Positions 1-48,774 of a DNA stretch of 48,774 nt are shown piece after piece (positions within the stretch are counted from its first letter, which is position 1; each line of letters starts with the position of its first letter). Location of the stretch: positions 1 to 48,774 of the IMG/VR virus record IMGVR_UViG_3300036979_000438; one strand, written 5' to 3'. The translations under genes were made by a program, and so were the position numbers. The notes under the pieces are model-generated. The model ran no database searches, was not told the origin of the DNA, and saw only the letters and a list, made by a program, of their open reading frames with translations. The DNA comes from a virus.

Positions 1-1
1 G

Positions 2-412
2 TACGCGTTGTTGCAAGTGCTGAACATCGCTGACGGTCACGACGAGGCTGACGCTGACGCTGCTGCCGACCCGGCCCCTCGACGGGCACAGCATCTTGCG
101 GAGGAACCCCGCACGACCCGGAAGCGGCCACAGCCCGAACCGCAGGCCGACGAACCTGCCGCCGAGCCGCCCGCCGCGCCGCGCCGCAAGGCCGCTGACA
201 GCGACAACGGCGCCCCTGTCGTCACCCTGGACGATCCTCGCCGCACGAAGATCACCGACCTGTTGGACGGCATCGAGGACGACGACGTCCGCAAGTCTGT
301 GAAGAACGCGTTTATGGGCAAGTTCGGTGCTGGGCCGGCGAAGCTCACGGACGACGTGCTGGACGAGGCGGTGGCGTTCACGGAGCTGACCATCGCAGAA
401 CCCCCGTTCTGA
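2..412 (+). CDS. ERF-family single-strand DNA annealing protein, C-terminal part (truncated by window edge)
   Basis: The reading frame is open from base 2, and the first residues, YALLQVLNIADGHDEAD, resemble the 'RYALLALLGIA..D' end of the ERF (Rad52-like) annealing core. Known ERF proteins coat ssDNA and promote strand annealing in phage recombination. What remains is the end of that core, a linker rich in Ala, Pro, Arg and Glu (about residues 18-75), and a folded C-terminal segment with the sequence RRTKITDLLDGIEDDD. The true start lies left of the window. A methyltransferase follows after 2 bases, so the two are probably co-transcribed. The call rests on a short core remnant; the N-terminal sequence would settle it. 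Confidence 0.55.
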   Translation, partial: YALLQVLNIADGHDEADADAAADPAPRRAQHLAEEPRTTRKRPQPEPQADEPAAEPPAAPRRKAADSDNGAPVVTLDDPRRTKITDLLDGIEDDDVRKSVKNAFMGKFGAGPAKLTDDVLDEAVAFTELTIAEPPF

Positions 413-414
413 CA

Positions 415-1155
415 ATGGCAGCACCCGTCCCGTACTACGAGGACGCCGATGTAGTCATTTACAACGACGACTGCATGAACGTCATGCCACACCTAGAGGG
501 CATCGACGTGGTGTTCACTTCGCCTCCGTACAACCTGGGCACGACGACTGGTGGTGGTTACCACGATGCTTCGCTGGCAGCATCGAAGCTGAAAGACGGT
601 TACGCAGACCATTCGGACGCGATGCCGGCTGACGAGTACGACCGCTGGCAAACGTCTGTTGTCTCTGCTGCTTGGGACACGCTTTCGGACAGCGGCGCGA
701 TCTTCTACAACCACAAGCCACGCGTTCAGGACGGCGTTGCCAAACTGCCGACCGAATACGGGGCTGGTCTGCCGTTGCGACAGGTCATCGTGTGGGATAG
801 AGGGACAGGTATGAACTTCTCAGAACGCTTCTTTCTGCCCAAAGCAGAGTGGGTCGTCCTGTGGGCCAAGCCTGACTTTCGACTTGCATCGCGTTCCGCT
901 TCGCAGAGCGGTGACGTTTGGAGGATTGCCCCCGAGTCCCGCCAGGACCATCCAGCACCGTTCCCGGTTGCGCTCCCACAGACTGCCATCTCTGCGACAA
1001 CCGCTCAGACTGTGCTGGACCCTTTCATGGGTTCCGGCACAACCCTGCGAGCAGCAAAGAACCTGGGTCGGAAAGCAATCGGCATCGAACTGAGCGAACG
1101 CTACTGCGAGCTTGCTGTGGCCCGACTCTCGCAAGAGGTCTTGCCCTTCGGGTGA
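415..1155 (+). CDS. Beta-class DNA methyltransferase (N4-cytosine or N6-adenine)
   Basis: Predicted S-adenosylmethionine-dependent DNA amino-methyltransferase of 246 aa. The catalytic motif IV, TSPPYN, is at residues 35-40, and the AdoMet motif I, DPFMGSGTT, is near the C-terminus (about 202-210). That order (IV before I) defines the beta group. TSPPY is commoner in N4-cytosine enzymes, but N6-adenine enzymes with SPPY also exist, so the modified base is open. The last ~47 residues are nearly identical to those of the methyltransferase at 30745-31503, so the two are paralogues with different middle (target-recognition) parts. No restriction endonuclease is adjacent, so it is probably an orphan enzyme protecting phage DNA. 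It ends just before a hairpin terminator. Confidence 0.88.
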   Translation: MAAPVPYYEDADVVIYNDDCMNVMPHLEGIDVVFTSPPYNLGTTTGGGYHDASLAASKLKDGYADHSDAMPADEYDRWQTSVVSAAWDTLSDSGAIFYNHKPRVQDGVAKLPTEYGAGLPLRQVIVWDRGTGMNFSERFFLPKAEWVVLWAKPDFRLASRSASQSGDVWRIAPESRQDHPAPFPVALPQTAISATTAQTVLDPFMGSGTTLRAAKNLGRKAIGIELSERYCELAVARLSQEVLPFG

Positions 1156-1194
1156 GAAACCTGCGTCAAACCACCCACGCGACTAGCGTTTGGA

Positions 1195-1221
1195 GTGGCC
1201 CACCCCCCAAAGGTGGGCCAC
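1195..1221 (+). terminator. Hairpin terminator after the ERF-methyltransferase pair
   Basis: A perfect 10-bp inverted repeat (GTGGCCCACC, 1195-1204, and GGTGGGCCAC, 1212-1221) encloses a 7-base loop and is followed by a T-containing stretch (TTCCATTTA). It lies 40 bases after the methyltransferase stop and before the next ribosome binding site. Confidence 0.7.
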
Positions 1222-1269
1222 TTCCATTTAGGGCACAAAACCGACTACCAATCAGAAAGGTCCCTACCC

Positions 1270-1668
1270 ATGCGAATCTACCTTCGATTCCTTCTACCCC
1301 TTGCCATCGTTCTGGCAGTCGTGGTGCCGGCAGAAACCGTCGCCGCCAGCCCGGTGCGCCGCACCGAAACAGTCTCCCGAGACTGCTACGCCGCCGCCGA
1401 CGTGTGGTGGCCCGCCTCGTCCCGAGCGTGGGTCAAATCCGTAATCAAACGCGAAAGCGCGGGACGCGCCTATGCTCGAAATCCCCGTAGCTCTGCACGC
1501 GGCTGCCTCCAACTTTTGCACTCGCTTCACGCCCACCGCTACAACAAGGTTGGGTTCGGGTGCAACGCAAGCAAGTGGAACAACCCGGACTGCGGAATCC
1601 TCGCCGGACTTCACTTGTTCAAGCAGGCCGGCACATCGCCCTGGCGCGTAACCCGGTACACCCGGTGA
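1270..1668 (+). CDS. Secreted lysozyme/transglycosylase-like protein
   Basis: The 132-aa protein begins with a classic signal peptide: MRIYLRF, a hydrophobic core to about residue 20, and a likely cleavage after the VAA near residues 24-26. The mature part resembles an SLT/lysozyme-like fold. A candidate catalytic Glu62 sits in IKRESAGR, followed by SSARGCLQLL (compare the 'AGLMQL' motif) and a WNNPDCGILAGLHLFKQAG helix. Three further cysteines (residues 39, 78 and 103) may form disulphides. The ATG at 1270 follows AGAAAGG at good spacing; an upstream in-frame ATG has no such site. It would act on peptidoglycan outside the membrane. It is separate from the tail-operon endolysin and on the opposite strand. 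The next gene overlaps by GTGA. Confidence 0.65.
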   Translation: MRIYLRFLLPLAIVLAVVVPAETVAASPVRRTETVSRDCYAAADVWWPASSRAWVKSVIKRESAGRAYARNPRSSARGCLQLLHSLHAHRYNKVGFGCNASKWNNPDCGILAGLHLFKQAGTSPWRVTRYTR

Positions 1669-1868
1669 CAGCGGTCATCGACCACTACACGTTCACGATC
1701 ACCTGCCAATACTGTGGTGGGCCCGTCATGCACCTTGCAGACGGCAGACCCACCGAGTCAGGTTCCCGGTCAAGTGTCGTGGCGAAATGCACGGTGAACG
1801 GATGCAAACGATCCTGGCGGGTCACGACAGTCATGGAGCTTGTCTCCGGTCCTGACCTGCCGAAGTGA
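1665..1868 (+). CDS. Small zinc-finger-like protein
   Basis: A 67-aa protein whose GTG start overlaps the preceding stop (GTGA), so it is translationally coupled to the lysozyme-like gene. It has a CxxC pair (CQYCGGPV) and a second cysteine pair (KCTVNGCKRSW), which suggests a one-zinc ribbon. No family was recognised. The frame is open upstream to 1560, but the GTG at the overlap is the natural start. Confidence 0.6.
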   Translation: MTAVIDHYTFTITCQYCGGPVMHLADGRPTESGSRSSVVAKCTVNGCKRSWRVTTVMELVSGPDLPK

Positions 1869-1953
1869 CGCTTCGCACAAAGACACCGTTCCGGTCGTCA
1901 CACCGACCCAAACTTTCCTACGCTTTGCAACTAGATGGGAAAGGGTGTCTCCA

Positions 1954-2106
1954 ATGAACGCAACAATCGCCGGTCTAGGTGAGTGCGGCCAGCTCCTTCT
2001 TTCGATGGGGCTGGCCGTTCTCGTTGGTGTCGTCGCAGGAATGTATTGCCGGCACAGTCGTAAGTCACGAAGCGGGGACGACGACGCGGGTAGCCTTGAG
2101 GAATGA
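1954..2106 (+). CDS. Small single-pass membrane protein
   Basis: A 50-aa protein with one hydrophobic segment, about residues 13-30 (QLLLSMGLAVLVGVVAGMY), and a polar, charged C-terminus. An AAAGGGTG ribosome binding site precedes the ATG. It is near the lysozyme-like gene, so a role in lysis (holin-like or spanin-like) is possible, but one short helix is weak evidence. Its end overlaps the next gene by ATGA. Confidence 0.5.
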   Translation: MNATIAGLGECGQLLLSMGLAVLVGVVAGMYCRHSRKSRSGDDDAGSLEE

Positions 2107-2327
2107 GCGACAACACCTGTTCCCGCTGCGGTCAGCGGCCCACCGCCGTCCAGGGCGTGTGCCGGTACTGCTTCGGTAAGCGTCACCTGTGGAAGAACGA
2201 CACCGCCCCTGTGGAGGTTCCGGCCGTCGAGCCTGAGCCCGTGGTGGATGCGCCGGCCGAGCCGGAAGCTCCGGTGGTGGACGAGAAGCCGAAGCCGAAG
2301 CGTCGGGCCCGTAAGAAGGCTGACTGA
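2103..2327 (+). CDS. Small zinc-ribbon protein with acidic-proline and basic tail
   Basis: A 74-aa protein starting in an ATGA overlap. The N-terminus has two CxxC pairs (CSRCGQRP and CRYCFGKR) that should bind one zinc. A Pro/Glu/Val-rich linker follows, then a Lys/Arg end (KPKPKRRARKKAD) that may bind nucleic acid. It is last in the rightward group and stops 1 base from a leftward gene, with no hairpin between them. Function unknown. Confidence 0.6.
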   Translation: MSDNTCSRCGQRPTAVQGVCRYCFGKRHLWKNDTAPVEVPAVEPEPVVDAPAEPEAPVVDEKPKPKRRARKKAD

Positions 2328-2328
2328 C

Positions 2329-2538
2329 CTACGGGGCGGCGATCGCCCAGGCTTCTGCCTCTGCGATGAGCGCGGCCTCGGGGAGCTGGACGACGGCGGC
2401 TGCTTCCGTCAGGTCGAGCGTGCCGGTCACGACGAGCAGCGTGGCGAGGGCGCCGACAGGGTCAAGCGGGGAGGGCTCGGGGTCCGGTACCTCTAGCGTG
2501 TACGTGTTCCCGTCGGGGTCGGTGTAGTAGTGCTGCAC
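2329..2538 (-). CDS. Hypothetical protein at the end of the tail operon
   Basis: A 69-aa protein from a GTG start with a strong GGAGG site 7 bases upstream. The N-terminus (MQHYYTDPDGNTYTLEV) looks like a beta strand pair; the rest is Ala/Leu-rich and helical without a clear membrane span. It is the last gene of the leftward structural operon, 4 bases after the giant fibre gene, so it may be a fibre-associated or fibre-assembly protein. Not recognised as a family. Confidence 0.5.
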   Translation of the reverse strand: MQHYYTDPDGNTYTLEVPDPEPSPLDPVGALATLLVVTGTLDLTEAAAVVQLPEAALIAEAEAWAIAAP

Positions 2539-2542
2539 GTTC

Positions 2543-5500
2543 TTACCTCCACCGAAGCATGGCGACGTGCCGGGTCGTGTTTGCGGCCGGTACGCGTGTT
2601 GTCCACGGTGTGCCCGGCGTCGGGAAGGCGCCCTGTGTCTGAGTGGCGTTGGTGATGACCGTGAACAGGTTTGTCCCCATCGCCGTGTTCACCATCGTCT
2701 GCCCGCCAAGTGCGGCCCTGACGGTGATTCCGGCCGACGAGTTCGTCGCTGTCAGGTAGACACCCGGCTGAAGCGTTACTGGCGTGCCCTGCTTGGACAG
2801 GATGCCAGCGGTAGTGAACGCTAGATCGCCGGAGTCGAACAGCGGGGCGCCGGTCGGCTGGAGGTTGGAGTCGGCGGCGTAGACGCCGAGGCGAAGGTTG
2901 CCGACCGGGGTCCCCGTCGCGATTTCCAGCGCCATGAAGTCAAGCGTGATCGGAGCCGTAACCTCAAACGGTGCGTAGTAAATGGTGTTGGCCGTGAGTG
3001 CCTGTGTGGCGGCGCCGTTAAACTGCACTCCGGGCAGGCCGTAGGCGTACCGAGTAGTCGTGACGGTAACCGTTGCAGCGTTACTAGACGACTCGGTGAA
3101 CGCTAAGGCGTCGGCAGTCTGCGTCGCGAAGTTGGCGTCAAACACAATCGTCCCGCCGATGCCGTTACGGAGAATCGCCCGGTAGATGGTGCCAACCATT
3201 CCCGAGCCGCCTCCCAAGTTCGACCCGATCTCCAACTGTGAGTTGGAGTTGTAGATACCCGACGGGGTCGTGGACTGAGTTGCGCCCAACTGGCTCCACG
3301 ACGAGGGCTCCGACGACGAGTCTGCCGCCTTGTAGAACTTGACGTCGCCCGTCGTGGCGTCGCGGGTCACGCGCACCCAACCGGCCTGACCGGCAGAGAA
3401 CCCGACGGTCACCGGCGAACTCGCCTGCACAACGTCGGACCCGGTGGTCGATGTGCCGATGTAGATGTACCCGCCGTACATGTAGCAGCGGTAGGACAAT
3501 GTCGTGGCCGTCTGGCGCTTCGCCACTAGTACCTGCGTTGTCGCCAAGTTCCAGTCGGCGAGGGCGGCGCGGACGACTATGTCAATGTCTCCGGTAATGT
3601 CAAGCGCCGCAGCATCGGGCGTCGTCGCCGTGTTGCCCCCCGTCGCACCGTTGAGCGACAGGCCGGTGCCGGAGAGGTAGATGGCGTTCGACACGCGCCC
3701 CATGTCGTTGTTCCCGACGGGGGTTGCTGCCCACTTCACACCCTCGGTGGTGGCCGAGTCCGCGGTCAGGACGAAGTTGTTGGTTCCGACCGGAAGTCGA
3801 GCCACCGTGTCTGCTGCCGTACCGACAAGAAGGTCGCCCTTGGCATCGACCAGGGTGGACTGGACAGCTCCGGTGACTCGGGTGTCGTCACCAACGACGA
3901 TCTGATTCACGCCAGCGTTCGTGCGGGCCTCGGTGACCGTGACGGTCTTGCGGAAGGTGTTGGTGACTGTGATGAGGCCGCCAACGGCCGGGGTGAACGT
4001 GGTTACGTTTGCTGCCGGTGTCGCAAAGTTGGCGTTGAGGACGGGAGTGCCACCAATGACGTTGGAAAGAACGGCCTGGGCGAGCGTCCCGTTCATCGTC
4101 TGCCCGGAGTTCCGCTCGCCGAACTTCATTGGGAGCGTGGCATCGACCATGTTTCCGGCCGTCGTAGAGACCGTCGCCCCGAGCTGCGTCCATGTGGACG
4201 GGATGGAGGATGAGTCCGGTGCCGTGTAGAAGGTCACGGTGCCGGTCGTGGCGTCGCGAGTCGCACGGACCCACCCGAAGGCGCCGTCCGCGATGCCGTG
4301 GTCGATAGTGCTTGAGGCAGTTACGTCGGCGCTAGTTCCTCGGTAGGTGAACGTGAGGCGCTTCGCGCCGCTGCCAAGGTCGCGGGTGTGGAGTTCGTAG
4401 CCGCTTGACCCATAGTTCAGGTTGCCGAAAATCGTCGTGTTCGTCGCCCAGGATGCCAGCTTGACTCTGGCCGAAATGTCTATGTCGCCCGTGATGGAGA
4501 GCGCCGGGATATCGGGGGTGGACGCAAAGTTTCCGGCCACGCCCTGCACGACAAGGCCCGTGGAACCGTCGAGGTATGCGCCGCTGCCGGGGCTGCTCAG
4601 GAACGATGTTGCCCCACGCGCAGCGGTCGCAAAGTTGGCGTCCATGACGGTGGTGCCGCCGATGCCGTTACGCACGATGGTCTGATAGATCGTGCCTTGC
4701 GTGTTGCTGGACCCGACCGCAGGACCGACGGCTCCGAACCATGTTGCTCCGTCGCCGGACTTGATGTTGGTTGCGCTGCCGGTCTGGGTCCCACCCATCT
4801 GCGTCCATGTGGACGGTTCCGTGGCCTGATCTGCTGCGTAGTAAAACTTGGCTTCGTACTGCGGCGTGCCCGCACCGTTATCGACGTCAAGCGTGACTTT
4901 GATCCAGTACGGAACTCCGTCGATGAACGGCACGACGCCGGACGACTTACTCTCAAACGGCCCGGTAGCGGGATACCAAGTGAGGTTGAGTAGACCGCCC
5001 CCGGTGAACCGGACGTACCAACTTTGGTCTGCCGCTAGGGGTCCCCACTTGCCCGTCACATACTGAGTGACTGCGGGCGTGTAATCAGAAAGAACAAGTC
5101 GAGCCACGACTTCAAGGTCGCCCGTAATATCCAGAGTCGTGTCCGTTTCCGGCGTGGACGCATAGTTCCCGGTCACACCGGGCAGGTTCAGCCCCACACC
5201 CGTCAGGTAGGCGCTGGCCGGAATGTCCCATTGAGCTGCCTGGGTCAGCCCGAGGTTCTGTCGGGACAGGTAGGTGCTGCTGACTTCAGACAGGTTGTTG
5301 AGTCGGGAAAGGGCGTTGGTGACTCGGGTGTCGTCACCGATGAGAATCTGATTGGTTCCGGCGTTACCGCGAGTTTCGTTGATCGTGACGGTCGCAAGGT
5401 TGGGGCTGGACTCGGTGAACGAAGTTGCGGCCCGTGGAGCGGTAGCAAAGTTGGCGTTGTAGACGATTGTGCCGCCAATGCCGTCACGCAGGATCACCTG

Positions 5501-8500
5501 TCGGACCGTGCCGCTCAACTGTTCGGTAGTCGCGGGGCTACCAACGTTGAGAGTTCCGGTGCCGTTGTGAGGCGGTCCGGTTGCGCTTGTTGCAGTTCCA
5601 CGCGCAGTCCACGACGACGGTTCTGTGCTTTGGTCAGGTGCCGAATAGAAGGCCGTAGCGCCCGTCGCCGCGTTGTGTGTCACCTTGACCCACACCGGCA
5701 ATCCTGCTGTCAGGCAAGGCGAACTCGTTACGTTCACGCCCCACGATGTGCTGCTGTAGGAGCGCCGGAACCGTAGCGACGTTCCATCAGCCGACAGGTC
5801 GAACTCAAGTTCCGCTGCCGCGGTCCGCTTGTTCGTGATTGTCTTAGCCCCTGCCGCCACGGAGTCAGGCGAGAACCGTGCGACGACCTCAATGGTGGTT
5901 GGCGTGTAGGCGGCAAGGTCGGGGCTGGACGCATAGTTCCCAGCCACACCTGGCAGGACAAGACCCGAGCCGTTCAGGTACGCACCCACCGGCACATCGA
6001 ACGACGCCGCAGTCCCCAAGTTCAGGTCCGCAGCCGTAACGTCCTCAACCACCCACTCACCCGTAGTGGTGGTGGCCGACCAAGTCTGCACAAACCGGAC
6101 AAGCCGCCGAGGCCGGCGAATCACATACGTCGCTGCACCGTTGATTGTCTGCCCGGAAGTTCCCTGGACGGTCAGAGTGTTCGTCGCAGAAACCTGAGTT
6201 CCGCTCCACACCATGATTTCCTGACCGGCGACAAACACCAAACGGTCGGGAAGCGTCAGCGTTCGTGGCGCCGAAATCGTGTTCACATTGACGAGCGACG
6301 ACCTGACCACATCGGCCGTGAAGTCGGCGTCGCTAACCCCGTACTGTCCCCACGCGGAGTACGAGTTCAGAATGTACGGAGCGAACCTGTCGTCGTCGCC
6401 ACGAACAACCTGCTGCGTCGTCGTAGCTCGACGGGCCTGGGTAACGGTGACGTCGCCGCCCACGGTTGGTGTGAACGACAGGGTGCCTGCGGGCTGGGCC
6501 GAGAAGTCAGCGTCGAACACCGTCGTCGCGCCAGAGCGGACGATGCTTCGGTAGACGGTGGCTGTACCGAGCGCCCATGAGCCGCTAGTAACCGTTCCGA
6601 GGCGTTCCGTTCCGAACTCCAACGGTGCGTTGTTCGTCGTGAACGCAGTACCGGCATTTGCGACAAGAATCGACCCCGCAGACGTCCACGACACGGGTTC
6701 GGTCGGAGAATCGGCCGCATACTCAAAGACAACCGTGCAGCCATTGACCGGAGTACCCCAAGTCAGCGTGGCTCTCACCCAGCCAGTCTCATTGGCGGTG
6801 AACGGAACCTTCGCCGTCGCAACAGCAGCAATGGCTCCGTTAGGCAAAGCTGCGTTGCCTCGACCGTTGAGTCGCAGAAGCCCGCCAAAGATATTCAGCG
6901 AGTAGGTCTGAGTAACGGTAGTGGCGTCACGTTTCGTAATGATCGACTGATTGACCGGACGGTCCCAGTTCGTGAACTTGATACGCGACACAAGTTGGAC
7001 GTTGCCCGTGATATCCAACGCAGGAGCATCCGGGGTGGACGCATAGTTCCCAATCGTCCCCGGAAGGACAAGCCCCGTCCCGTCAAGGTTCGCAACAGGA
7101 CTCGCAACAACCGTCTGAGTCTCCAACCCAAGATTCGTCCGAGCTGTCGAAACAGACGACACGTCAGACAGGTTGTTCGCCGGCAGCAGGAACGCACCCC
7201 TCGACCCGTCAGCCAGGGCGTACTGAAGATGGTCGTCGTCGGCAAGACCGTTCAACAGACCGTGGTCCGAAGTAGTCGTCCCCGACCCGACACTCACCGA
7301 TCCACGAATGTCCTGCACGTCACGCAACCGTGCATGAGGCGTGTTGGCGTATGAAGTAGCGGTCTGGAAAATCAGCTTGTAGAGCGGCCGGAACTCAAAC
7401 ACCGGGAAGTTTGTGAGGGTCAGCGACTCCCACAGGGCGTTTCGTGCAGCGTTCAGCGAGTTGTACGACGCCTGCCCAAGAATCACCATCACCGGATAGT
7501 TCAGGTTGTTCGTCGCAACCAGCCACGACACGACGTAATCGCTGTTACCGGCGTCTGCCGTATCCCATGTTGAACCAACGAGCCGGTTGTAGCGGGCCCG
7601 ATTCGTACCCGTCTTGAGTGGGAAGTTCGTAGGCGTATCCGCTCGCCAAGCAGTCCCGTCAATCCAGAACACCGGCACCTTCATCGGAAACAGAAGGTTC
7701 TGCTCCCAAGTGTTCGCCGTCGGCGTAGCAGTAGCAACAACGTCTACCTGCAAGTCCTCGTCAAAGAACGTGCCGCTCGACAACGCCGCCTGGGCATCAG
7801 CGTCAGCTCCACCCGTGCCAGCAGTCGTGTACGACCCCAAGCTGAACCCGGAAGCCATCGCAGCGCCACGCGTCCGATGCAGGTACTCATGGGTTGCCCA
7901 ATCAAGGACAATGCCATGCCGCTCATCGGCAAAGAACTCGGCCTTCGCTGTCGCCTGGTTCCAATAGATGTACGAAGTCGGGACTTCGGTCGCCCAATCG
8001 AAGTACGTCGTCTTGTAGTGCAGGACACCGGCCGTGTCGAAGTAGATGTAGTAGAGGCCAGTCGTGTTCGGGATCGTGACCGACTGTGTCGTCAGGTCAT
8101 ACTTCGTGCCGGCGCACCACACCTCATACGTCGAGCCGGTCGGAGCGATCGTGAACGTCCGTGAAGCGTTGTTGAACGAGATCGTGGACTCTGCACGGTC
8201 AGAGTGACCCAACGGTTCATGGGTCGCTGCCGTGACGTCCTGACCGGGCCCAGGAGGACCCTGCGGGCCCACCAGCGACGTCCCCGGTGTCGGCCACACC
8301 CCACCGGCCTTCGGACCGAAGATGTAGTCGGTCGTCGTGTTGATCCAAAAGTCGCCATCAACACCGTCACCCGACGTCGGGTCGCCAGCTCCGTTGAGGA
8401 CACTCAGACCGTCAGTACCGGGAGGGCCCTGCGGTCCGATGAGAGACGTTCCAGGGGTCGGCCACACGCCGGCAGCTTTGGGTCCGTAGATCGTGTCGGT

Positions 8501-8860
8501 GACGGTGTCGATGTAGAAGTCACCGTTGTTCCCGGTTCCGTTCGACGGGGCACCCGTGCCGTTCAGGACACTCTTGCCGGCCGCACCCGTCGGCCCAGGG
8601 TTACCTTGCACACCCTGGTCGCCACGCGGAATCGTGAAGTCCAGAATCGCATTGACGTTCGTACCAGCGTTGATAACCGACGCGTTTGTACCCGGAGCTC
8701 CCGTCGTTGTCGTACCAACGTCGATCGTGGACGGACCCTGCGGCCCAGGAGGACCCTGCGGACCAACCGGCCCAGGAGCCCCACGCGCACCAACAGTCAG
8801 AATGACGTCAGTAGCAGTAGACAGACCAACGTTCTGACGGACATTCAGAATCAGACTCAT
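2543..8860 (-). CDS. Giant tail fibre / minor tail protein with collagen-like and five LamG-like modules
   Basis: A 2105-aa protein, by far the largest here, and probably a host-binding fibre. The ATG at 8860 overlaps the preceding stop (ATGA). Order: a short N-terminal anchor (MSLILNVRQNVGLS); collagen-like Gly-X-Y runs (GPQGPPGPQGPS and similar), with the unit VWPTPGTSL.GPQGPPG appearing twice; a large unique domain; then five tandem modules of about 200-250 residues. Each module has LDITGDI-, FY.A.DSS.PS.W- and ILRNGIGGT.V.DANFAT-type strands, as expected for concanavalin/LamG-like jelly rolls. Modules are joined by linkers such as IGDDTRV. A DAKGDLLVGTAADTVARLPVG segment common in phage fibres precedes module five, and a distinct beta-rich C-terminal domain ends the protein. 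Repetition suggests growth by internal duplication. Confidence 0.85.
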   Translation of the reverse strand: MSLILNVRQNVGLSTATDVILTVGARGAPGPVGPQGPPGPQGPSTIDVGTTTTGAPGTNASVINAGTNVNAILDFTIPRGDQGVQGNPGPTGAAGKSVLNGTGAPSNGTGNNGDFYIDTVTDTIYGPKAAGVWPTPGTSLIGPQGPPGTDGLSVLNGAGDPTSGDGVDGDFWINTTTDYIFGPKAGGVWPTPGTSLVGPQGPPGPGQDVTAATHEPLGHSDRAESTISFNNASRTFTIAPTGSTYEVWCAGTKYDLTTQSVTIPNTTGLYYIYFDTAGVLHYKTTYFDWATEVPTSYIYWNQATAKAEFFADERHGIVLDWATHEYLHRTRGAAMASGFSLGSYTTAGTGGADADAQAALSSGTFFDEDLQVDVVATATPTANTWEQNLLFPMKVPVFWIDGTAWRADTPTNFPLKTGTNRARYNRLVGSTWDTADAGNSDYVVSWLVATNNLNYPVMVILGQASYNSLNAARNALWESLTLTNFPVFEFRPLYKLIFQTATSYANTPHARLRDVQDIRGSVSVGSGTTTSDHGLLNGLADDDHLQYALADGSRGAFLLPANNLSDVSSVSTARTNLGLETQTVVASPVANLDGTGLVLPGTIGNYASTPDAPALDITGNVQLVSRIKFTNWDRPVNQSIITKRDATTVTQTYSLNIFGGLLRLNGRGNAALPNGAIAAVATAKVPFTANETGWVRATLTWGTPVNGCTVVFEYAADSPTEPVSWTSAGSILVANAGTAFTTNNAPLEFGTERLGTVTSGSWALGTATVYRSIVRSGATTVFDADFSAQPAGTLSFTPTVGGDVTVTQARRATTTQQVVRGDDDRFAPYILNSYSAWGQYGVSDADFTADVVRSSLVNVNTISAPRTLTLPDRLVFVAGQEIMVWSGTQVSATNTLTVQGTSGQTINGAATYVIRRPRRLVRFVQTWSATTTTGEWVVEDVTAADLNLGTAASFDVPVGAYLNGSGLVLPGVAGNYASSPDLAAYTPTTIEVVARFSPDSVAAGAKTITNKRTAAAELEFDLSADGTSLRFRRSYSSTSWGVNVTSSPCLTAGLPVWVKVTHNAATGATAFYSAPDQSTEPSSWTARGTATSATGPPHNGTGTLNVGSPATTEQLSGTVRQVILRDGIGGTIVYNANFATAPRAATSFTESSPNLATVTINETRGNAGTNQILIGDDTRVTNALSRLNNLSEVSSTYLSRQNLGLTQAAQWDIPASAYLTGVGLNLPGVTGNYASTPETDTTLDITGDLEVVARLVLSDYTPAVTQYVTGKWGPLAADQSWYVRFTGGGLLNLTWYPATGPFESKSSGVVPFIDGVPYWIKVTLDVDNGAGTPQYEAKFYYAADQATEPSTWTQMGGTQTGSATNIKSGDGATWFGAVGPAVGSSNTQGTIYQTIVRNGIGGTTVMDANFATAARGATSFLSSPGSGAYLDGSTGLVVQGVAGNFASTPDIPALSITGDIDISARVKLASWATNTTIFGNLNYGSSGYELHTRDLGSGAKRLTFTYRGTSADVTASSTIDHGIADGAFGWVRATRDATTGTVTFYTAPDSSSIPSTWTQLGATVSTTAGNMVDATLPMKFGERNSGQTMNGTLAQAVLSNVIGGTPVLNANFATPAANVTTFTPAVGGLITVTNTFRKTVTVTEARTNAGVNQIVVGDDTRVTGAVQSTLVDAKGDLLVGTAADTVARLPVGTNNFVLTADSATTEGVKWAATPVGNNDMGRVSNAIYLSGTGLSLNGATGGNTATTPDAAALDITGDIDIVVRAALADWNLATTQVLVAKRQTATTLSYRCYMYGGYIYIGTSTTGSDVVQASSPVTVGFSAGQAGWVRVTRDATTGDVKFYKAADSSSEPSSWSQLGATQSTTPSGIYNSNSQLEIGSNLGGGSGMVGTIYRAILRNGIGGTIVFDANFATQTADALAFTESSSNAATVTVTTTRYAYGLPGVQFNGAATQALTANTIYYAPFEVTAPITLDFMALEIATGTPVGNLRLGVYAADSNLQPTGAPLFDSGDLAFTTAGILSKQGTPVTLQPGVYLTATNSSAGITVRAALGGQTMVNTAMGTNLFTVITNATQTQGAFPTPGTPWTTRVPAANTTRHVAMLRWR

Positions 8861-9204
8861 GGCTGCGACCACGGCTTCACGACAAACGGACCCGACGCCA
8901 ACGGCTCATTCCCGTTACCCAGGTCCCATTGAAGCGACCACCAATAACGTCCGACGGCCAGATCGGCGTCAGCCTCGTCAATCTGGATCGAGAAGTCGCC
9001 AGTCGTCGGAGAACCGATAGTGACGTTGAACGTCTTGAGAGGCGTCGTATCGCCCTCGGCAGCGGTGACAACAGCGGTGATCGTCGCAGAAGTCAGATCA
9101 ACAGGTTCGCAGTCAAACTCGGCGCGAATGTCTGACCGCCACACACAGTTCTCACGGACAGGCCAAGAGGCGTCAGCGCCCGTCCCGTCAATCGTCTTTG
9201 CCAT
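8857..9204 (-). CDS. Small tail-associated beta-sandwich protein
   Basis: A 115-aa protein between the endolysin and the giant fibre. It has alternating beta strands, including LTSATITAVVTAAEG and a WWSLQWDLG core, and resembles small baseplate or fibre-adaptor proteins of siphoviruses (BppU-N-like in style), though no family motif is certain. Its stop overlaps the fibre start by ATGA, so the two are coupled and this may be the fibre's attachment or chaperone partner. Confidence 0.5.
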   Translation of the reverse strand: MAKTIDGTGADASWPVRENCVWRSDIRAEFDCEPVDLTSATITAVVTAAEGDTTPLKTFNVTIGSPTTGDFSIQIDEADADLAVGRYWWSLQWDLGNGNEPLASGPFVVKPWSQP

Positions 9205-9277
9205 AGGTAGTCAGCCCTGTCCTGCGACGTTTCTCGCCCTAGCCTACCGTCACCACAAGCAACGGTTCGGGACTGTC

Positions 9278-10198
9278 TCAGCCGTTCCCAAGACGCTTCG
9301 CCAGCTCGACCGCCACAGCAGTAGCGATCGCCTGGTTGTCCACGTTGCCAGCAGCAGGGATACCCGCCAGAACACCCTTGACTGTCTCGTCAATGATCGA
9401 CCGGCCCACCCGCAGGTCGCCGGCCGTGTCGTTCCGGTCAGGAATCGAGTCGTAGAACACAGCGTCCACGACAAGGACGTCGTTCTTCAGCCCGAGACTG
9501 CCCAGGACGATCTTGTGCCCACCGACAAGGGTGTCGTTCGGGACGAACACCTTGGTCGTACCGTCAAACGTGGCGATCGGACCACCAGCTCCACGCTGAA
9601 TGAGGACATACATCTGCTTGCTCCTAGAAGGATCGGGAACCGGGTCGGGTCCTGGGGCGGGTGGCTGACCGAGCAACGCTGCGACCGTTGCACGATGGAC
9701 GTTCATGTCGTAGGTCGGGTCAATCTTGCGGCCACGCGGCAACGCGTACTCTTTGTGGCCCACAACCCTGTCAGCAGCCCAACCCAAGTGCCGACAGATC
9801 GCATAGGCCGCACGGTTGATCGCGTTCATCTGCACCAACGACCACGGCTCACCAACACCGTCGTTCTCCGCTTCGTTGCCAAAGCTCCGAGAGTTTCCGG
9901 TCATGCCGTCCGGGTAGGCACCGATGCCGGCATGGTTGGCTCGACCCGACGCAACCACATAGATCGTGCCGTCACGGGCCGTCAGATAGTTCGCCAGCGG
10001 CCCAGGAAGGTCAGGTCGGCCGTTCGTGACAATGTTCAGCGACGGGGCGTTGCCAGAGTTCTTGTTCGACGCCGTGTGGTGTTCGATGAGCCACGACGGC
10101 ATGAAGTTGGAATCGCCCCTCGTTTCCCACCCTCGGACAACCTCGACACGCAGTCCTGCCTGTCGGAACACGTCGGGGAGCCAGAGCGCACGGGGCAT
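9278..10198 (-). CDS. Endolysin: N-acetylmuramoyl-L-alanine amidase
   Basis: A 306-aa lysin predicted to cut the bond between N-acetylmuramic acid and the peptide stem. Residues ~1-180 form an amidase/PGRP-type zinc domain: WLIEHHTASN (candidate ligand His41), NHAGIG, and VVGHKEYALPRGRKIDP (candidate second His near 148 and the Lys/Asp of the active site). A Pro linker (PPAPGPDPVPDPS) leads to a ~110-residue C-terminal domain of unknown type that probably binds the cell wall. There is no signal peptide, so a holin should be needed, yet no clear holin is adjacent. It lies among minor tail genes. Confidence 0.85.
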   Translation of the reverse strand: MPRALWLPDVFRQAGLRVEVVRGWETRGDSNFMPSWLIEHHTASNKNSGNAPSLNIVTNGRPDLPGPLANYLTARDGTIYVVASGRANHAGIGAYPDGMTGNSRSFGNEAENDGVGEPWSLVQMNAINRAAYAICRHLGWAADRVVGHKEYALPRGRKIDPTYDMNVHRATVAALLGQPPAPGPDPVPDPSRSKQMYVLIQRGAGGPIATFDGTTKVFVPNDTLVGGHKIVLGSLGLKNDVLVVDAVFYDSIPDRNDTAGDLRVGRSIIDETVKGVLAGIPAAGNVDNQAIATAVAVELAKRLGNG

Positions 10199-10207
10199 AG
10201 GTGAAGC

Positions 10208-11254
10208 CTAGTTCTCGGCCAGGAAAGAGATACCGGCAAGCGACAAATAGGTGCGTGTAGACGCGTTGCGTGGCGCGACTACACCGGCCGAGCTCACTTC
10301 GATACCGACGATCCCAGGGGCGCCGTAGGTCGCAAAGATTGTTCTGAACCCCGGTCGGAACCCTGCCGGCAGCGTGGCAATCGTCGCTGTTGATGACGAC
10401 CCGTCTTTGATAAGTCCGCGCAGGTGGACGTATCCGTTGCTGTCCTTGTAGTAGCCGGGTTGAGCCCATTGAGAAGCACCGACACCGAAATAGGCCCAAG
10501 AGTTCTGCAACGTCAGTCCCGCATAATCGGGTTCGATGCTGGTGTCCGGCCATCTGATGCCACCAAGAATCGAGAAGCTGGTGGAAGGCGTGAACGTGTT
10601 GGGGTTCGTAAAGTTGTTCAGCCCAATGTCCACACGGCCGGCACTCGGAGTAGTGCCAGCAGCCCAATAAATGTCTGAGAAGTCAGGACCCGTGCCAGCA
10701 AGCGCGTACGACGTGTTCATCGTCATCGCCGCCGCGATACCCGTCAGCTCCCACATTCCTGACCGCCGCAGATACAACCTTTGATGCCTGTTGTTGGTTT
10801 CCGCTGTGTAGAACGGCAGACCCAACTTTGTCAGACGCAAGTTGTTGGTGTTCCACAGGGGAATCTGGACATGGAACAGAGACACATAGGCGTTGCTGCT
10901 TGAGTTGATAAGTACCTGGCCGTCAGTACCAATCTGAATCCACGCAGCCGCATCATTCGCGTTGGTCCTGACAACCTGCATGATCTGAGGCCGGTAGGAA
11001 GCAGGCAACGTGAACGCCACCGAGTTCAGCGTGCCGCTCCGCAACAGGCCACGCATGATGAGCCAACCCTCGGAATCCACCCGGTAGGCAGCAGTCGGCC
11101 ACGACGCGTCGTAGTTCGTCCAACTGTTAGAGAACGTCGAGATGACGTTCCACGACGCGTCAGCCACCCACGACGGATACGTTCCCCGCCGCTCCAACGA
11201 GTAGATACGGTCGTTGAGTTGTTTCAGTTCAGCACCGAGCGGATCAACAGGCAC
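10208..11254 (-). CDS. Minor tail protein with an internal duplication
   Basis: A 348-aa protein, GTG start with GAGGG upstream. It starts with a short coiled coil (ELKQLNDRIYSLERR) of the kind that trimerises fibres. Two related beta-rich repeats follow: one has WLIMRGLLRSG and FTLPASYRP, and the other near the C-terminus has YVHLRGLIKDG and ATLPAGFRP. Such repeats are typical of receptor-binding or baseplate-tip jelly rolls. It is placed between the Gp37-like protein and the endolysin. Confidence 0.65.
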   Translation of the reverse strand: MPVDPLGAELKQLNDRIYSLERRGTYPSWVADASWNVISTFSNSWTNYDASWPTAAYRVDSEGWLIMRGLLRSGTLNSVAFTLPASYRPQIMQVVRTNANDAAAWIQIGTDGQVLINSSSNAYVSLFHVQIPLWNTNNLRLTKLGLPFYTAETNNRHQRLYLRRSGMWELTGIAAAMTMNTSYALAGTGPDFSDIYWAAGTTPSAGRVDIGLNNFTNPNTFTPSTSFSILGGIRWPDTSIEPDYAGLTLQNSWAYFGVGASQWAQPGYYKDSNGYVHLRGLIKDGSSSTATIATLPAGFRPGFRTIFATYGAPGIVGIEVSSAGVVAPRNASTRTYLSLAGISFLAEN

Positions 11255-11257
11255 AGG

Positions 11258-12250
11258 TCACGCCCTCAACTGCTGTTCAAGCGTCCACTTCTCCACGGGC
11301 GCACCACCAGCCCACGACCCTTCCACGGCGACAAGCTGGAAGATTTCGTCACGACCCGAAACGTCGGTGTCGATCAAACGAATGTCCTCACCGACCCACG
11401 CAACGCCAGTCGGTTCGTTGATGAGCTCGACCTCTGCCGAATACAACGGCTCTTGGTGCAGGTCGGCGTACCGGGCAACCTTCTGAATCAGCGTTTCTGC
11501 GACAGAAACAGAATCGGCGCGAAACTCGCGGTCCAGTCGAGGCCAGTTCGGGGATGGCGTCCCGAACTGTGTGTAGGCCAAGTCGTTGTCCCCTGTGCCG
11601 TCAATGTTGTTCGCGACGAACGTCCAGTCATCGTCCCACTTGGTGATGCGAACCGATGGCCTAGACCGGATCACATGTTCGGCACGGTGGTCCCGTGGAT
11701 ACTGCAAGTCGAAATGCCGGACGTAGTTGCCGTCGGCATATGACCGGAAGTCGAACCCGTCGATGTTGTCGCACCAATCTGACAGGTACTTGAGGGCCGA
11801 CTTGCGGTCCGTAGCTTTCAGCGTCAGGTCGCGCAGACGCCCGGTGGCCGGCGTACTGACCGTCCAGCTCAACCCACCGTTGGTTCCGGTTGCTGCTTCC
11901 GTAAGAATCGTGGACACCATCGTTGCCTGGTCGGTGTTTTGGAAGCGGTAGTCGGTTCTGATGATGCGGAAATCAAGAATCGACGTGAACCCGGCACCCT
12001 CGAACGTCCACTCGTTCGACCCGTACGCGGTCGGAGACAGGTCCCATACGATGCCGGCCCACGGGATTGTCCCGTCCGGGTAGACGACATAGACGGCAAG
12101 AGGCCGGTCTAGAAGCGTTGCGTTGGTGGGATCAACGATGGTGCCGCTGATCGTGCCAGGGCGGTCACGTTCCACGCTCCACTTGACCCCAATGTGCCGC
12201 CATTCTCCTAGACGCGTATTGGTCAGGAAGTCTGCGACGACAAGCCTCAT
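11258..12250 (-). CDS. Minor tail protein, ReqiPepy6 Gp37-like (baseplate hub/Tal-type)
   Basis: A 330-aa protein resembling the 'siphovirus ReqiPepy6 Gp37-like' family of actinobacteriophage tail tips. Features are an N-terminal VADFLTNTRLGEW, a WSVERDRPGTISGTI barrel, a central ALKYLSDWCDNIDGFDFR segment and a C-terminal SGRDEIFQLVAVEGSW-EKWTLEQQLRA stretch. Members occupy the hub position after the distal tail protein. It starts 3 bases after the collar-domain gene, as part of one transcript. Confidence 0.7.
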   Translation of the reverse strand: MRLVVADFLTNTRLGEWRHIGVKWSVERDRPGTISGTIVDPTNATLLDRPLAVYVVYPDGTIPWAGIVWDLSPTAYGSNEWTFEGAGFTSILDFRIIRTDYRFQNTDQATMVSTILTEAATGTNGGLSWTVSTPATGRLRDLTLKATDRKSALKYLSDWCDNIDGFDFRSYADGNYVRHFDLQYPRDHRAEHVIRSRPSVRITKWDDDWTFVANNIDGTGDNDLAYTQFGTPSPNWPRLDREFRADSVSVAETLIQKVARYADLHQEPLYSAEVELINEPTGVAWVGEDIRLIDTDVSGRDEIFQLVAVEGSWAGGAPVEKWTLEQQLRA

Positions 12251-12253
12251 GGG

Positions 12254-13261
12254 TTACGACGACCGGATAATGAAGTTCAACGCGAGCCACGGCTGCATGT
12301 TCGGGTGCGAACCACCGCCACCGTCAGATGCAATCGTGTGGCTGTGGCTGCCCTGACCGGCAACCGTGGTGCGGGTTGCAAGGGCCCAGCCGTTGCCGTT
12401 CACGATGTTCCAAGTGTTACCGGCGAAAGCTGTGATGACGCTTGCCAGGTCGTGAGTGTGTGCGCCGCCCGTCACGCTGCCACCATGAGCGTGAGCTGGC
12501 ATCTGAGCGGTAGTCAGGACAACGCTCTCAGCGCCACCGACGAAGCCGAGAGTCCTGGTCGTCAGCCCCGTACCCGTGCCAGCGCCGACCGGGGTACGAC
12601 CGCGCAGGTCCGGCACGTTGAACGTCGTCCCCGGCACCGAACCCGGCCCGTAGGTCGTACCGATTTCCGTGAACAGGGCCGGAAAGTCAGCACGGTTCTT
12701 GGACGAACCGTCACAGATGATGTAGCCGCTCGGAGCCGTAGCTCCCGCAAACATCGTGATCGCGCCCACCGGAACGGTCTGTGAACCAGCACGCACACGG
12801 GTTGGCACAACATTCGTGCTGAGAAGGCTTGAAGCACCGGCCGGCACCGTCACCGTTGCCAGCTCGAACCACCTGTCGAACCCTGGGGTCGGCGCGACCG
12901 GAGTGGCAGCAGCAGTACCCGTGACAACCTCGACGGTTGCCGTGTCGGTCGCGTCGCCGTACTCGGTGGTCTTGACTCGGGCGATGATGAGGTCGATACG
13001 GGAAAGCGTCGGGTTAGAAGGACTGATCGCTACCGTTTCCGCAGCGGACACGACCACTTGGTAGTAGCCCTCGGGGAACGTGTCCCCCGCAAGGATGCAC
13101 GACCCAGGGTCGAACGTGACGTTCAGACCCGACACCGACGCCACGTTCAGACCGACAACAACACCGGGCGAACCGTTGGCCGCAGCTTGGAGCATGTGAC
13201 GGAACGAACGCGCCTCATAGCACTCACCAGCGATGAACGTGGGCGGGGAGTTGACCGTCAT
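12254..13261 (-). CDS. Tail fibre protein with phage tail collar domain
   Basis: A 335-aa protein. After an N-terminal beta domain, residues ~175 onward show the collar domain pattern: PVGAITMFAGATAPSGYIIC, DFPALFTEIGTTYG, then FNVPDLRGRTPVGAG. The C-terminus has His-rich AHAHGGSVTGGAHTHD and SHSHTI segments that may bind metal, and ends in MQPWLALNFIIR. This is typical of short-fibre tips of the microcystin-dependent-protein-like group. It sits between the distal tail protein and the Gp37-like hub. Confidence 0.85.
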   Translation of the reverse strand: MTVNSPPTFIAGECYEARSFRHMLQAAANGSPGVVVGLNVASVSGLNVTFDPGSCILAGDTFPEGYYQVVVSAAETVAISPSNPTLSRIDLIIARVKTTEYGDATDTATVEVVTGTAAATPVAPTPGFDRWFELATVTVPAGASSLLSTNVVPTRVRAGSQTVPVGAITMFAGATAPSGYIICDGSSKNRADFPALFTEIGTTYGPGSVPGTTFNVPDLRGRTPVGAGTGTGLTTRTLGFVGGAESVVLTTAQMPAHAHGGSVTGGAHTHDLASVITAFAGNTWNIVNGNGWALATRTTVAGQGSHSHTIASDGGGGSHPNMQPWLALNFIIRSS

Positions 13262-13274
13262 AGAACAATCCTAC

Positions 13275-14243
13275 TTAGAACCAAGCGTCACGGAAGCGAA
13301 TGAACCCGGTTCCCGTGCCTGTACCGACCGTAATGTTGATCTGAGTCTCACCCGGAGCCAGCCAGAAGAACTCTGACGTAGTCGAGAGCCCCGAATAGAC
13401 CTCTGTACCGTTGAGCGTGATCGTCCGGGCAAGATGGTCCGCTTTGAGCTCGCCACCGGCCACGTCACCTGTCCACGACCATTCCTGGCCGGACTGTGCG
13501 TTCTGCACCGTGACGTCCTCGACGTTGCCACGGATCGAGAACACGGGTGGCGTGTAGGCGTTGCCGTGGTTCATCACGAACCGGACACCGAAGTCACCAA
13601 TCGGGATGCAAACCGTGTCGCTCGGAGCTGTCGTGAAACAGAAGTTCGGGGTGTGTGGTAGCGGCTGGGCCCCGGAGTTGTTGAAACAGAAGCCGCCGCC
13701 ACCAGCCGACGACAGGGCCACAGACGACTGTGTAATCGACGCGTTGTAGAACCTGGGGTCGTTCGCAACGAACTCCAACGACACCCGGACAACTCCAAGT
13801 CGGATACCGGACGAATCCACTTCCATCTTCCGAGGATGCCCAATCAGCATCATTGACTCGTCGCCGGTCATACGGAACCGGAGTGGCTGCTCGAAGATCA
13901 CGGGCTGCCACACACCCGCCAGCTCACGAATCGCGTCCCATGCTGCGGCCGGCGAAGCAAACCGGCCAGCAACCTCGACAACGATTTCGCGCGAGTTCGC
14001 AAAGTCACCCAGGGCAGACTCGCCGTGGTGGAACGGCTCGGGGGCATCGTTTGTCCGAACCGAAGGAAGGCCGATTCCGTCAATCTCCGTGATGCACCAT
14101 TCGGAGTTCTTGCCGAGCATGACGCCACCGAGACTGACCTGCCAGTCCGACGTAAGCCCGTCTACGTTCCATTCGGTGTATTGGTTCGGCCACGGCGACG
14201 GCGGCTGATCGACCGGCGTAAAAAGACGGTAGATGATCGTCAC
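13275..14243 (-). CDS. Distal tail protein (Dit-like)
   Basis: A 322-aa protein directly after the tape measure, with its ATG in the tape measure's stop (ATGA). The N-terminal half has the usual Dit features: a WNVDGLTSDWQVSLGG strand pair, then SREIVVEVAGRFASPAAAWDA and a RVSLEFVANDPRFY strand at about residue 155. A C-terminal galectin-like half ends in INITVGTGTG and FIRFRDAWF. Dit proteins form the hexameric ring at the tail tip that carries the fibres. Confidence 0.75.
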   Translation of the reverse strand: MTIIYRLFTPVDQPPSPWPNQYTEWNVDGLTSDWQVSLGGVMLGKNSEWCITEIDGIGLPSVRTNDAPEPFHHGESALGDFANSREIVVEVAGRFASPAAAWDAIRELAGVWQPVIFEQPLRFRMTGDESMMLIGHPRKMEVDSSGIRLGVVRVSLEFVANDPRFYNASITQSSVALSSAGGGGFCFNNSGAQPLPHTPNFCFTTAPSDTVCIPIGDFGVRFVMNHGNAYTPPVFSIRGNVEDVTVQNAQSGQEWSWTGDVAGGELKADHLARTITLNGTEVYSGLSTTSEFFWLAPGETQINITVGTGTGTGFIRFRDAWF

Positions 14244-16510
14244 GCTGCACCCATCCTGGTCCGACGCATCCAGTCCAACTCGGCAACGCTGCTCGACGCG
14301 TCCGAACCAAACGTGACAGGCCCGTTGAACGTGATCCCACCAGCAGAACGAGCGTTCGACACAGGCATCGCTGTCGGATTTACGCCACCGGCCATCGCGA
14401 ACCCGCTGAACTCAGAAGCAACAGCAGTAGCGAAGCCTGATTCCCCCATAACGGGTGCTGCACGCAGACCTGCTTCACGCAACCCCCCAAACGGGTTGAG
14501 TTTGCCGAGCAGACCACCAAGCTTGTCCTTGATGCCCGACGCGATCTCGCCAGCCTTCTTCACAAGGTCCAGACTTGTAAAGCCGTTCCACAACGACTGA
14601 ATCGCGTTCTTACCAGCCTGGAACAGATCAAGGTTCGCCAACTTGTCCTTGATACCGTCCACAATGTCCTTGACCTTGTTCTTCACCTTGTCAGGGAAGT
14701 CTTTGAGGTCGTTCCACCAATCCTTGAACTTCTGCCACAACTCCTGAACCTTGTCCTTGGCCTGCGTGAACTTCGGTCCGACCTCAGCCAACTTGTCGGC
14801 AAGCCACTTGATAGCAGGAGCGACGTAACTGCTAATGATGTTGGCAAGGAAGTTCATAAAGCTCGTCAAGACAGGTATCAACTTGATGAGCAGCGGGAAG
14901 TACGCCATCGACAACTGAACAAGCTGAGGCAGAATCGGAATGATTGCCAGCACAAGTTGGACAAACGCGTTAGCGATTGCAGCCAAGAGGGGCCCAAGTT
15001 CAGCACCCATCTGAGAAATCATGGTCGTGAACATGGGCATGACCAGGGCCAGCGCGTCACCAATGGCCGTGATCGCAGGCTGCAACGCAACTAGCACCTC
15101 AGCAATAAGTTGCGCGCCGACAGCGATCAGCTCTGCGAGGACCGGCATGATCGGCATGAGTGCCATCAGTAGCATCCCGAACGTCTCAGCGACGACAGTC
15201 AGGGGACCTTCAAGGCGCAACAGCAGATTCGTGAAGATCGGCCCCAACTTCTCCATAACAGGACCAAGTGCCTTGCCGAGCGTCCCCAGGAACCCACCGA
15301 ACGTCGAGGCGAGCTGGGTGATGACCGGGAAGATCGGCGCCATTGCAGCAAGCAACTGTCCGAACCCGGCACCCAACTGTCCGATTGCCGTCTTTGCTTC
15401 GGTGGACGACAGAAAAGTTCGGAGCGCATCGGTAAATGGCCGCATCCCCTCCGTCAGAGTAGAGGTGGCCTGCTCCTTGAAGTTCTGCAACGCACCCGTG
15501 ACCGTGGTGGCCTGACGTTCCATTTCGCCGGCAGCACCCGGCATTTCACGCATCGCCTCGGTCAGAATGTTCGCAGCCTGGGCACCAGGGATAAGACCGG
15601 CCTCGCCCATCTTTCGGGCTTCGGCTTCGGTGACACCGAGCCCTTCACCGAGTTCCTTCCAGACGTTGATACCCGGAATCGACTGCTGAAGCTGGTTCAT
15701 GTCCTGCGCCATGACCTTGCTGCTCGACCCCATCTGGCCGAGCGCCCTGGTCACACGCTGGAACTCAATCTCGCCACCACCCGTAAGAGCGACGGCGTCA
15801 CCGATCGCGGTGGCGTACTGCAACACGTTGTCTTTAGTGACACCGTAAGCCTGACCCTGCGCCAACAGGTTTCGGGTCTGATCCGCGATCTGTTTCACGT
15901 CGAACGGTGTCTTGAACGCGAAATCCTTGACGTCGTCAAGGAGTTTCTTGCCGTCATCGACACTTCCGGTGAGTGCGGTGAACGATGCTTCGGCCTTGTC
16001 GAACGACCCGGTCATTTCGATACCGGCCGTGAAAGCCGACGTTGCCAAATAACCGACAGCAGCAGCGCCAGCCATAGCGCCACCCTTGAGCATCCCGCCC
16101 ATAGCGCCGCCCATCCGACTCATATGCCCATCGGACTTACGGCCGGCCTCTGCAAACGCACGCTCAATGCGTTCACCCGTTATCTCGGCCTGAGCGCCCG
16201 TCTCACGAATAGCGTTCTCAATCGCCTCACCCGACGTCTGAACAGCAGTCTCGGCACGTTCCATGCCAACGTTGAACTCGTTGGCAATATCAGCAGAGGT
16301 CATCTCAACGGTCTGCCGAACTTCTGCCATCTCCATCTTGACGACAGCAATCAACTCACGGACAGCCTGCTCCATGTCCTCAAAGCCCTGTTTCCATTGG
16401 GCCTGGACAATGTTGAGTGCCTGACTGAGTTGCGCCGTGAGCTGGGGCGTGAACTGTGAAACGTCAGGGACGATCTTGATTGTGGCGGTCCCAATGACGT
16501 TGCCAGACAT
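14240..16510 (-). CDS. Tape measure protein
   Basis: A 756-aa protein that sets tail length and is ejected ahead of DNA. Residues 1-130 are helical and acidic (coiled coil). Next comes the conserved tape-measure N-domain (FAFKTPFDVKQIADQTRNL, FQRVTRALGQMGSSSKVMAQ, NILTEAMREMPGAAGEM). A long hydrophobic stretch follows (about 400-570), with several potential membrane helices, then an amphipathic Lys/Asp-rich coiled coil and a Gly/Ala-rich tail. At about 1.5 Angstrom per residue, a family rule of thumb, it predicts a tail near 110 nm. It follows the frameshifted chaperone genes, as usual. Confidence 0.95.
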   Translation of the reverse strand: MSGNVIGTATIKIVPDVSQFTPQLTAQLSQALNIVQAQWKQGFEDMEQAVRELIAVVKMEMAEVRQTVEMTSADIANEFNVGMERAETAVQTSGEAIENAIRETGAQAEITGERIERAFAEAGRKSDGHMSRMGGAMGGMLKGGAMAGAAAVGYLATSAFTAGIEMTGSFDKAEASFTALTGSVDDGKKLLDDVKDFAFKTPFDVKQIADQTRNLLAQGQAYGVTKDNVLQYATAIGDAVALTGGGEIEFQRVTRALGQMGSSSKVMAQDMNQLQQSIPGINVWKELGEGLGVTEAEARKMGEAGLIPGAQAANILTEAMREMPGAAGEMERQATTVTGALQNFKEQATSTLTEGMRPFTDALRTFLSSTEAKTAIGQLGAGFGQLLAAMAPIFPVITQLASTFGGFLGTLGKALGPVMEKLGPIFTNLLLRLEGPLTVVAETFGMLLMALMPIMPVLAELIAVGAQLIAEVLVALQPAITAIGDALALVMPMFTTMISQMGAELGPLLAAIANAFVQLVLAIIPILPQLVQLSMAYFPLLIKLIPVLTSFMNFLANIISSYVAPAIKWLADKLAEVGPKFTQAKDKVQELWQKFKDWWNDLKDFPDKVKNKVKDIVDGIKDKLANLDLFQAGKNAIQSLWNGFTSLDLVKKAGEIASGIKDKLGGLLGKLNPFGGLREAGLRAAPVMGESGFATAVASEFSGFAMAGGVNPTAMPVSNARSAGGITFNGPVTFGSDASSSVAELDWMRRTRMGAA

Positions 16511-16519
16511 AGAACTAGG

Positions 16520-17160
16520 CTACCTGCGGACGCGGCCGAGCATGGTCATAGCCGCGCTCGCTGTGTAGCCCTCGTCGTCCTCGCCGTTGTACCAGGACGG
16601 GGCTCCGTCAAGTGGGAGCGAAGTCCTCTTGCCTTCACGGCCGGCAACACCGTCAGGAGGCGCCCCAAGCATCTCCATGACCTCTTGGCGGTCACCTTCT
16701 TCCTGTATGCCGTCCATCAAGACGAAATAACAGGCGGCAACCCAGTCTCGGGGGTGGAGGGCAGAGGGGTTGCCTCCGTTGGCGGCGATGCGACCTCTGA
16801 TGAGGTATTCGTTGCTCCATCCGAAGGCGAGGACTCTGAAAGTCCAGTAGTAGGGTTTGCGAACCACGACTCCATCAACGTCTGGAACAGGCCCATCACG
16901 GCACTCAGCGGCGGTCCACCCGGCGAACGCACAAGGTTCGCAAGCTGCTCGGCCTCGTTCGGTGGGAACGCCATGTTGAGACATGCGTTGATCGCCTCGA
17001 ACTGCTTGATCGGATCAGTCTCCGTCTGAAACGACTGCAAGTTCACCAGGAGCCCGTAAGGGGCTTCGGGAAACGCATGGAGCAGGTACTCGTTGCCGAG
17101 CTGGTCGCTGATTGTCACAGGGACCATAGAAGTAGGAATGGTGGGCACGGAATCACTCAT
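16520..17160 (-). CDS. Tail assembly chaperone, long form made by -1 ribosomal frameshift
   Basis: Predicted fusion of about 213 aa. The first 103 codons are read from 17160 in the frame of the short chaperone; the ribosome then slips back one base on A-AAC-CCT (16858-16852) and continues to a stop at 16520. Across the slip the protein reads MESWFANP then YYWTFRVLAFG. The downstream frame has no convincing start of its own, but its residues YYWTF...RDWVAACYFVLMDG look like a real domain. This G/GT arrangement just before the tape measure gene is standard in siphoviruses; the long form is thought to bring tape measure and tail tube together. Confidence 0.85.
16717..17160 (-). CDS. Tail assembly chaperone, short form
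   Basis: The 147-aa unshifted product. The N-terminal domain (ISDQLGNEYLLHAFPEAP ... ACLNMAFPPNEAEQLANLV) is shared with the frameshifted form; the last ~45 residues after the slip site are low-complexity Ser/Pro/Thr, as expected for a region not under strong selection. Located between the gp10-like protein and the tape measure gene. Confidence 0.85.
   Translation of the reverse strand: MSDSVPTIPTSMVPVTISDQLGNEYLLHAFPEAPYGLLVNLQSFQTETDPIKQFEAINACLNMAFPPNEAEQLANLVRSPGGPPLSAVMGLFQTLMESWFANPTTGLSESSPSDGATNTSSEVASPPTEATPLPSTPETGLPPVISS
16852..16858 (-). promoter_or_regulatory. Slippery heptamer for -1 frameshifting
   Basis: On the minus strand the heptamer is AAACCCT, a perfect X-XXY-YYZ site (X=A, Y=C, Z=T) in the correct phase of the short chaperone frame (A AAC CCT). 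Both tRNAs can re-pair after a one-base backward slip (AAC to AAA, CCT to CCC). The reading frames on either side are related by exactly -1. Confidence 0.85.
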
Positions 17161-17187
17161 GCGGCGACCTTAGCATCCTCGGGTTGT

Positions 17188-17628
17188 CTATCTGAGTGCG
17201 ACTGGAAGGGCCTTGACGAAGAAGGGATTTGCCTTCTGACCTTTGATGTAGTCGGCGTAGTAGAAGCCGCCGTGCGACGGAATGTTGTAGTTGCCGTAGG
17301 CAGTCGAGAACACCATGTGCCTAGCCGACTTTGGACGGATCAGACCACGGCCGGCATAGATACCCGTACCCTTGACCACCCACATGGCATACGGCACGTT
17401 GATCGACGTTTCACCCTCAACACCAAGGCCAGCTTTCACAACCTTCGCTGTGATCGACTGACGCATCTTGCCGCCACCAACCTTGCCAACCGGCGCAGTA
17501 TCTTTCGCGACCTTCTGAACGTTCTTGGCTCGCCGCAACATGTCCTGACCGACAAAACCACGTTCTGTGCGGAGCATCGTGTTTATCGCACCCTGGTCAA
17601 GTTGGAGGGTTACGTCAATGCGAAACAA
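17188..17628 (-). CDS. HK97 gp10-like tail completion/connector protein
   Basis: A 146-aa protein. Its TTG start directly follows the previous stop, and no better start is visible. The central pattern VAKDTAPVGKVGGGKMRQSIT followed by YAMWVVKGTGIYAGRGLIRPK is typical of the HK97-gp10-like family, which joins the connector to the tail tube. The C-terminus (NPFFVKALPVALR) also fits the family. It lies between the connector genes and the tail chaperones, as expected. Confidence 0.75.
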   Translation of the reverse strand: MFRIDVTLQLDQGAINTMLRTERGFVGQDMLRRAKNVQKVAKDTAPVGKVGGGKMRQSITAKVVKAGLGVEGETSINVPYAMWVVKGTGIYAGRGLIRPKSARHMVFSTAYGNYNIPSHGGFYYADYIKGQKANPFFVKALPVALR

Positions 17629-17631
17629 CTG

Positions 17632-18096
17632 TCAGCACCACTCGTCGCCGTCTACAAACACCGGAATGTCAATGAACCCGCACCCGCCAGCAACGGTGAA
17701 CGGAGACGCAGTCCCGACAATCATGTCGGGCGACAGTCGAGCAACCGCTCTCCATGCTCTGCCAGCAACGTTCATCAGCTCCATATGGGCTTCCTGTTCG
17801 GCGTCCACAGACGGAGGCCGGCCCCGGTCGTCCATCACAGGAACGCACCGGGCCAGGATCACATGGGCCTGCACAGCAATCTGCGGCCCACACTTGATGT
17901 TGCCGTCAGGGTCCGGGCCCCACGATGCCGGGAAACCATCGACAGGCTGGAACCCCTCGATGGTGACCATCATCGCCCAGCCATCGTCCTCACAGCAGCC
18001 GTCAAGAGCGCCTTCACCGACAACGATCTTGCCTGTGAGGCCAGTAGCTCGCTGTACGGCGTCCAGAACAGCCTGTGCAGCCCCGTCAAGGCTCAC
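17632..18096 (-). CDS. Head-tail connector / tail terminator-like protein
   Basis: A 154-aa protein. I chose the GTG at 18096, which overlaps the adaptor gene's stop (GTGA). The fold looks alpha/beta with an early helix (AAQAVLDAVQRATGL) and an acidic, cysteine-containing middle (GCCEDDGWAMMVTIEG). The position, between the adaptor and the gp10-like gene, is that of a head-tail stopper or tail terminator. Assignment is by gene order rather than by a strong motif. Confidence 0.55.
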   Translation of the reverse strand: MSLDGAAQAVLDAVQRATGLTGKIVVGEGALDGCCEDDGWAMMVTIEGFQPVDGFPASWGPDPDGNIKCGPQIAVQAHVILARCVPVMDDRGRPPSVDAEQEAHMELMNVAGRAWRAVARLSPDMIVGTASPFTVAGGCGFIDIPVFVDGDEWC

Positions 18097-18788
18097 GGCC
18101 GCACCCAACCCTTACGGTCCGGGGACAGCACCCTGGACCCCTGGGCAAGCGTGTTGGGGTTCACCGAGTAGATGAACTGATCGCAGATCGGCAACCCCGT
18201 CTTGCCGGACGACAAGAACTCCAACGAGTCAATAAGGTTCATCGACACACCCTGCCGAGACAAGTTCTGGACCCGTGCCGGCAACGCACAGTCAGCACCT
18301 TCACACGCCCGCAGCAGCTCCCACGCCATCTCACCCACAGCCTGAGCAGCAATCGGAGGCGGCTCGAAACCCACAGCCATCTCCACAAAGAGACGCTGCG
18401 GCTCGGTCCAGGTATTGAACGGCCACTTGTCGCCGTCAATACGGATCAGCCACTTGCCGGCCTGTGTCCAATCGGTCTGATCCATCGCGACACCGTCGAT
18501 GAACACGTCGATCACAGACGGGTTCTCACCGTCGATCCACAGGGCGGTGCCAGGGTTCGTGTCCGGCCACACCGTGAACCGAGACGGTGGCAGACCACAG
18601 TACGACTGTCCGGGCGGGGGACCCTGAACAACGGTGCAGATACCGAACCGACGACCCGTCAGCGACCAAAGAACCCGAGACGCCGCCTCGACAGCAGCAT
18701 CCACGGTGTTCTCGTCATAGGTCGTGACGTCGTTGCACCATTCGACCGGCCAAGCCTCACAGACCGATGACGGCTCAGGGAGGGCCAT
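18093..18788 (-). CDS. Head-to-tail adaptor
   Basis: A 231-aa protein with helical ends and a beta middle: an early NTVDAAVEAASRVLWSLTGRRFG helix, strands around VIDVFIDGVAMD, then a helical AAQAVGEMAWELLRACEG segment and a C-terminal LIDSLEFL. This 'A...AS..L..LTG.RFG' start is common in actinobacteriophage head-to-tail adaptors (gp6/gp15-like), which form a ring under the portal. It starts 12 bases after the major tail gene. Confidence 0.7.
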   Translation of the reverse strand: MALPEPSSVCEAWPVEWCNDVTTYDENTVDAAVEAASRVLWSLTGRRFGICTVVQGPPPGQSYCGLPPSRFTVWPDTNPGTALWIDGENPSVIDVFIDGVAMDQTDWTQAGKWLIRIDGDKWPFNTWTEPQRLFVEMAVGFEPPPIAAQAVGEMAWELLRACEGADCALPARVQNLSRQGVSMNLIDSLEFLSSGKTGLPICDQFIYSVNPNTLAQGSRVLSPDRKGWVRP

Positions 18789-18800
18789 CGCTCAGATCAC

Positions 18801-19469
18801 TCAGGGAGTGGGAGCGACGTAGTCGATGGGACCATCGGTGTCGGCCGGGGGAGCTGCCTGAGCAGGCTGGAAGGCGAAGAACTGACCGGCCGGGATGGGC
18901 TCAAGGAAGAAATCAGCCTCGAACAGACCCTCACCGAAAGACGTCGGGGCACCCTCGGTGACCGCGTTCATCATCAGGTTCATCACCGAGTTGCCCATCT
19001 CGAAGTCACCCAGGACACCGTTCATCAGCACCGGGAAGCACCAGTAGGTGTAGGGGATGGTCGTCGTCTCGTCACAGTCGGTGCCGGCGATCTTCGTCCA
19101 GACCTCAAGCTGGAAGTTCCCGCCGACGTCCTCACCGAACGACGCACCGACGAACGTCGAGCCGTCCATGATGCTGGTGCCACCGGCCACCATGCTCAGA
19201 AGCGCAGGGTGGACCTGGCAGAACTCGATCTCCAGGGCGACACGCTTGACCCGGTCGGCGTCCTTCTCGTTCACGCAGAGCTCGCCCCACGCGTTCTTGA
19301 CAAGGAACTCCTCGCCGTCCTCGACCTCCATCGAGCCGGCGATCTTCACGAAGCCGCCCGTGACGAGGACCGAGGCGTTGCCGACGGTGTCGTCCGGCTG
19401 GCCGCACTCGTCTAGACGGGTGATCCGCATACGACGCGCCTTGATGGGCGAGAAAGTGCGTTCAGCCAT
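18801..19469 (-). CDS. Major tail (tube) protein
   Basis: A 222-aa protein predicted to build the tail tube. It starts with MRITRLDECGQPDDTVGNAS, has a GFVKIAGSMEVEDGEEFLVKN strand pair, and contains VALEIEFCQVHPALLSMVAGG, a pattern found in major tail proteins of actinobacterial siphoviruses. The C-terminus is disordered (QAAPPADTDGP). Unusually, it lies between the capsid region and the head-tail connectors rather than after them. Confidence 0.7.
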   Translation of the reverse strand: MAERTFSPIKARRMRITRLDECGQPDDTVGNASVLVTGGFVKIAGSMEVEDGEEFLVKNAWGELCVNEKDADRVKRVALEIEFCQVHPALLSMVAGGTSIMDGSTFVGASFGEDVGGNFQLEVWTKIAGTDCDETTTIPYTYWCFPVLMNGVLGDFEMGNSVMNLMMNAVTEGAPTSFGEGLFEADFFLEPIPAGQFFAFQPAQAAPPADTDGPIDYVAPTP

Positions 19470-19478
19470 TTGTGTCTC

Positions 19479-20279
19479 CTATGCCGAGAAGGTGCCAGCA
19501 ACCATGTCGGCTGCCGGGTCGATAACGAACAGGTATTGACGCTGCGCCAGGGCGTCCTGCATGTTGGTGGCGCGGTTGAAGAAGTCCAGAACGTCCAGCG
19601 TCGAGCGGTGGATGGTCAGGTTCGGTGTCATAAACACCGGGAGGGTCGGGTCAAACACCGGCGACACAGCAACACGGTTGCCGGAAGCGGTCAGGAGACT
19701 GTTGTTCGGGCCGGACAGCAGCAGGTTTGCCGCAGCGAGGACGTTTGCCGAGTAGGTGTTCAGCCAGAGAGTGCCCTGACCCGCAAAGAGTTTCGCAAAC
19801 TCAAGTTCCAGCATCCCGACCCCGACAGGGACGTCAGTCCCAAGAGCAGTCTCGGTCACCCCAGCAACGATCGTCGCAAGAATCGACTCCATCAGTCGTT
19901 CCTCACGGATCGCGAACTGCGACCGTGCGTAATCAAGAGCGTCGGTCTGCGGACCCGTGCAAGCAATACGGCTCCACGCCGTGTATGCCGTCGCCCGGTT
20001 GAGGGTCAGGTTCGCAGAGGCACCAGCAGTCGGAGACGGACACGGATCGTCGCAGTCCATCTCGTAGACACCGAAACCCTCGGGGGTTGCAACGTCGAAC
20101 GCTGCCAGGTTCTCGTAAAGAGCCCCTGTCACACCCCACCGAACAGGGTCCTGGTCGTCAATGATGGTCGCGACCGACAGAAGCCCTCGGGGCGACGTGG
20201 CAACTGCGGGTGTTGCCACCCGAGTCACCACGTCGCACCCGGTTGCCTCGACCGGAGCGTCGTAGGAAGTTCCAGCCAT
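19479..20279 (-). CDS. Structural protein of unknown role between capsid and tail tube
   Basis: A 266-aa protein with four closely spaced cysteines (CDVV; CDDPCP) in the first half, a helical ALDYARSQFAIREERLMESILATI segment and a beta-rich C-terminal half. The operon position and size suggest a virion protein: a capsid-vertex or second capsid-like protein, a head decoration, or a connector. It does not visibly repeat the 524-aa capsid protein. I do not recognise the family. Confidence 0.5.
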   Translation of the reverse strand: MAGTSYDAPVEATGCDVVTRVATPAVATSPRGLLSVATIIDDQDPVRWGVTGALYENLAAFDVATPEGFGVYEMDCDDPCPSPTAGASANLTLNRATAYTAWSRIACTGPQTDALDYARSQFAIREERLMESILATIVAGVTETALGTDVPVGVGMLELEFAKLFAGQGTLWLNTYSANVLAAANLLLSGPNNSLLTASGNRVAVSPVFDPTLPVFMTPNLTIHRSTLDVLDFFNRATNMQDALAQRQYLFVIDPAADMVAGTFSA

Positions 20280-20307
20280 CGGCTGTTCCCTTTCCTAGTT
20301 ACTCAGC

Positions 20308-21882
20308 TCAGGCGCCGGTCGGGCAGCAGGCCGTGACGCCGTCCACCGAGAGAAGCGTGGTGCCCTTGAGGGACGGTCCACGCTGCGCCAGCAGCGAGAA
20401 CTCCTCGGTCCACGCAGCGGTGTAGTCGTTCGTCGCGTTGAGCGTGGAGTCCCGGACGACACCCAGGTCCAGGGTGCCGGCCGTGCCGACGACCCACGCA
20501 CCAGCGGCGTACACGACGTAGTCCACGTCGGTCGGCCACGCCGTTGCGTTGGCAATCCGCTGCCAGTCGAGGATGAACTGCGGACGCAGGCCACGGGCCG
20601 AGAAGAACGAGTTGATCTCGGCGTCGGTGACGGCCAGGAGCGCCACACCGTTGCGGGCGGCAAGGTCGGAGCGGATCGCGTCACGGGCCCACACCGGAAG
20701 CACGACCTCAAGGACCGCGTTCACCGGGGTCCGGTACATGCTCCGGTAGCGGGTGGCGAGCAGCTCGACACCGGACAGGATGGCCGAGCCACCCGAGCCG
20801 ACGGTCGGCTGGGTGCCGCCGTTGGTGGAGTCCGAGTAGATGCTCGCGATGCGCTTCCCGCTCATCTTGTGGAGGTGACCCGCAGCGACGAGCGACAGGT
20901 AGCGGGCGATGAGCTCGGGGTTGGTCCGCTCGGTGAGGTTGCCAGCGGTGACGCAGAAGCCGTCAGCCTCAAGCCGGACGTCCTCCCAGGTCGGGCACGG
21001 GACTACGACGCAGTCCTTGGTGTCCTCGGCCGCACGGTTCGCCTCGGTGTACGAGAACGTGATGGTGGTCAGGTCCTCGGGGAGCGTCAGCGCAGACGGG
21101 ACCAGGATGCCGCCACGGCGCACACCCACGGTCGGGAGGTCCAGCAGACCATCGGTGCCCTCGACGCCGAAGTAGTCGTACAGCGGCTCGGACGGGCTGC
21201 ACCACTCGCCGGCAGCGACGAGCGACTGCGGGTCGGCGGCAGCGGCCATGACAGCCTCGGCCTGCTCGGCGTCGGAGTCCGAGTCGATCCACGAATCGAC
21301 GTTCAGGTCGAACGACGCCACCGGGACACGGTCGCTGTGGTTGGACAGGGTGCGGGCCTTCGCGGTGACGGCCTTCGCCAGCTCCGTGGTGCCGGCGATG
21401 TTGCCACCAGCGGAGAAGCCGGGAATGTCGGCGGCGGCGAGGATGGTCATGGCCTGCTTGGGGGCCTCCACGACGGGCTCACGGCGGCGCAGGGCGATGC
21501 GGCGGGGCGCAGCGGCGGTGACGAGCTCGGGCTCGACCTCGACCTCGACGGCCTCGGCCTCGGTCACGTCGGCCTCGGGGGCGTCCTCGGTGGCCTCCTC
21601 TGCCTGCTCGGCCTCACCCTCGCCGTCCTCGGCGTTGGCGTGGACCCGGCGCAGCAGCTCCTCGGCCTGCGCGAGCACCTGCTCGGCAGCCTCGGCGCGA
21701 CGGCCACGCTCGGTGCGGATCGCCTCGATGGCGTCGGCCAGGTCGCTCATGGTGGTGAGGTCGCCCTCACCCTCGGGAGCGGCGGCGATGCCGTCGAACG
21801 CCTCGGTCGCCTGGGCCTCAAGGGCGTCCAGGTCGGCCTCGGCCACGGTGGTCAGGTCGGTCGGGAGCGTGAACTCGTCCAC
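20308..21882 (-). CDS. Major capsid protein with N-terminal scaffold-like domain
   Basis: A 524-aa protein predicted to be the HK97-fold capsid subunit. Residues 1-~150 are an acidic, Ala/Glu-rich coiled coil, probably a delta/scaffolding domain removed by the protease encoded upstream. The remainder contains AGGNIAGTTELAKAVTAKA, a LPTVGVRRGGILVPSA strand and loop, an RTNPELIARYLSLVAAGH spine helix and a C-terminal DYTAAWTEEFSLLAQRGPS. The start is a GTG preceded by GAGGAAA. It is followed by the structural and tail genes on the same transcript. Confidence 0.85.
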   Translation of the reverse strand: MDEFTLPTDLTTVAEADLDALEAQATEAFDGIAAAPEGEGDLTTMSDLADAIEAIRTERGRRAEAAEQVLAQAEELLRRVHANAEDGEGEAEQAEEATEDAPEADVTEAEAVEVEVEPELVTAAAPRRIALRRREPVVEAPKQAMTILAAADIPGFSAGGNIAGTTELAKAVTAKARTLSNHSDRVPVASFDLNVDSWIDSDSDAEQAEAVMAAAADPQSLVAAGEWCSPSEPLYDYFGVEGTDGLLDLPTVGVRRGGILVPSALTLPEDLTTITFSYTEANRAAEDTKDCVVVPCPTWEDVRLEADGFCVTAGNLTERTNPELIARYLSLVAAGHLHKMSGKRIASIYSDSTNGGTQPTVGSGGSAILSGVELLATRYRSMYRTPVNAVLEVVLPVWARDAIRSDLAARNGVALLAVTDAEINSFFSARGLRPQFILDWQRIANATAWPTDVDYVVYAAGAWVVGTAGTLDLGVVRDSTLNATNDYTAAWTEEFSLLAQRGPSLKGTTLLSVDGVTACCPTGA

Positions 21883-22036
21883 GGGATTTCCTCTTTCGCT
21901 AGAAGCGGTGTTGTTGTCGAACTCGGTCAGCGCCTAGCGCCAGTCGGGTCCGTCGCCTAGCGAGCGGTTCCCATGTCCCACCATCGTAGACACAACTTGT
22001 GTGCAACTTGGTGCATTTCTTGTGGATTGGTGTGGA
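21883..22036 (-). promoter_or_regulatory. Intergenic region upstream of the capsid gene
   Basis: A 154-base gap, the only sizeable one in the structural operon. On the minus strand it contains a near palindrome, ACACAAgTTGTGT (about 21990-22002), a possible -10 (TACGAT, 21988-21983), two copies of GCTAGGCG and a strong ribosome binding site. It is a plausible internal promoter boosting capsid expression, but no -35 at ideal spacing is convincing. Confidence 0.35.
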
Positions 22037-22237
22037 TTACACCGAAACGATGCGTCCACCGATCAACTCGGCAGCAGCTTTCGCGTCCTCAAGAGTCGCA
22101 AACCTGTACGCCGCGCCACCCGCCGAATACACCTTCCACGAACCGTTCGACGCCGTTTCGGGAAGCATCGCCGGGTCGTACTCAGGAGCGTTCACCGCAG
22201 CGCGAAGAACCTTGTTCTTGTTACAGGCACAACCCAC
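22037..22237 (-). CDS. Small capsid-region protein with N-terminal CxC
   Basis: A 66-aa protein with a GTG start 2 bases after the protease stop. It begins MGCACNKNK and ends in an ATLEDAKAAAELIGGRIVSV helix-strand unit. Small proteins of this type occur beside protease and capsid genes in actinobacteriophages, but the function is unknown. Confidence 0.5.
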   Translation of the reverse strand: MGCACNKNKVLRAAVNAPEYDPAMLPETASNGSWKVYSAGGAAYRFATLEDAKAAAELIGGRIVSV

Positions 22238-22239
22238 GG

Positions 22240-23541
22240 TCAGCCCTTGACCCGCTCGACAAGTTCGGCCTTGCGGGACGCCTTGTCACGGCCGATCCTC
22301 GCGGCGAGAGCGTCCGCAGCAGCAACGACACCCTTCGACGGTGCCGGCTTCTCAGCGGTTTCACCGAACACCAGGCCGGTAGCGATCAGCGAATCGGGAC
22401 AGCCCGACGCCGCAAGGTGGGTTTCCACAATGGGGAACCCAGGGACGTTCACGGCCAGAGCAGCGACAAGTTCCAGTTCGCCACCGAGCTTGCGCCAGTC
22501 ACCTGACAGCGACGATGCCCGAAGGACACGCTTGGCTTCGTCGGACACACCGGGGCGCATCGCTCCGCTGATCCAGATGCCGAACTCGTCCTCACCGACA
22601 GCAACGTCAGCGACACCGAAGCACGTTACGTCGTAGTGGGCGGCAGCAGCACGGCCGGACAGGCGCTTGTCGGCGTGGGGGCCGTCCATCGTGATCGTGC
22701 CGACAGCGAACTCGGTGCCGTCGTCAGCCAGGATGGTGCCGGTAGCGAAGTAGGCGTACTTGGCGTGCGACACGGGCGGCTGGACACAACGACCCTCACC
22801 GAACCCGATGTGGCACGTTCCCCAGGTCGCAAGGTGACCGAAGATGCGGTCGTCCTCGACCCGGACCTTGGTCGGGCCCGAGAAACCAGGGTCACGGAAC
22901 CACTCGGCGGGCGGCGCGACCGGGGCAGACGCCACGATCGACAACCACGACGACATGACCGAATCAGACTTCTCAACAGGGTCGGCAGCGTCCTGCGCCG
23001 CCATCGGCTCGCCGTCCACAGGTTCCTCCACAGATTCGTCCACAGGTTCGTCCTCGGGGTCCTCGGGGTCCTCGGCCGGAACGTCCTGGCCCTCGTCCAG
23101 CATGATCTTCGCCTCGGCAAACGCCGGGATCGCCACCAGGGTCGCCGCACGAATACGGGCCGAAGTCAGCACCGTCGTCATCGAACCCATCGGCGCGTCC
23201 TCGTCAGGTTCCTCACCCTCCGCACCCTGGTACTCGATGGTCACGTCGTCCGGGTCGATCGACACACCGTTCGCCAGCTCGTTGCGAATCAGATGCGCGG
23301 CGTGCGCCCCGTACTCAAGGGACTCGTCAATGACACCCGTGGCGTAGATCACGCCGCCGTCCTGTCGCTCGACGGTCAGGATCGCACCGACGACGACAGC
23401 GCCGTCGTGCCCACCTTCATCTTCCTCAACGAAACGGAGAGGCATCGGGCCGTCAAGCCAGGTGAGAGCCCCTTCTGCGATCAGCCGGCCGTCACCCGTG
23501 GGGACGCCCTCCATCGCGATAACGCCGGACCAAGTAAGCAT
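22240..23541 (-). CDS. Capsid maturation (prohead) protease
   Basis: A 433-aa protein predicted to be a serine protease that cleaves the capsid N-terminal domain. The N-terminal domain shows U35-type features: EGGHDGAVVVG (candidate His45), HLIRNELANGVSID (candidate Ser94), then ARIRAATLVAIPAFAEAKI. A Pro/Glu/Asp-rich linker (about 150-185) leads to a second domain with FGHLATWGTCHIGFGEGRC and YFATGTILADDGTEFAVGTI, seen in large actinobacteriophage proteases. I chose the ATG at 23541, which follows AGGGTGG at good spacing, over a GTG nine bases earlier. Gene order (portal, MuF, protease, capsid) supports the call. Confidence 0.8.
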   Translation of the reverse strand: MLTWSGVIAMEGVPTGDGRLIAEGALTWLDGPMPLRFVEEDEGGHDGAVVVGAILTVERQDGGVIYATGVIDESLEYGAHAAHLIRNELANGVSIDPDDVTIEYQGAEGEEPDEDAPMGSMTTVLTSARIRAATLVAIPAFAEAKIMLDEGQDVPAEDPEDPEDEPVDESVEEPVDGEPMAAQDAADPVEKSDSVMSSWLSIVASAPVAPPAEWFRDPGFSGPTKVRVEDDRIFGHLATWGTCHIGFGEGRCVQPPVSHAKYAYFATGTILADDGTEFAVGTITMDGPHADKRLSGRAAAAHYDVTCFGVADVAVGEDEFGIWISGAMRPGVSDEAKRVLRASSLSGDWRKLGGELELVAALAVNVPGFPIVETHLAASGCPDSLIATGLVFGETAEKPAPSKGVVAAADALAARIGRDKASRKAELVERVKG

Positions 23542-23580
23542 GGCTACCACCCTAAATGATGTGCCGTGACGGAAAGTGGA

Positions 23581-24339
23581 CTACGCCCCGACGTCGGTAA
23601 GAGGCGACGGGGAACCGAGGACCATGATACAGCGGCAGTTCACCCACAGTTCGGGGGGTGCGTTGCGGTCACCGGGGTACTGCATCGGCCAGCCACCGAC
23701 GTTGAAATACGAAGTGTGGGGCACTTGCTGTCCTTCGGCCCGTGAATGGGTTTCACGAACCCGGTTGTCACGGCGCGTGTACCAAGTCTTTGTGACCGTA
23801 AGACCACGCGTCTCTAGGTAGTCACCAAGCCCGTTGATGCCACCGTTCACCGCAGCGAGAGCTTCGGCCTCCGCAAAGATTCGGGCCGAGTTCTCTGCTT
23901 CCCGCATCGCCTTCGTGAGAGCGTCCTGACGGTCAGCACCCGACGAAATCGCTTTGCCGAACGCAGCAACAACACGGGCAGAAATGATCTGCCTCAACGT
24001 CCTCAACCGGGTCGTGACTGCGGCCGGCGCAACAGACCCAGGAGCAGCAAGACCGAGGGCGATTGCCTGTGCCTGCGCGTCACGCACATTGAGGAACAGC
24101 AGCATGAGGAGCGCAGCAACAAACACCGCTTCGGCCGTGTGCTTTCGCACTTCCTCGACCTCGTCATCGGACGGTTCCGTGTCGATTGCCAGCGCCGCAA
24201 AGTCCACCGCCGCGGTCAGCGCGTCGTTCCACTCACGCCGGACGTCAGCAGTCACAGCCGACACCAAATACTCGGCAATCGCCGCCGCTGTCCGCTCCAT
24301 CAGTTCGTCCAACCGGACGAGCTGGTCCTCAGAGGCCAT
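23581..24339 (-). CDS. MuF-like minor head protein
   Basis: A 252-aa protein, ATG start inside the end of the portal gene. The N-terminal part is helical (a structural arm), and the C-terminal ~80 residues carry the MuF head-morphogenesis signature: WYTRRDNRVRETHSRAEGQQVP, GWPMQYPGD and a WVNCRCIM ending. MuF proteins bind the portal and enter the head in a few copies. Only the MuF domain is seen, with no fused toxin. Confidence 0.85.
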   Translation of the reverse strand: MASEDQLVRLDELMERTAAAIAEYLVSAVTADVRREWNDALTAAVDFAALAIDTEPSDDEVEEVRKHTAEAVFVAALLMLLFLNVRDAQAQAIALGLAAPGSVAPAAVTTRLRTLRQIISARVVAAFGKAISSGADRQDALTKAMREAENSARIFAEAEALAAVNGGINGLGDYLETRGLTVTKTWYTRRDNRVRETHSRAEGQQVPHTSYFNVGGWPMQYPGDRNAPPELWVNCRCIMVLGSPSPLTDVGA

Positions 24340-26071
24340 CGAGCGCAACCTCTAGTGCGTCGAAGTCGTGGGGCTGTGCGGTGAGCAGCAGGTTCGTCGT
24401 GTACGCCACAACCGCAGCGTTCAGGCCGTCCTGGTCTACGCCGTACCGGGCAGCAATCACGGCAAGACGGTCCCATGCGCCTGCGAACAACGCCGACAGG
24501 TCGTCGGTCGTGGCACGCAACTGTGTATGGACCTCGGAAGCATCCACACCAAGGTTCCCTGCCTTGTGGGAACGCGCCAACTTGTTGCCTGCACGCTCCA
24601 ACGCCCGCAGCACCACAGCGTCACACGCTGCGGTCAGCGCAGAAGCCTGCACCTTGGACGGCTCGGGAGACGCCGGACCAGGCTGGTTCACCGTGGACGG
24701 TGCAGTATCGGCCGGCGCAGGACCGGGCGGTTCGTTCACCGGGCCCACCGCAGGAAGTTCGGGCGCGTCGGGCGCAATAGCCTTGAGCGCGATCGGCAGG
24801 AGTTCGGGGTGTTCGATGGCGAGCTTCTTGAGCAGAAGCGTCGTCTGTTCCTCGACGGTCGGCGCGTCGGCCTCGGAGAACCCTGTCTCACGACGGGTTG
24901 CTTCCGGTGACAGCTCAAGCCGGTCGTAGAGGGCAAGTGCGGACTGTGAACGGTCGGGCCGGATACGAAGTTCGGAGGCGTCGTACCAAACGAACACGTC
25001 GTCGTAGCCGAGCGGCCCGACAAGTGCCTCGGTGATTGCGTCACAGATCAGTTCGGCCAGCGGCTCGACATGGAGCTTGACGGCCGATTCTTCGATCTGC
25101 CACGCCGACCAATGGTTCACGTCGGCCATGCCGGTCAGAACCTCGTTCGGGAGTTCCAGACCGACAGCGAGACGGGAGATTGCCTGGGTCCGCAGGTCAA
25201 GGATGCGCTCGTCAAATGGGGTGGCGAACGAAATGTGTCGCATCCCCGTCGCATACTCGCCGGGAACCCGGACGACCAACGGAACAACCGCAGCAGCCGA
25301 CTCACGGTCCTGAATGGGAACCGTCATCGCTTCCATCAGCGTCAGCGTGAAGTCGTCGTCGTCCAGGTCGTCGGGCGACGACTTCGGGAACGTCGCCTCC
25401 GAGGGGACGACAAGGACGCCGGCACCGGCAAGGCGCGACATGGCGTCAGCAGCGATCCGTTCGTTGAGCAGGTCAAGTTCACCGAGCGCCGAAAGCGCAG
25501 CACGGACCGGGGAGTCCGGCTCGTAGACATGGCGTGCGTGGGGACGCCACATGACGACGACCGTCGAGTCGTCAGGGATCGTCGTCCACTCGGCACCACG
25601 GGTGTAGAGGCCCGTCCGGTTGCCGGTGTCCCTGACCTGGGTCATCTTGAAACCGTCAGCAACAATGATCTGTACGTCGTCGGCCGAGAACAGCGTCCAG
25701 TCCGTGAACCCGTCCACCGTGATTCCGATGAGGAACCCGATGCCTGCAATCCCAAGGTTCTGTGCGGCGCGGGCAAGGAGCTGGCCCTGACCACCGGGAC
25801 CGCCACCGAACTCCTGCACCCGGATCGACGCCGGATGGTCAGCGGGAAGCGCCTGAATGTGCGAACCGGACTCGTCCCACGTCGCAGCAAACAAGTTCAC
25901 TCTGCTCATGGCGTTCGAGAGGTACTGGATGCCGTACCGGAGTTCGGGCGACGCGTCGTAGTAGGCCCATGCCTCGTCCTGCCAACGCTGCTTGCTCGAC
26001 GTTGTGAGGGGATGGTCGGTCAGGTTCTTGGCCGACGCCACAAGGGAGTTGAAAGGCTTACGTTTCGCCAT
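24329..26071 (-). CDS. Portal protein
   Basis: A 580-aa protein expected to form the dodecameric DNA gate. Family-like features include WAYYDASPELRYGIQYLSNAMSR near the N-terminus, a WRPHARHVYEPDSPVRAAL segment, DLRTQAISRLAVGLELPNEVLTG, then HWSAWQIEESAVKLHVEPL and a long C-terminal helical region with a Pro/Ala/Glu linker. Next to the terminase and MuF genes, as expected. It overlaps both neighbours. Confidence 0.85.
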   Translation of the reverse strand: MAKRKPFNSLVASAKNLTDHPLTTSSKQRWQDEAWAYYDASPELRYGIQYLSNAMSRVNLFAATWDESGSHIQALPADHPASIRVQEFGGGPGGQGQLLARAAQNLGIAGIGFLIGITVDGFTDWTLFSADDVQIIVADGFKMTQVRDTGNRTGLYTRGAEWTTIPDDSTVVVMWRPHARHVYEPDSPVRAALSALGELDLLNERIAADAMSRLAGAGVLVVPSEATFPKSSPDDLDDDDFTLTLMEAMTVPIQDRESAAAVVPLVVRVPGEYATGMRHISFATPFDERILDLRTQAISRLAVGLELPNEVLTGMADVNHWSAWQIEESAVKLHVEPLAELICDAITEALVGPLGYDDVFVWYDASELRIRPDRSQSALALYDRLELSPEATRRETGFSEADAPTVEEQTTLLLKKLAIEHPELLPIALKAIAPDAPELPAVGPVNEPPGPAPADTAPSTVNQPGPASPEPSKVQASALTAACDAVVLRALERAGNKLARSHKAGNLGVDASEVHTQLRATTDDLSALFAGAWDRLAVIAARYGVDQDGLNAAVVAYTTNLLLTAQPHDFDALEVALDGL

Positions 26072-26361
26072 CAGTCGTCGGACCCTTTGCTAATCAGTTC
26101 GTAGATGAGAGCAGACCCGCCAGCGGTCGCCAGCCAGTAGAGGACTGGCATGGCGACAGGGACGAACACGTTGATCGCAGCGACGACAAGGCCCGCGATC
26201 CAGAACCCGACACAGAACGGGCATCCGACCATCTCAGCGAAGAATGGTGGTGCGTGCATGTAGAACCATGAGCGTGGACGGTCCAAGATGGTGTCCTCGT
26301 TCACTAGACGCGTGATCCGGTACGCCGCCAGGACAGCGACAAGAAAAAGGCCGACAGGCAT
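26071..26361 (-). CDS. DUF1360-like membrane protein
   Basis: A 96-aa protein with two hydrophobic helices (about 4-15 and 54-75) flanking the signature VGCPFCVGFWIAGLVVAA, which matches the 'CxxCVGFW' motif of DUF1360 proteins. The start MPVGLFLVAVLAAYRITRLVNED also fits. Function is unknown in general. Here it lies between terminase and portal on the packaging transcript, so it would be made late. Confidence 0.7.
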   Translation of the reverse strand: MPVGLFLVAVLAAYRITRLVNEDTILDRPRSWFYMHAPPFFAEMVGCPFCVGFWIAGLVVAAINVFVPVAMPVLYWLATAGGSALIYELISKGSDD

Positions 26362-26370
26362 GTCTCTACG

Positions 26371-27747
26371 CTACCTGCCCTGACCGAACCGTCTGCGGTA
26401 TCCCACGCCACCAATGCTAAGGCGCTTTCCGACGACACTTTCGACCGATGCTGCTCGGGCCTGTTCAGGCAGCAGCTCAGAGACAGCGTGGACGAGCGCA
26501 TCCATCCGGTCGGGCGAAATCTTGTCGCCCCTCGTCCACGACACCATCTGTGATTCCAACTGTGGGAAGTAGCCGACATGATGGACGCGACCGAGTTCGT
26601 ACTTGGCTGCGACAGGTTCGGCGCGTTCACCCTTTGACTTCGATGCACGGACTTTCAGGACCGGGACGTCAGGGTCGATCGACTGGATGACGGCACGCAC
26701 CATGTCCCCACCCTGGTTGGCCTCGACAACGATCTTCTCGGCACCGAACTGCTTGAACGCTTCGACAGCCCGTTTGCCCCATTGTTCCGGGCGTCCACGC
26801 ACCGACACGTCGGCTAGGACAGCGCACTCTGCGCCACGGGTCACCATGCGAGGACCGGCAGCGACGATGATCCCAGCTTCGGCGGTGACTTCACCGGGAG
26901 GGTCCACACCGACAATGGTGCGCCAGTCACGTTTGTCCTCGTAGATCGGCCAACGGTGTGACTCGATCGTCTCCATCGTCCACAGGGCACCCTCAACAGA
27001 CTCCAACCACTCGCCCTGAAGTTCCTGCCGGCCGAGGCTGGTGCCTTCATAACGGTCGATGACAGCGGCGATGAACGACGGCGCAAGGTGGGCGATGTTG
27101 TCGTAGGTCGAACCTTTCGTCATCACCGTGTTCGACTGTTCAGCGAGAGCCCTAAGCCAAGGTAGAGGTTTAGGGGTTGTCGTAATCAGTAGTCGAGGGT
27201 GAGGGCCGAGACGTAGGCCGAGCAGCAGGTTGTCCAAGGCTTCTTCGCCTTTCTTCCATGCTGCGGTTTCTTCGGCCCATGCGAGGTCGTGCTGTGGGCC
27301 TCGGAGACGGTCAGGTTCGTCTGCCGAGTAGAGCGTTGCGACTGCTCCGGTGTGGAACGTGATTCGTCGTTTCGACGGTTCGTACTCGGGGCGTTCATGG
27401 TGCGGGAACACCGACATGATCCCCGACTCGCCTTCCACGATGACGTCACGGCCGTCACCGGAAGTCGGTGCGACCAACGCAATACGGTGGGCGCGTCGGG
27501 CATCGACGTTCGACCGCACCCACTCTGCGCCGGCACGGGTCTTTCCGGTTCCTCGCCCACCCAGGAAGAACCAATGGTCCCATTCGCCACCGGGCTCGAA
27601 CTGGCAGGGGCGACCCCAAAACGTCCAGTCGAACACCAGCTTGGCAGCTTCCTCGTCGGACAGCTTGGAGAGCATCGTCTCCCACTCGCCGGACTCTGCG
27701 AGGCGTTGCGCGAGGGACCGTGTTTCGTTGGAGCTGGCGAGCGCCAT
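26371..27747 (-). CDS. Terminase, large subunit
   Basis: A 458-aa DNA-packaging motor. The Walker A motif is GGRGTGKT at residues 63-70, a Walker B with catalytic acid is in DLAWAEETAAW, and a coupling-type ITTTPKPLPWLR segment follows. The nuclease domain has acidic VGVDPPG, IVVEANQGGDMVRAVI and RMDALVHAVSEL, as in RNase H-fold terminases. It heads the leftward late genes. No small subunit is adjacent; the HTH protein at 43186 is one candidate. Confidence 0.95.
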   Translation of the reverse strand: MALASSNETRSLAQRLAESGEWETMLSKLSDEEAAKLVFDWTFWGRPCQFEPGGEWDHWFFLGGRGTGKTRAGAEWVRSNVDARRAHRIALVAPTSGDGRDVIVEGESGIMSVFPHHERPEYEPSKRRITFHTGAVATLYSADEPDRLRGPQHDLAWAEETAAWKKGEEALDNLLLGLRLGPHPRLLITTTPKPLPWLRALAEQSNTVMTKGSTYDNIAHLAPSFIAAVIDRYEGTSLGRQELQGEWLESVEGALWTMETIESHRWPIYEDKRDWRTIVGVDPPGEVTAEAGIIVAAGPRMVTRGAECAVLADVSVRGRPEQWGKRAVEAFKQFGAEKIVVEANQGGDMVRAVIQSIDPDVPVLKVRASKSKGERAEPVAAKYELGRVHHVGYFPQLESQMVSWTRGDKISPDRMDALVHAVSELLPEQARAASVESVVGKRLSIGGVGYRRRFGQGR

Positions 27748-27751
27748 CCGG

Positions 27752-28048
27752 TCAGGACCCCAGGTTCGTTGTCTCTAGGGCGCGTCGGCGGGCGATGCGG
27801 CGACGGTACGACTGTCGTTCGACTCCGGTCATGCCACCCCACACACCCTCATGGATGCGTTCTTCCAGGGCGTAGTTGAGGCAGTCGTCCTTGACGGCGC
27901 AGTCAGCACAGATCGACTTTGCGCCTTTGGCCTTACGGTCGTCGCTGTGAAACAGGTCGGGCCCGTAGTTCTTGCACGCAGCAAACTGCATCCACTTGTG
28001 GTCCGTCGCCTTCTTCGGCGGTTTCGGTGCCCGTCGCTTAGTCGGCAT
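27752..28048 (-). CDS. WhiB-family iron-sulphur transcriptional regulator
   Basis: A 98-aa protein. Four cysteines fit a 4Fe-4S cluster: FAACKN, then CADCAVKDDC. The WhiB turn is present as GVWGGMT, followed by a basic C-terminus (ERQSYRRRIARRRA) for DNA contact. The ATG at 28048 starts a domain of normal WhiB length; the longer frame adds Arg-rich shadow sequence. Phage WhiB proteins can bind the host sigma-A complex and change host expression. It sits just before the terminase gene. Confidence 0.9.
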   Translation of the reverse strand: MPTKRRAPKPPKKATDHKWMQFAACKNYGPDLFHSDDRKAKGAKSICADCAVKDDCLNYALEERIHEGVWGGMTGVERQSYRRRIARRRALETTNLGS

Positions 28049-28328
28049 GGTTGTCCCCAACGCTTGTCGTCGTGTCCTCGGCCAGCATCTCGGCCCTGTC
28101 GTGGGCGTCGAGCAGCGCGTCCACAAGGCTGTGGACAGAACCGGCCGGCATTACGAAGTATGCCTCCGAGCTTGCTGCGAACTCGGGGATGGACACATGG
28201 AAGAACGGGACGCTGCTGACCTTGATCGCTACTTCTGCCTGTGGGTGACCATCGACGTGGGTGAGGGTCGGGTAGCAGGACACGGCGACGACAGCGTGGG
28301 CGTCCTGGGGGATCGGCTGGGGCTGCAT
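28038..28328 (-). CDS. Hypothetical protein downstream of SSB
   Basis: A 96-aa protein whose ATG overlaps the SSB stop (TGATG). It is a mixed alpha/beta protein (HAVVAVSCYPTLTHV, VAIKVSSVPFFHVSI) with a helical C-terminus (HSLVDALLDAHDRAEMLAED). No family recognised. Its end overlaps the WhiB start by 11 bases, so SSB, this gene and WhiB are coupled. Confidence 0.55.
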   Translation of the reverse strand: MQPQPIPQDAHAVVAVSCYPTLTHVDGHPQAEVAIKVSSVPFFHVSIPEFAASSEAYFVMPAGSVHSLVDALLDAHDRAEMLAEDTTTSVGDNHAD

Positions 28329-28738
28329 CAGAACGGTTCGGTCCCACCCGAGTAGCCGCCACCGTCGCCGCCGTTGCTGGCGGTCTTGGTGATTTCTGCG
28401 ATTGCCCACCGCAGCGACGGGGCCACGTCGTCAGCGACGACCTCGACCCGGTACTGCTTCTTGCCGTCCTCACCTTCCCAGGAACGCTTGGAGAGCCGGC
28501 CGACGACGATGACACGGGTTCCTCTAGTGACGGACTCCATGACGTTCTCTGCGAGGTCGCGCCAGCACACGACGTCGTGGAACTCGGGTTCGCCGTTCTC
28601 CCATTGGCCGGTGTGTTCGTTCTTCTGCCGCTTGTTGATCGCAACGCTGAACGTCACCCGGTTCTGTCCACCCTGGGTGACCTTGAACTCGGGGTCGCGT
28701 GTCACGTTGCCGGTCAGTCGTACTTCGGCGTCGTTCAT
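28328..28738 (-). CDS. ssb: Single-stranded DNA-binding protein
   Basis: A 136-aa OB-fold protein. It shows the SSB pattern: EVRLTGNVTRDPEFKVTQGG, TFSVAINKRQKN, FHDVVCWRDLAENVMESVTRG, TRVIVVGRLSKRSWE and YRVEVVADDVAPSLRWA. The Gly-rich tail is short and ends GGTEPF, so only the terminal Pro-Phe of the usual acidic tip is kept. The ATG at 28738 gives the canonical length. It would coat phage replication intermediates. Confidence 0.9.
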   Translation of the reverse strand: MNDAEVRLTGNVTRDPEFKVTQGGQNRVTFSVAINKRQKNEHTGQWENGEPEFHDVVCWRDLAENVMESVTRGTRVIVVGRLSKRSWEGEDGKKQYRVEVVADDVAPSLRWAIAEITKTASNGGDGGGYSGGTEPF

Positions 28739-28941
28739 GTCTGCTCCTGTGTGTCTGCCCGCACGAACCATGCGTCCGGGTGTGCTTTCTGAACGGTGGT
28801 CACCATGTCGGTGAGCGTGTCGAACGGTCCGAACCGTTCCAGCTCCCAGCCGTCACCGTCTACGACGACGACCCGCCACGGGTCCTCTACGACGTGGGCC
28901 TTTGCGGACTGATGGGCGGGGGTTATCTGCCGAGTGCCCAT
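28735..28941 (-). CDS. Hypothetical protein upstream of SSB
   Basis: A 68-aa protein starting MGTRQITPAHQS and ending in an ATGA overlap with SSB. The core WRVVVVDGDGWELERFGPFDTLTDMV looks like a small alpha/beta domain. Function unknown; coupling to SSB suggests a DNA-metabolism or accessory role. Confidence 0.5.
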   Translation of the reverse strand: MGTRQITPAHQSAKAHVVEDPWRVVVVDGDGWELERFGPFDTLTDMVTTVQKAHPDAWFVRADTQEQT

Positions 28942-29066
28942 TTGACGGTGACGATGATGGTGGCGATCGTGAAACAGGTCAGGGCGAGCAGGACCAGCAT
29001 GGCGAGTAGGCCGATGAGGCATCCTTGGGCCGACGACTGCGGTTCGGGAGTCGAGTTGGGCTGCAT
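28923..29066 (-). CDS. Micro membrane protein, 47 aa
   Basis: A short frame, ATG at 29066 to TAA at 28923. The protein has a polar N-terminus (MQPNSTPEPQSSAQG), one strong transmembrane segment of about 25 residues (CLIGLLAMLVLLALTCFTIA and onward) and a short basic end (KWALGR). Its end overlaps the next gene's start by 19 bases, which fits real, coupled translation. Confidence 0.5.
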   Translation of the reverse strand: MQPNSTPEPQSSAQGCLIGLLAMLVLLALTCFTIATIIVTVKWALGR

Positions 29067-29075
29067 CACGCCACC

Positions 29076-29315
29076 TTAGCCGACCGGAGGCTGCTCGTCT
29101 TGGGTCCAGTTGATGACACCGAACTCGACCAGCGCGTTCACCGTTGCGATGACGATGGGTGGGACGACTTCTGCGATCGACAACTCGGCCTCGGTGCCGT
29201 CCGGTGACAACATGACTTTCATCGGGTTGTCGTTGATGGCGTTCATCATGTCCTGGTTGCCCATGACTTTGGCGATGAGCATGTCGGGGCTGAGTTCTCG
29301 GAGTTCTTCGGTCAT
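29076..29315 (-). CDS. Hypothetical acidic protein
   Basis: A 79-aa protein with an AGGAG site before its ATG, which overlaps the methyltransferase stop (ATGA). It begins MTEELRELSPDMLIAKVMGN, has an SIAEVVPPIVIATVNALVEFG helix region, and ends polar. Not recognised. Confidence 0.5.
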   Translation of the reverse strand: MTEELRELSPDMLIAKVMGNQDMMNAINDNPMKVMLSPDGTEAELSIAEVVPPIVIATVNALVEFGVINWTQDEQPPVG

Positions 29316-29911
29316 TTGGGGCTCCTAAAGACGAGCAAGGTACTCAGGTTTCGGCGGGCGTGGACCTGGCGACGTCCGGGTGGTTGAGGGCGGGGCCGGC
29401 CGACGTGTTCAAGCCTGTCCACAAGGTCAAGGTTGAGGGTGAACGCATGGTTGAGGGTCAGGTGGGTTCCGGGCCAGAGTTTGCCGCTTGAGACGTAGTC
29501 CTGGCATTTGACCAAGATGTTGCTGCGAGGTTTGACGACCCGTGCAACTTCGGTGAGCCCGTCGTTGATGAGCTGCTGGACACCGGCTGGGGTGGTTGGG
29601 GCGTCGGTGAGGCCGAACCTGTCGTGGAGTTCGGGGATTGTGGTGGTCTTGCGGCCTCCTACGGAGACGTATGGGGGGTCGTAGACGGCGGCGTCGAACG
29701 TCCCTGGGTCGTAGGGGAGGTTGCGGAAGTCGGTGCCGTCAAGCCGTAGGTCGTGGACGGTGAGTGCTTTGGGTTGCCAGACGGTCCACCACAGGCCACG
29801 GCCGAACGTGGGGTCGAGGACATGGTCGTCGGCTTTGAGGTAGCCGAGGACTGCCATGTCTGCGATGAGATGGCCGTTGGTGCGCCAAGTGTCAGCAGCG
29901 AGGACGGTCAC
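29312..29911 (-). CDS. DNA methyltransferase (DPPY type)
   Basis: A 199-aa protein, GTG start in a GTGA overlap with the gene before it. An AdoMet-type motif I, VLDPTFGRGLWW, is near residue 34, and the catalytic motif, VYDPPYVSVGG, is near 80. The order I before IV and the DPPY form point to an alpha/gamma-type N6-adenine or related amino-methyltransferase. It is short, with little room for a target-recognition domain. It is different from the two beta-class enzymes in this window. Confidence 0.7.
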   Translation of the reverse strand: MTVLAADTWRTNGHLIADMAVLGYLKADDHVLDPTFGRGLWWTVWQPKALTVHDLRLDGTDFRNLPYDPGTFDAAVYDPPYVSVGGRKTTTIPELHDRFGLTDAPTTPAGVQQLINDGLTEVARVVKPRSNILVKCQDYVSSGKLWPGTHLTLNHAFTLNLDLVDRLEHVGRPRPQPPGRRQVHARRNLSTLLVFRSPK

Positions 29912-30102
29912 GCGCTGGTATCCACAAGTTCCCACAGCGCCTTGTCGGAGCGCCTGTGGCCCCCTGCCGGCACCGTCTGACCGTTCACGTCACGGTGGGC
30001 TTCGATCGCAGCACGCAACCTCTCAAGGTCGTTGCGGAGCCGTGCGATCGTGGCGTCCTTCTCGTTGATGCTCATTCGGAGCATGTAGAGCTCGTCATTC
30101 AT
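29908..30102 (-). CDS. Small coiled-coil protein of the 'LW-tail' family
   Basis: A 64-aa protein. A heptad-like helix (MNDELYMLRMSINEKDATIA) leads into LRAAIEAHRDV, then a linker and a C-terminal SDKALWELVDT. The same layout (L..AI..H[RQ] followed by a [DN]xxLW end) recurs in genes at 30214, 31676 and 32172. Function unknown. Confidence 0.6.
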   Translation of the reverse strand: MNDELYMLRMSINEKDATIARLRNDLERLRAAIEAHRDVNGQTVPAGGHRRSDKALWELVDTSA

Positions 30103-30217
30103 CGAACTCTCCCCCCTGGTCGTCGTAGTTCTTTGCGGCCCATGCGACAGCAGCACCAAAACCGACGACGACGACTGCTACAACAACGATAGCAACGTAG
30201 ACGATGGCGGGCGTCAT
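30095..30217 (-). CDS. Micro membrane protein, 40 aa
   Basis: A short frame with its ATG in the stop of the upstream gene (ATGA) and its end overlapping the next start by 8 bases. The protein is one hydrophobic helix (MTPAIVYVAIVVVAVVVVG, then FGAAVAWAA) with an acidic tail (DDQGGEFDE). Overlaps on both sides argue that it is translated. Confidence 0.5.
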   Translation of the reverse strand: MTPAIVYVAIVVVAVVVVGFGAAVAWAAKNYDDQGGEFDE

Positions 30218-30507
30218 TCTGTGTCCTCCATCATCGCCGGCCGTGCCAACGGGGCTTCCGCAGCGAGAGACGGGGTGTCGGGGGTGTCGTCGGCGTAGAT
30301 CGAGCGGTCAGTCACCTGGGCCCACAGCCGCATGTTGGCGTCGGAAACTGACCGGAACGAGTGGTAGTGGTAGCCGCGACCGACGTCGAACCTGTGAGTG
30401 CGGATCGCAGCTTCGAGCTGGGCGATCCGTGCCTGTTCCGGGGTCTGTTCGACCTGTTCGGTGTCTTTGACGGTCCTGGTGGACAGGTCAGATGGATTCT
30501 GCTGCAC
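30214..30507 (-). CDS. 'LW-tail' family protein with acidic extension
   Basis: A 97-aa protein with a GTG start. It carries the paralogue-family signature, ARIAQLEAAIRTHRFD followed by DANMRLWAQV, and then a longer Pro/Ala/Glu tail. The middle is rich in His and Tyr (GRGYHYHSF). It overlaps both neighbours. Confidence 0.55.
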   Translation of the reverse strand: MQQNPSDLSTRTVKDTEQVEQTPEQARIAQLEAAIRTHRFDVGRGYHYHSFRSVSDANMRLWAQVTDRSIYADDTPDTPSLAAEAPLARPAMMEDTE

Positions 30508-30748
30508 GGACCCTCCGTTTCGCTTCTCGTAGGAGCTGGTCCCACACGGCCGGATGGTTTGCCCTGACCCATGCTGCGGCTTGGGTGGCGGCGATGCCTT
30601 GGGCTTTCGAGTGGAACACGACCGACGACTTCGGGTTGTTGCGATGCAGCTTCATGTAGTCCGAGTTCGCCTGTTTGCAGTCAGGGCAGCGGCACCCTTT
30701 GTTGTAGGTGGCCCGTGAGAACGGCATGTTGTACGGGTGTTCGCTCAT
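30488..30748 (-). CDS. Small zinc-binding protein (GCRCPDC motif)
   Basis: An 86-aa protein with YNKGCRCPDCKQANSDYMKLHR near the N-terminus, a compact CxCxxC cluster with downstream His often seen in small actinobacteriophage proteins. The C-terminal half is helical (AATQAAAWVRANHPAVWDQL, then a basic helix). It may bind nucleic acid. Coupled by ATGA to the following methyltransferase gene. Confidence 0.55.
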   Translation of the reverse strand: MSEHPYNMPFSRATYNKGCRCPDCKQANSDYMKLHRNNPKSSVVFHSKAQGIAATQAAAWVRANHPAVWDQLLREAKRRVRAAESI

Positions 30749-31503
30749 ACGGCATCACCTAGAGGCAGCACTTCCTGTGCAAGCCGAGCTACGGCAGCTT
30801 CGCAGTACCGTTCGTCAAGTTCGATGCCAATGGCTTTGCGGCCAAGGTTCTTTGCCACTCTGAGCGTTGTCCCTGTTCCCATGAACGGGTCAAGCACGGT
30901 CTGTGCCGACGAGTAGAGCGACATACATCGGCCGACAAGCTGTTCAGGGAACGTGGCCCCATGCTTGTGCTGCGACTTCGACGGCGCGATGCGCCAGATG
31001 TTGTCAAGGTTGCCACGCTCGAACGATGCGTCTGCGAACTGTCTGACCTTGGGGTCGTCGTTCTCGAAGATCAGTACGAGTTCAGCGACCGAGTTCATCG
31101 TCCGGTCTTTCATCGCAGGCTGACCATGCCCTTTGTCCCACACGACGAGTTCCTTGAACGTATCTGCGTGAGCGCCAAGCAGTCTGGCGACGGCACTTTT
31201 GTTGCCGGTCGCGACTTGCACGTTCCAGCAGACAGCCCGTGCAACTGATAGGGCCGTTGTGAGAACGTCGTCGGTGAGTTGCAGGTACTCGTCGGGATGC
31301 AGGTTGTCGCTGTACGTCCCGTACTTCGTGGAGAACTCGTCGGCAACAACCTGTCGAGACACGAACCTGCGGTCCTGAGTGACACGGGTGTTGAGGTTGT
31401 ACGGCGGTGACGTGACGACAAGGTCGGCGGCAAGCTGTGGCAGGACTTCACGACAGTCGCCGTGGTAGATCGTGACGGAATCGTCCTCGTAGTAAGGCTT
31501 CAT
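30745..31503 (-). CDS. Beta-class DNA methyltransferase, paralogue of the one at 415
   Basis: A 252-aa AdoMet-dependent DNA methyltransferase with TSPPYN at residues 31-36 and DPFMGTGTT at about 205-213 (beta order). The C-terminal ~47 residues match the enzyme at 415-1155 almost residue for residue, while the middle part differs (for example FELVVWDKGHGQP-like versus RQVIVWDRGTG contexts). A different target specificity is therefore likely. Start and stop overlap both neighbours. Confidence 0.88.
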   Translation of the reverse strand: MKPYYEDDSVTIYHGDCREVLPQLAADLVVTSPPYNLNTRVTQDRRFVSRQVVADEFSTKYGTYSDNLHPDEYLQLTDDVLTTALSVARAVCWNVQVATGNKSAVARLLGAHADTFKELVVWDKGHGQPAMKDRTMNSVAELVLIFENDDPKVRQFADASFERGNLDNIWRIAPSKSQHKHGATFPEQLVGRCMSLYSSAQTVLDPFMGTGTTLRVAKNLGRKAIGIELDERYCEAAVARLAQEVLPLGDAV

Positions 31504-31679
31504 TGGTCACCGTCCAGCAGGTCGGCAGCAGCCTGGACTGCTTGGGCGCCTGCGGTCAGGTTCTCATGCCAGCCGCACACCAAAGCGGTCCCGTCGGGGT
31601 AGGTGCGACATTCTTTGCAGCCCCGGACGTCGATCGCGACCCACCTGGGGACAAGTTCCAGGTTCACGCTGTTGCTCAT
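31500..31679 (-). CDS. Small cysteine-containing protein
   Basis: A 59-aa protein, ATG in an ATGA overlap with the gene before it. GCKECRTYPDGTALVCGWH offers three Cys and a His as a likely zinc site; the C-terminus is a helix (GAQAVQAAADLLDG). Function unknown. Confidence 0.5.
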   Translation of the reverse strand: MSNSVNLELVPRWVAIDVRGCKECRTYPDGTALVCGWHENLTAGAQAVQAAADLLDGDQ

Positions 31680-31885
31680 TGGTTGGTTCCTTCCAAGTTG
31701 CCCCATAGGGCTTTGTCGTTCGCCGTTGGTTGCCCGGTGTGGGAGGCACGGTGGATGCTGATGGCCGAATGGAGCCGACCGAGCTCGTCAGCAGCGAGCC
31801 GGAGCAGGTCGGCGTCGTCATCTATCTGCAACCCCGCCTGGACGTGGTCTGCGACGTGACGCAACCGGACCTGCAACGCTTTCAT
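31676..31885 (-). CDS. 'LW-tail' family small protein
   Basis: A 69-aa protein. An N-terminal helix (LQVRLRHVADHVQAG ... LLRLAADELGRL) leads into LHSAISIHRASHTG and ends NDKALWGNLEG. It belongs to the same paralogue family as the genes at 29908, 30214 and 32172. Overlaps neighbours by ATGA at both ends. Confidence 0.6.
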   Translation of the reverse strand: MKALQVRLRHVADHVQAGLQIDDDADLLRLAADELGRLHSAISIHRASHTGQPTANDKALWGNLEGTNQ

Positions 31886-32175
31886 GGGTCCTGACGGTCG
31901 ATGGCCCGCATCACGTTCGCCGCGTCAGCGAGGACGGGTCCGATGGTGTCCACAGCGTCTTGTGGAAGAACCTCGATGACCTGGTCTAACGCAGCAGCCA
32001 ACCAGCCTGCGTCATGCCCTGACGCTTCCACAGCGTCGAGTACGGAGACGTACTCGCGAACGGCGGTACAGAGGGCTTCAACAAACCCGCAGTCCACATG
32101 GGCGCATCCTTCGCCGCACGACAACGCGTTCCCTGCCCGGAACTGCAAATCCCACACCTGGGTCGAAGTTCTCAT
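31882..32175 (-). CDS. Hypothetical protein with cysteine-rich N-terminus
   Basis: A 97-aa protein starting MRTSTQVWDLQFRAGN in an ATGA overlap. It has CGEGCAHVDCG (three or four Cys and a His), then a helical body (FVEALCTAVREYVSVLDAV, AAALDQVIEVLP). Not recognised. Confidence 0.5.
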   Translation of the reverse strand: MRTSTQVWDLQFRAGNALSCGEGCAHVDCGFVEALCTAVREYVSVLDAVEASGHDAGWLAAALDQVIEVLPQDAVDTIGPVLADAANVMRAIDRQDP

Positions 32176-32387
32176 CGTCCGACCAGCTTCCACAGGACAC
32201 GGTCCGACCCCGTGAAAGCCACCCGTTCGGCTTTGTCTGCCGCAACATGCCGCTGATGGTCCTTGATCGCGTCCTCCAACTCTGCGACCCGAACCTCCGC
32301 AACCCTCGCCCGCAGCTCCCAAAACTCCGACCTGCGCCGGCACCCCTCCAACGCCTCCGACAACTCAGCCCTCGAAACCACACTCAC
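32172..32387 (-). CDS. 'LW-tail' family small coiled-coil protein
   Basis: A 71-aa protein with a GTG start. It is helical throughout (RAELSEALEGCRRRSEFWEL) with VAELEDAIKDHQRH and a C-terminal SDRVLWKLVGR, the fourth copy of the family layout. It is coupled to the RHH regulator gene before it (stop/start overlap). Confidence 0.6.
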   Translation of the reverse strand: MSVVSRAELSEALEGCRRRSEFWELRARVAEVRVAELEDAIKDHQRHVAADKAERVAFTGSDRVLWKLVGR

Positions 32388-32569
32388 CGAGGACCACCCC
32401 CCACCACAGCCTGCTCCATCAACCGACGCAACGCCGACGACCTCGACCGCCCCATCGACACCGCAACCTCGTCAAACTGACGGATCAAGTCAGGGGACGC
32501 ATAGAACGTCACCAAGCGATCCTTATTGCCGTCCTGGGCCTTCGCACCAGCCTGCACCTTGCGTTCCAC
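32384..32569 (-). CDS. Ribbon-helix-helix transcriptional regulator
   Basis: A 61-aa protein. The core RLVTFYASPDLIRQFDEVAV then SMGRSRSSALRRLMEQAV is a typical CopG/Arc-type strand-helix-helix: residues RLVTFYA form the DNA-contacting strand and GRSRSSALRRL the second helix. I chose the GTG at 32569, five bases after GGAG; a TTG 24 bases upstream would add unrelated residues and lie inside an operator repeat. It is the first gene of the leftward transcript. Three 17-bp repeats lie over its promoter, so it probably represses itself and the genes behind it. Confidence 0.75.
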   Translation of the reverse strand: MERKVQAGAKAQDGNKDRLVTFYASPDLIRQFDEVAVSMGRSRSSALRRLMEQAVVGGGPR

Positions 32570-32586
32570 ACACACTCCAAATCGCT

Positions 32587-32657
32587 CTAGCAAACCTCTA
32601 TCACACCATGATAGACAAACACTAGCAAACCTCTATCATGCTAGCAAACCTCTATCA
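32587..32657. repeat. Three 17-bp direct repeats, probable operator
   Basis: CTAGCAAACCTCTATCA occurs exactly at 32587-32603, 32622-32638 and 32641-32657. Between copies 1 and 2 there is an inverted half (TGATAGA, 32609-32615) facing the TCTATCA end of copy 1 across 5 bases. The array begins 18 bases upstream of the RHH start codon. Confidence 0.85.
32619..32647 (-). promoter_or_regulatory. Candidate leftward early promoter
   Basis: On the minus strand a -35 TTGCTA (32647-32642) and a -10 TAGTGT (32624-32619) are 17 bases apart. The -35 lies in operator copy 3, and the -10 overlaps the end of copy 2. A second match at 17-base spacing (TTGCTA in copy 2, TGTGAT) is possible. Either way, a protein on the repeats would block polymerase. 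Confidence 0.5.
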
Positions 32658-33088
32658 CCCCCCAACCCACGCAAGAACACCCACACAGCTAGCTGGTCCT
32701 TATGGGTGGTGGCTGCGGGTCGGGTCCGGGTTCGCGGGTGCGCGAGGCCGGACGACCCCGTGCGGGCCCACACAGCCCCGGAGACGGGCCCGAGCTCACG
32801 GGCGCACCGACCCTACCGGGCCCGAGCTCGACGCTCACACAGGACCACACAGGACGACACAGCGATGCGAGCTCACGGCCGCGGTTGGGTGCGCGGGGTT
32901 GGGTTGGGTGCGCTGTGTGGGTGGCGGGGCGTGAGGGTTGGTGCGGGTGGCCGCGGGGTTGTGTGTGAGTGTACCGGGTTGGGTGCGCGGGGTTGTGTGT
33001 GGGCGCGCCGGCGCGGCTGTGTGTGTCCTGGGTTGGGTGCCGGCTGGCGCGGTTTTTGTCCAGCTTGGGCGGTTGCCGGCGCGGGTAG
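32658..33088 (+). other. Non-coding GC-rich spacer with G/T-rich strand and G-quadruplex potential
   Basis: No supported gene. The left part carries GAGCTC-containing modules. From about 32880 to 33065 the plus strand is strikingly G- and T-rich, with repeated GGTTGGG and GTTGTGTGTG runs. At 32919-32947 four G-runs (GGG, GGGG, GGG, GGG) with loops of 4, 5 and 7 bases fit a canonical G-quadruplex. It separates divergent leftward and rightward transcription. The apparent long frames here are shadows. Confidence 0.5.
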
Positions 33089-33146
33089 TTGCGTTGCCGG
33101 GCGCGAACGTGTACGGTGGTGCGTGTCGCCCGGTAGGTAGCCGGGC
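33089..33146 (+). promoter_or_regulatory. Cassette promoter 1 with 5' leader hairpin
   Basis: -35 TTGCGT (33089-33094), 17-base spacer, -10 TACGGT (33112-33117). TGTCG follows after 6 bases (33124-33128), the most divergent copy of the AGTCG start. Stem GCCCGG (33128-33133) pairs with CCGGGC (33141-33146) around a 7-base loop. AAGGGG before ATG 33165 is the ribosome site. Confidence 0.7.
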
Positions 33147-33164
33147 CTGAGCTAAGGGGTAACG

Positions 33165-33566
33165 ATGGAACTACTGTCAGGGTGGACTATCCGGGAGGCA
33201 ATCGCCGCGGCCAACATGGTCGGCGAGGATGCTGTGCACGCTGTGTGTGGTGCGGCGGGACTGTCGGGTGCGGCGCCGCATGAGCTCCGGGCGCTGTGTG
33301 CTCTCGGCCGTATGTGGGTGGCGCCTGAGACGGTGGCCGCGCCGAGCTCGGCCGAGCTTGCATCCTGGGATGCCGAGCGTCTCCGGGCGATGCCGGTCCT
33401 GTGGCGCGGCCTGTGTGATTCCGGGCGTCTCGACGTATGGCACAGCGCGGCGCATTTCGACCGGACCGGGGACGAGCTCCGGCCGTGGGCGGGACGGTGG
33501 CACGATGCACAGCATGAGGCTGCGATGCGTGTCCTCGGCCGCGACGCTAACGGGCGGGTCATCTGA
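33165..33566 (+). CDS. Hypothetical protein, cassette 1 first gene
   Basis: A 133-aa protein beginning MELLSGWTIREAIAAANMVG. It is helical with many Trp and His residues (RLDVWHSAAHFDRTG, WAGRWHDAQHEAAMRVLG). The ATG has an AAGGGGT site 6 bases upstream. No family recognised. The end overlaps the next gene by one base (TGATG). Confidence 0.55.
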   Translation: MELLSGWTIREAIAAANMVGEDAVHAVCGAAGLSGAAPHELRALCALGRMWVAPETVAAPSSAELASWDAERLRAMPVLWRGLCDSGRLDVWHSAAHFDRTGDELRPWAGRWHDAQHEAAMRVLGRDANGRVI

Positions 33567-33859
33567 TGACGGGCCCGGCGCAGACTTTCCGGTGCGACGC
33601 GTGCCGCGCCTGTGTCCTGTGGGCTCGCGCCGGCGCGCCGGCAACCGGGCGGGTCATGCATGACGTTGCCGGGGCTGTGGAACGGCGCCTGTGGCTAGAC
33701 GGTGAGCTTTCCCACAGCGCGCTGTGGCACGGTGCCGGGGCTACCGTCACGCTTGCCGAGCTCGACGGGGACGACGACGTGCCCGCGGGCTCAGGGTGCG
33801 AGCTGTGCGGCCGTCGGGCTGTGGGACGGGTGGCAGTCACTTACGCGCCGGCAACCTAG
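33566..33859 (+). CDS. Zinc-finger-like protein, cassette 1 second gene
   Basis: A 97-aa protein with two cysteine pairs about 65 residues apart, FRCDACRACV and GCELCGRRAVGRVAV, probably one zinc site. The C-terminal block resembles that of the cassette 3 protein at 36295 (CLVCGTQAERAGVVV), so the two may be paralogues. A strong terminator follows 22 bases later. Confidence 0.55.
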   Translation: MTGPAQTFRCDACRACVLWARAGAPATGRVMHDVAGAVERRLWLDGELSHSALWHGAGATVTLAELDGDDDVPAGSGCELCGRRAVGRVAVTYAPAT

Positions 33860-33881
33860 ACCGCGCCGGCAATCGGCACAG

Positions 33882-33913
33882 CGGGCCCGGTTCCCTTTGG
33901 GGGACCGGGCCCG
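33882..33913 (+). terminator. Cassette 1 terminator
   Basis: 14-bp stem (33882-33895 with 33900-33913, one G.U pair) and a TTTG loop, built on CGGGCCCGGT, followed by TTCGCGTTTT. The same tail follows the terminators near 35.4, 36.8 and 37.9 kb. Confidence 0.85.
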
Positions 33914-34350
33914 TTCGCGTTTTCGGGACTTGCCGGCGCGCGAGCTCGGGGCAGTCTGTGAGTGTCTCGGGGCGCGGCCTGTGTGTGTGAGCTCGCACCG
34001 GCGCGAGGCTGTGGGCGCGGCTGTGCGGGCCCGAGCTCGCACCCTGGGATGCGGGCCCGGACGGACGGCCGAGCTCGCACAGCGGCCGAGCTCGACGCGC
34101 CGGCGCGGCGCCGAGCTGGACAAAAACACGCGGGACGGGCGCGCCTGTGAGTGTCCCCCGCGCACGCGTGAGTGACCCTCCCGGCCGGGGCGCGGCGCCG
34201 CGGCCGCGGGGCGCGGGCGGGCCCGAGCTCGACGCGCCGGCGCGGCGTCATTCCTGGCACGCGCCGCGGAATGACGCGGGACCGGGCGCGTTTTTCTGTC
34301 CAGCCGGCGCGCGCCGGCGCGGCCCGTTTTGGGTGCGAGCTCGCGGGTTG
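33914..34350 (+). other. Non-coding GC-rich spacer 1/2
   Basis: No supported gene. Contains many GAGCTC sites, GTGAGTGTCCCC (34147) and GTGAGTGACCC (34168-34178) elements, a TTTTTCTGTCCAG module near 34291 and a 16-bp palindrome of GCCGGCGC type (34303-34318). An inverted copy of the GTCCAG module is near 34110. Confidence 0.5.
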
Positions 34351-34407
34351 TTGCAATCCTGGCGCGAACGTGTAGAGTGTCTGTCAGTCGCCCGGCACCG
34401 GCCGGGC
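34351..34407 (+). promoter_or_regulatory. Cassette promoter 2 with 5' leader hairpin
   Basis: -35 TTGCAA (34351-34356), 16-base spacer, -10 TAGAGT (34373-34378), 7 bases, AGTCG (34386-34390). Stem GCCCGGC (34390-34396) pairs with GCCGGGC (34401-34407) around an ACCG tetraloop. The A of AGTCG is the likely +1. Confidence 0.8.
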
Positions 34408-34427
34408 CCGAATCAAAGTGAGTGAGC

Positions 34428-34508
34428 ATGAACGGACTTCCTGAGTGGGACCTAGACGTGTGCGGGACGTGCCTGTGTGGGTTGCGAACGGCGACGATTC
34501 CGGCCTAG
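34428..34508 (+). CDS. 26-aa cysteine-motif leader ORF (or start of a frame-shifted gene)
   Basis: ATG at 34428, the first start after promoter 2, gives a 26-residue peptide containing DVCGTCLCGL before a TAG. It overlaps the next frame by 64 bases in the -1 direction. It may be a real micro-protein, a translational leader, or the true N-terminus of the next gene broken by a one-base indel. Confidence 0.35.
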   Translation: MNGLPEWDLDVCGTCLCGLRTATIPA

Positions 34509-34747
34509 AGCTAGAGCCCGCGGAGTACGTCGGCCGTATTCGGGCCGAGCGGGAGCGGCGGGAGGCCGAATACAATGACGCCGCGGTCGCCGCGGGAGGG
34601 TCGCACGCTGTGTTCGTCCCGGCCTGTGATGACGGGTGCGACGACGGCGGGTTCACTCACGCTATGTGCGACCTGTGCGGCGTCTCCGGGCGTGATTCGC
34701 ACCGCGTGAACGTGTGGACCGCGCCGGTGCGGGACGGTGCACGATGA
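34445..34747 (+). CDS. Zinc-motif protein, cassette 2
   Basis: Up to 100 aa; the start is uncertain among several GTG codons (34445 to 34475), with weak ribosome sites. The supported core is LELEPAEYVGRIRAERERREAEYNDAA-type helix followed by a Cys-rich ACDDGCDDGG ... MCDLCGVSGRDSHRVNVW, probably zinc-binding. It ends in an ATGA overlap. Function unknown. Confidence 0.5.
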   Translation: MGPRRVRDVPVWVANGDDSGLELEPAEYVGRIRAERERREAEYNDAAVAAGGSHAVFVPACDDGCDDGGFTHAMCDLCGVSGRDSHRVNVWTAPVRDGAR

Positions 34748-35157
34748 ACGGCCGAGCTCGACAGACTGAGCGCGCCGGCTGGCGCGATTTTTGGCCCGAG
34801 CTCGCGGGGATTGCGTTCGTCGTGGCCGCGGTCATTGCGTTCGCCGCGATGGTCCTGCCGGTTCGGTGGAATGACGAACCGGGCGAGGGTCGGGCCACCC
34901 TGGCAATCGGGGAGGCTGTGCGAGACGGACGGCCGACCTACGCCGCGGGCTGTGTAGACGTCCGGGCCGACGGCGAGACGTGGCGCAACCTATCCGGCGC
35001 CCGGTACCTAGTTCGCACCGTTGACGCGGTCGGGGACGGTTCCGTGTGGGTATTCGTGAACGGGACCTTTGTCGCATGGTCCGACGGGCCCGACGACCTT
35101 GTGACCGCGTGCGCGCCGGCCGAGCTCGCCGCGGCTATCGGGGAGGCACAGCCGTGA
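34744..35157 (+). CDS. Single-pass membrane protein with soluble domain
   Basis: A 137-aa protein with its ATG in the previous stop. A basic N-terminus (NGRARQTERAGWRDFWPEL) precedes one membrane helix, about 22-43 (AGIAFVVAAVIAFAAMVLPV). The outside part (AYAAGCVDVRADGETW-like, RYLVRTVDAVGDGSVWVFVNG) looks like a small beta domain. It would sit in the host membrane. Unknown family. Confidence 0.55.
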   Translation: MNGRARQTERAGWRDFWPELAGIAFVVAAVIAFAAMVLPVRWNDEPGEGRATLAIGEAVRDGRPTYAAGCVDVRADGETWRNLSGARYLVRTVDAVGDGSVWVFVNGTFVAWSDGPDDLVTACAPAELAAAIGEAQP

Positions 35158-35390
35158 GCGGCGCGGCTGTGTTGAGCTTGCAACCGTACGCGGATTCATT
35201 CGGGGCGCGGCCGGACGTGTTCCTAGTTGTCACGGGCCGCGGCGACGTGGTCGGCGCGGTGAAACGTGGCACCGGCTACCGGGCACAATGGTCCGGGCCG
35301 AGCGGCACAGGGTGGCACAGCTCGCGGCGGGCCGCGCTTGCCGCGTGGCAGTCCTGGGCCGACGACCTAGCTAGCAAGCTCGCACCGTAG
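35154..35390 (+). CDS. Hypothetical protein, cassette 2 last gene
   Basis: A 78-aa protein with a GTG start in a GTGA overlap. The core VFLVVTGRGDVVGAVKRGTG then WHSSRRAALAAWQSWADDLA suggests a beta hairpin plus helix, similar in style to cassette 3 and 5 proteins. A terminator follows 22 bases later. Confidence 0.55.
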   Translation: MSGAAVLSLQPYADSFGARPDVFLVVTGRGDVVGAVKRGTGYRAQWSGPSGTGWHSSRRAALAAWQSWADDLASKLAP

Positions 35391-35412
35391 CGGGCCCGAG
35401 CTCGACGGCCGA

Positions 35413-35444
35413 CCGGGCCCGGTTCCGTGAGGGACCGGGCCCGG
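35413..35444 (+). terminator. Cassette 2 terminator
   Basis: 14-bp stem (35413-35426 with 35431-35444, one G.U pair) and a GTGA loop, again on the CCGGGCCCGG core, followed by TTCGCGTTTTT. Confidence 0.88.
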
Positions 35445-35958
35445 TTCGCGTTTTTGGGTCCAGCCGGCGCGCGCCGGCCGGACGGGTTTTCGGCCCGAGC
35501 TCGCACCGTGGCGCCGGTCCGGGCCCGGAACCGGGCGCGCCGGCGCGGCGTCATCCTGGCCCGTAGCGGCCGCACAGCGGGCCCGAGCTCACACAGGCGG
35601 GTGACGGTGCCGGGCGCGAGCTCGCGGCCTGTGTGGGCCCGTGAGCGGCCGAGCTCGCACCGGCCGACCACGGGCGCGGCCGTGAGCTCGCCGCGCCGGC
35701 GCGGCGGGTCCGGCGCCCGAGCTCGCACCCTGGCCCGGTCCGGGCCGAGCTCGACGCGGGCCCGAGCTCGCACGCGCACGGATGACCCCCGCGCCCGCGT
35801 GAGTGACCCCCGCGCCGGCGCGGCCCGCGGGGCGCGCCGGCGCGCCGGCCGGGCGGGTGGCCGAGCTCGCACCGTGCCACCACAGGCGCCCCGGCCGTTT
35901 TTGGGTCCAGCCGGCGCGCGCCGGCTGGCCGGGTTTTCGGGCCGAGCTCGGGCGATAG
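35445..35958 (+). other. Non-coding GC-rich spacer 2/3
   Basis: No supported gene despite long open frames on both strands. It has two TTTTTGGGTCCAGCCGGCG modules (near 35451 and 35900), the second opening a perfect 22-bp palindrome (35907-35928), a GTGAGTGACCCC element (35799-35810) and dense GAGCTC sites. Confidence 0.5.
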
Positions 35959-36017
35959 TTGCGAACCCTGGCGCGCACGGGTTAGAGTGTCTGACAGTCG
36001 CCCGGAACCGTCCGGGC
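35959..36017 (+). promoter_or_regulatory. Cassette promoter 3 with 5' leader hairpin
   Basis: -35 TTGCGA (35959-35964), 18-base spacer, -10 TAGAGT (35983-35988), 7 bases, AGTCG (35996-36000). Stem GCCCGGA (36000-36006) pairs with TCCGGGC (36011-36017) around ACCG. An AGAAAGGG ribosome site follows. Confidence 0.8.
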
Positions 36018-36037
36018 CCGTCAGAAAGGGTAAGCGA

Positions 36038-36298
36038 ATGAGCACCACGACCACGGCCGGAGGGCCGAAGATTCACACAGCCTACGGCGTAGGGGACGCC
36101 GCGGCTATGTGGGCCGAGCTCGACGACGGGCGCACCGTTGCGGCTGTGTGGCACGGCCGGGGTTCCGCTGTGTTCATGCTGTGGCACGACAAGCTCGTGC
36201 GCGTTGAGGGTGCCGGCAACCCTGAAACCCTCGCCGCGGCCCGTCGCGCGTTCGCCCGGTTCCTGGCCGAGCTCGACACCGCGGCCGGTGCACGATGA
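36038..36298 (+). CDS. Hypothetical small alpha/beta protein, cassette 3
   Basis: An 86-aa protein. ATG at 36038 follows AAAGGG. After a Thr-rich start it has AMWAELDDGRTVAAVWHGRG, SAVFMLWHDKLVRVEGAG, and a C-terminal helix (ARRAFARFLAELDTAAG). Three strands and one helix are likely. Unknown function; ends in ATGA with the next gene. Confidence 0.55.
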   Translation: MSTTTTAGGPKIHTAYGVGDAAAMWAELDDGRTVAAVWHGRGSAVFMLWHDKLVRVEGAGNPETLAAARRAFARFLAELDTAAGAR

Positions 36299-36774
36299 GC
36301 GGCGCCGACGTGCTCGGCCCGACGTGGAACGCGACGGGCGAACGGACCACCGTGCCGGCCTGTGCCGCGTGCGTAGAGTGGGCGAGCGACGGCGCTACGT
36401 CTGTCGCGTACTACACAGGCGCCGACTGCCGGCGCGAGGAATGGCGCAACGCACGGTGGCGCGAGGCTCGGGCCCGCTACGGCGAGCGGCGCGTGTCTGT
36501 GCGACTGTCCAGCCGGCGCGCGCCGGCCGAGCTCGGCGCGCCGGCTGTGTGTCTTGTCTGCGGCACACAGGCCGAGCGGGCCGGCGTGGTCGTGACGGCG
36601 CTGTGGACTACCGAGCTTGACGCGGGCGACGTGGTGAACATTGACGGCGAGGAACACGCGGTGCGATGGCTCGACGGTCCGGACGTCGGGCTAGTGAACG
36701 GCCGGCGCGTGCCGGTGAGCGCGTGCACCTACGTCCGGCGCGGGTCCGTCATGCTGTGGGTTCGCGGCGACTAG
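36295..36774 (+). CDS. Zinc-finger-like protein, cassette 3
   Basis: A 159-aa protein with paired cysteines PACAACVEWASDG and, about 70 residues later, VCLVCGTQAERAGVVV, and a C-terminal beta domain (DVVNIDGEEHAVRWLDGPDV). The coding sequence contains a copy of the GTCCAGCCGGCGCG intergenic module (around 36506-36520), so the repeat also sits inside genes. Possible paralogue of the 33566 protein. Confidence 0.55.
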   Translation: MSGADVLGPTWNATGERTTVPACAACVEWASDGATSVAYYTGADCRREEWRNARWREARARYGERRVSVRLSSRRAPAELGAPAVCLVCGTQAERAGVVVTALWTTELDAGDVVNIDGEEHAVRWLDGPDVGLVNGRRVPVSACTYVRRGSVMLWVRGD

Positions 36775-36799
36775 CGGCGCACCCACTCACGGCCGACCA

Positions 36800-36831
36800 C
36801 GGGCCCGCACCCTCGCAAGGGTGCGGGCCCG
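36800..36831 (+). terminator. Cassette 3 terminator
   Basis: Perfect 14-bp stem (36800-36813 with 36818-36831) around CGCA, followed by TTCGCGTTCC. Confidence 0.88.
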
Positions 36832-37101
36832 TTCGCGTTCCGGGGTTAGCCGGCGCGCGCCGGCTGGACCCGTTTTGGGTGCGAGCTCGCACCCTGGCAC
36901 GCTCGACGGCCGGCGCGAGCTCGGGGCGGTTTTCGACTGTCTCGGGGTACCGGGCGCGCACGGGTGACCCTTTTGTGCGGCGCGAGCTCGGGGCGCCGGC
37001 GCGCCCGTGAGTGACCCCGCGCCGGCCGGGCCGAGCTCGGGCCCGGACCCGCGCCGGCTCGGGGCGCGCCGGCCGTTTTTGGGTCCAGCCGGCGCGGGTT
37101 G
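36832..37101 (+). other. Non-coding GC-rich spacer 3/4
   Basis: No gene. Holds an 18-bp palindrome (36848-36865), the GTCCAG module in both orientations (near 36863 and 37075), GTGAGTGACCCC (37007-37018) and several GAGCTC sites. Confidence 0.5.
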
Positions 37102-37158
37102 TTGCAATCCGTGCGCGAGCGTGTAGAGTGTTCGTTAGTCGCTCGCAACCGTGCGAGC
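37102..37158 (+). promoter_or_regulatory. Cassette promoter 4 with 5' leader hairpin
   Basis: -35 TTGCAA (37102-37107), 16-base spacer, -10 TAGAGT (37124-37129), 7 bases, AGTCG (37137-37141). Stem GCTCGCA (37141-37147) pairs with TGCGAGC (37152-37158) around ACCG. Both arms differ from promoters 2 and 3 yet pair perfectly. GGGAGGAA precedes the ATG. Confidence 0.82.
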
Positions 37159-37181
37159 CCATAGCGGGAGGAACCCCGACC

Positions 37182-37916
37182 ATGACAGAAACCACCACCA
37201 CCACCACGGGCGCCGAGCTCGACGGCACCACGGCCGACCCTGGCCCGCTTGTGTTCACGCTGCCGGCCGAGCTCGCCGCGGCCGCATGGGGCGCAGTCGT
37301 CGCGGCCGTCGCTCCCCCGCGGGACCGGCGCCCGGTCCTGTGCGGCGTGCACGTCGCGACGGGCCCGCTCGGGCTCACTCTCGCGGCGACAGACACCTAC
37401 GCGGCGCACCGCGTGACCCTGGGCCGTGAGCTCGACGGCGCGACCCTCCCCTTCCTGCCGCACGCGCCGAGCATCCTGCCCGCGTGGAAAGCGACGGACG
37501 TGGCCCGGCTGTGCAAGGGTGCCGCGCGGGTTCGGTTCACGGCTGGCGCGTTCCACAACCTAGGCGGCGAGAACATCGGCGCGCCGGCACGGTGCGAGGC
37601 GCTGGACGCGTCCGGCGCGGTCGTCGGTTCGCTCGCCGCGCCGGTTCCTGCCAACCCCGAGAACTACCCCGATTACGGGCGGTTGTTCGACGGCATCGGA
37701 TGGCCGACGGACGGCGAGCGCGTCGGACTGTCCCCGGCCCGGTTCGCCCGCACGATGACGGCCGCGGACCGGTTCGGCGGCAAGGATGGCGGGCCCGTCG
37801 TGGTCGAAACGATGACACCGCTAAAGCCGGCGCGGTTCACGATGACCCGCGAGGACGGCGCCACCCTGGCCGCGGTGCTCATGCCTCACAAGCTCCCGAC
37901 GACGGCCGACGCGTAA
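37182..37916 (+). CDS. Beta sliding clamp-like protein (DnaN homologue), short form
   Basis: A 244-aa protein resembling DNA polymerase III beta clamps. RRPVLCGVHVATGPLGLTLAATDTYAAHRV matches the start of a clamp domain ('RP.L.gv......l.l.atD..rl'), ENYPDYGRLF matches the conserved 'FPDYxRv' element, and the C-terminus VLMPHKL corresponds to the 'MPxRL' end that closes bacterial clamps. Usual clamps are ~370 aa with three domains; this one appears to lack about one domain. It is the only gene of its cassette, with a strong GGGAGGAA site. It may load a host or phage polymerase, or bind and divert host clamp partners. Confidence 0.65.
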   Translation: MTETTTTTTGAELDGTTADPGPLVFTLPAELAAAAWGAVVAAVAPPRDRRPVLCGVHVATGPLGLTLAATDTYAAHRVTLGRELDGATLPFLPHAPSILPAWKATDVARLCKGAARVRFTAGAFHNLGGENIGAPARCEALDASGAVVGSLAAPVPANPENYPDYGRLFDGIGWPTDGERVGLSPARFARTMTAADRFGGKDGGPVVVETMTPLKPARFTMTREDGATLAAVLMPHKLPTTADA

Positions 37917-37937
37917 CCGTCGCCCACTCTGGCACAG

Positions 37938-37967
37938 CCGGCCCGCACCCGCGAGGGTGCGGGCCGG
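37938..37967 (+). terminator. Cassette 4 terminator
   Basis: Perfect 13-bp stem (37938-37950 with 37955-37967) with a GCGA loop of the stable GNRA type, followed by TTCGCGTTCC. Confidence 0.88.
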
Positions 37968-38258
37968 TTCGCGTTCCGGGCCCGTCACGGCCGCACCACG
38001 GTGCGAGCTCGACGCGCCGGCCGGACGGATAGCGGGCCGGGCCGGCCGGCGCGCCGGCTAGGCGGTTCTACGGGCCGAGCTCGGGTGAACCGCGCCGGCC
38101 GGCGCGGTTGGGTTTCTGTCCAGCTCGGGCCGACCCTGGCACCGTCGGCCGGTAGGCGGGCCCGTGGTGACCCTTGCACGGCCGTGCGCGTGGGTGACCC
38201 TCGCAAGCCGGCGCGGTGCGAGCTCGACGGCCGGCGCGAAAGATTCCGGGCGCGATTG
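37968..38258 (+). other. Non-coding GC-rich spacer 4/5
   Basis: No gene. Contains GTGGGTGACCC (38190-38200) and GTGGTGACCC (about 38164), variants of the spacer element, a TTTCTGTCCAG module (around 38110), repeated GGCCGGCGCG runs and GAGCTC sites. Confidence 0.45.
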
Positions 38259-38315
38259 TTGCAATCCGTCCGGGGTTGTGTAGAGTGGCACCTAGTCGCC
38301 CGGAACAATCCGGGC
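38259..38315 (+). promoter_or_regulatory. Cassette promoter 5 with 5' leader hairpin
   Basis: -35 TTGCAA (38259-38264), 16-base spacer, -10 TAGAGT (38281-38286), 7 bases, AGTCG (38294-38298). Stem GCCCGGA (38298-38304) pairs with TCCGGGC (38309-38315) around ACAA. TAGGGGAAACGAA precedes the ATG. Confidence 0.8.
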
Positions 38316-38336
38316 CCAACCCATAGGGGAAACGAA

Positions 38337-38711
38337 ATGCCTACCGAGCTCCCGACCATCTGGCTAATTGTCGGCCCGCCGACTGACAGCCCGGACGACT
38401 ACGGCAACGGGCGCCGCATCTACGCGGTGACCTACAGCGCGAGCGGCCTGACGTGCACGCTCCGGCAGCACTACAGCGGGCGCATCGTGGCCCGTGCGGG
38501 TGGCGGCGGTTACGATCGTGCCGGGACGTGTCTGGCCGACGCGCTGCACAAGGACTACGGCGTGCCGGCGTTCGACGGTGCCCGCGGCGTAGAGGCGGTG
38601 CGGCAGCACGCGGAGCGGCACGGCGTGCGCGTGTTCACGCTGTCGGACGCGCTGTACGCGCTGCCGGTCCCGGCCGTGGCCGAGCTCAACGGCGAGGCGG
38701 TGGCCCGATGA
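38337..38711 (+). CDS. Hypothetical protein, cassette 5 first gene
   Basis: A 124-aa protein. The N-terminus has strands (TIWLIVGPPTDSPDD, IYAVTYSASGLTCTL), then helices (RAGTCLADALHKDYGVP, GVEAVRQHAERHGVRV). Alpha/beta, unknown family. ATG at 38337 follows AGGGGAAA. Ends in ATGA with the next gene; six genes follow each other this way. Confidence 0.55.
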   Translation: MPTELPTIWLIVGPPTDSPDDYGNGRRIYAVTYSASGLTCTLRQHYSGRIVARAGGGGYDRAGTCLADALHKDYGVPAFDGARGVEAVRQHAERHGVRVFTLSDALYALPVPAVAELNGEAVAR

Positions 38712-39370
38712 ACCTACTGACCCGTCTAACCGGCTGTCCGCGCTGCCATGCCGCGCCGGGACAGTCCTGCACCCTCGCACCCGCCACCCTGGCCGCGCGG
38801 CCCGAGCTCGACGGCCGGGACGCGTTCCACTCTGCGCGAATCGCCCTCGCGGACTACGCGCACACACTTGCGCGGCTTGACGGCACCGACGGCGCCATTG
38901 TGGTCGGTGTAGCGGCCGCACAGGACGACGCGCCAGCCGGCGCGGTGACCCTGTGGGCGTACCGTCACCGCGACGGGGCGCGCGGCGTGTTCCTGTGGCA
39001 CGTCGGCGCCGGCACCGTGACAGACACCGCCACGGGCGAGACTGTCGGCGGCTGTGCGTTCACGCGTACCGCTCGGGAGGCTGTGCGGGCCGCGATGCTC
39101 GCCCGGCCCGAGCTCGGGCCCGAGCTCGGCCCGGACACCGCGCTACCGCCCGAGCTCACGCTAGTAACCCGCGGCAACCCTCGCGGCGTGTGGGCGGTCG
39201 CCCGTGATCGCGCCGGCTGGGCGGTCGTGACGGTCTACGCACAGCAGGACGGCACCTACGCGGGCACCCTCACGGGTGGCCGATGGACGACGGCCGGCAG
39301 CGTGCGGCACGTCCTGGCCGCGTGTCTGCACCTAGCCGGCACGCTCGACCGGGGAGCGTTGGCCCGATGA
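38708..39370 (+). CDS. Protein with N-terminal CxxC...C zinc motif
   Basis: A 220-aa protein. The start GCPRCHAAPGQSCT followed by a His at about residue 41 (RDAFHSARIALADYAHTLA) matches a small actinobacterial zinc-binding module ('CPxCxAxPGxxC...HxxR'). The C-terminal half (WAVARDRAGWAVVTVYAQQD, GTYAGTLTGGRW) resembles part of the next protein (VATVYRETDGTYTAHGW), suggesting related domains. Function unknown. Confidence 0.55.
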   Translation: MNLLTRLTGCPRCHAAPGQSCTLAPATLAARPELDGRDAFHSARIALADYAHTLARLDGTDGAIVVGVAAAQDDAPAGAVTLWAYRHRDGARGVFLWHVGAGTVTDTATGETVGGCAFTRTAREAVRAAMLARPELGPELGPDTALPPELTLVTRGNPRGVWAVARDRAGWAVVTVYAQQDGTYAGTLTGGRWTTAGSVRHVLAACLHLAGTLDRGALAR

Positions 39371-39906
39371 TCGCGGCAACCTACCCCGGCAGCTACGTCC
39401 TAACGGACGACGGCGGGCCCGCTCGCCCCGGATGGCGCTACGTCCTACACCGTGACGGCGTGCGCGTCGCGACGGTCTACCGGGAGACGGACGGCACCTA
39501 CACCGCGCACGGGTGGCACTACTTGCACCGCCTGCCGTGGCACGGTCCGGGCGCAGACGGCCGGCACCGGCACCTAGTGGCCGACACGCCTACGGCAGCG
39601 GCCGAGCTGGTCGTGACGCTCGCGGACACGCTCGCAACCCTGGCCGACAGCCTCGCACCCTACCGGGACACCGCCGCGGCATGGCACGGCGGGCAGTCGT
39701 CCGCGTTCTACGCTCTCGCGTCATCCGGCGCCGTCGTGGAACCCTGGCAGCTTGCACGGGAGGCGGCACGCGCCGACCGGCTCGCATGGGAGGCCGAAAC
39801 GGGCGACGACGTACCGCCCGACGCCTACGCGCTCGCCGCGATCCATGCCCTAGCAACACGCGCCGCCGACACGCTCGACAGCCTGACGGACGGCGGGCCG
39901 GCATGA
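39367..39906 (+). CDS. Hypothetical protein, cassette 5
   Basis: A 179-aa protein. The N-terminal beta domain (YVLHRDGVRVATVYRETDGT) is related in style to the preceding protein, followed by His-rich WHYLHRLPWHGPGADGRHRH and a long helical C-terminus (AAELVVTLADTLATLADSLA). ATGA-coupled on both sides. Unknown. Confidence 0.5.
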   Translation: MIAATYPGSYVLTDDGGPARPGWRYVLHRDGVRVATVYRETDGTYTAHGWHYLHRLPWHGPGADGRHRHLVADTPTAAAELVVTLADTLATLADSLAPYRDTAAAWHGGQSSAFYALASSGAVVEPWQLAREAARADRLAWEAETGDDVPPDAYALAAIHALATRAADTLDSLTDGGPA

Positions 39907-40175
39907 AAACGCACGACCCCGCCACCCTCCCCGGACCACGGCCGCAACGGCGCGACCGCTGGCGCGAGACTGTCGCCGCGATCGCGTCCGGGCTAGTTGT
40001 TGAGCTCACGGCGCCCGGAGACTTCACCGACGTCGCCCAACTACACCGGCAGCGCGACCTAGTGGTGAAAGCCTGTCGGCGTGCCGGCTTGCGCGTCACG
40101 ACGCGCACGGCCGACACCGGCACCGGCACCGCTAGCCTGTGGGTCTACCCGCTCGACGTAGGCGGGCCGGCATGA
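39903..40175 (+). CDS. Hypothetical small basic protein
   Basis: A 90-aa protein with a basic N-terminus (GPRPQRRDRWRETVAAIASG), a helix (DVAQLHRQRDLVVKACRRAG) and C-terminal strands (RVTTRTADTGTGTASLWVYP). A ferredoxin-like or nucleic-acid-binding fold is possible but unproven. ATGA overlaps on both sides. Confidence 0.5.
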   Translation: MKTHDPATLPGPRPQRRDRWRETVAAIASGLVVELTAPGDFTDVAQLHRQRDLVVKACRRAGLRVTTRTADTGTGTASLWVYPLDVGGPA

Positions 40176-40438
40176 GGCGCACACGGGCCACCCTGGCGGC
40201 GCTCGCGGTCCTGGCAGCGGCCGGGACAGCTTGCACCCGCAACGCGCAAGCGTGTGTGCCGGCGGCGCTCGACGGGCCCACCGTCGCCGCGTTGCATGAC
40301 ACCGGCCGCACCCTCACCTATTCCGGGCGCGGTGTCTGGCACCTAGACGGCGACCCGATTGCCTACGCGCCCGCGGGCGAGGATGCAACGGTGCCCGCGT
40401 GCCTACCGGCCGACGTGGTGCGGGAGCTCGCACCGTGA
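40172..40438 (+). CDS. Exported small protein, possible lipoprotein
   Basis: An 88-aa protein starting MRRTRATLAALAVLAAAGTA then Cys, a signal peptide with a lipobox-like end. The mature part carries two more cysteines (ACVPAALDG and VPACLPADVV), a WHLDGDPIAY strand and GEDATVPAC. The last part matches the protein at 42678 (WLDGTLIG ... GEDAPFMAC), so these are paralogues in two cassettes. Probably acts at the cell surface. Confidence 0.6.
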   Translation: MRRTRATLAALAVLAAAGTACTRNAQACVPAALDGPTVAALHDTGRTLTYSGRGVWHLDGDPIAYAPAGEDATVPACLPADVVRELAP

Positions 40439-40587
40439 CCGCGGCCGGCATCCTCGCAACCGTGACGGCCGACCCTGGCCGGTTCCATGTTCCACCGTGG
40501 TCCGTGTTCGCGTTCCTAGGCGCCGTCATCGTGCTTTGTCTGGCGCTCGACGTGTGGGCGACCCTGACAGGACGCGCCGACGACTAG
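40435..40587 (+). CDS. Small membrane protein, 50 aa
   Basis: GTG start in a GTGA overlap. One membrane helix (VFAFLGAVIVLCLALDVWAT) after a short amphipathic start. It follows the exported protein gene, so both may act in the envelope. Unknown function. Confidence 0.5.
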   Translation: MTAAGILATVTADPGRFHVPPWSVFAFLGAVIVLCLALDVWATLTGRADD

Positions 40588-40614
40588 CGGCACCCTTCCC
40601 CCCATCCCCCCGGC

Positions 40615-40653
40615 ATCGGCCCGCACCGCTACCCCTTCCCGGTGCGGGCCGAT
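40615..40653 (+). terminator. Cassette 5 terminator
   Basis: Perfect 14-bp stem (40615-40628 with 40640-40653, ATCGGCCCGCACCG) around an 11-base loop. It shares the GGCCCGCACC core with cassettes 3 and 4 but lacks the TTCGCGTT tail. Confidence 0.75.
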
Positions 40654-41051
40654 GCGCGCCCCGACAGCCTCGCACCGCCCACCCTGGCACCCTCGCACCG
40701 TGCGAGCTCGACGGCCGGCGCCCCCGCACCGTGCCACGCGCCAGCCGCGACCGGGCGACCCTCGCACCGTCATGCTGCCCCCCGTGCGCGTGTGAGTGAC
40801 CCCCGACGACCCTCGCACGCGCACGCGTGAGTGACCCCCCGGCCGCGCCCGATGCTGCCCCCCGGCGACCCCCGGCCCGAGCTCGACCCGGCCCGCCCGC
40901 CCGCCGTGCTGCCCCCGTGCTGCCCCCGTGGCCGCGCCTGATGCTGCCCCCCGGCCGTCACGCTGCCCCCGCTGCCCCTCACCCGCACAGGCTGTCCCCC
41001 GGCCGGTTCGCCCGCCCGATTGCTGCCCCCGAAAGAATCTGCCGCAAAGGG
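40654..41051 (+). other. Non-coding spacer 5/6 with CTGCCCC repeats
   Basis: No gene. Different character from earlier spacers: GTGAGTGACCCC at 40792 and 40827, but few GAGCTC sites and about nine copies of CTGCCCC (40773-41030), including GTGCTGCCCC twice in tandem near 40908. Confidence 0.5.
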
Positions 41052-41111
41052 TTGCAATCCGAGCGCGCACGGATTACGGTGCCCCCTAGTCGCTTTGGCA
41101 CCCGCCAGAGC
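41052..41111 (+). promoter_or_regulatory. Cassette promoter 6 with 5' leader hairpin
   Basis: -35 TTGCAA (41052-41057), 17-base spacer, -10 TACGGT (41075-41080), 7 bases, AGTCG (41088-41092). Stem GCTTTGGC (41092-41099) pairs with GCCAGAGC (41104-41111), one G.U, around ACCC. GGGAGGAAA precedes the ATG. Confidence 0.82.
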
Positions 41112-41132
41112 CCGAACCGGGAGGAAACCCCG

Positions 41133-41405
41133 ATGCCCACCCTGCCCACCAACTACAACGTCCCCGTGACGGACGGTTTCGACGCGCCGAGCGCGTACTA
41201 CGCCGACCCCGACGTGGCGGCTCTGGCACGCGTCGCCGCGTGCCGCATCCCCGGAGCGTTCGCAGAGCTCATGCACGAAGCGTGCGACGGCGACTACGAC
41301 ACCGCCCGTGCCGTCGTCCAGCTCGCGCTGCTCGACGCAGAGGCCGACACGCTCGCCCGTGGCACCGCCCTGGCCGACACCCTCACGCCGGGGGTGGCCC
41401 GATGA
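41133..41405 (+). CDS. Hypothetical helical protein, cassette 6
   Basis: A 90-aa protein. After MPTLPTNYNVPVTDGFDAPS it is helical (DVAALARVAACRIPGAFAEL, YDTARAVVQLALLDAEADTL). ATG has an ideal GGGAGGAAA site. ATGA overlap with the next gene. Unknown. Confidence 0.55.
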   Translation: MPTLPTNYNVPVTDGFDAPSAYYADPDVAALARVAACRIPGAFAELMHEACDGDYDTARAVVQLALLDAEADTLARGTALADTLTPGVAR

Positions 41406-41611
41406 CCGAGCTCCCCGCCATCGGCAGCACCGTCCAGATGGACAACCCCCTGTCCACGCTGCACGGCAGCACCGGCACCGTCGTCTGCCATCAGACGTTC
41501 GGCGGTGCCACCCTCGTCGGGGTCACGTTCGACTTCGACGGGTTCCCGGTCGGTTGTTCCGTCCGCGAGCTCATCCCCGCCCACACCCTCACCACGGAGG
41601 CCAACCGATGA
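41402..41611 (+). CDS. Small beta-barrel-like protein
   Basis: A 69-aa protein: LPAIGSTVQMDNPLSTLHGS, TGTVVCHQTFGGATLVGVTF, GFPVGCSVRELIPAHTL. The pattern of a G-T-V strand followed by long hairpins suggests an SH3/KOW-like small barrel. ATGA-coupled on both sides. Unknown role. Confidence 0.5.
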   Translation: MTELPAIGSTVQMDNPLSTLHGSTGTVVCHQTFGGATLVGVTFDFDGFPVGCSVRELIPAHTLTTEANR

Positions 41612-42225
41612 CCACGAACACCCTCACCCACCCGCTCGACACCCTCACCGGCGACGGCGACACCCACACGCTGCCAGACGGCCGCACCCTACGGGTCCGC
41701 ATCCTCCCCGACCACGACTACACCGTGACCGGCGACGGCGATTGGTTCGGGGCGCTCGCCCCCGTCACCCTGGACCGCTACACCGGCTGGCACAACGGCC
41801 GACCGGCCGGGTTCGACGGTGCTGCCGTCATCCTGCACGACTACAACGGCGAGCGGTGGTGGTGGCAGGCACCCGCCGACGTGCGGGACAACCCTCGCAC
41901 CCTGGGCGGTCTGCGGGCCTGTCTGCTCGACGCGATCACCTACGGCGCATCCCTAGTGTTCCTTGAGCTCTGCGCCGGCACCGACGCCTACGGCGCTGCC
42001 ATCGTTCAGGACTACACCGTCGTCGGCGGGGTGCTGGACGCCTACGACCCCGTGACGCTGCACGACGTCCTGGGCGACCTGCTGTCTGAGCTGTGCGACG
42101 ACACCGGGCTCGACGTCCCCGCCTACAAGTACGCGCCGGCCGCTGCCATCTGCGGCCGTTGCGGCGACCACTTCGACGGACAGCACACCATCTGCCCGTC
42201 GTGCCGTACTGAGTGGGAGGACTGA
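41608..42225 (+). CDS. Actinobacteriophage conserved protein with C-terminal zinc ribbon
   Basis: A 205-aa protein. LRVRILPDHDYTVTGDGDWF, a WHNGRPAGFDGAAVIL segment, RWWWQAPADVR, and TYGASLVFLELCAGTDAYG give the pattern of a widespread uncharacterised actinobacteriophage family. A zinc ribbon (CGRCGDHFDGQHTICPSC) is fused at the C-terminus. Function unknown. Confidence 0.6.
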   Translation: MTTNTLTHPLDTLTGDGDTHTLPDGRTLRVRILPDHDYTVTGDGDWFGALAPVTLDRYTGWHNGRPAGFDGAAVILHDYNGERWWWQAPADVRDNPRTLGGLRACLLDAITYGASLVFLELCAGTDAYGAAIVQDYTVVGGVLDAYDPVTLHDVLGDLLSELCDDTGLDVPAYKYAPAAAICGRCGDHFDGQHTICPSCRTEWED

Positions 42226-42228
42226 CCC

Positions 42229-42681
42229 ATGCCCGACACCCTCACCGAAACACGCCTAGCCCTGCTCGCCGCCAGCAACGGCGCAACGCTCGACATTCGC
42301 CCAACCGGCCGCGAAGGGTCAAAGCTCACCATCACCCACGACGAAACCGCGTGGGTGTTCGTCCGGTTCTCCGACGCCGACGAATGGCACCTGGACTACC
42401 GGGCCGACAACGGCCGGCCCAACTACACCGTGCGCGGCGAAGTCGTGTGGGACACCCCCGAACATCACACCCTGGACGCGATCGAAGAACCGTTCGTCTG
42501 TGTCCATTGTCTGCAAGTGCCCCGCAAGGACGACCGGCTCGACCCTGTGACCGAGCGTTGCGGCCGATGCGACGACAACGCATCCGACGACGAGCTCGAA
42601 ACGCACCTGGCGCAGAGCGAGGACTACCGGCCGACGCTTCCCGGCAACGGACAGCACTACCGGGACGGCTGGAAACCGTGA
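42229..42681 (+). CDS. Hypothetical protein with zinc-ribbon
   Basis: A 150-aa protein: ETRLALLAASNGATLDIRPT then an AWVFVRFSDADEWHLDYRA beta region and a zinc site FVCVHCLQVPRK ... RCGRCDDN. Starts 3 bases after the previous gene. Unknown. Confidence 0.55.
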   Translation: MPDTLTETRLALLAASNGATLDIRPTGREGSKLTITHDETAWVFVRFSDADEWHLDYRADNGRPNYTVRGEVVWDTPEHHTLDAIEEPFVCVHCLQVPRKDDRLDPVTERCGRCDDNASDDELETHLAQSEDYRPTLPGNGQHYRDGWKP

Positions 42682-43046
42682 ACCCCGACACCATCCTCGC
42701 AACCATCCACAACACACCCACCCACACCTGGCGCGCCGCTGCCGTTGCTGCCGCCGCCACGTTCGTCGTGGCCGGCAGCATCGCCGGGAACGCCCTACCG
42801 GCGAGCTCGACGTCCGCTGCCGCCAGCCGCGACGAATGGCCCGCCTGCACCCTGTTCACCGACCTGGCACGCGACAAGCTCAAAGCGAAAGGACACAACG
42901 TTGTGTACCGGCCCGTGGGTGCTCGCGGAGGGTTCTATTGGCTCGACGGCACCCTCATCGGCAACGCGTCGGGCGAGGACGCCCCGTTCATGGCGTGTGC
43001 CACCGAGAAAGTGATTGCGCCCATTCGCGACGTTCCCCGCTACTGA
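42678..43046 (+). CDS. Exported protein, paralogue of the 40172 product
   Basis: A 122-aa protein with a GTG start in a GTGA overlap. It has a hydrophobic N-terminal segment, about 22-39 (AAVAAAATFVVAGSIAG), ending in a possible signal-peptidase site, then ACTLFTDLARDKLKAKG, FYWLDGTLIGNA and GEDAPFMACATEKVI. The last parts align with the cassette 5 exported protein. Two conserved cysteines could form a disulphide outside the cell. Confidence 0.55.
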   Translation: MNPDTILATIHNTPTHTWRAAAVAAAATFVVAGSIAGNALPASSTSAAASRDEWPACTLFTDLARDKLKAKGHNVVYRPVGARGGFYWLDGTLIGNASGEDAPFMACATEKVIAPIRDVPRY

Positions 43047-43082
43047 TCGCGGGCGGCTACCATGCCGTCCTGCACAACATCG

Positions 43083-43128
43083 GAACCCCCGGCCCACCCA
43101 CCCTTCCTCTCTCTCGGGCCGGGGGTTC
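43083..43128 (+). terminator. Cassette 6 terminator
   Basis: Perfect 13-bp inverted repeat (GAACCCCCGGCCC, 43083-43095, and its complement, 43116-43128) around a 20-base C/T-rich loop. Located 37 bases after the last gene of the cassette. Confidence 0.7.
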
Positions 43129-43185
43129 TGCGCGTCCTGGGCCAGCTCACGGCCGGCACCGGGACGACCGCGGTAGGCTTGACCT

Positions 43186-43638
43186 ATGACCGGCCGCACC
43201 ATTGACCGCCACGACGTCGCGCTACGCCTAGCGGGCGGCTCGACAGTCGCACAGATCGCCCGTGACCTGTCTGCCGACTACAAGCACATGGCCGATATTG
43301 CGCGAGAGCCCGAAGTGCAACGCATGGTCGCAGAACACCGACGCGAAGTCGCAGACCGGGTACGGGCCGGCATCATTCAGGGTGCCACCGTAGGTGTGCG
43401 AACCCTCATCGAAGCTGCGGCCAACACGGACGGCACCGTCCCGTGGGCGACACGCGTTCAGGCCGCGACCCGGCTGGTCGAAGCCGCGGTAGGTAAGCAC
43501 ATCACCCTGGACGCGGGCCCGTCCGTCGTGGACGACCCCAACGTTGTGTCCCCCGTGGACCTGCTGCGCGAACAGCTCGCAGTCATCGAGGCCCGGAGCA
43601 TCGAACCGGCCGACGACGCCGAACCTGCCGGCACCTGA
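43186..43638 (+). CDS. HTH DNA-binding protein, candidate terminase small subunit
   Basis: A 150-aa protein with an N-terminal helix-turn-helix (DVALRLAGGSTVAQIARDLS) followed by helices (REPEVQRMVAEHRREVADRV, GIIQGATVGVRTLIEAAAN, PWATRVQAATRLVEAAVG). This HTH-plus-helical layout is common in small terminase subunits and related phage DNA-binding proteins. Its own promoter is unclear: TAGGCT lies 9 bases before the ATG with no ribosome site, so the mRNA may be nearly leaderless. It is far from the large subunit gene. Confidence 0.5.
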   Translation: MTGRTIDRHDVALRLAGGSTVAQIARDLSADYKHMADIAREPEVQRMVAEHRREVADRVRAGIIQGATVGVRTLIEAAANTDGTVPWATRVQAATRLVEAAVGKHITLDAGPSVVDDPNVVSPVDLLREQLAVIEARSIEPADDAEPAGT

Positions 43639-43642
43639 CCCC

Positions 43643-43954
43643 GTGGTCGTCCTGACCCTCCCCGGTGGCACCGTCCTTGCTGCCCCCTCCCCTGAAACCC
43701 TGGTCGCCCGATGGTGCGAGCTTGTCGCCCTAGCCTCGCCGGACGTTGTGCTGTCCCCCCGTGACCTAAAACGCGACGTGGCCCGTGCCGTCCAGCGTGC
43801 CGCCGAGCTCGACCAAGCCTCGCGGCTCCCCCTGGGTGACCCCCCGCTGCCCCCTCTGCGGCCGTTGCCGTGGGAGGACACCGACGACGCGTTCCTGACG
43901 GCCGGAGCCGAGCGGGGCTGCTGGCACTACCCGCTGCCCCCCGCTGCCCCCTAG
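43643..43954 (+). CDS. Hypothetical protein with proline-rich tail
   Basis: A 103-aa protein from a GTG 4 bases after the HTH gene. VVVLTLPGGTVLAAPSPETL then a helix with DLKRDVARAVQRAAELDQ; the C-terminus is Pro-rich and partly encoded by CTGCCCC repeats, so its end may have grown by repeat expansion. Unknown. Confidence 0.45.
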   Translation: MVVLTLPGGTVLAAPSPETLVARWCELVALASPDVVLSPRDLKRDVARAVQRAAELDQASRLPLGDPPLPPLRPLPWEDTDDAFLTAGAERGCWHYPLPPAAP

Positions 43955-44101
43955 CGAACCCCCGCTGCCCCCCGCCACGGCTACGATTCCGGTGCGGCAC
44001 GTCGGGTCGTTGAGCGTGTTCCACACTCCACGCTTCGACCCGGCCGGCACACGGGGGACGGTTTCCGGCTGTCCCCCGTTGCCGTTCCCTGCTGCCCCCC
44101 G
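43955..44101 (+). repeat. CTGCCCC-repeat spacer before promoter 7
   Basis: No gene. Continues the CTGCCCC repeats that begin in the preceding gene (43847 onward). A CGGGGGACGG / CTGTCCCCCG inverted repeat near 44052-44078 could be a terminator. Confidence 0.4.
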
Positions 44102-44160
44102 TTGCGTTGCCGACCCTGAGCGGCTAGAGTGCCCCGTAGTCGTTTCGGACCCGCCGAAAC
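44102..44160 (+). promoter_or_regulatory. Cassette promoter 7 with 5' leader hairpin
   Basis: -35 TTGCGT (44102-44107), 17-base spacer, -10 TAGAGT (44125-44130), 7 bases, AGTCG (44138-44142). Stem GTTTCGG (44142-44148) pairs with CCGAAAC (44154-44160) around ACCCG. The arms share little sequence with the other sites. Confidence 0.8.
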
Positions 44161-44180
44161 CCGACACAGGAGACACCCTC

Positions 44181-44567
44181 TTGCACCCGCACACCGACCC
44201 CGACGTGGCGCTCGCAGAACTACGCCACGCCGCCACCGAAGTCACCCACAACGGCCACCTGGGACGCGTCCACATCATCGAGTCCTACCCCGACCTCGGT
44301 GCCCCCTTCGCAGTCACCCTCACCGGCAAACAAGACACGATCGTCGGCATCATCTACCACGCATCCATGCTCACCGGGAGCGAGCTCTACCGCTACATCC
44401 CGAAAGAGTGGTTCGACGCTGTGGCCCGCCACGCGTGGCTCGCGTCCGACCCCGAGTTCACCGCCGAACACGACCAGCACGACGACACCCTGAGCGTCGA
44501 ACTCACCGCAACCGAAGCGAGCGCGTTCGCCCGAGCGATGCTCAAAGCAGGAAAGTGGAACCGATGA
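44181..44567 (+). CDS. Hypothetical protein, cassette 7 first gene
   Basis: A 128-aa protein. The TTG at 44181 is chosen because CAGGAGA lies 7 bases upstream and the start fits the leader of promoter 7; the frame is open further upstream but through the promoter. Helix VALAELRHAATEVTHNGHLG, strands PFAVTLTGKQDTIVGIIYHA, and LYRYIPKEWFDAVARHAWLA follow. Unknown. ATGA overlap with the next gene. Confidence 0.5.
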   Translation: MHPHTDPDVALAELRHAATEVTHNGHLGRVHIIESYPDLGAPFAVTLTGKQDTIVGIIYHASMLTGSELYRYIPKEWFDAVARHAWLASDPEFTAEHDQHDDTLSVELTATEASAFARAMLKAGKWNR

Positions 44568-45364
44568 AAGTCATAGTTCAGTATTCGACCGGAGCCGGCA
44601 GCGCCGAAGTCGCTGTTCGCTGCGTCGAACAGTACGGCCTAGAGAACGTAGACCTGCTCTCGGCCGACACCGCAGTCGAGGACGAGGACAACTGGCGTTT
44701 CGCGCAAGAAGTGTGGGAATGGCTCGGCCGACCCACCTGGCACCGCATCCGTGACGGCCGCACCCCGATGGAAGTAGGACGCGACAAGCGTTGCGTTCCC
44801 AACAACCGGCTTGCCGTCTGCTCCCGCATCCTCAAGAGGGAACCGCTCCGCAAGTTCATGGACCGCCACTACGACCCTGCCGACAGCCTTGTCGCCCTCG
44901 GGTTCGACTGGACAGAGGACCATCGGCTCAACGCTTCCTACGAACCATGGAAGCCCTGGACAATCTGTGCGCCACTCATGGAAGCCCCGTACTTGCAGAA
45001 GGCCGACATTCTGCAAGCTTGGCGTGACCGTGGCATCGAACCGCCACGCCTGTATGCCCTCGGGTTCAGTCATGCCAACTGTGGCGGTGCCTGCGTGCGT
45101 GGTGGACACAAGGCATGGCGACTGTTGCTGAACACCATTCCCGAACGCTTCATGGAATGGGAAGCAGAAGAAGAAGCCATCCGTCAGATGCTCGGCAAGG
45201 ACGTAAGCATCCTGCGCGAGAACCGGGCCGGCATACCGACACCCGTGACGCTCCGGGCGTTTCGAGAGCGTGCCGAGAACCAGCCAAGCCTGTTTGACGA
45301 CGACGAGGACTGGGGAGCCTGTGGATGCTTCACGGTCTACGAGGACGAAACGGAAGAAGCATGA
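44564..45364 (+). CDS. PAPS reductase/ATP-pyrophosphatase-like protein
   Basis: A 266-aa protein of the adenine nucleotide alpha-hydrolase superfamily, as in many phages. The PP-loop position is VQYSTGAGSAEVAV (residues 5-18; compare SGGxxS). Then DLLSADTAVEDEDNWRF, DGRTPMEVGRDKRCVPNNRL, AVCSRILKREPLRKFM and GFSHANCGGACVRGGHKAW follow, all typical of phage 'phosphoadenosine phosphosulphate reductase-like' proteins. Cysteines near 87 and 168-172 may hold a cluster or act in catalysis. Real substrates of the phage group are uncertain; nucleic-acid modification is one proposal. Confidence 0.75.
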   Translation: MKVIVQYSTGAGSAEVAVRCVEQYGLENVDLLSADTAVEDEDNWRFAQEVWEWLGRPTWHRIRDGRTPMEVGRDKRCVPNNRLAVCSRILKREPLRKFMDRHYDPADSLVALGFDWTEDHRLNASYEPWKPWTICAPLMEAPYLQKADILQAWRDRGIEPPRLYALGFSHANCGGACVRGGHKAWRLLLNTIPERFMEWEAEEEAIRQMLGKDVSILRENRAGIPTPVTLRAFRERAENQPSLFDDDEDWGACGCFTVYEDETEEA

Positions 45365-45636
45365 CTGAGAAGTGCGCTATCTGCCATCACACCTTCACCG
45401 ACGACGACGAACCCGTCGAGTGCTACGGCTGTCAGGCCGTCACCTGCGACGACTGCGCTCGCACCGTCACCGTGGACCCTGGCGACTTCATCAACCCACC
45501 GGCATACGAGTGGTGCTGCGACGAGTGCCATGCCGACGACCAGGCAGCAGCAGAGTTCGCTGAGGAACGCGCCGCCGAGAACCGAGCAGACCAACGTGCC
45601 GCAGATCGCGAGCACATGGACGACATGAGGTACTGA
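45361..45636 (+). CDS. RING/PHD-like double zinc-finger protein
   Basis: A 91-aa protein with four cysteine pairs: CAICHHTF, CYGCQAVTCDDC and CCDECHAD, spaced as in cross-brace zinc fingers. A charged helix rich in Glu, Arg and Asp (AAAEFAEERAAENRADQRAA) follows. Such folds in phage proteins often mediate protein contacts. Coupled by ATGA to the PAPS reductase-like gene. Confidence 0.6.
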   Translation: MTEKCAICHHTFTDDDEPVECYGCQAVTCDDCARTVTVDPGDFINPPAYEWCCDECHADDQAAAEFAEERAAENRADQRAADREHMDDMRY

Positions 45637-45637
45637 C

Positions 45638-45853
45638 ATGGACACCGCCAACCTGAACCACCCGACACCCACCGACGCCAAGATGCGTTCCCGAGTCGTG
45701 TTCCACGACGGCCGACGCTACGACCTTGGCACCCTCACCTACTGGCCCGGTTCGCAGTCATCTCGACCCCCGACCGTCGTGGCCGACAACGGACGCCGGC
45801 ACTACCCGGACCCGTCGCGTGTCTGGCTCGCCCCCACCACCGAGCATCCCTAA
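45638..45853 (+). CDS. Hypothetical small beta protein
   Basis: A 71-aa protein with SRVVFHDGRRYDLGTLTYWP, VVADNGRRHYPDPSRVWLAP strands. It starts 1 base after the zinc-finger gene. Unknown. Confidence 0.5.
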   Translation: MDTANLNHPTPTDAKMRSRVVFHDGRRYDLGTLTYWPGSQSSRPPTVVADNGRRHYPDPSRVWLAPTTEHP

Positions 45854-45916
45854 CCCGACAAGGGTAAGGAGCTAGGGTCGTTGTGTAACACCCGCACGCC
45901 ACCAGGAGGAACAGCC

Positions 45917-46168
45917 GTGCAAACCCTCAACCGTCACAAAGCACAGGAAGCGGCCCGCCGCCGCCACCCGTCCAGCCTCACGATGACCCCCGCCATTTCT
46001 GCGGTCCGCACCATGCGAACCGCCTTGGACGACGCGTGGGTCGAGCTGGACGCTGCGATGCGAACTCCGCTGCCCGTCAAGACGCGAGAGTCGCTGGACC
46101 GTGTGGCCCGCATCATCGCAACGGCACGCGACCAGCACCCGGCTGGAAGGACTGACAACGATGCCTGA
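45917..46168 (+). CDS. Hypothetical helical protein
   Basis: An 83-aa protein. GTG at 45917 follows a strong AGGAGGAA site. Basic start (NRHKAQEAARRRHPSS), then helices (SAVRTMRTALDDAWVELDAA, TRESLDRVARIIATARDQH). Unknown. Confidence 0.5.
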   Translation: MQTLNRHKAQEAARRRHPSSLTMTPAISAVRTMRTALDDAWVELDAAMRTPLPVKTRESLDRVARIIATARDQHPAGRTDNDA

Positions 46169-46364
46169 ACCGACGTTTGACGAGTGGTTGCAAGCCGGCA
46201 TTGACGCCGGATACTGCACGGCGCCTGCGTGCGTCACGCACGAAGGAATCGAGTCTGTGGACCCTGGGCTGACAGACGGAGCCGGCGTAGAAGTCATCGA
46301 ATACGACGAATGGTGCTACTTCGCCACGCTGCTCATTCCCATGACCGGAGAACCACCAGCATGA
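46161..46364 (+). CDS. Hypothetical small acidic protein
   Basis: A 67-aa protein overlapping its neighbour at each end. FDEWLQAGIDAGYCTAPACV has paired cysteines, followed by VEVIEYDEWCYFATLLIPM. Similar small acidic proteins occur in actinobacteriophages; function unknown. Confidence 0.5.
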   Translation: MPEPTFDEWLQAGIDAGYCTAPACVTHEGIESVDPGLTDGAGVEVIEYDEWCYFATLLIPMTGEPPA

Positions 46365-46960
46365 GCTACACAGATGCCGTCATCGGGGTGCTGGAACGGG
46401 CCGTGATGACCCGTGCCGACACCACCGACGAACTCCCCATGCTCGCTGTCATGCTCGGAAAGCGTGAAGCAATCGTGGTGTCGTCAGACGGCCGGCATCA
46501 GACCCCCGGTGCGTTTCTGGACGACGTGTGGTGCGCGTGTCGTCACCTTGTGGACCCTGTGGCGGTTGGAATGGTCGCAGAGTTCTTCATCCGGCCTGTC
46601 CGTGACGACGACAAGCAAAGTTTCCAGCCTGGGTCGTTGCGTGCCGCTGCTGTCTACGACCCGGAAGTAGTGACCGGGTGGGGTGGCATGGTCGCGTCGC
46701 TTGACACAGAGGGTGCGATGCCGCTTGTGTGGTCGTTGCACGTCAGCGACGACGGGCTACGCATGGTGGAACGCGAGGACTCCGGGGCGGTGCTGCTGTC
46801 GAAGCAGATGACTGCCCGCCTGTTGGTGCTGCTCAACGAGGCACCGTCAGGGTCGAACAAGCTCACCTGTGAGGACCGGCGTGTCCTGTTCGAGTACGTC
46901 CGTGACAGCCTGCCGGCCATCGGTCTGCTCGCTGACCGGATCGAACGCGCCAAGCTTTAG
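46361..46960 (+). CDS. Conserved-type hypothetical protein, last rightward gene
   Basis: A 199-aa protein. Helical start (DAVIGVLERAVMTRADTTDE), beta core (LAVMLGKREAIVVSSDGRH, PLVWSLHVSDDGLRMVERED), helical end (RRVLFEYVRDSLPAIGLLAD). ATGA start. Its stop codon shares bases with the stop of the convergent ParB-like gene, with no terminator between. Unknown. Confidence 0.5.
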   Translation: MSYTDAVIGVLERAVMTRADTTDELPMLAVMLGKREAIVVSSDGRHQTPGAFLDDVWCACRHLVDPVAVGMVAEFFIRPVRDDDKQSFQPGSLRAAAVYDPEVVTGWGGMVASLDTEGAMPLVWSLHVSDDGLRMVEREDSGAVLLSKQMTARLLVLLNEAPSGSNKLTCEDRRVLFEYVRDSLPAIGLLADRIERAKL

Positions 46961-47571
46961 GCCGACGCGTCCAGGGCGAGCTGCATGACCACCTGGGCGT
47001 TCGTGTCCAGACCCCAACGGGCCCGTAGGTCGGCCAACGCTGCGGTGAGTCGGTCGTAGTCAGCCAACGCATACGGGAGAACCATTGTGCGTAGGTCCAT
47101 GCCGTCCCACATCGCGCCGGGAGGCTGCTCGACGGGGCCAGGACCATCGTCGGCACCTTGGGTGTCGTTGGTGTCGGGCAGGACGAACGGTTCAGGGTCG
47201 AACCCTGTGCCGGCAAGACCCAAGTCGGTGTCTGTGAGCGAATCAAGCAGCTCGGACAGCAACGCGTCGTCGTAGACCGCCAGGTCTGCGGTCCGGTTGT
47301 CGGACAGAAGGATGCGGCGGGCCTGTTCGTCGTCGCAATCAACCCATTGGACAGACGGACACGCCGACAGACCGACGTTCTTCGCTGCGAGGCTGCGATG
47401 GTTGCCGATGAGGACGTACCCGGTGGACGTTTGGGCGACGACGGTGCCGAACCAGCCGTTCTGCCGGATGGATTCCTCGATAGTCGCTACGTCGCCACGG
47501 CGCGGGTTGTCAGGATGCGGCCGTAGCCGGTCCCACGCTACGTCTGTCTCATGCACGACCGGGTTGGTCAC
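46957..47571 (-). CDS. ParB-like nuclease-domain protein
   Basis: A 204-aa protein. Residues 1-100 follow the ParB/Srx pattern: LRPHPDNPRRGDVATIEESI, GWFGTVVAQTSTGYVLIGNHR (GNHR in place of the usual G.RR), then ARRILLSDNRTADLAVYDDA. Phage proteins with this domain often accompany DNA methyltransferases and may cut, bind or sense DNA using CTP. The C-terminal part (AMWDGMDLRTMVLPYALADY) is of unknown fold. Coupled to the HTH gene upstream. Confidence 0.75.
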   Translation of the reverse strand: MTNPVVHETDVAWDRLRPHPDNPRRGDVATIEESIRQNGWFGTVVAQTSTGYVLIGNHRSLAAKNVGLSACPSVQWVDCDDEQARRILLSDNRTADLAVYDDALLSELLDSLTDTDLGLAGTGFDPEPFVLPDTNDTQGADDGPGPVEQPPGAMWDGMDLRTMVLPYALADYDRLTAALADLRARWGLDTNAQVVMQLALDASA

Positions 47572-47861
47572 ACCTGGACGCCGGCACGGCGGGCGTTACG
47601 GATGATGCGGCCCACCGCGTCGTAGGTCAGGTCGGTGCCTGCGGCGTCGTTCATCAGATCGGCCAACTGCTTGTGGGTGTAGCCGTGGTCGTACATGGCG
47701 ACGACCACGTCGTCCCGCTTCGCGTACAGGGCGTCAGTCTCGCTCAGACGCTTCGCGAGGGATGCGAGCTCATGCTCCAGGTCTGCGAGCGGTGCGGGGC
47801 CGTTGTCGCCGCCGACACCGACGTTGCGGCGGCGCTTGGTGGTTGCGGTCTTGTCAGTCAT
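47568..47861 (-). CDS. HTH-like DNA-binding protein
   Basis: A 97-aa protein. A basic N-terminus (KTATTKRRRNVG), a coiled-coil helix (LADLEHELASLAKRLSETDA) and a C-terminal helix-turn-helix (HKQLADLMNDAAGTDLTYDA, VGRIIRNARRAG). ATGA overlap with the ParB-like gene, so the two may work on the same DNA. Confidence 0.55.
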   Translation of the reverse strand: MTDKTATTKRRRNVGVGGDNGPAPLADLEHELASLAKRLSETDALYAKRDDVVVAMYDHGYTHKQLADLMNDAAGTDLTYDAVGRIIRNARRAGVQV

Positions 47862-47906
47862 GGTCCGGCAGCATACAGGCTAGCGGTGTCGGGTTGTGTA
47901 AGCGGT

Positions 47907-48260
47907 TCATCCTTGGAACCGTCGAGAAGCTGCTTCGGTGCGGAGAGCTTCGATCCTGGTCCGGTAGGTGCGTAGCGCCTCGGAAGTGGATGCACGCTTC
48001 GCTTCTGCGATCTTCCAGATGCGGAACTCCTCGCCCGACGCAACGACACAGCGGGATTCGCGTTCCGACGCGGTCATCTTGCGGCCCGTGTTGGCGAGCC
48101 CGACAAGACAATGGGCGTACACCAGCTTGTAGCTCGCTTCTGCCACAGCGGCTTCCTCGGAATCACGCCGGTACTGCTCGGTGGCTTCCTCCAAAGCCTC
48201 TGCGAGACGGTTGAGTTCTTCCTCGACCTCTAGCGGTGAGCGGGGACGGTGCTTGTTCAT
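47907..48260 (-). CDS. Coiled-coil phage protein of recombination region
   Basis: A 117-aa helical protein: VEEELNRLAEALEEATEQYR, EAAVAEASYKLVYAHCL, then EAKRASTSEALRTYRTRIEA. It resembles small coiled-coil proteins often found next to ERF/RecT and SSB genes in actinobacteriophages; role unknown. Confidence 0.5.
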   Translation of the reverse strand: MNKHRPRSPLEVEEELNRLAEALEEATEQYRRDSEEAAVAEASYKLVYAHCLVGLANTGRKMTASERESRCVVASGEEFRIWKIAEAKRASTSEALRTYRTRIEALRTEAASRRFQG

Positions 48261-48706
48261 TCGGGTTCTCCCATCTTCACGATCATCGCCCTGCCGGTCA
48301 CAGAGATACGCCAGACCTCGCGGTCATGGCCCGAGTCGGCGTCCTCGCGTGTGATGCCGGCCGGTTCGATGTACCCGGCCTGTCGGAGCTCGGAAGCACG
48401 CTTCCAGAAGCACACACCTGGGCGGTTCAGTCCGGCCACGGTAGCGGCTTCGGCGTCGGTGCAGTCCTGGCGGTGCCAGACCCACAGGAGCTTGTGGCGG
48501 TGGCTGTTGCGACGTATGTCAGCGAACCTTGACCCTTCGCGCTGTCGCACCTTGTCGGCTGCGGCCCTCGATGTTGCCGGGTCGTCGGGGCGGGCCATGA
48601 CGGTGCTGCCCTCGGGTGGGGTGAAGGTGCCGGTGCCGTGACAATGCGGACAGGGGTCCGGGGCTGGCGGGTCGAACAGGGACGGGGTGCTGTTGGTTTC
48701 TTCCAT
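48257..48706 (-). CDS. Winged-helix protein with zinc motif at N-terminus
   Basis: A 149-aa protein. The N-terminus has PCPHCHGTGTFTPP (half of a zinc-knuckle), then the common phage segment ARPDDPATSRAAADKV, followed by a winged-helix-like domain: TDAEAATVAGLNRPGVCFWKR, ELRQAGYIEPAG, EVWRISVTGRAMI. I chose the ATG at 48706. Probably a MarR-like DNA-binding regulator or replication accessory. ATGA-coupled to the next gene. Confidence 0.6.
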   Translation of the reverse strand: MEETNSTPSLFDPPAPDPCPHCHGTGTFTPPEGSTVMARPDDPATSRAAADKVRQREGSRFADIRRNSHRHKLLWVWHRQDCTDAEAATVAGLNRPGVCFWKRASELRQAGYIEPAGITREDADSGHDREVWRISVTGRAMIVKMGEPE

Positions 48707-48743
48707 ACCCACACCCTAGCCAACCCGACACGACTAGTGGTGC

Positions 48744-48774
48744 TTATCTGATGAGGTCGAGCTCCTTGGCGTCC
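48744..48774 (-). CDS. Partial leftward gene, C-terminal codons only
   Basis: At the right edge an open minus-strand frame reads ...DAKELDLIR then TAA (48746-48744). It lies 38 bases before the winged-helix gene in the same direction, consistent with the end of an operon gene. Nothing more can be said from 9 codons. Confidence 0.3.
   Translation of the reverse strand, partial: DAKELDLIR

What the first reader, a model, noticed from the sequence alone, without database searches (positions are those of the whole stretch)
33124..44160. Seven operons share a 5'-terminal RNA hairpin whose two arms covary
Seen directly: after the -10 of seven rightward promoters comes AGTCG (TGTCG in site 1) and at once a hairpin: 33128-33146, 34390-34407, 36000-36017, 37141-37158, 38298-38315, 41092-41111, 44142-44160. 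Stems differ (GCCCGGC, GCCCGGA, GCTCGCA, GCTTTGGC, GTTTCGG) but the opposite arm always changes to match, once through a G.U pair. The loop is ACCG three times, otherwise ACAA, ACCC or ACCCG, with a 7-base loop in site 1. CC follows the stem in every copy. In six sites the A of AGTCG lies exactly 8 bases after the -10, where +1 is expected, so the hairpin would begin 4 bases from the RNA 5' end. Inference: a phage-specific 5' structure that protects mRNAs, directs a ribosome or RNA-binding protein, or marks phage messages when host RNA is degraded. Actinobacteriophages have other repeated start-associated elements (cluster K SAS/ESAS), but I know of no 5'-terminal covarying hairpin like this.
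Basis: partly seen in the sequence, partly recalled or inferred. Interest (0 to 1): 0.86.

Follow-up and report, generated by a model that had tools for sequence, protein, structure and literature searches.

The report
Phage operons with matching 5' RNA hairpins
In an uncultivated phage, seven separate gene sets each start their predicted messenger RNA with a small hairpin whose sequence differs between copies while its two arms stay complementary, which points to an RNA shape kept by selection, probably to guard or mark the front end of the message.

Summary
All seven hairpins are at the stated coordinates, each 4 nt after the predicted start of a sigma-70-like promoter. A descriptor (GTC, stem of 7 bp or more, CC) hits six of them and nothing else on either strand of 48.8 kb; shuffles average 0.43, at most 2. 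Six of seven stem pairs change on both sides and none breaks (0 of 500 shuffles match). Site 1 is the odd copy (T at +1, CT not CC, one base nearer the -10, a competing fold). New: the hairpin ends 18-23 nt before the start codon, and AGTC, the first loop bases and the trailing CC are as conserved as the -10 box while neighbouring bases are not. No homologue was found with the searches used; a distant relative has two copies of another promoter, each with a different 5' hairpin; nine other phages show no such trend. Function was not tested. Best reading: a 5'-end mRNA protector of the ompA/vacA type, made into a repeated promoter cassette, possibly with a binding factor. 5' hairpins did not stabilise mRNA in M. 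smegmatis, which counts against protection alone.

The parts
33089..33164 (+). Site 1: -35 TTGCGT 33089-33094, -10 TACGGT 33112-33117, TGTC 33124-33127, hairpin 33128-33146 (GCCCGGU/GCCGGGC, loop AGGUA), CT, leader; ATG 33165
   Evidence: 35.9 bits, weakest copy; alternative fold with its coding sequence
34351..34428 (+). Site 2: -35 TTGCAA, -10 TAGAGT 34373-34378, AGTC 34386-34389, hairpin 34390-34407 (loop ACCG), CC; ATG 34429 (26-aa ORF)
   Evidence: 54 bits
35959..36037 (+). Site 3: -35 TTGCGA, -10 TAGAGT 35983-35988, AGTC, hairpin 36000-36017 (loop ACCG), CC; ATG 36038
   Evidence: 53.3 bits
37102..37181 (+). Site 4: -35 TTGCAA, -10 TAGAGT 37124-37129, AGTC, hairpin 37141-37158 (GCUCGCA/UGCGAGC, loop ACCG), CC; ATG 37182 (clamp-like protein)
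   Evidence: 50.6 bits
38259..38336 (+). Site 5: -35 TTGCAA, -10 TAGAGT 38281-38286, AGTC, hairpin 38298-38315 (loop ACAA), CC; ATG 38337
   Evidence: 52.3 bits
41052..41132 (+). Site 6: -35 TTGCAA, -10 TACGGT 41075-41080, AGTC, hairpin 41092-41111 (8 bp GCUUUGGC/GCCAGAGC with one U.G, loop ACCC), CC; ATG 41133
   Evidence: 40.7 bits
44102..44180 (+). Site 7: -35 TTGCGT, -10 TAGAGT 44125-44130, AGTC, hairpin 44142-44160 (GUUUCGG/CCGAAAC, loop ACCCG), CC; TTG start 44181
   Evidence: 43 bits
33880..33915 (+). Terminator-like 14-bp hairpin ending operon 1; similar ones at 35411-35446, 36799-36832 and 37936-37969
   Evidence: T-rich tails only in part

Best explanation
A promoter-plus-leader cassette gives each rightward operon an mRNA with inferred 5' end AGUC, then a 7-8 bp hairpin, then CC and about 20 nt holding the ribosome-binding site. 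The hairpin works as RNA structure. Most likely it shields the 5' end: only 4 nt are left free upstream, the initiating ribosome covers much of the 18-23 nt downstream, and several operons end in a 14-bp terminator-like hairpin, so 5'-end-dependent decay (pyrophosphohydrolase, then RNase E or J) has little to grip. Shown here: position relative to the promoter, pairing, compensatory change, near-fixed spacing. Inferred: the +1, the protection, and any help from a factor reading AGUC, the loop and CC.
For: Six of seven pairs compensate. The element occurs only at these promoters. It lies 4 nt from the inferred 5' end and 18-23 nt from the start codon in all seven. Sequence-varied stems with kept pairing argue against a DNA operator. 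A distant relative (G026, portal 36% identical) has two copies of one promoter, each with a different 5' hairpin. Precedent: the vacA stem-loop at +4 to +30, whose variants mostly keep pairing, and whose disruption shortens mRNA half-life while restored pairing rescues it (PMC4843948); a 5' hairpin impedes RppH conversion and stabilises bla mRNA in E. coli, and hairpins at or near the 5' end stabilise Bacillus mRNA (PMC3997798).
Against: In M. smegmatis, deleting 5' hairpins did not shorten half-life and no transcriptome-wide correlation was seen (PMC11728522). G at position 2 is a favoured B. subtilis RppH feature (PMC3997798), so AG... starts are not obviously protective, and four free nucleotides exceed that enzyme's stated minimum of two. 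Pure shielding does not explain why AGTC (0.93 mean pairwise identity), the first two loop bases (0.86) and CC (0.86) are as conserved as the -10 (0.84) while the spacer (0.33) and leader (0.40) are not. No RNA data; the host is unknown.
Confidence: 0.42

Rival explanations
1. The hairpin is the binding site of a specific RNA-binding protein (phage or host) that recognises AGUC, the A(C) loop and CC on any stem, and so marks or regulates phage messages, like phage operator hairpins.
For: Flanks and first loop bases conserved as strongly as the -10 while stem, spacer and leader vary; seven dispersed operons share it and nothing else in the window does.
Against: The rest of the loop varies in sequence and length (AGGUA, ACCG, ACAA, ACCC, ACCCG); no RNA-binding family was recognised among the window proteins that were scanned; the copies may share recent ancestry, which alone keeps some bases.
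Confidence: 0.28
2. The element acts on RNA polymerase: the nascent hairpin forms at the exit channel just after promoter escape and sets pausing, escape or antitermination (HK022 put-like or pause-hairpin-like).
For: Strict position right after the promoter; conserved initial AGTC; operons separated by strong terminator-like hairpins.
Against: A single 7-bp hairpin is much smaller than put (own knowledge); each operon has its own promoter and several their own terminator, so antitermination is little needed.
Confidence: 0.15
3. DNA operator: a palindrome over +5 to +22 bound by a repressor or activator.
For: Palindromes over start sites are common operators (own knowledge).
Against: Stem sequence changes at 6 of 7 pair positions with the partner always following, once through a U.G pair; slid pairings do not show this.
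Confidence: 0.05
4. Leader insulation: the hairpin locks GC-rich 5' sequence away so that the ribosome-binding site stays open.
For: Hairpin lies just upstream of the ribosome-binding site at near-fixed spacing.
Against: Predicted accessibility of SD plus start hardly changes when the 3' arm is shuffled (0.34-0.70 natural, 0.34-0.66 shuffled means).
Confidence: 0.05
5. Chance or mere duplication of a promoter segment in very GC-rich, palindrome-rich DNA.
For: The arm is full of palindromes and repeats; copies 2-5 are alike (family D4).
Against: Duplication would not make both arms change together; 0 of 500 shuffles reach the covariation; no hit elsewhere in the window.
Confidence: 0.03

Closest known systems
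5'-terminal stabilising stem-loops (E. coli ompA/papA, B. subtilis aprE, H. pylori vacA)
   Same: Hairpin near the 5' end of an mRNA; vacA stem-loop at +4 to +30 with variants that mostly keep pairing (PMC4843948)
   Different: Those are single genes; here seven operons carry it as one promoter cassette with conserved flanks and loop start, close to the ribosome-binding site; no stability data
Cluster K mycobacteriophage SAS/ESAS
   Same: Repeated element at gene starts in the non-structural arm of a phage; ESAS has inverted repeats with a short spacer (PMC3203893)
   Different: SAS is a 13-bp sequence at translation starts; ESAS arms are 17 bp with a sequence consensus, not sequence-varied covarying stems tied to +1
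HK022 put RNA and pause hairpins
   Same: Structured nascent RNA near the promoter
   Different: put is a larger RNA acting on downstream terminators (own knowledge); not tested here
Phage RNA operators (MS2 coat, T4 gp43)
   Same: Small hairpin with some conserved loop or flank bases upstream of a gene
   Different: No binder known; loop remainder varies; seven different targets

Membership tests
5'-terminal mRNA-stabilising stem-loop | Stable stem-loop starting within about 5 nt of the transcript 5' end | tested here: inconclusive
   4 nt from the inferred +1 in all seven; +1 not mapped
5'-terminal mRNA-stabilising stem-loop | Structure, not sequence, of the stem is conserved | tested here: met
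   6 of 7 pairs change on both sides, 100% paired
5'-terminal mRNA-stabilising stem-loop | Stem disruption shortens half-life and restoration rescues it | not testable with these tools
   needs reporters
Cluster K SAS/ESAS | 13-bp GGGATAGGAGCCC at translation start | tested here: not met
   Leaders of the seven operons lack it by reading (PMC3203893, for the motif)
Intrinsic terminator or attenuator | GC stem followed at once by a U run | tested here: not met
   Stem followed by CC or CT then mixed sequence in all seven
Known Rfam family | Score at or above gathering threshold | tested here: not met
   None in the whole window; none of the four weak matches at E<=3 overlaps a site
DNA operator | Conserved half-site sequence | tested here: not met
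   Arms 0.58-0.61 identical, changing in pairs
N4-type promoter hairpin | Hairpin upstream of +1 and a giant virion RNA polymerase | tested here: not met
   Hairpins lie downstream of sigma-70-like -35/-10; the largest ORF is 2109 aa and matches only phage families of unknown function

The most novel reading that the evidence does not exclude
A phage-wide 5' mRNA tag: seven operons share a cap-like AGUC-hairpin-CC module read by a dedicated phage factor that separates phage from host mRNA for decay or translation.
Probability: 0.18. Interest if true: 0.85.

Novelty: new variant of a known kind. Interest (0 to 1): 0.56.

Why it matters
5' hairpins are known on single bacterial mRNAs. A phage that fits the same kind of hairpin, with compensated stems, to each of seven promoters would be a natural replicate experiment on what a 5' structure does, in a presumed actinobacterial setting where its role is disputed. 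It gives seven ready-made leaders for reporter tests.

Tried and rejected
The genome contigs pattern gave 4 matches, in Bacteroidota, Geomonas and a haloarchaeon by their titles; they were not read further. The clamp-like protein had no relative in viral contigs or phages; right-arm DNA had no match in phages. A promoter-only pattern found other phages with hairpins 6-9 nt after the -10 (L348 four copies with invariant stems; L321 group; L344), but over 31 non-redundant sites the offset histogram shows no clear peak, so generality is not claimed. Model R1 on 1.1 Mb of relatives and other phages: best E 0.36. Insulation of the ribosome-binding site: no effect in folding. Covariation across species could not be tested because the close relatives (L001, L002, L019-L021) are short structural-arm contigs.

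Full report
Observation. The seven sites are as described. The promoter is TTGC-type -35, 16-18 bp, TASRGT; the hairpin starts 11 nt after the -10 (10 in site 1). A descriptor scan finds six of the seven (site 1 lacks CC) and nothing else on either strand; 40 shuffles average 0.43, maximum 2. A covariance model made from the seven returns them at 35.9-54 bits, E 2.2e-6 or better, next match E 0.86; the sites match by construction, so the informative part is the gap to the next match.

Covariation. Counted on arms alone, with sites 3 and 5 merged because their arms are identical, 42 of 42 cells pair, six of seven pairs change on both sides, and the score is 0.895 against 0.305 in shuffles (0 of 500) and at most 0.256 slid. 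The copies are paralogues within one genome, so this is evidence from six distinct stems, not from a phylogeny.

What is conserved. Mean pairwise identity is 0.93 for AGTC, 0.84 for the -10, 0.86 for the first two loop bases and 0.86 for the two bases after the stem, but 0.58-0.61 for the arms, 0.33 for the spacer between -10 and +1 and 0.40 for the leader after the flank. The hairpin ends 18, 21, 20, 23, 21, 21 and 20 nt before the proposed start codons; leaders are 41-45 nt. So the element sits at near-fixed distance from both the inferred 5' end and the ribosome-binding site. The starts of sites 2 (26-aa ORF) and 7 (TTG) are my assignments from the ribosome-binding sequence.

Distribution. 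The window is a 48,774-base virus record. Its head and portal proteins are about 32-42% identical to those of phages of Streptomyces, Gordonia, Microbacterium and of cyanophage Pam4; an actinobacterial host is likely but not shown. Close relatives (portal 94-100%; L002 61%) are short contigs that do not reach the hairpins. No copy was found in viral contigs, genome contigs or the phage collection with the patterns used. A distant relative, G026 (portal 36%), has two copies of a TTGACTCCC...TACCATAGT promoter, each followed by a different hairpin near +1: a second case, on two copies only. Nine other phages (eight of actinobacteria, one cyanophage) show no such trend over 97 promoter-like sites.

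How it may work. Kept pairing with changing sequence says the RNA shape matters. Position at the inferred 5' end recalls stabilising stem-loops: vacA of H. pylori has one at +4 to +30 whose disruption shortens half-life and whose restored pairing rescues it (PMC4843948); in E. coli a 5' hairpin impedes RppH and stabilises bla mRNA, and in Bacillus hairpins at or near the 5' end stabilise mRNA (PMC3997798). Against this, in M. smegmatis 5' hairpins did not stabilise a reporter and showed no genome-wide correlation (PMC11728522). The conserved flanks and loop start are not needed for plain shielding and leave room for a binding factor. Insulation of the ribosome-binding site is not supported by folding. 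I put protection at about 0.42, a specific binder at 0.28 and an action on RNA polymerase at 0.15.

Limits. No transcript data; +1 is inferred; the gene content of the operons is mostly unknown, with a clamp-like protein behind site 4 and a PAPS-reductase-like protein behind site 7. Literature searches covered open-access papers only and used few terms, so 'not described before' means not found there.

Noticed in passing
window 33000-44600: GAGCTC occurs 56 times where base composition predicts 3.8 (12 against 11.0 in 1-33000), in coding and non-coding DNA; a predicted DNA methyltransferase gene lies at 30745-31503.
   Followed up: partly
window 34289, 35449, 35896, 36835, 37063: A second repeated intergenic element, TTTTTGGGTCCAGCCGGCGCGCGCCGGCTGG, with nearly invariant palindrome sequence, between terminators and promoters.
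   Followed up: no
L348 2164, 2695, 3731, 4482: Another phage contig with four copies of a TTGCAAGCC...GTGTAGAGT promoter, each followed near +1 by CGGTC-loop-GACCG; stems invariant, so operator and RNA cannot be told apart.
   Followed up: partly
window 34429-34509: The first ORF after site 2 is only 26 aa (with CGTC), overlapping longer frames downstream; possible leader peptide or frameshift.
   Followed up: no
window about 32580-32660, - strand: GATAGAGGTTTGCTAG occurs three times ahead of the leftward genes, where a leftward promoter is expected; no 5' hairpin of this type there.
   Followed up: no
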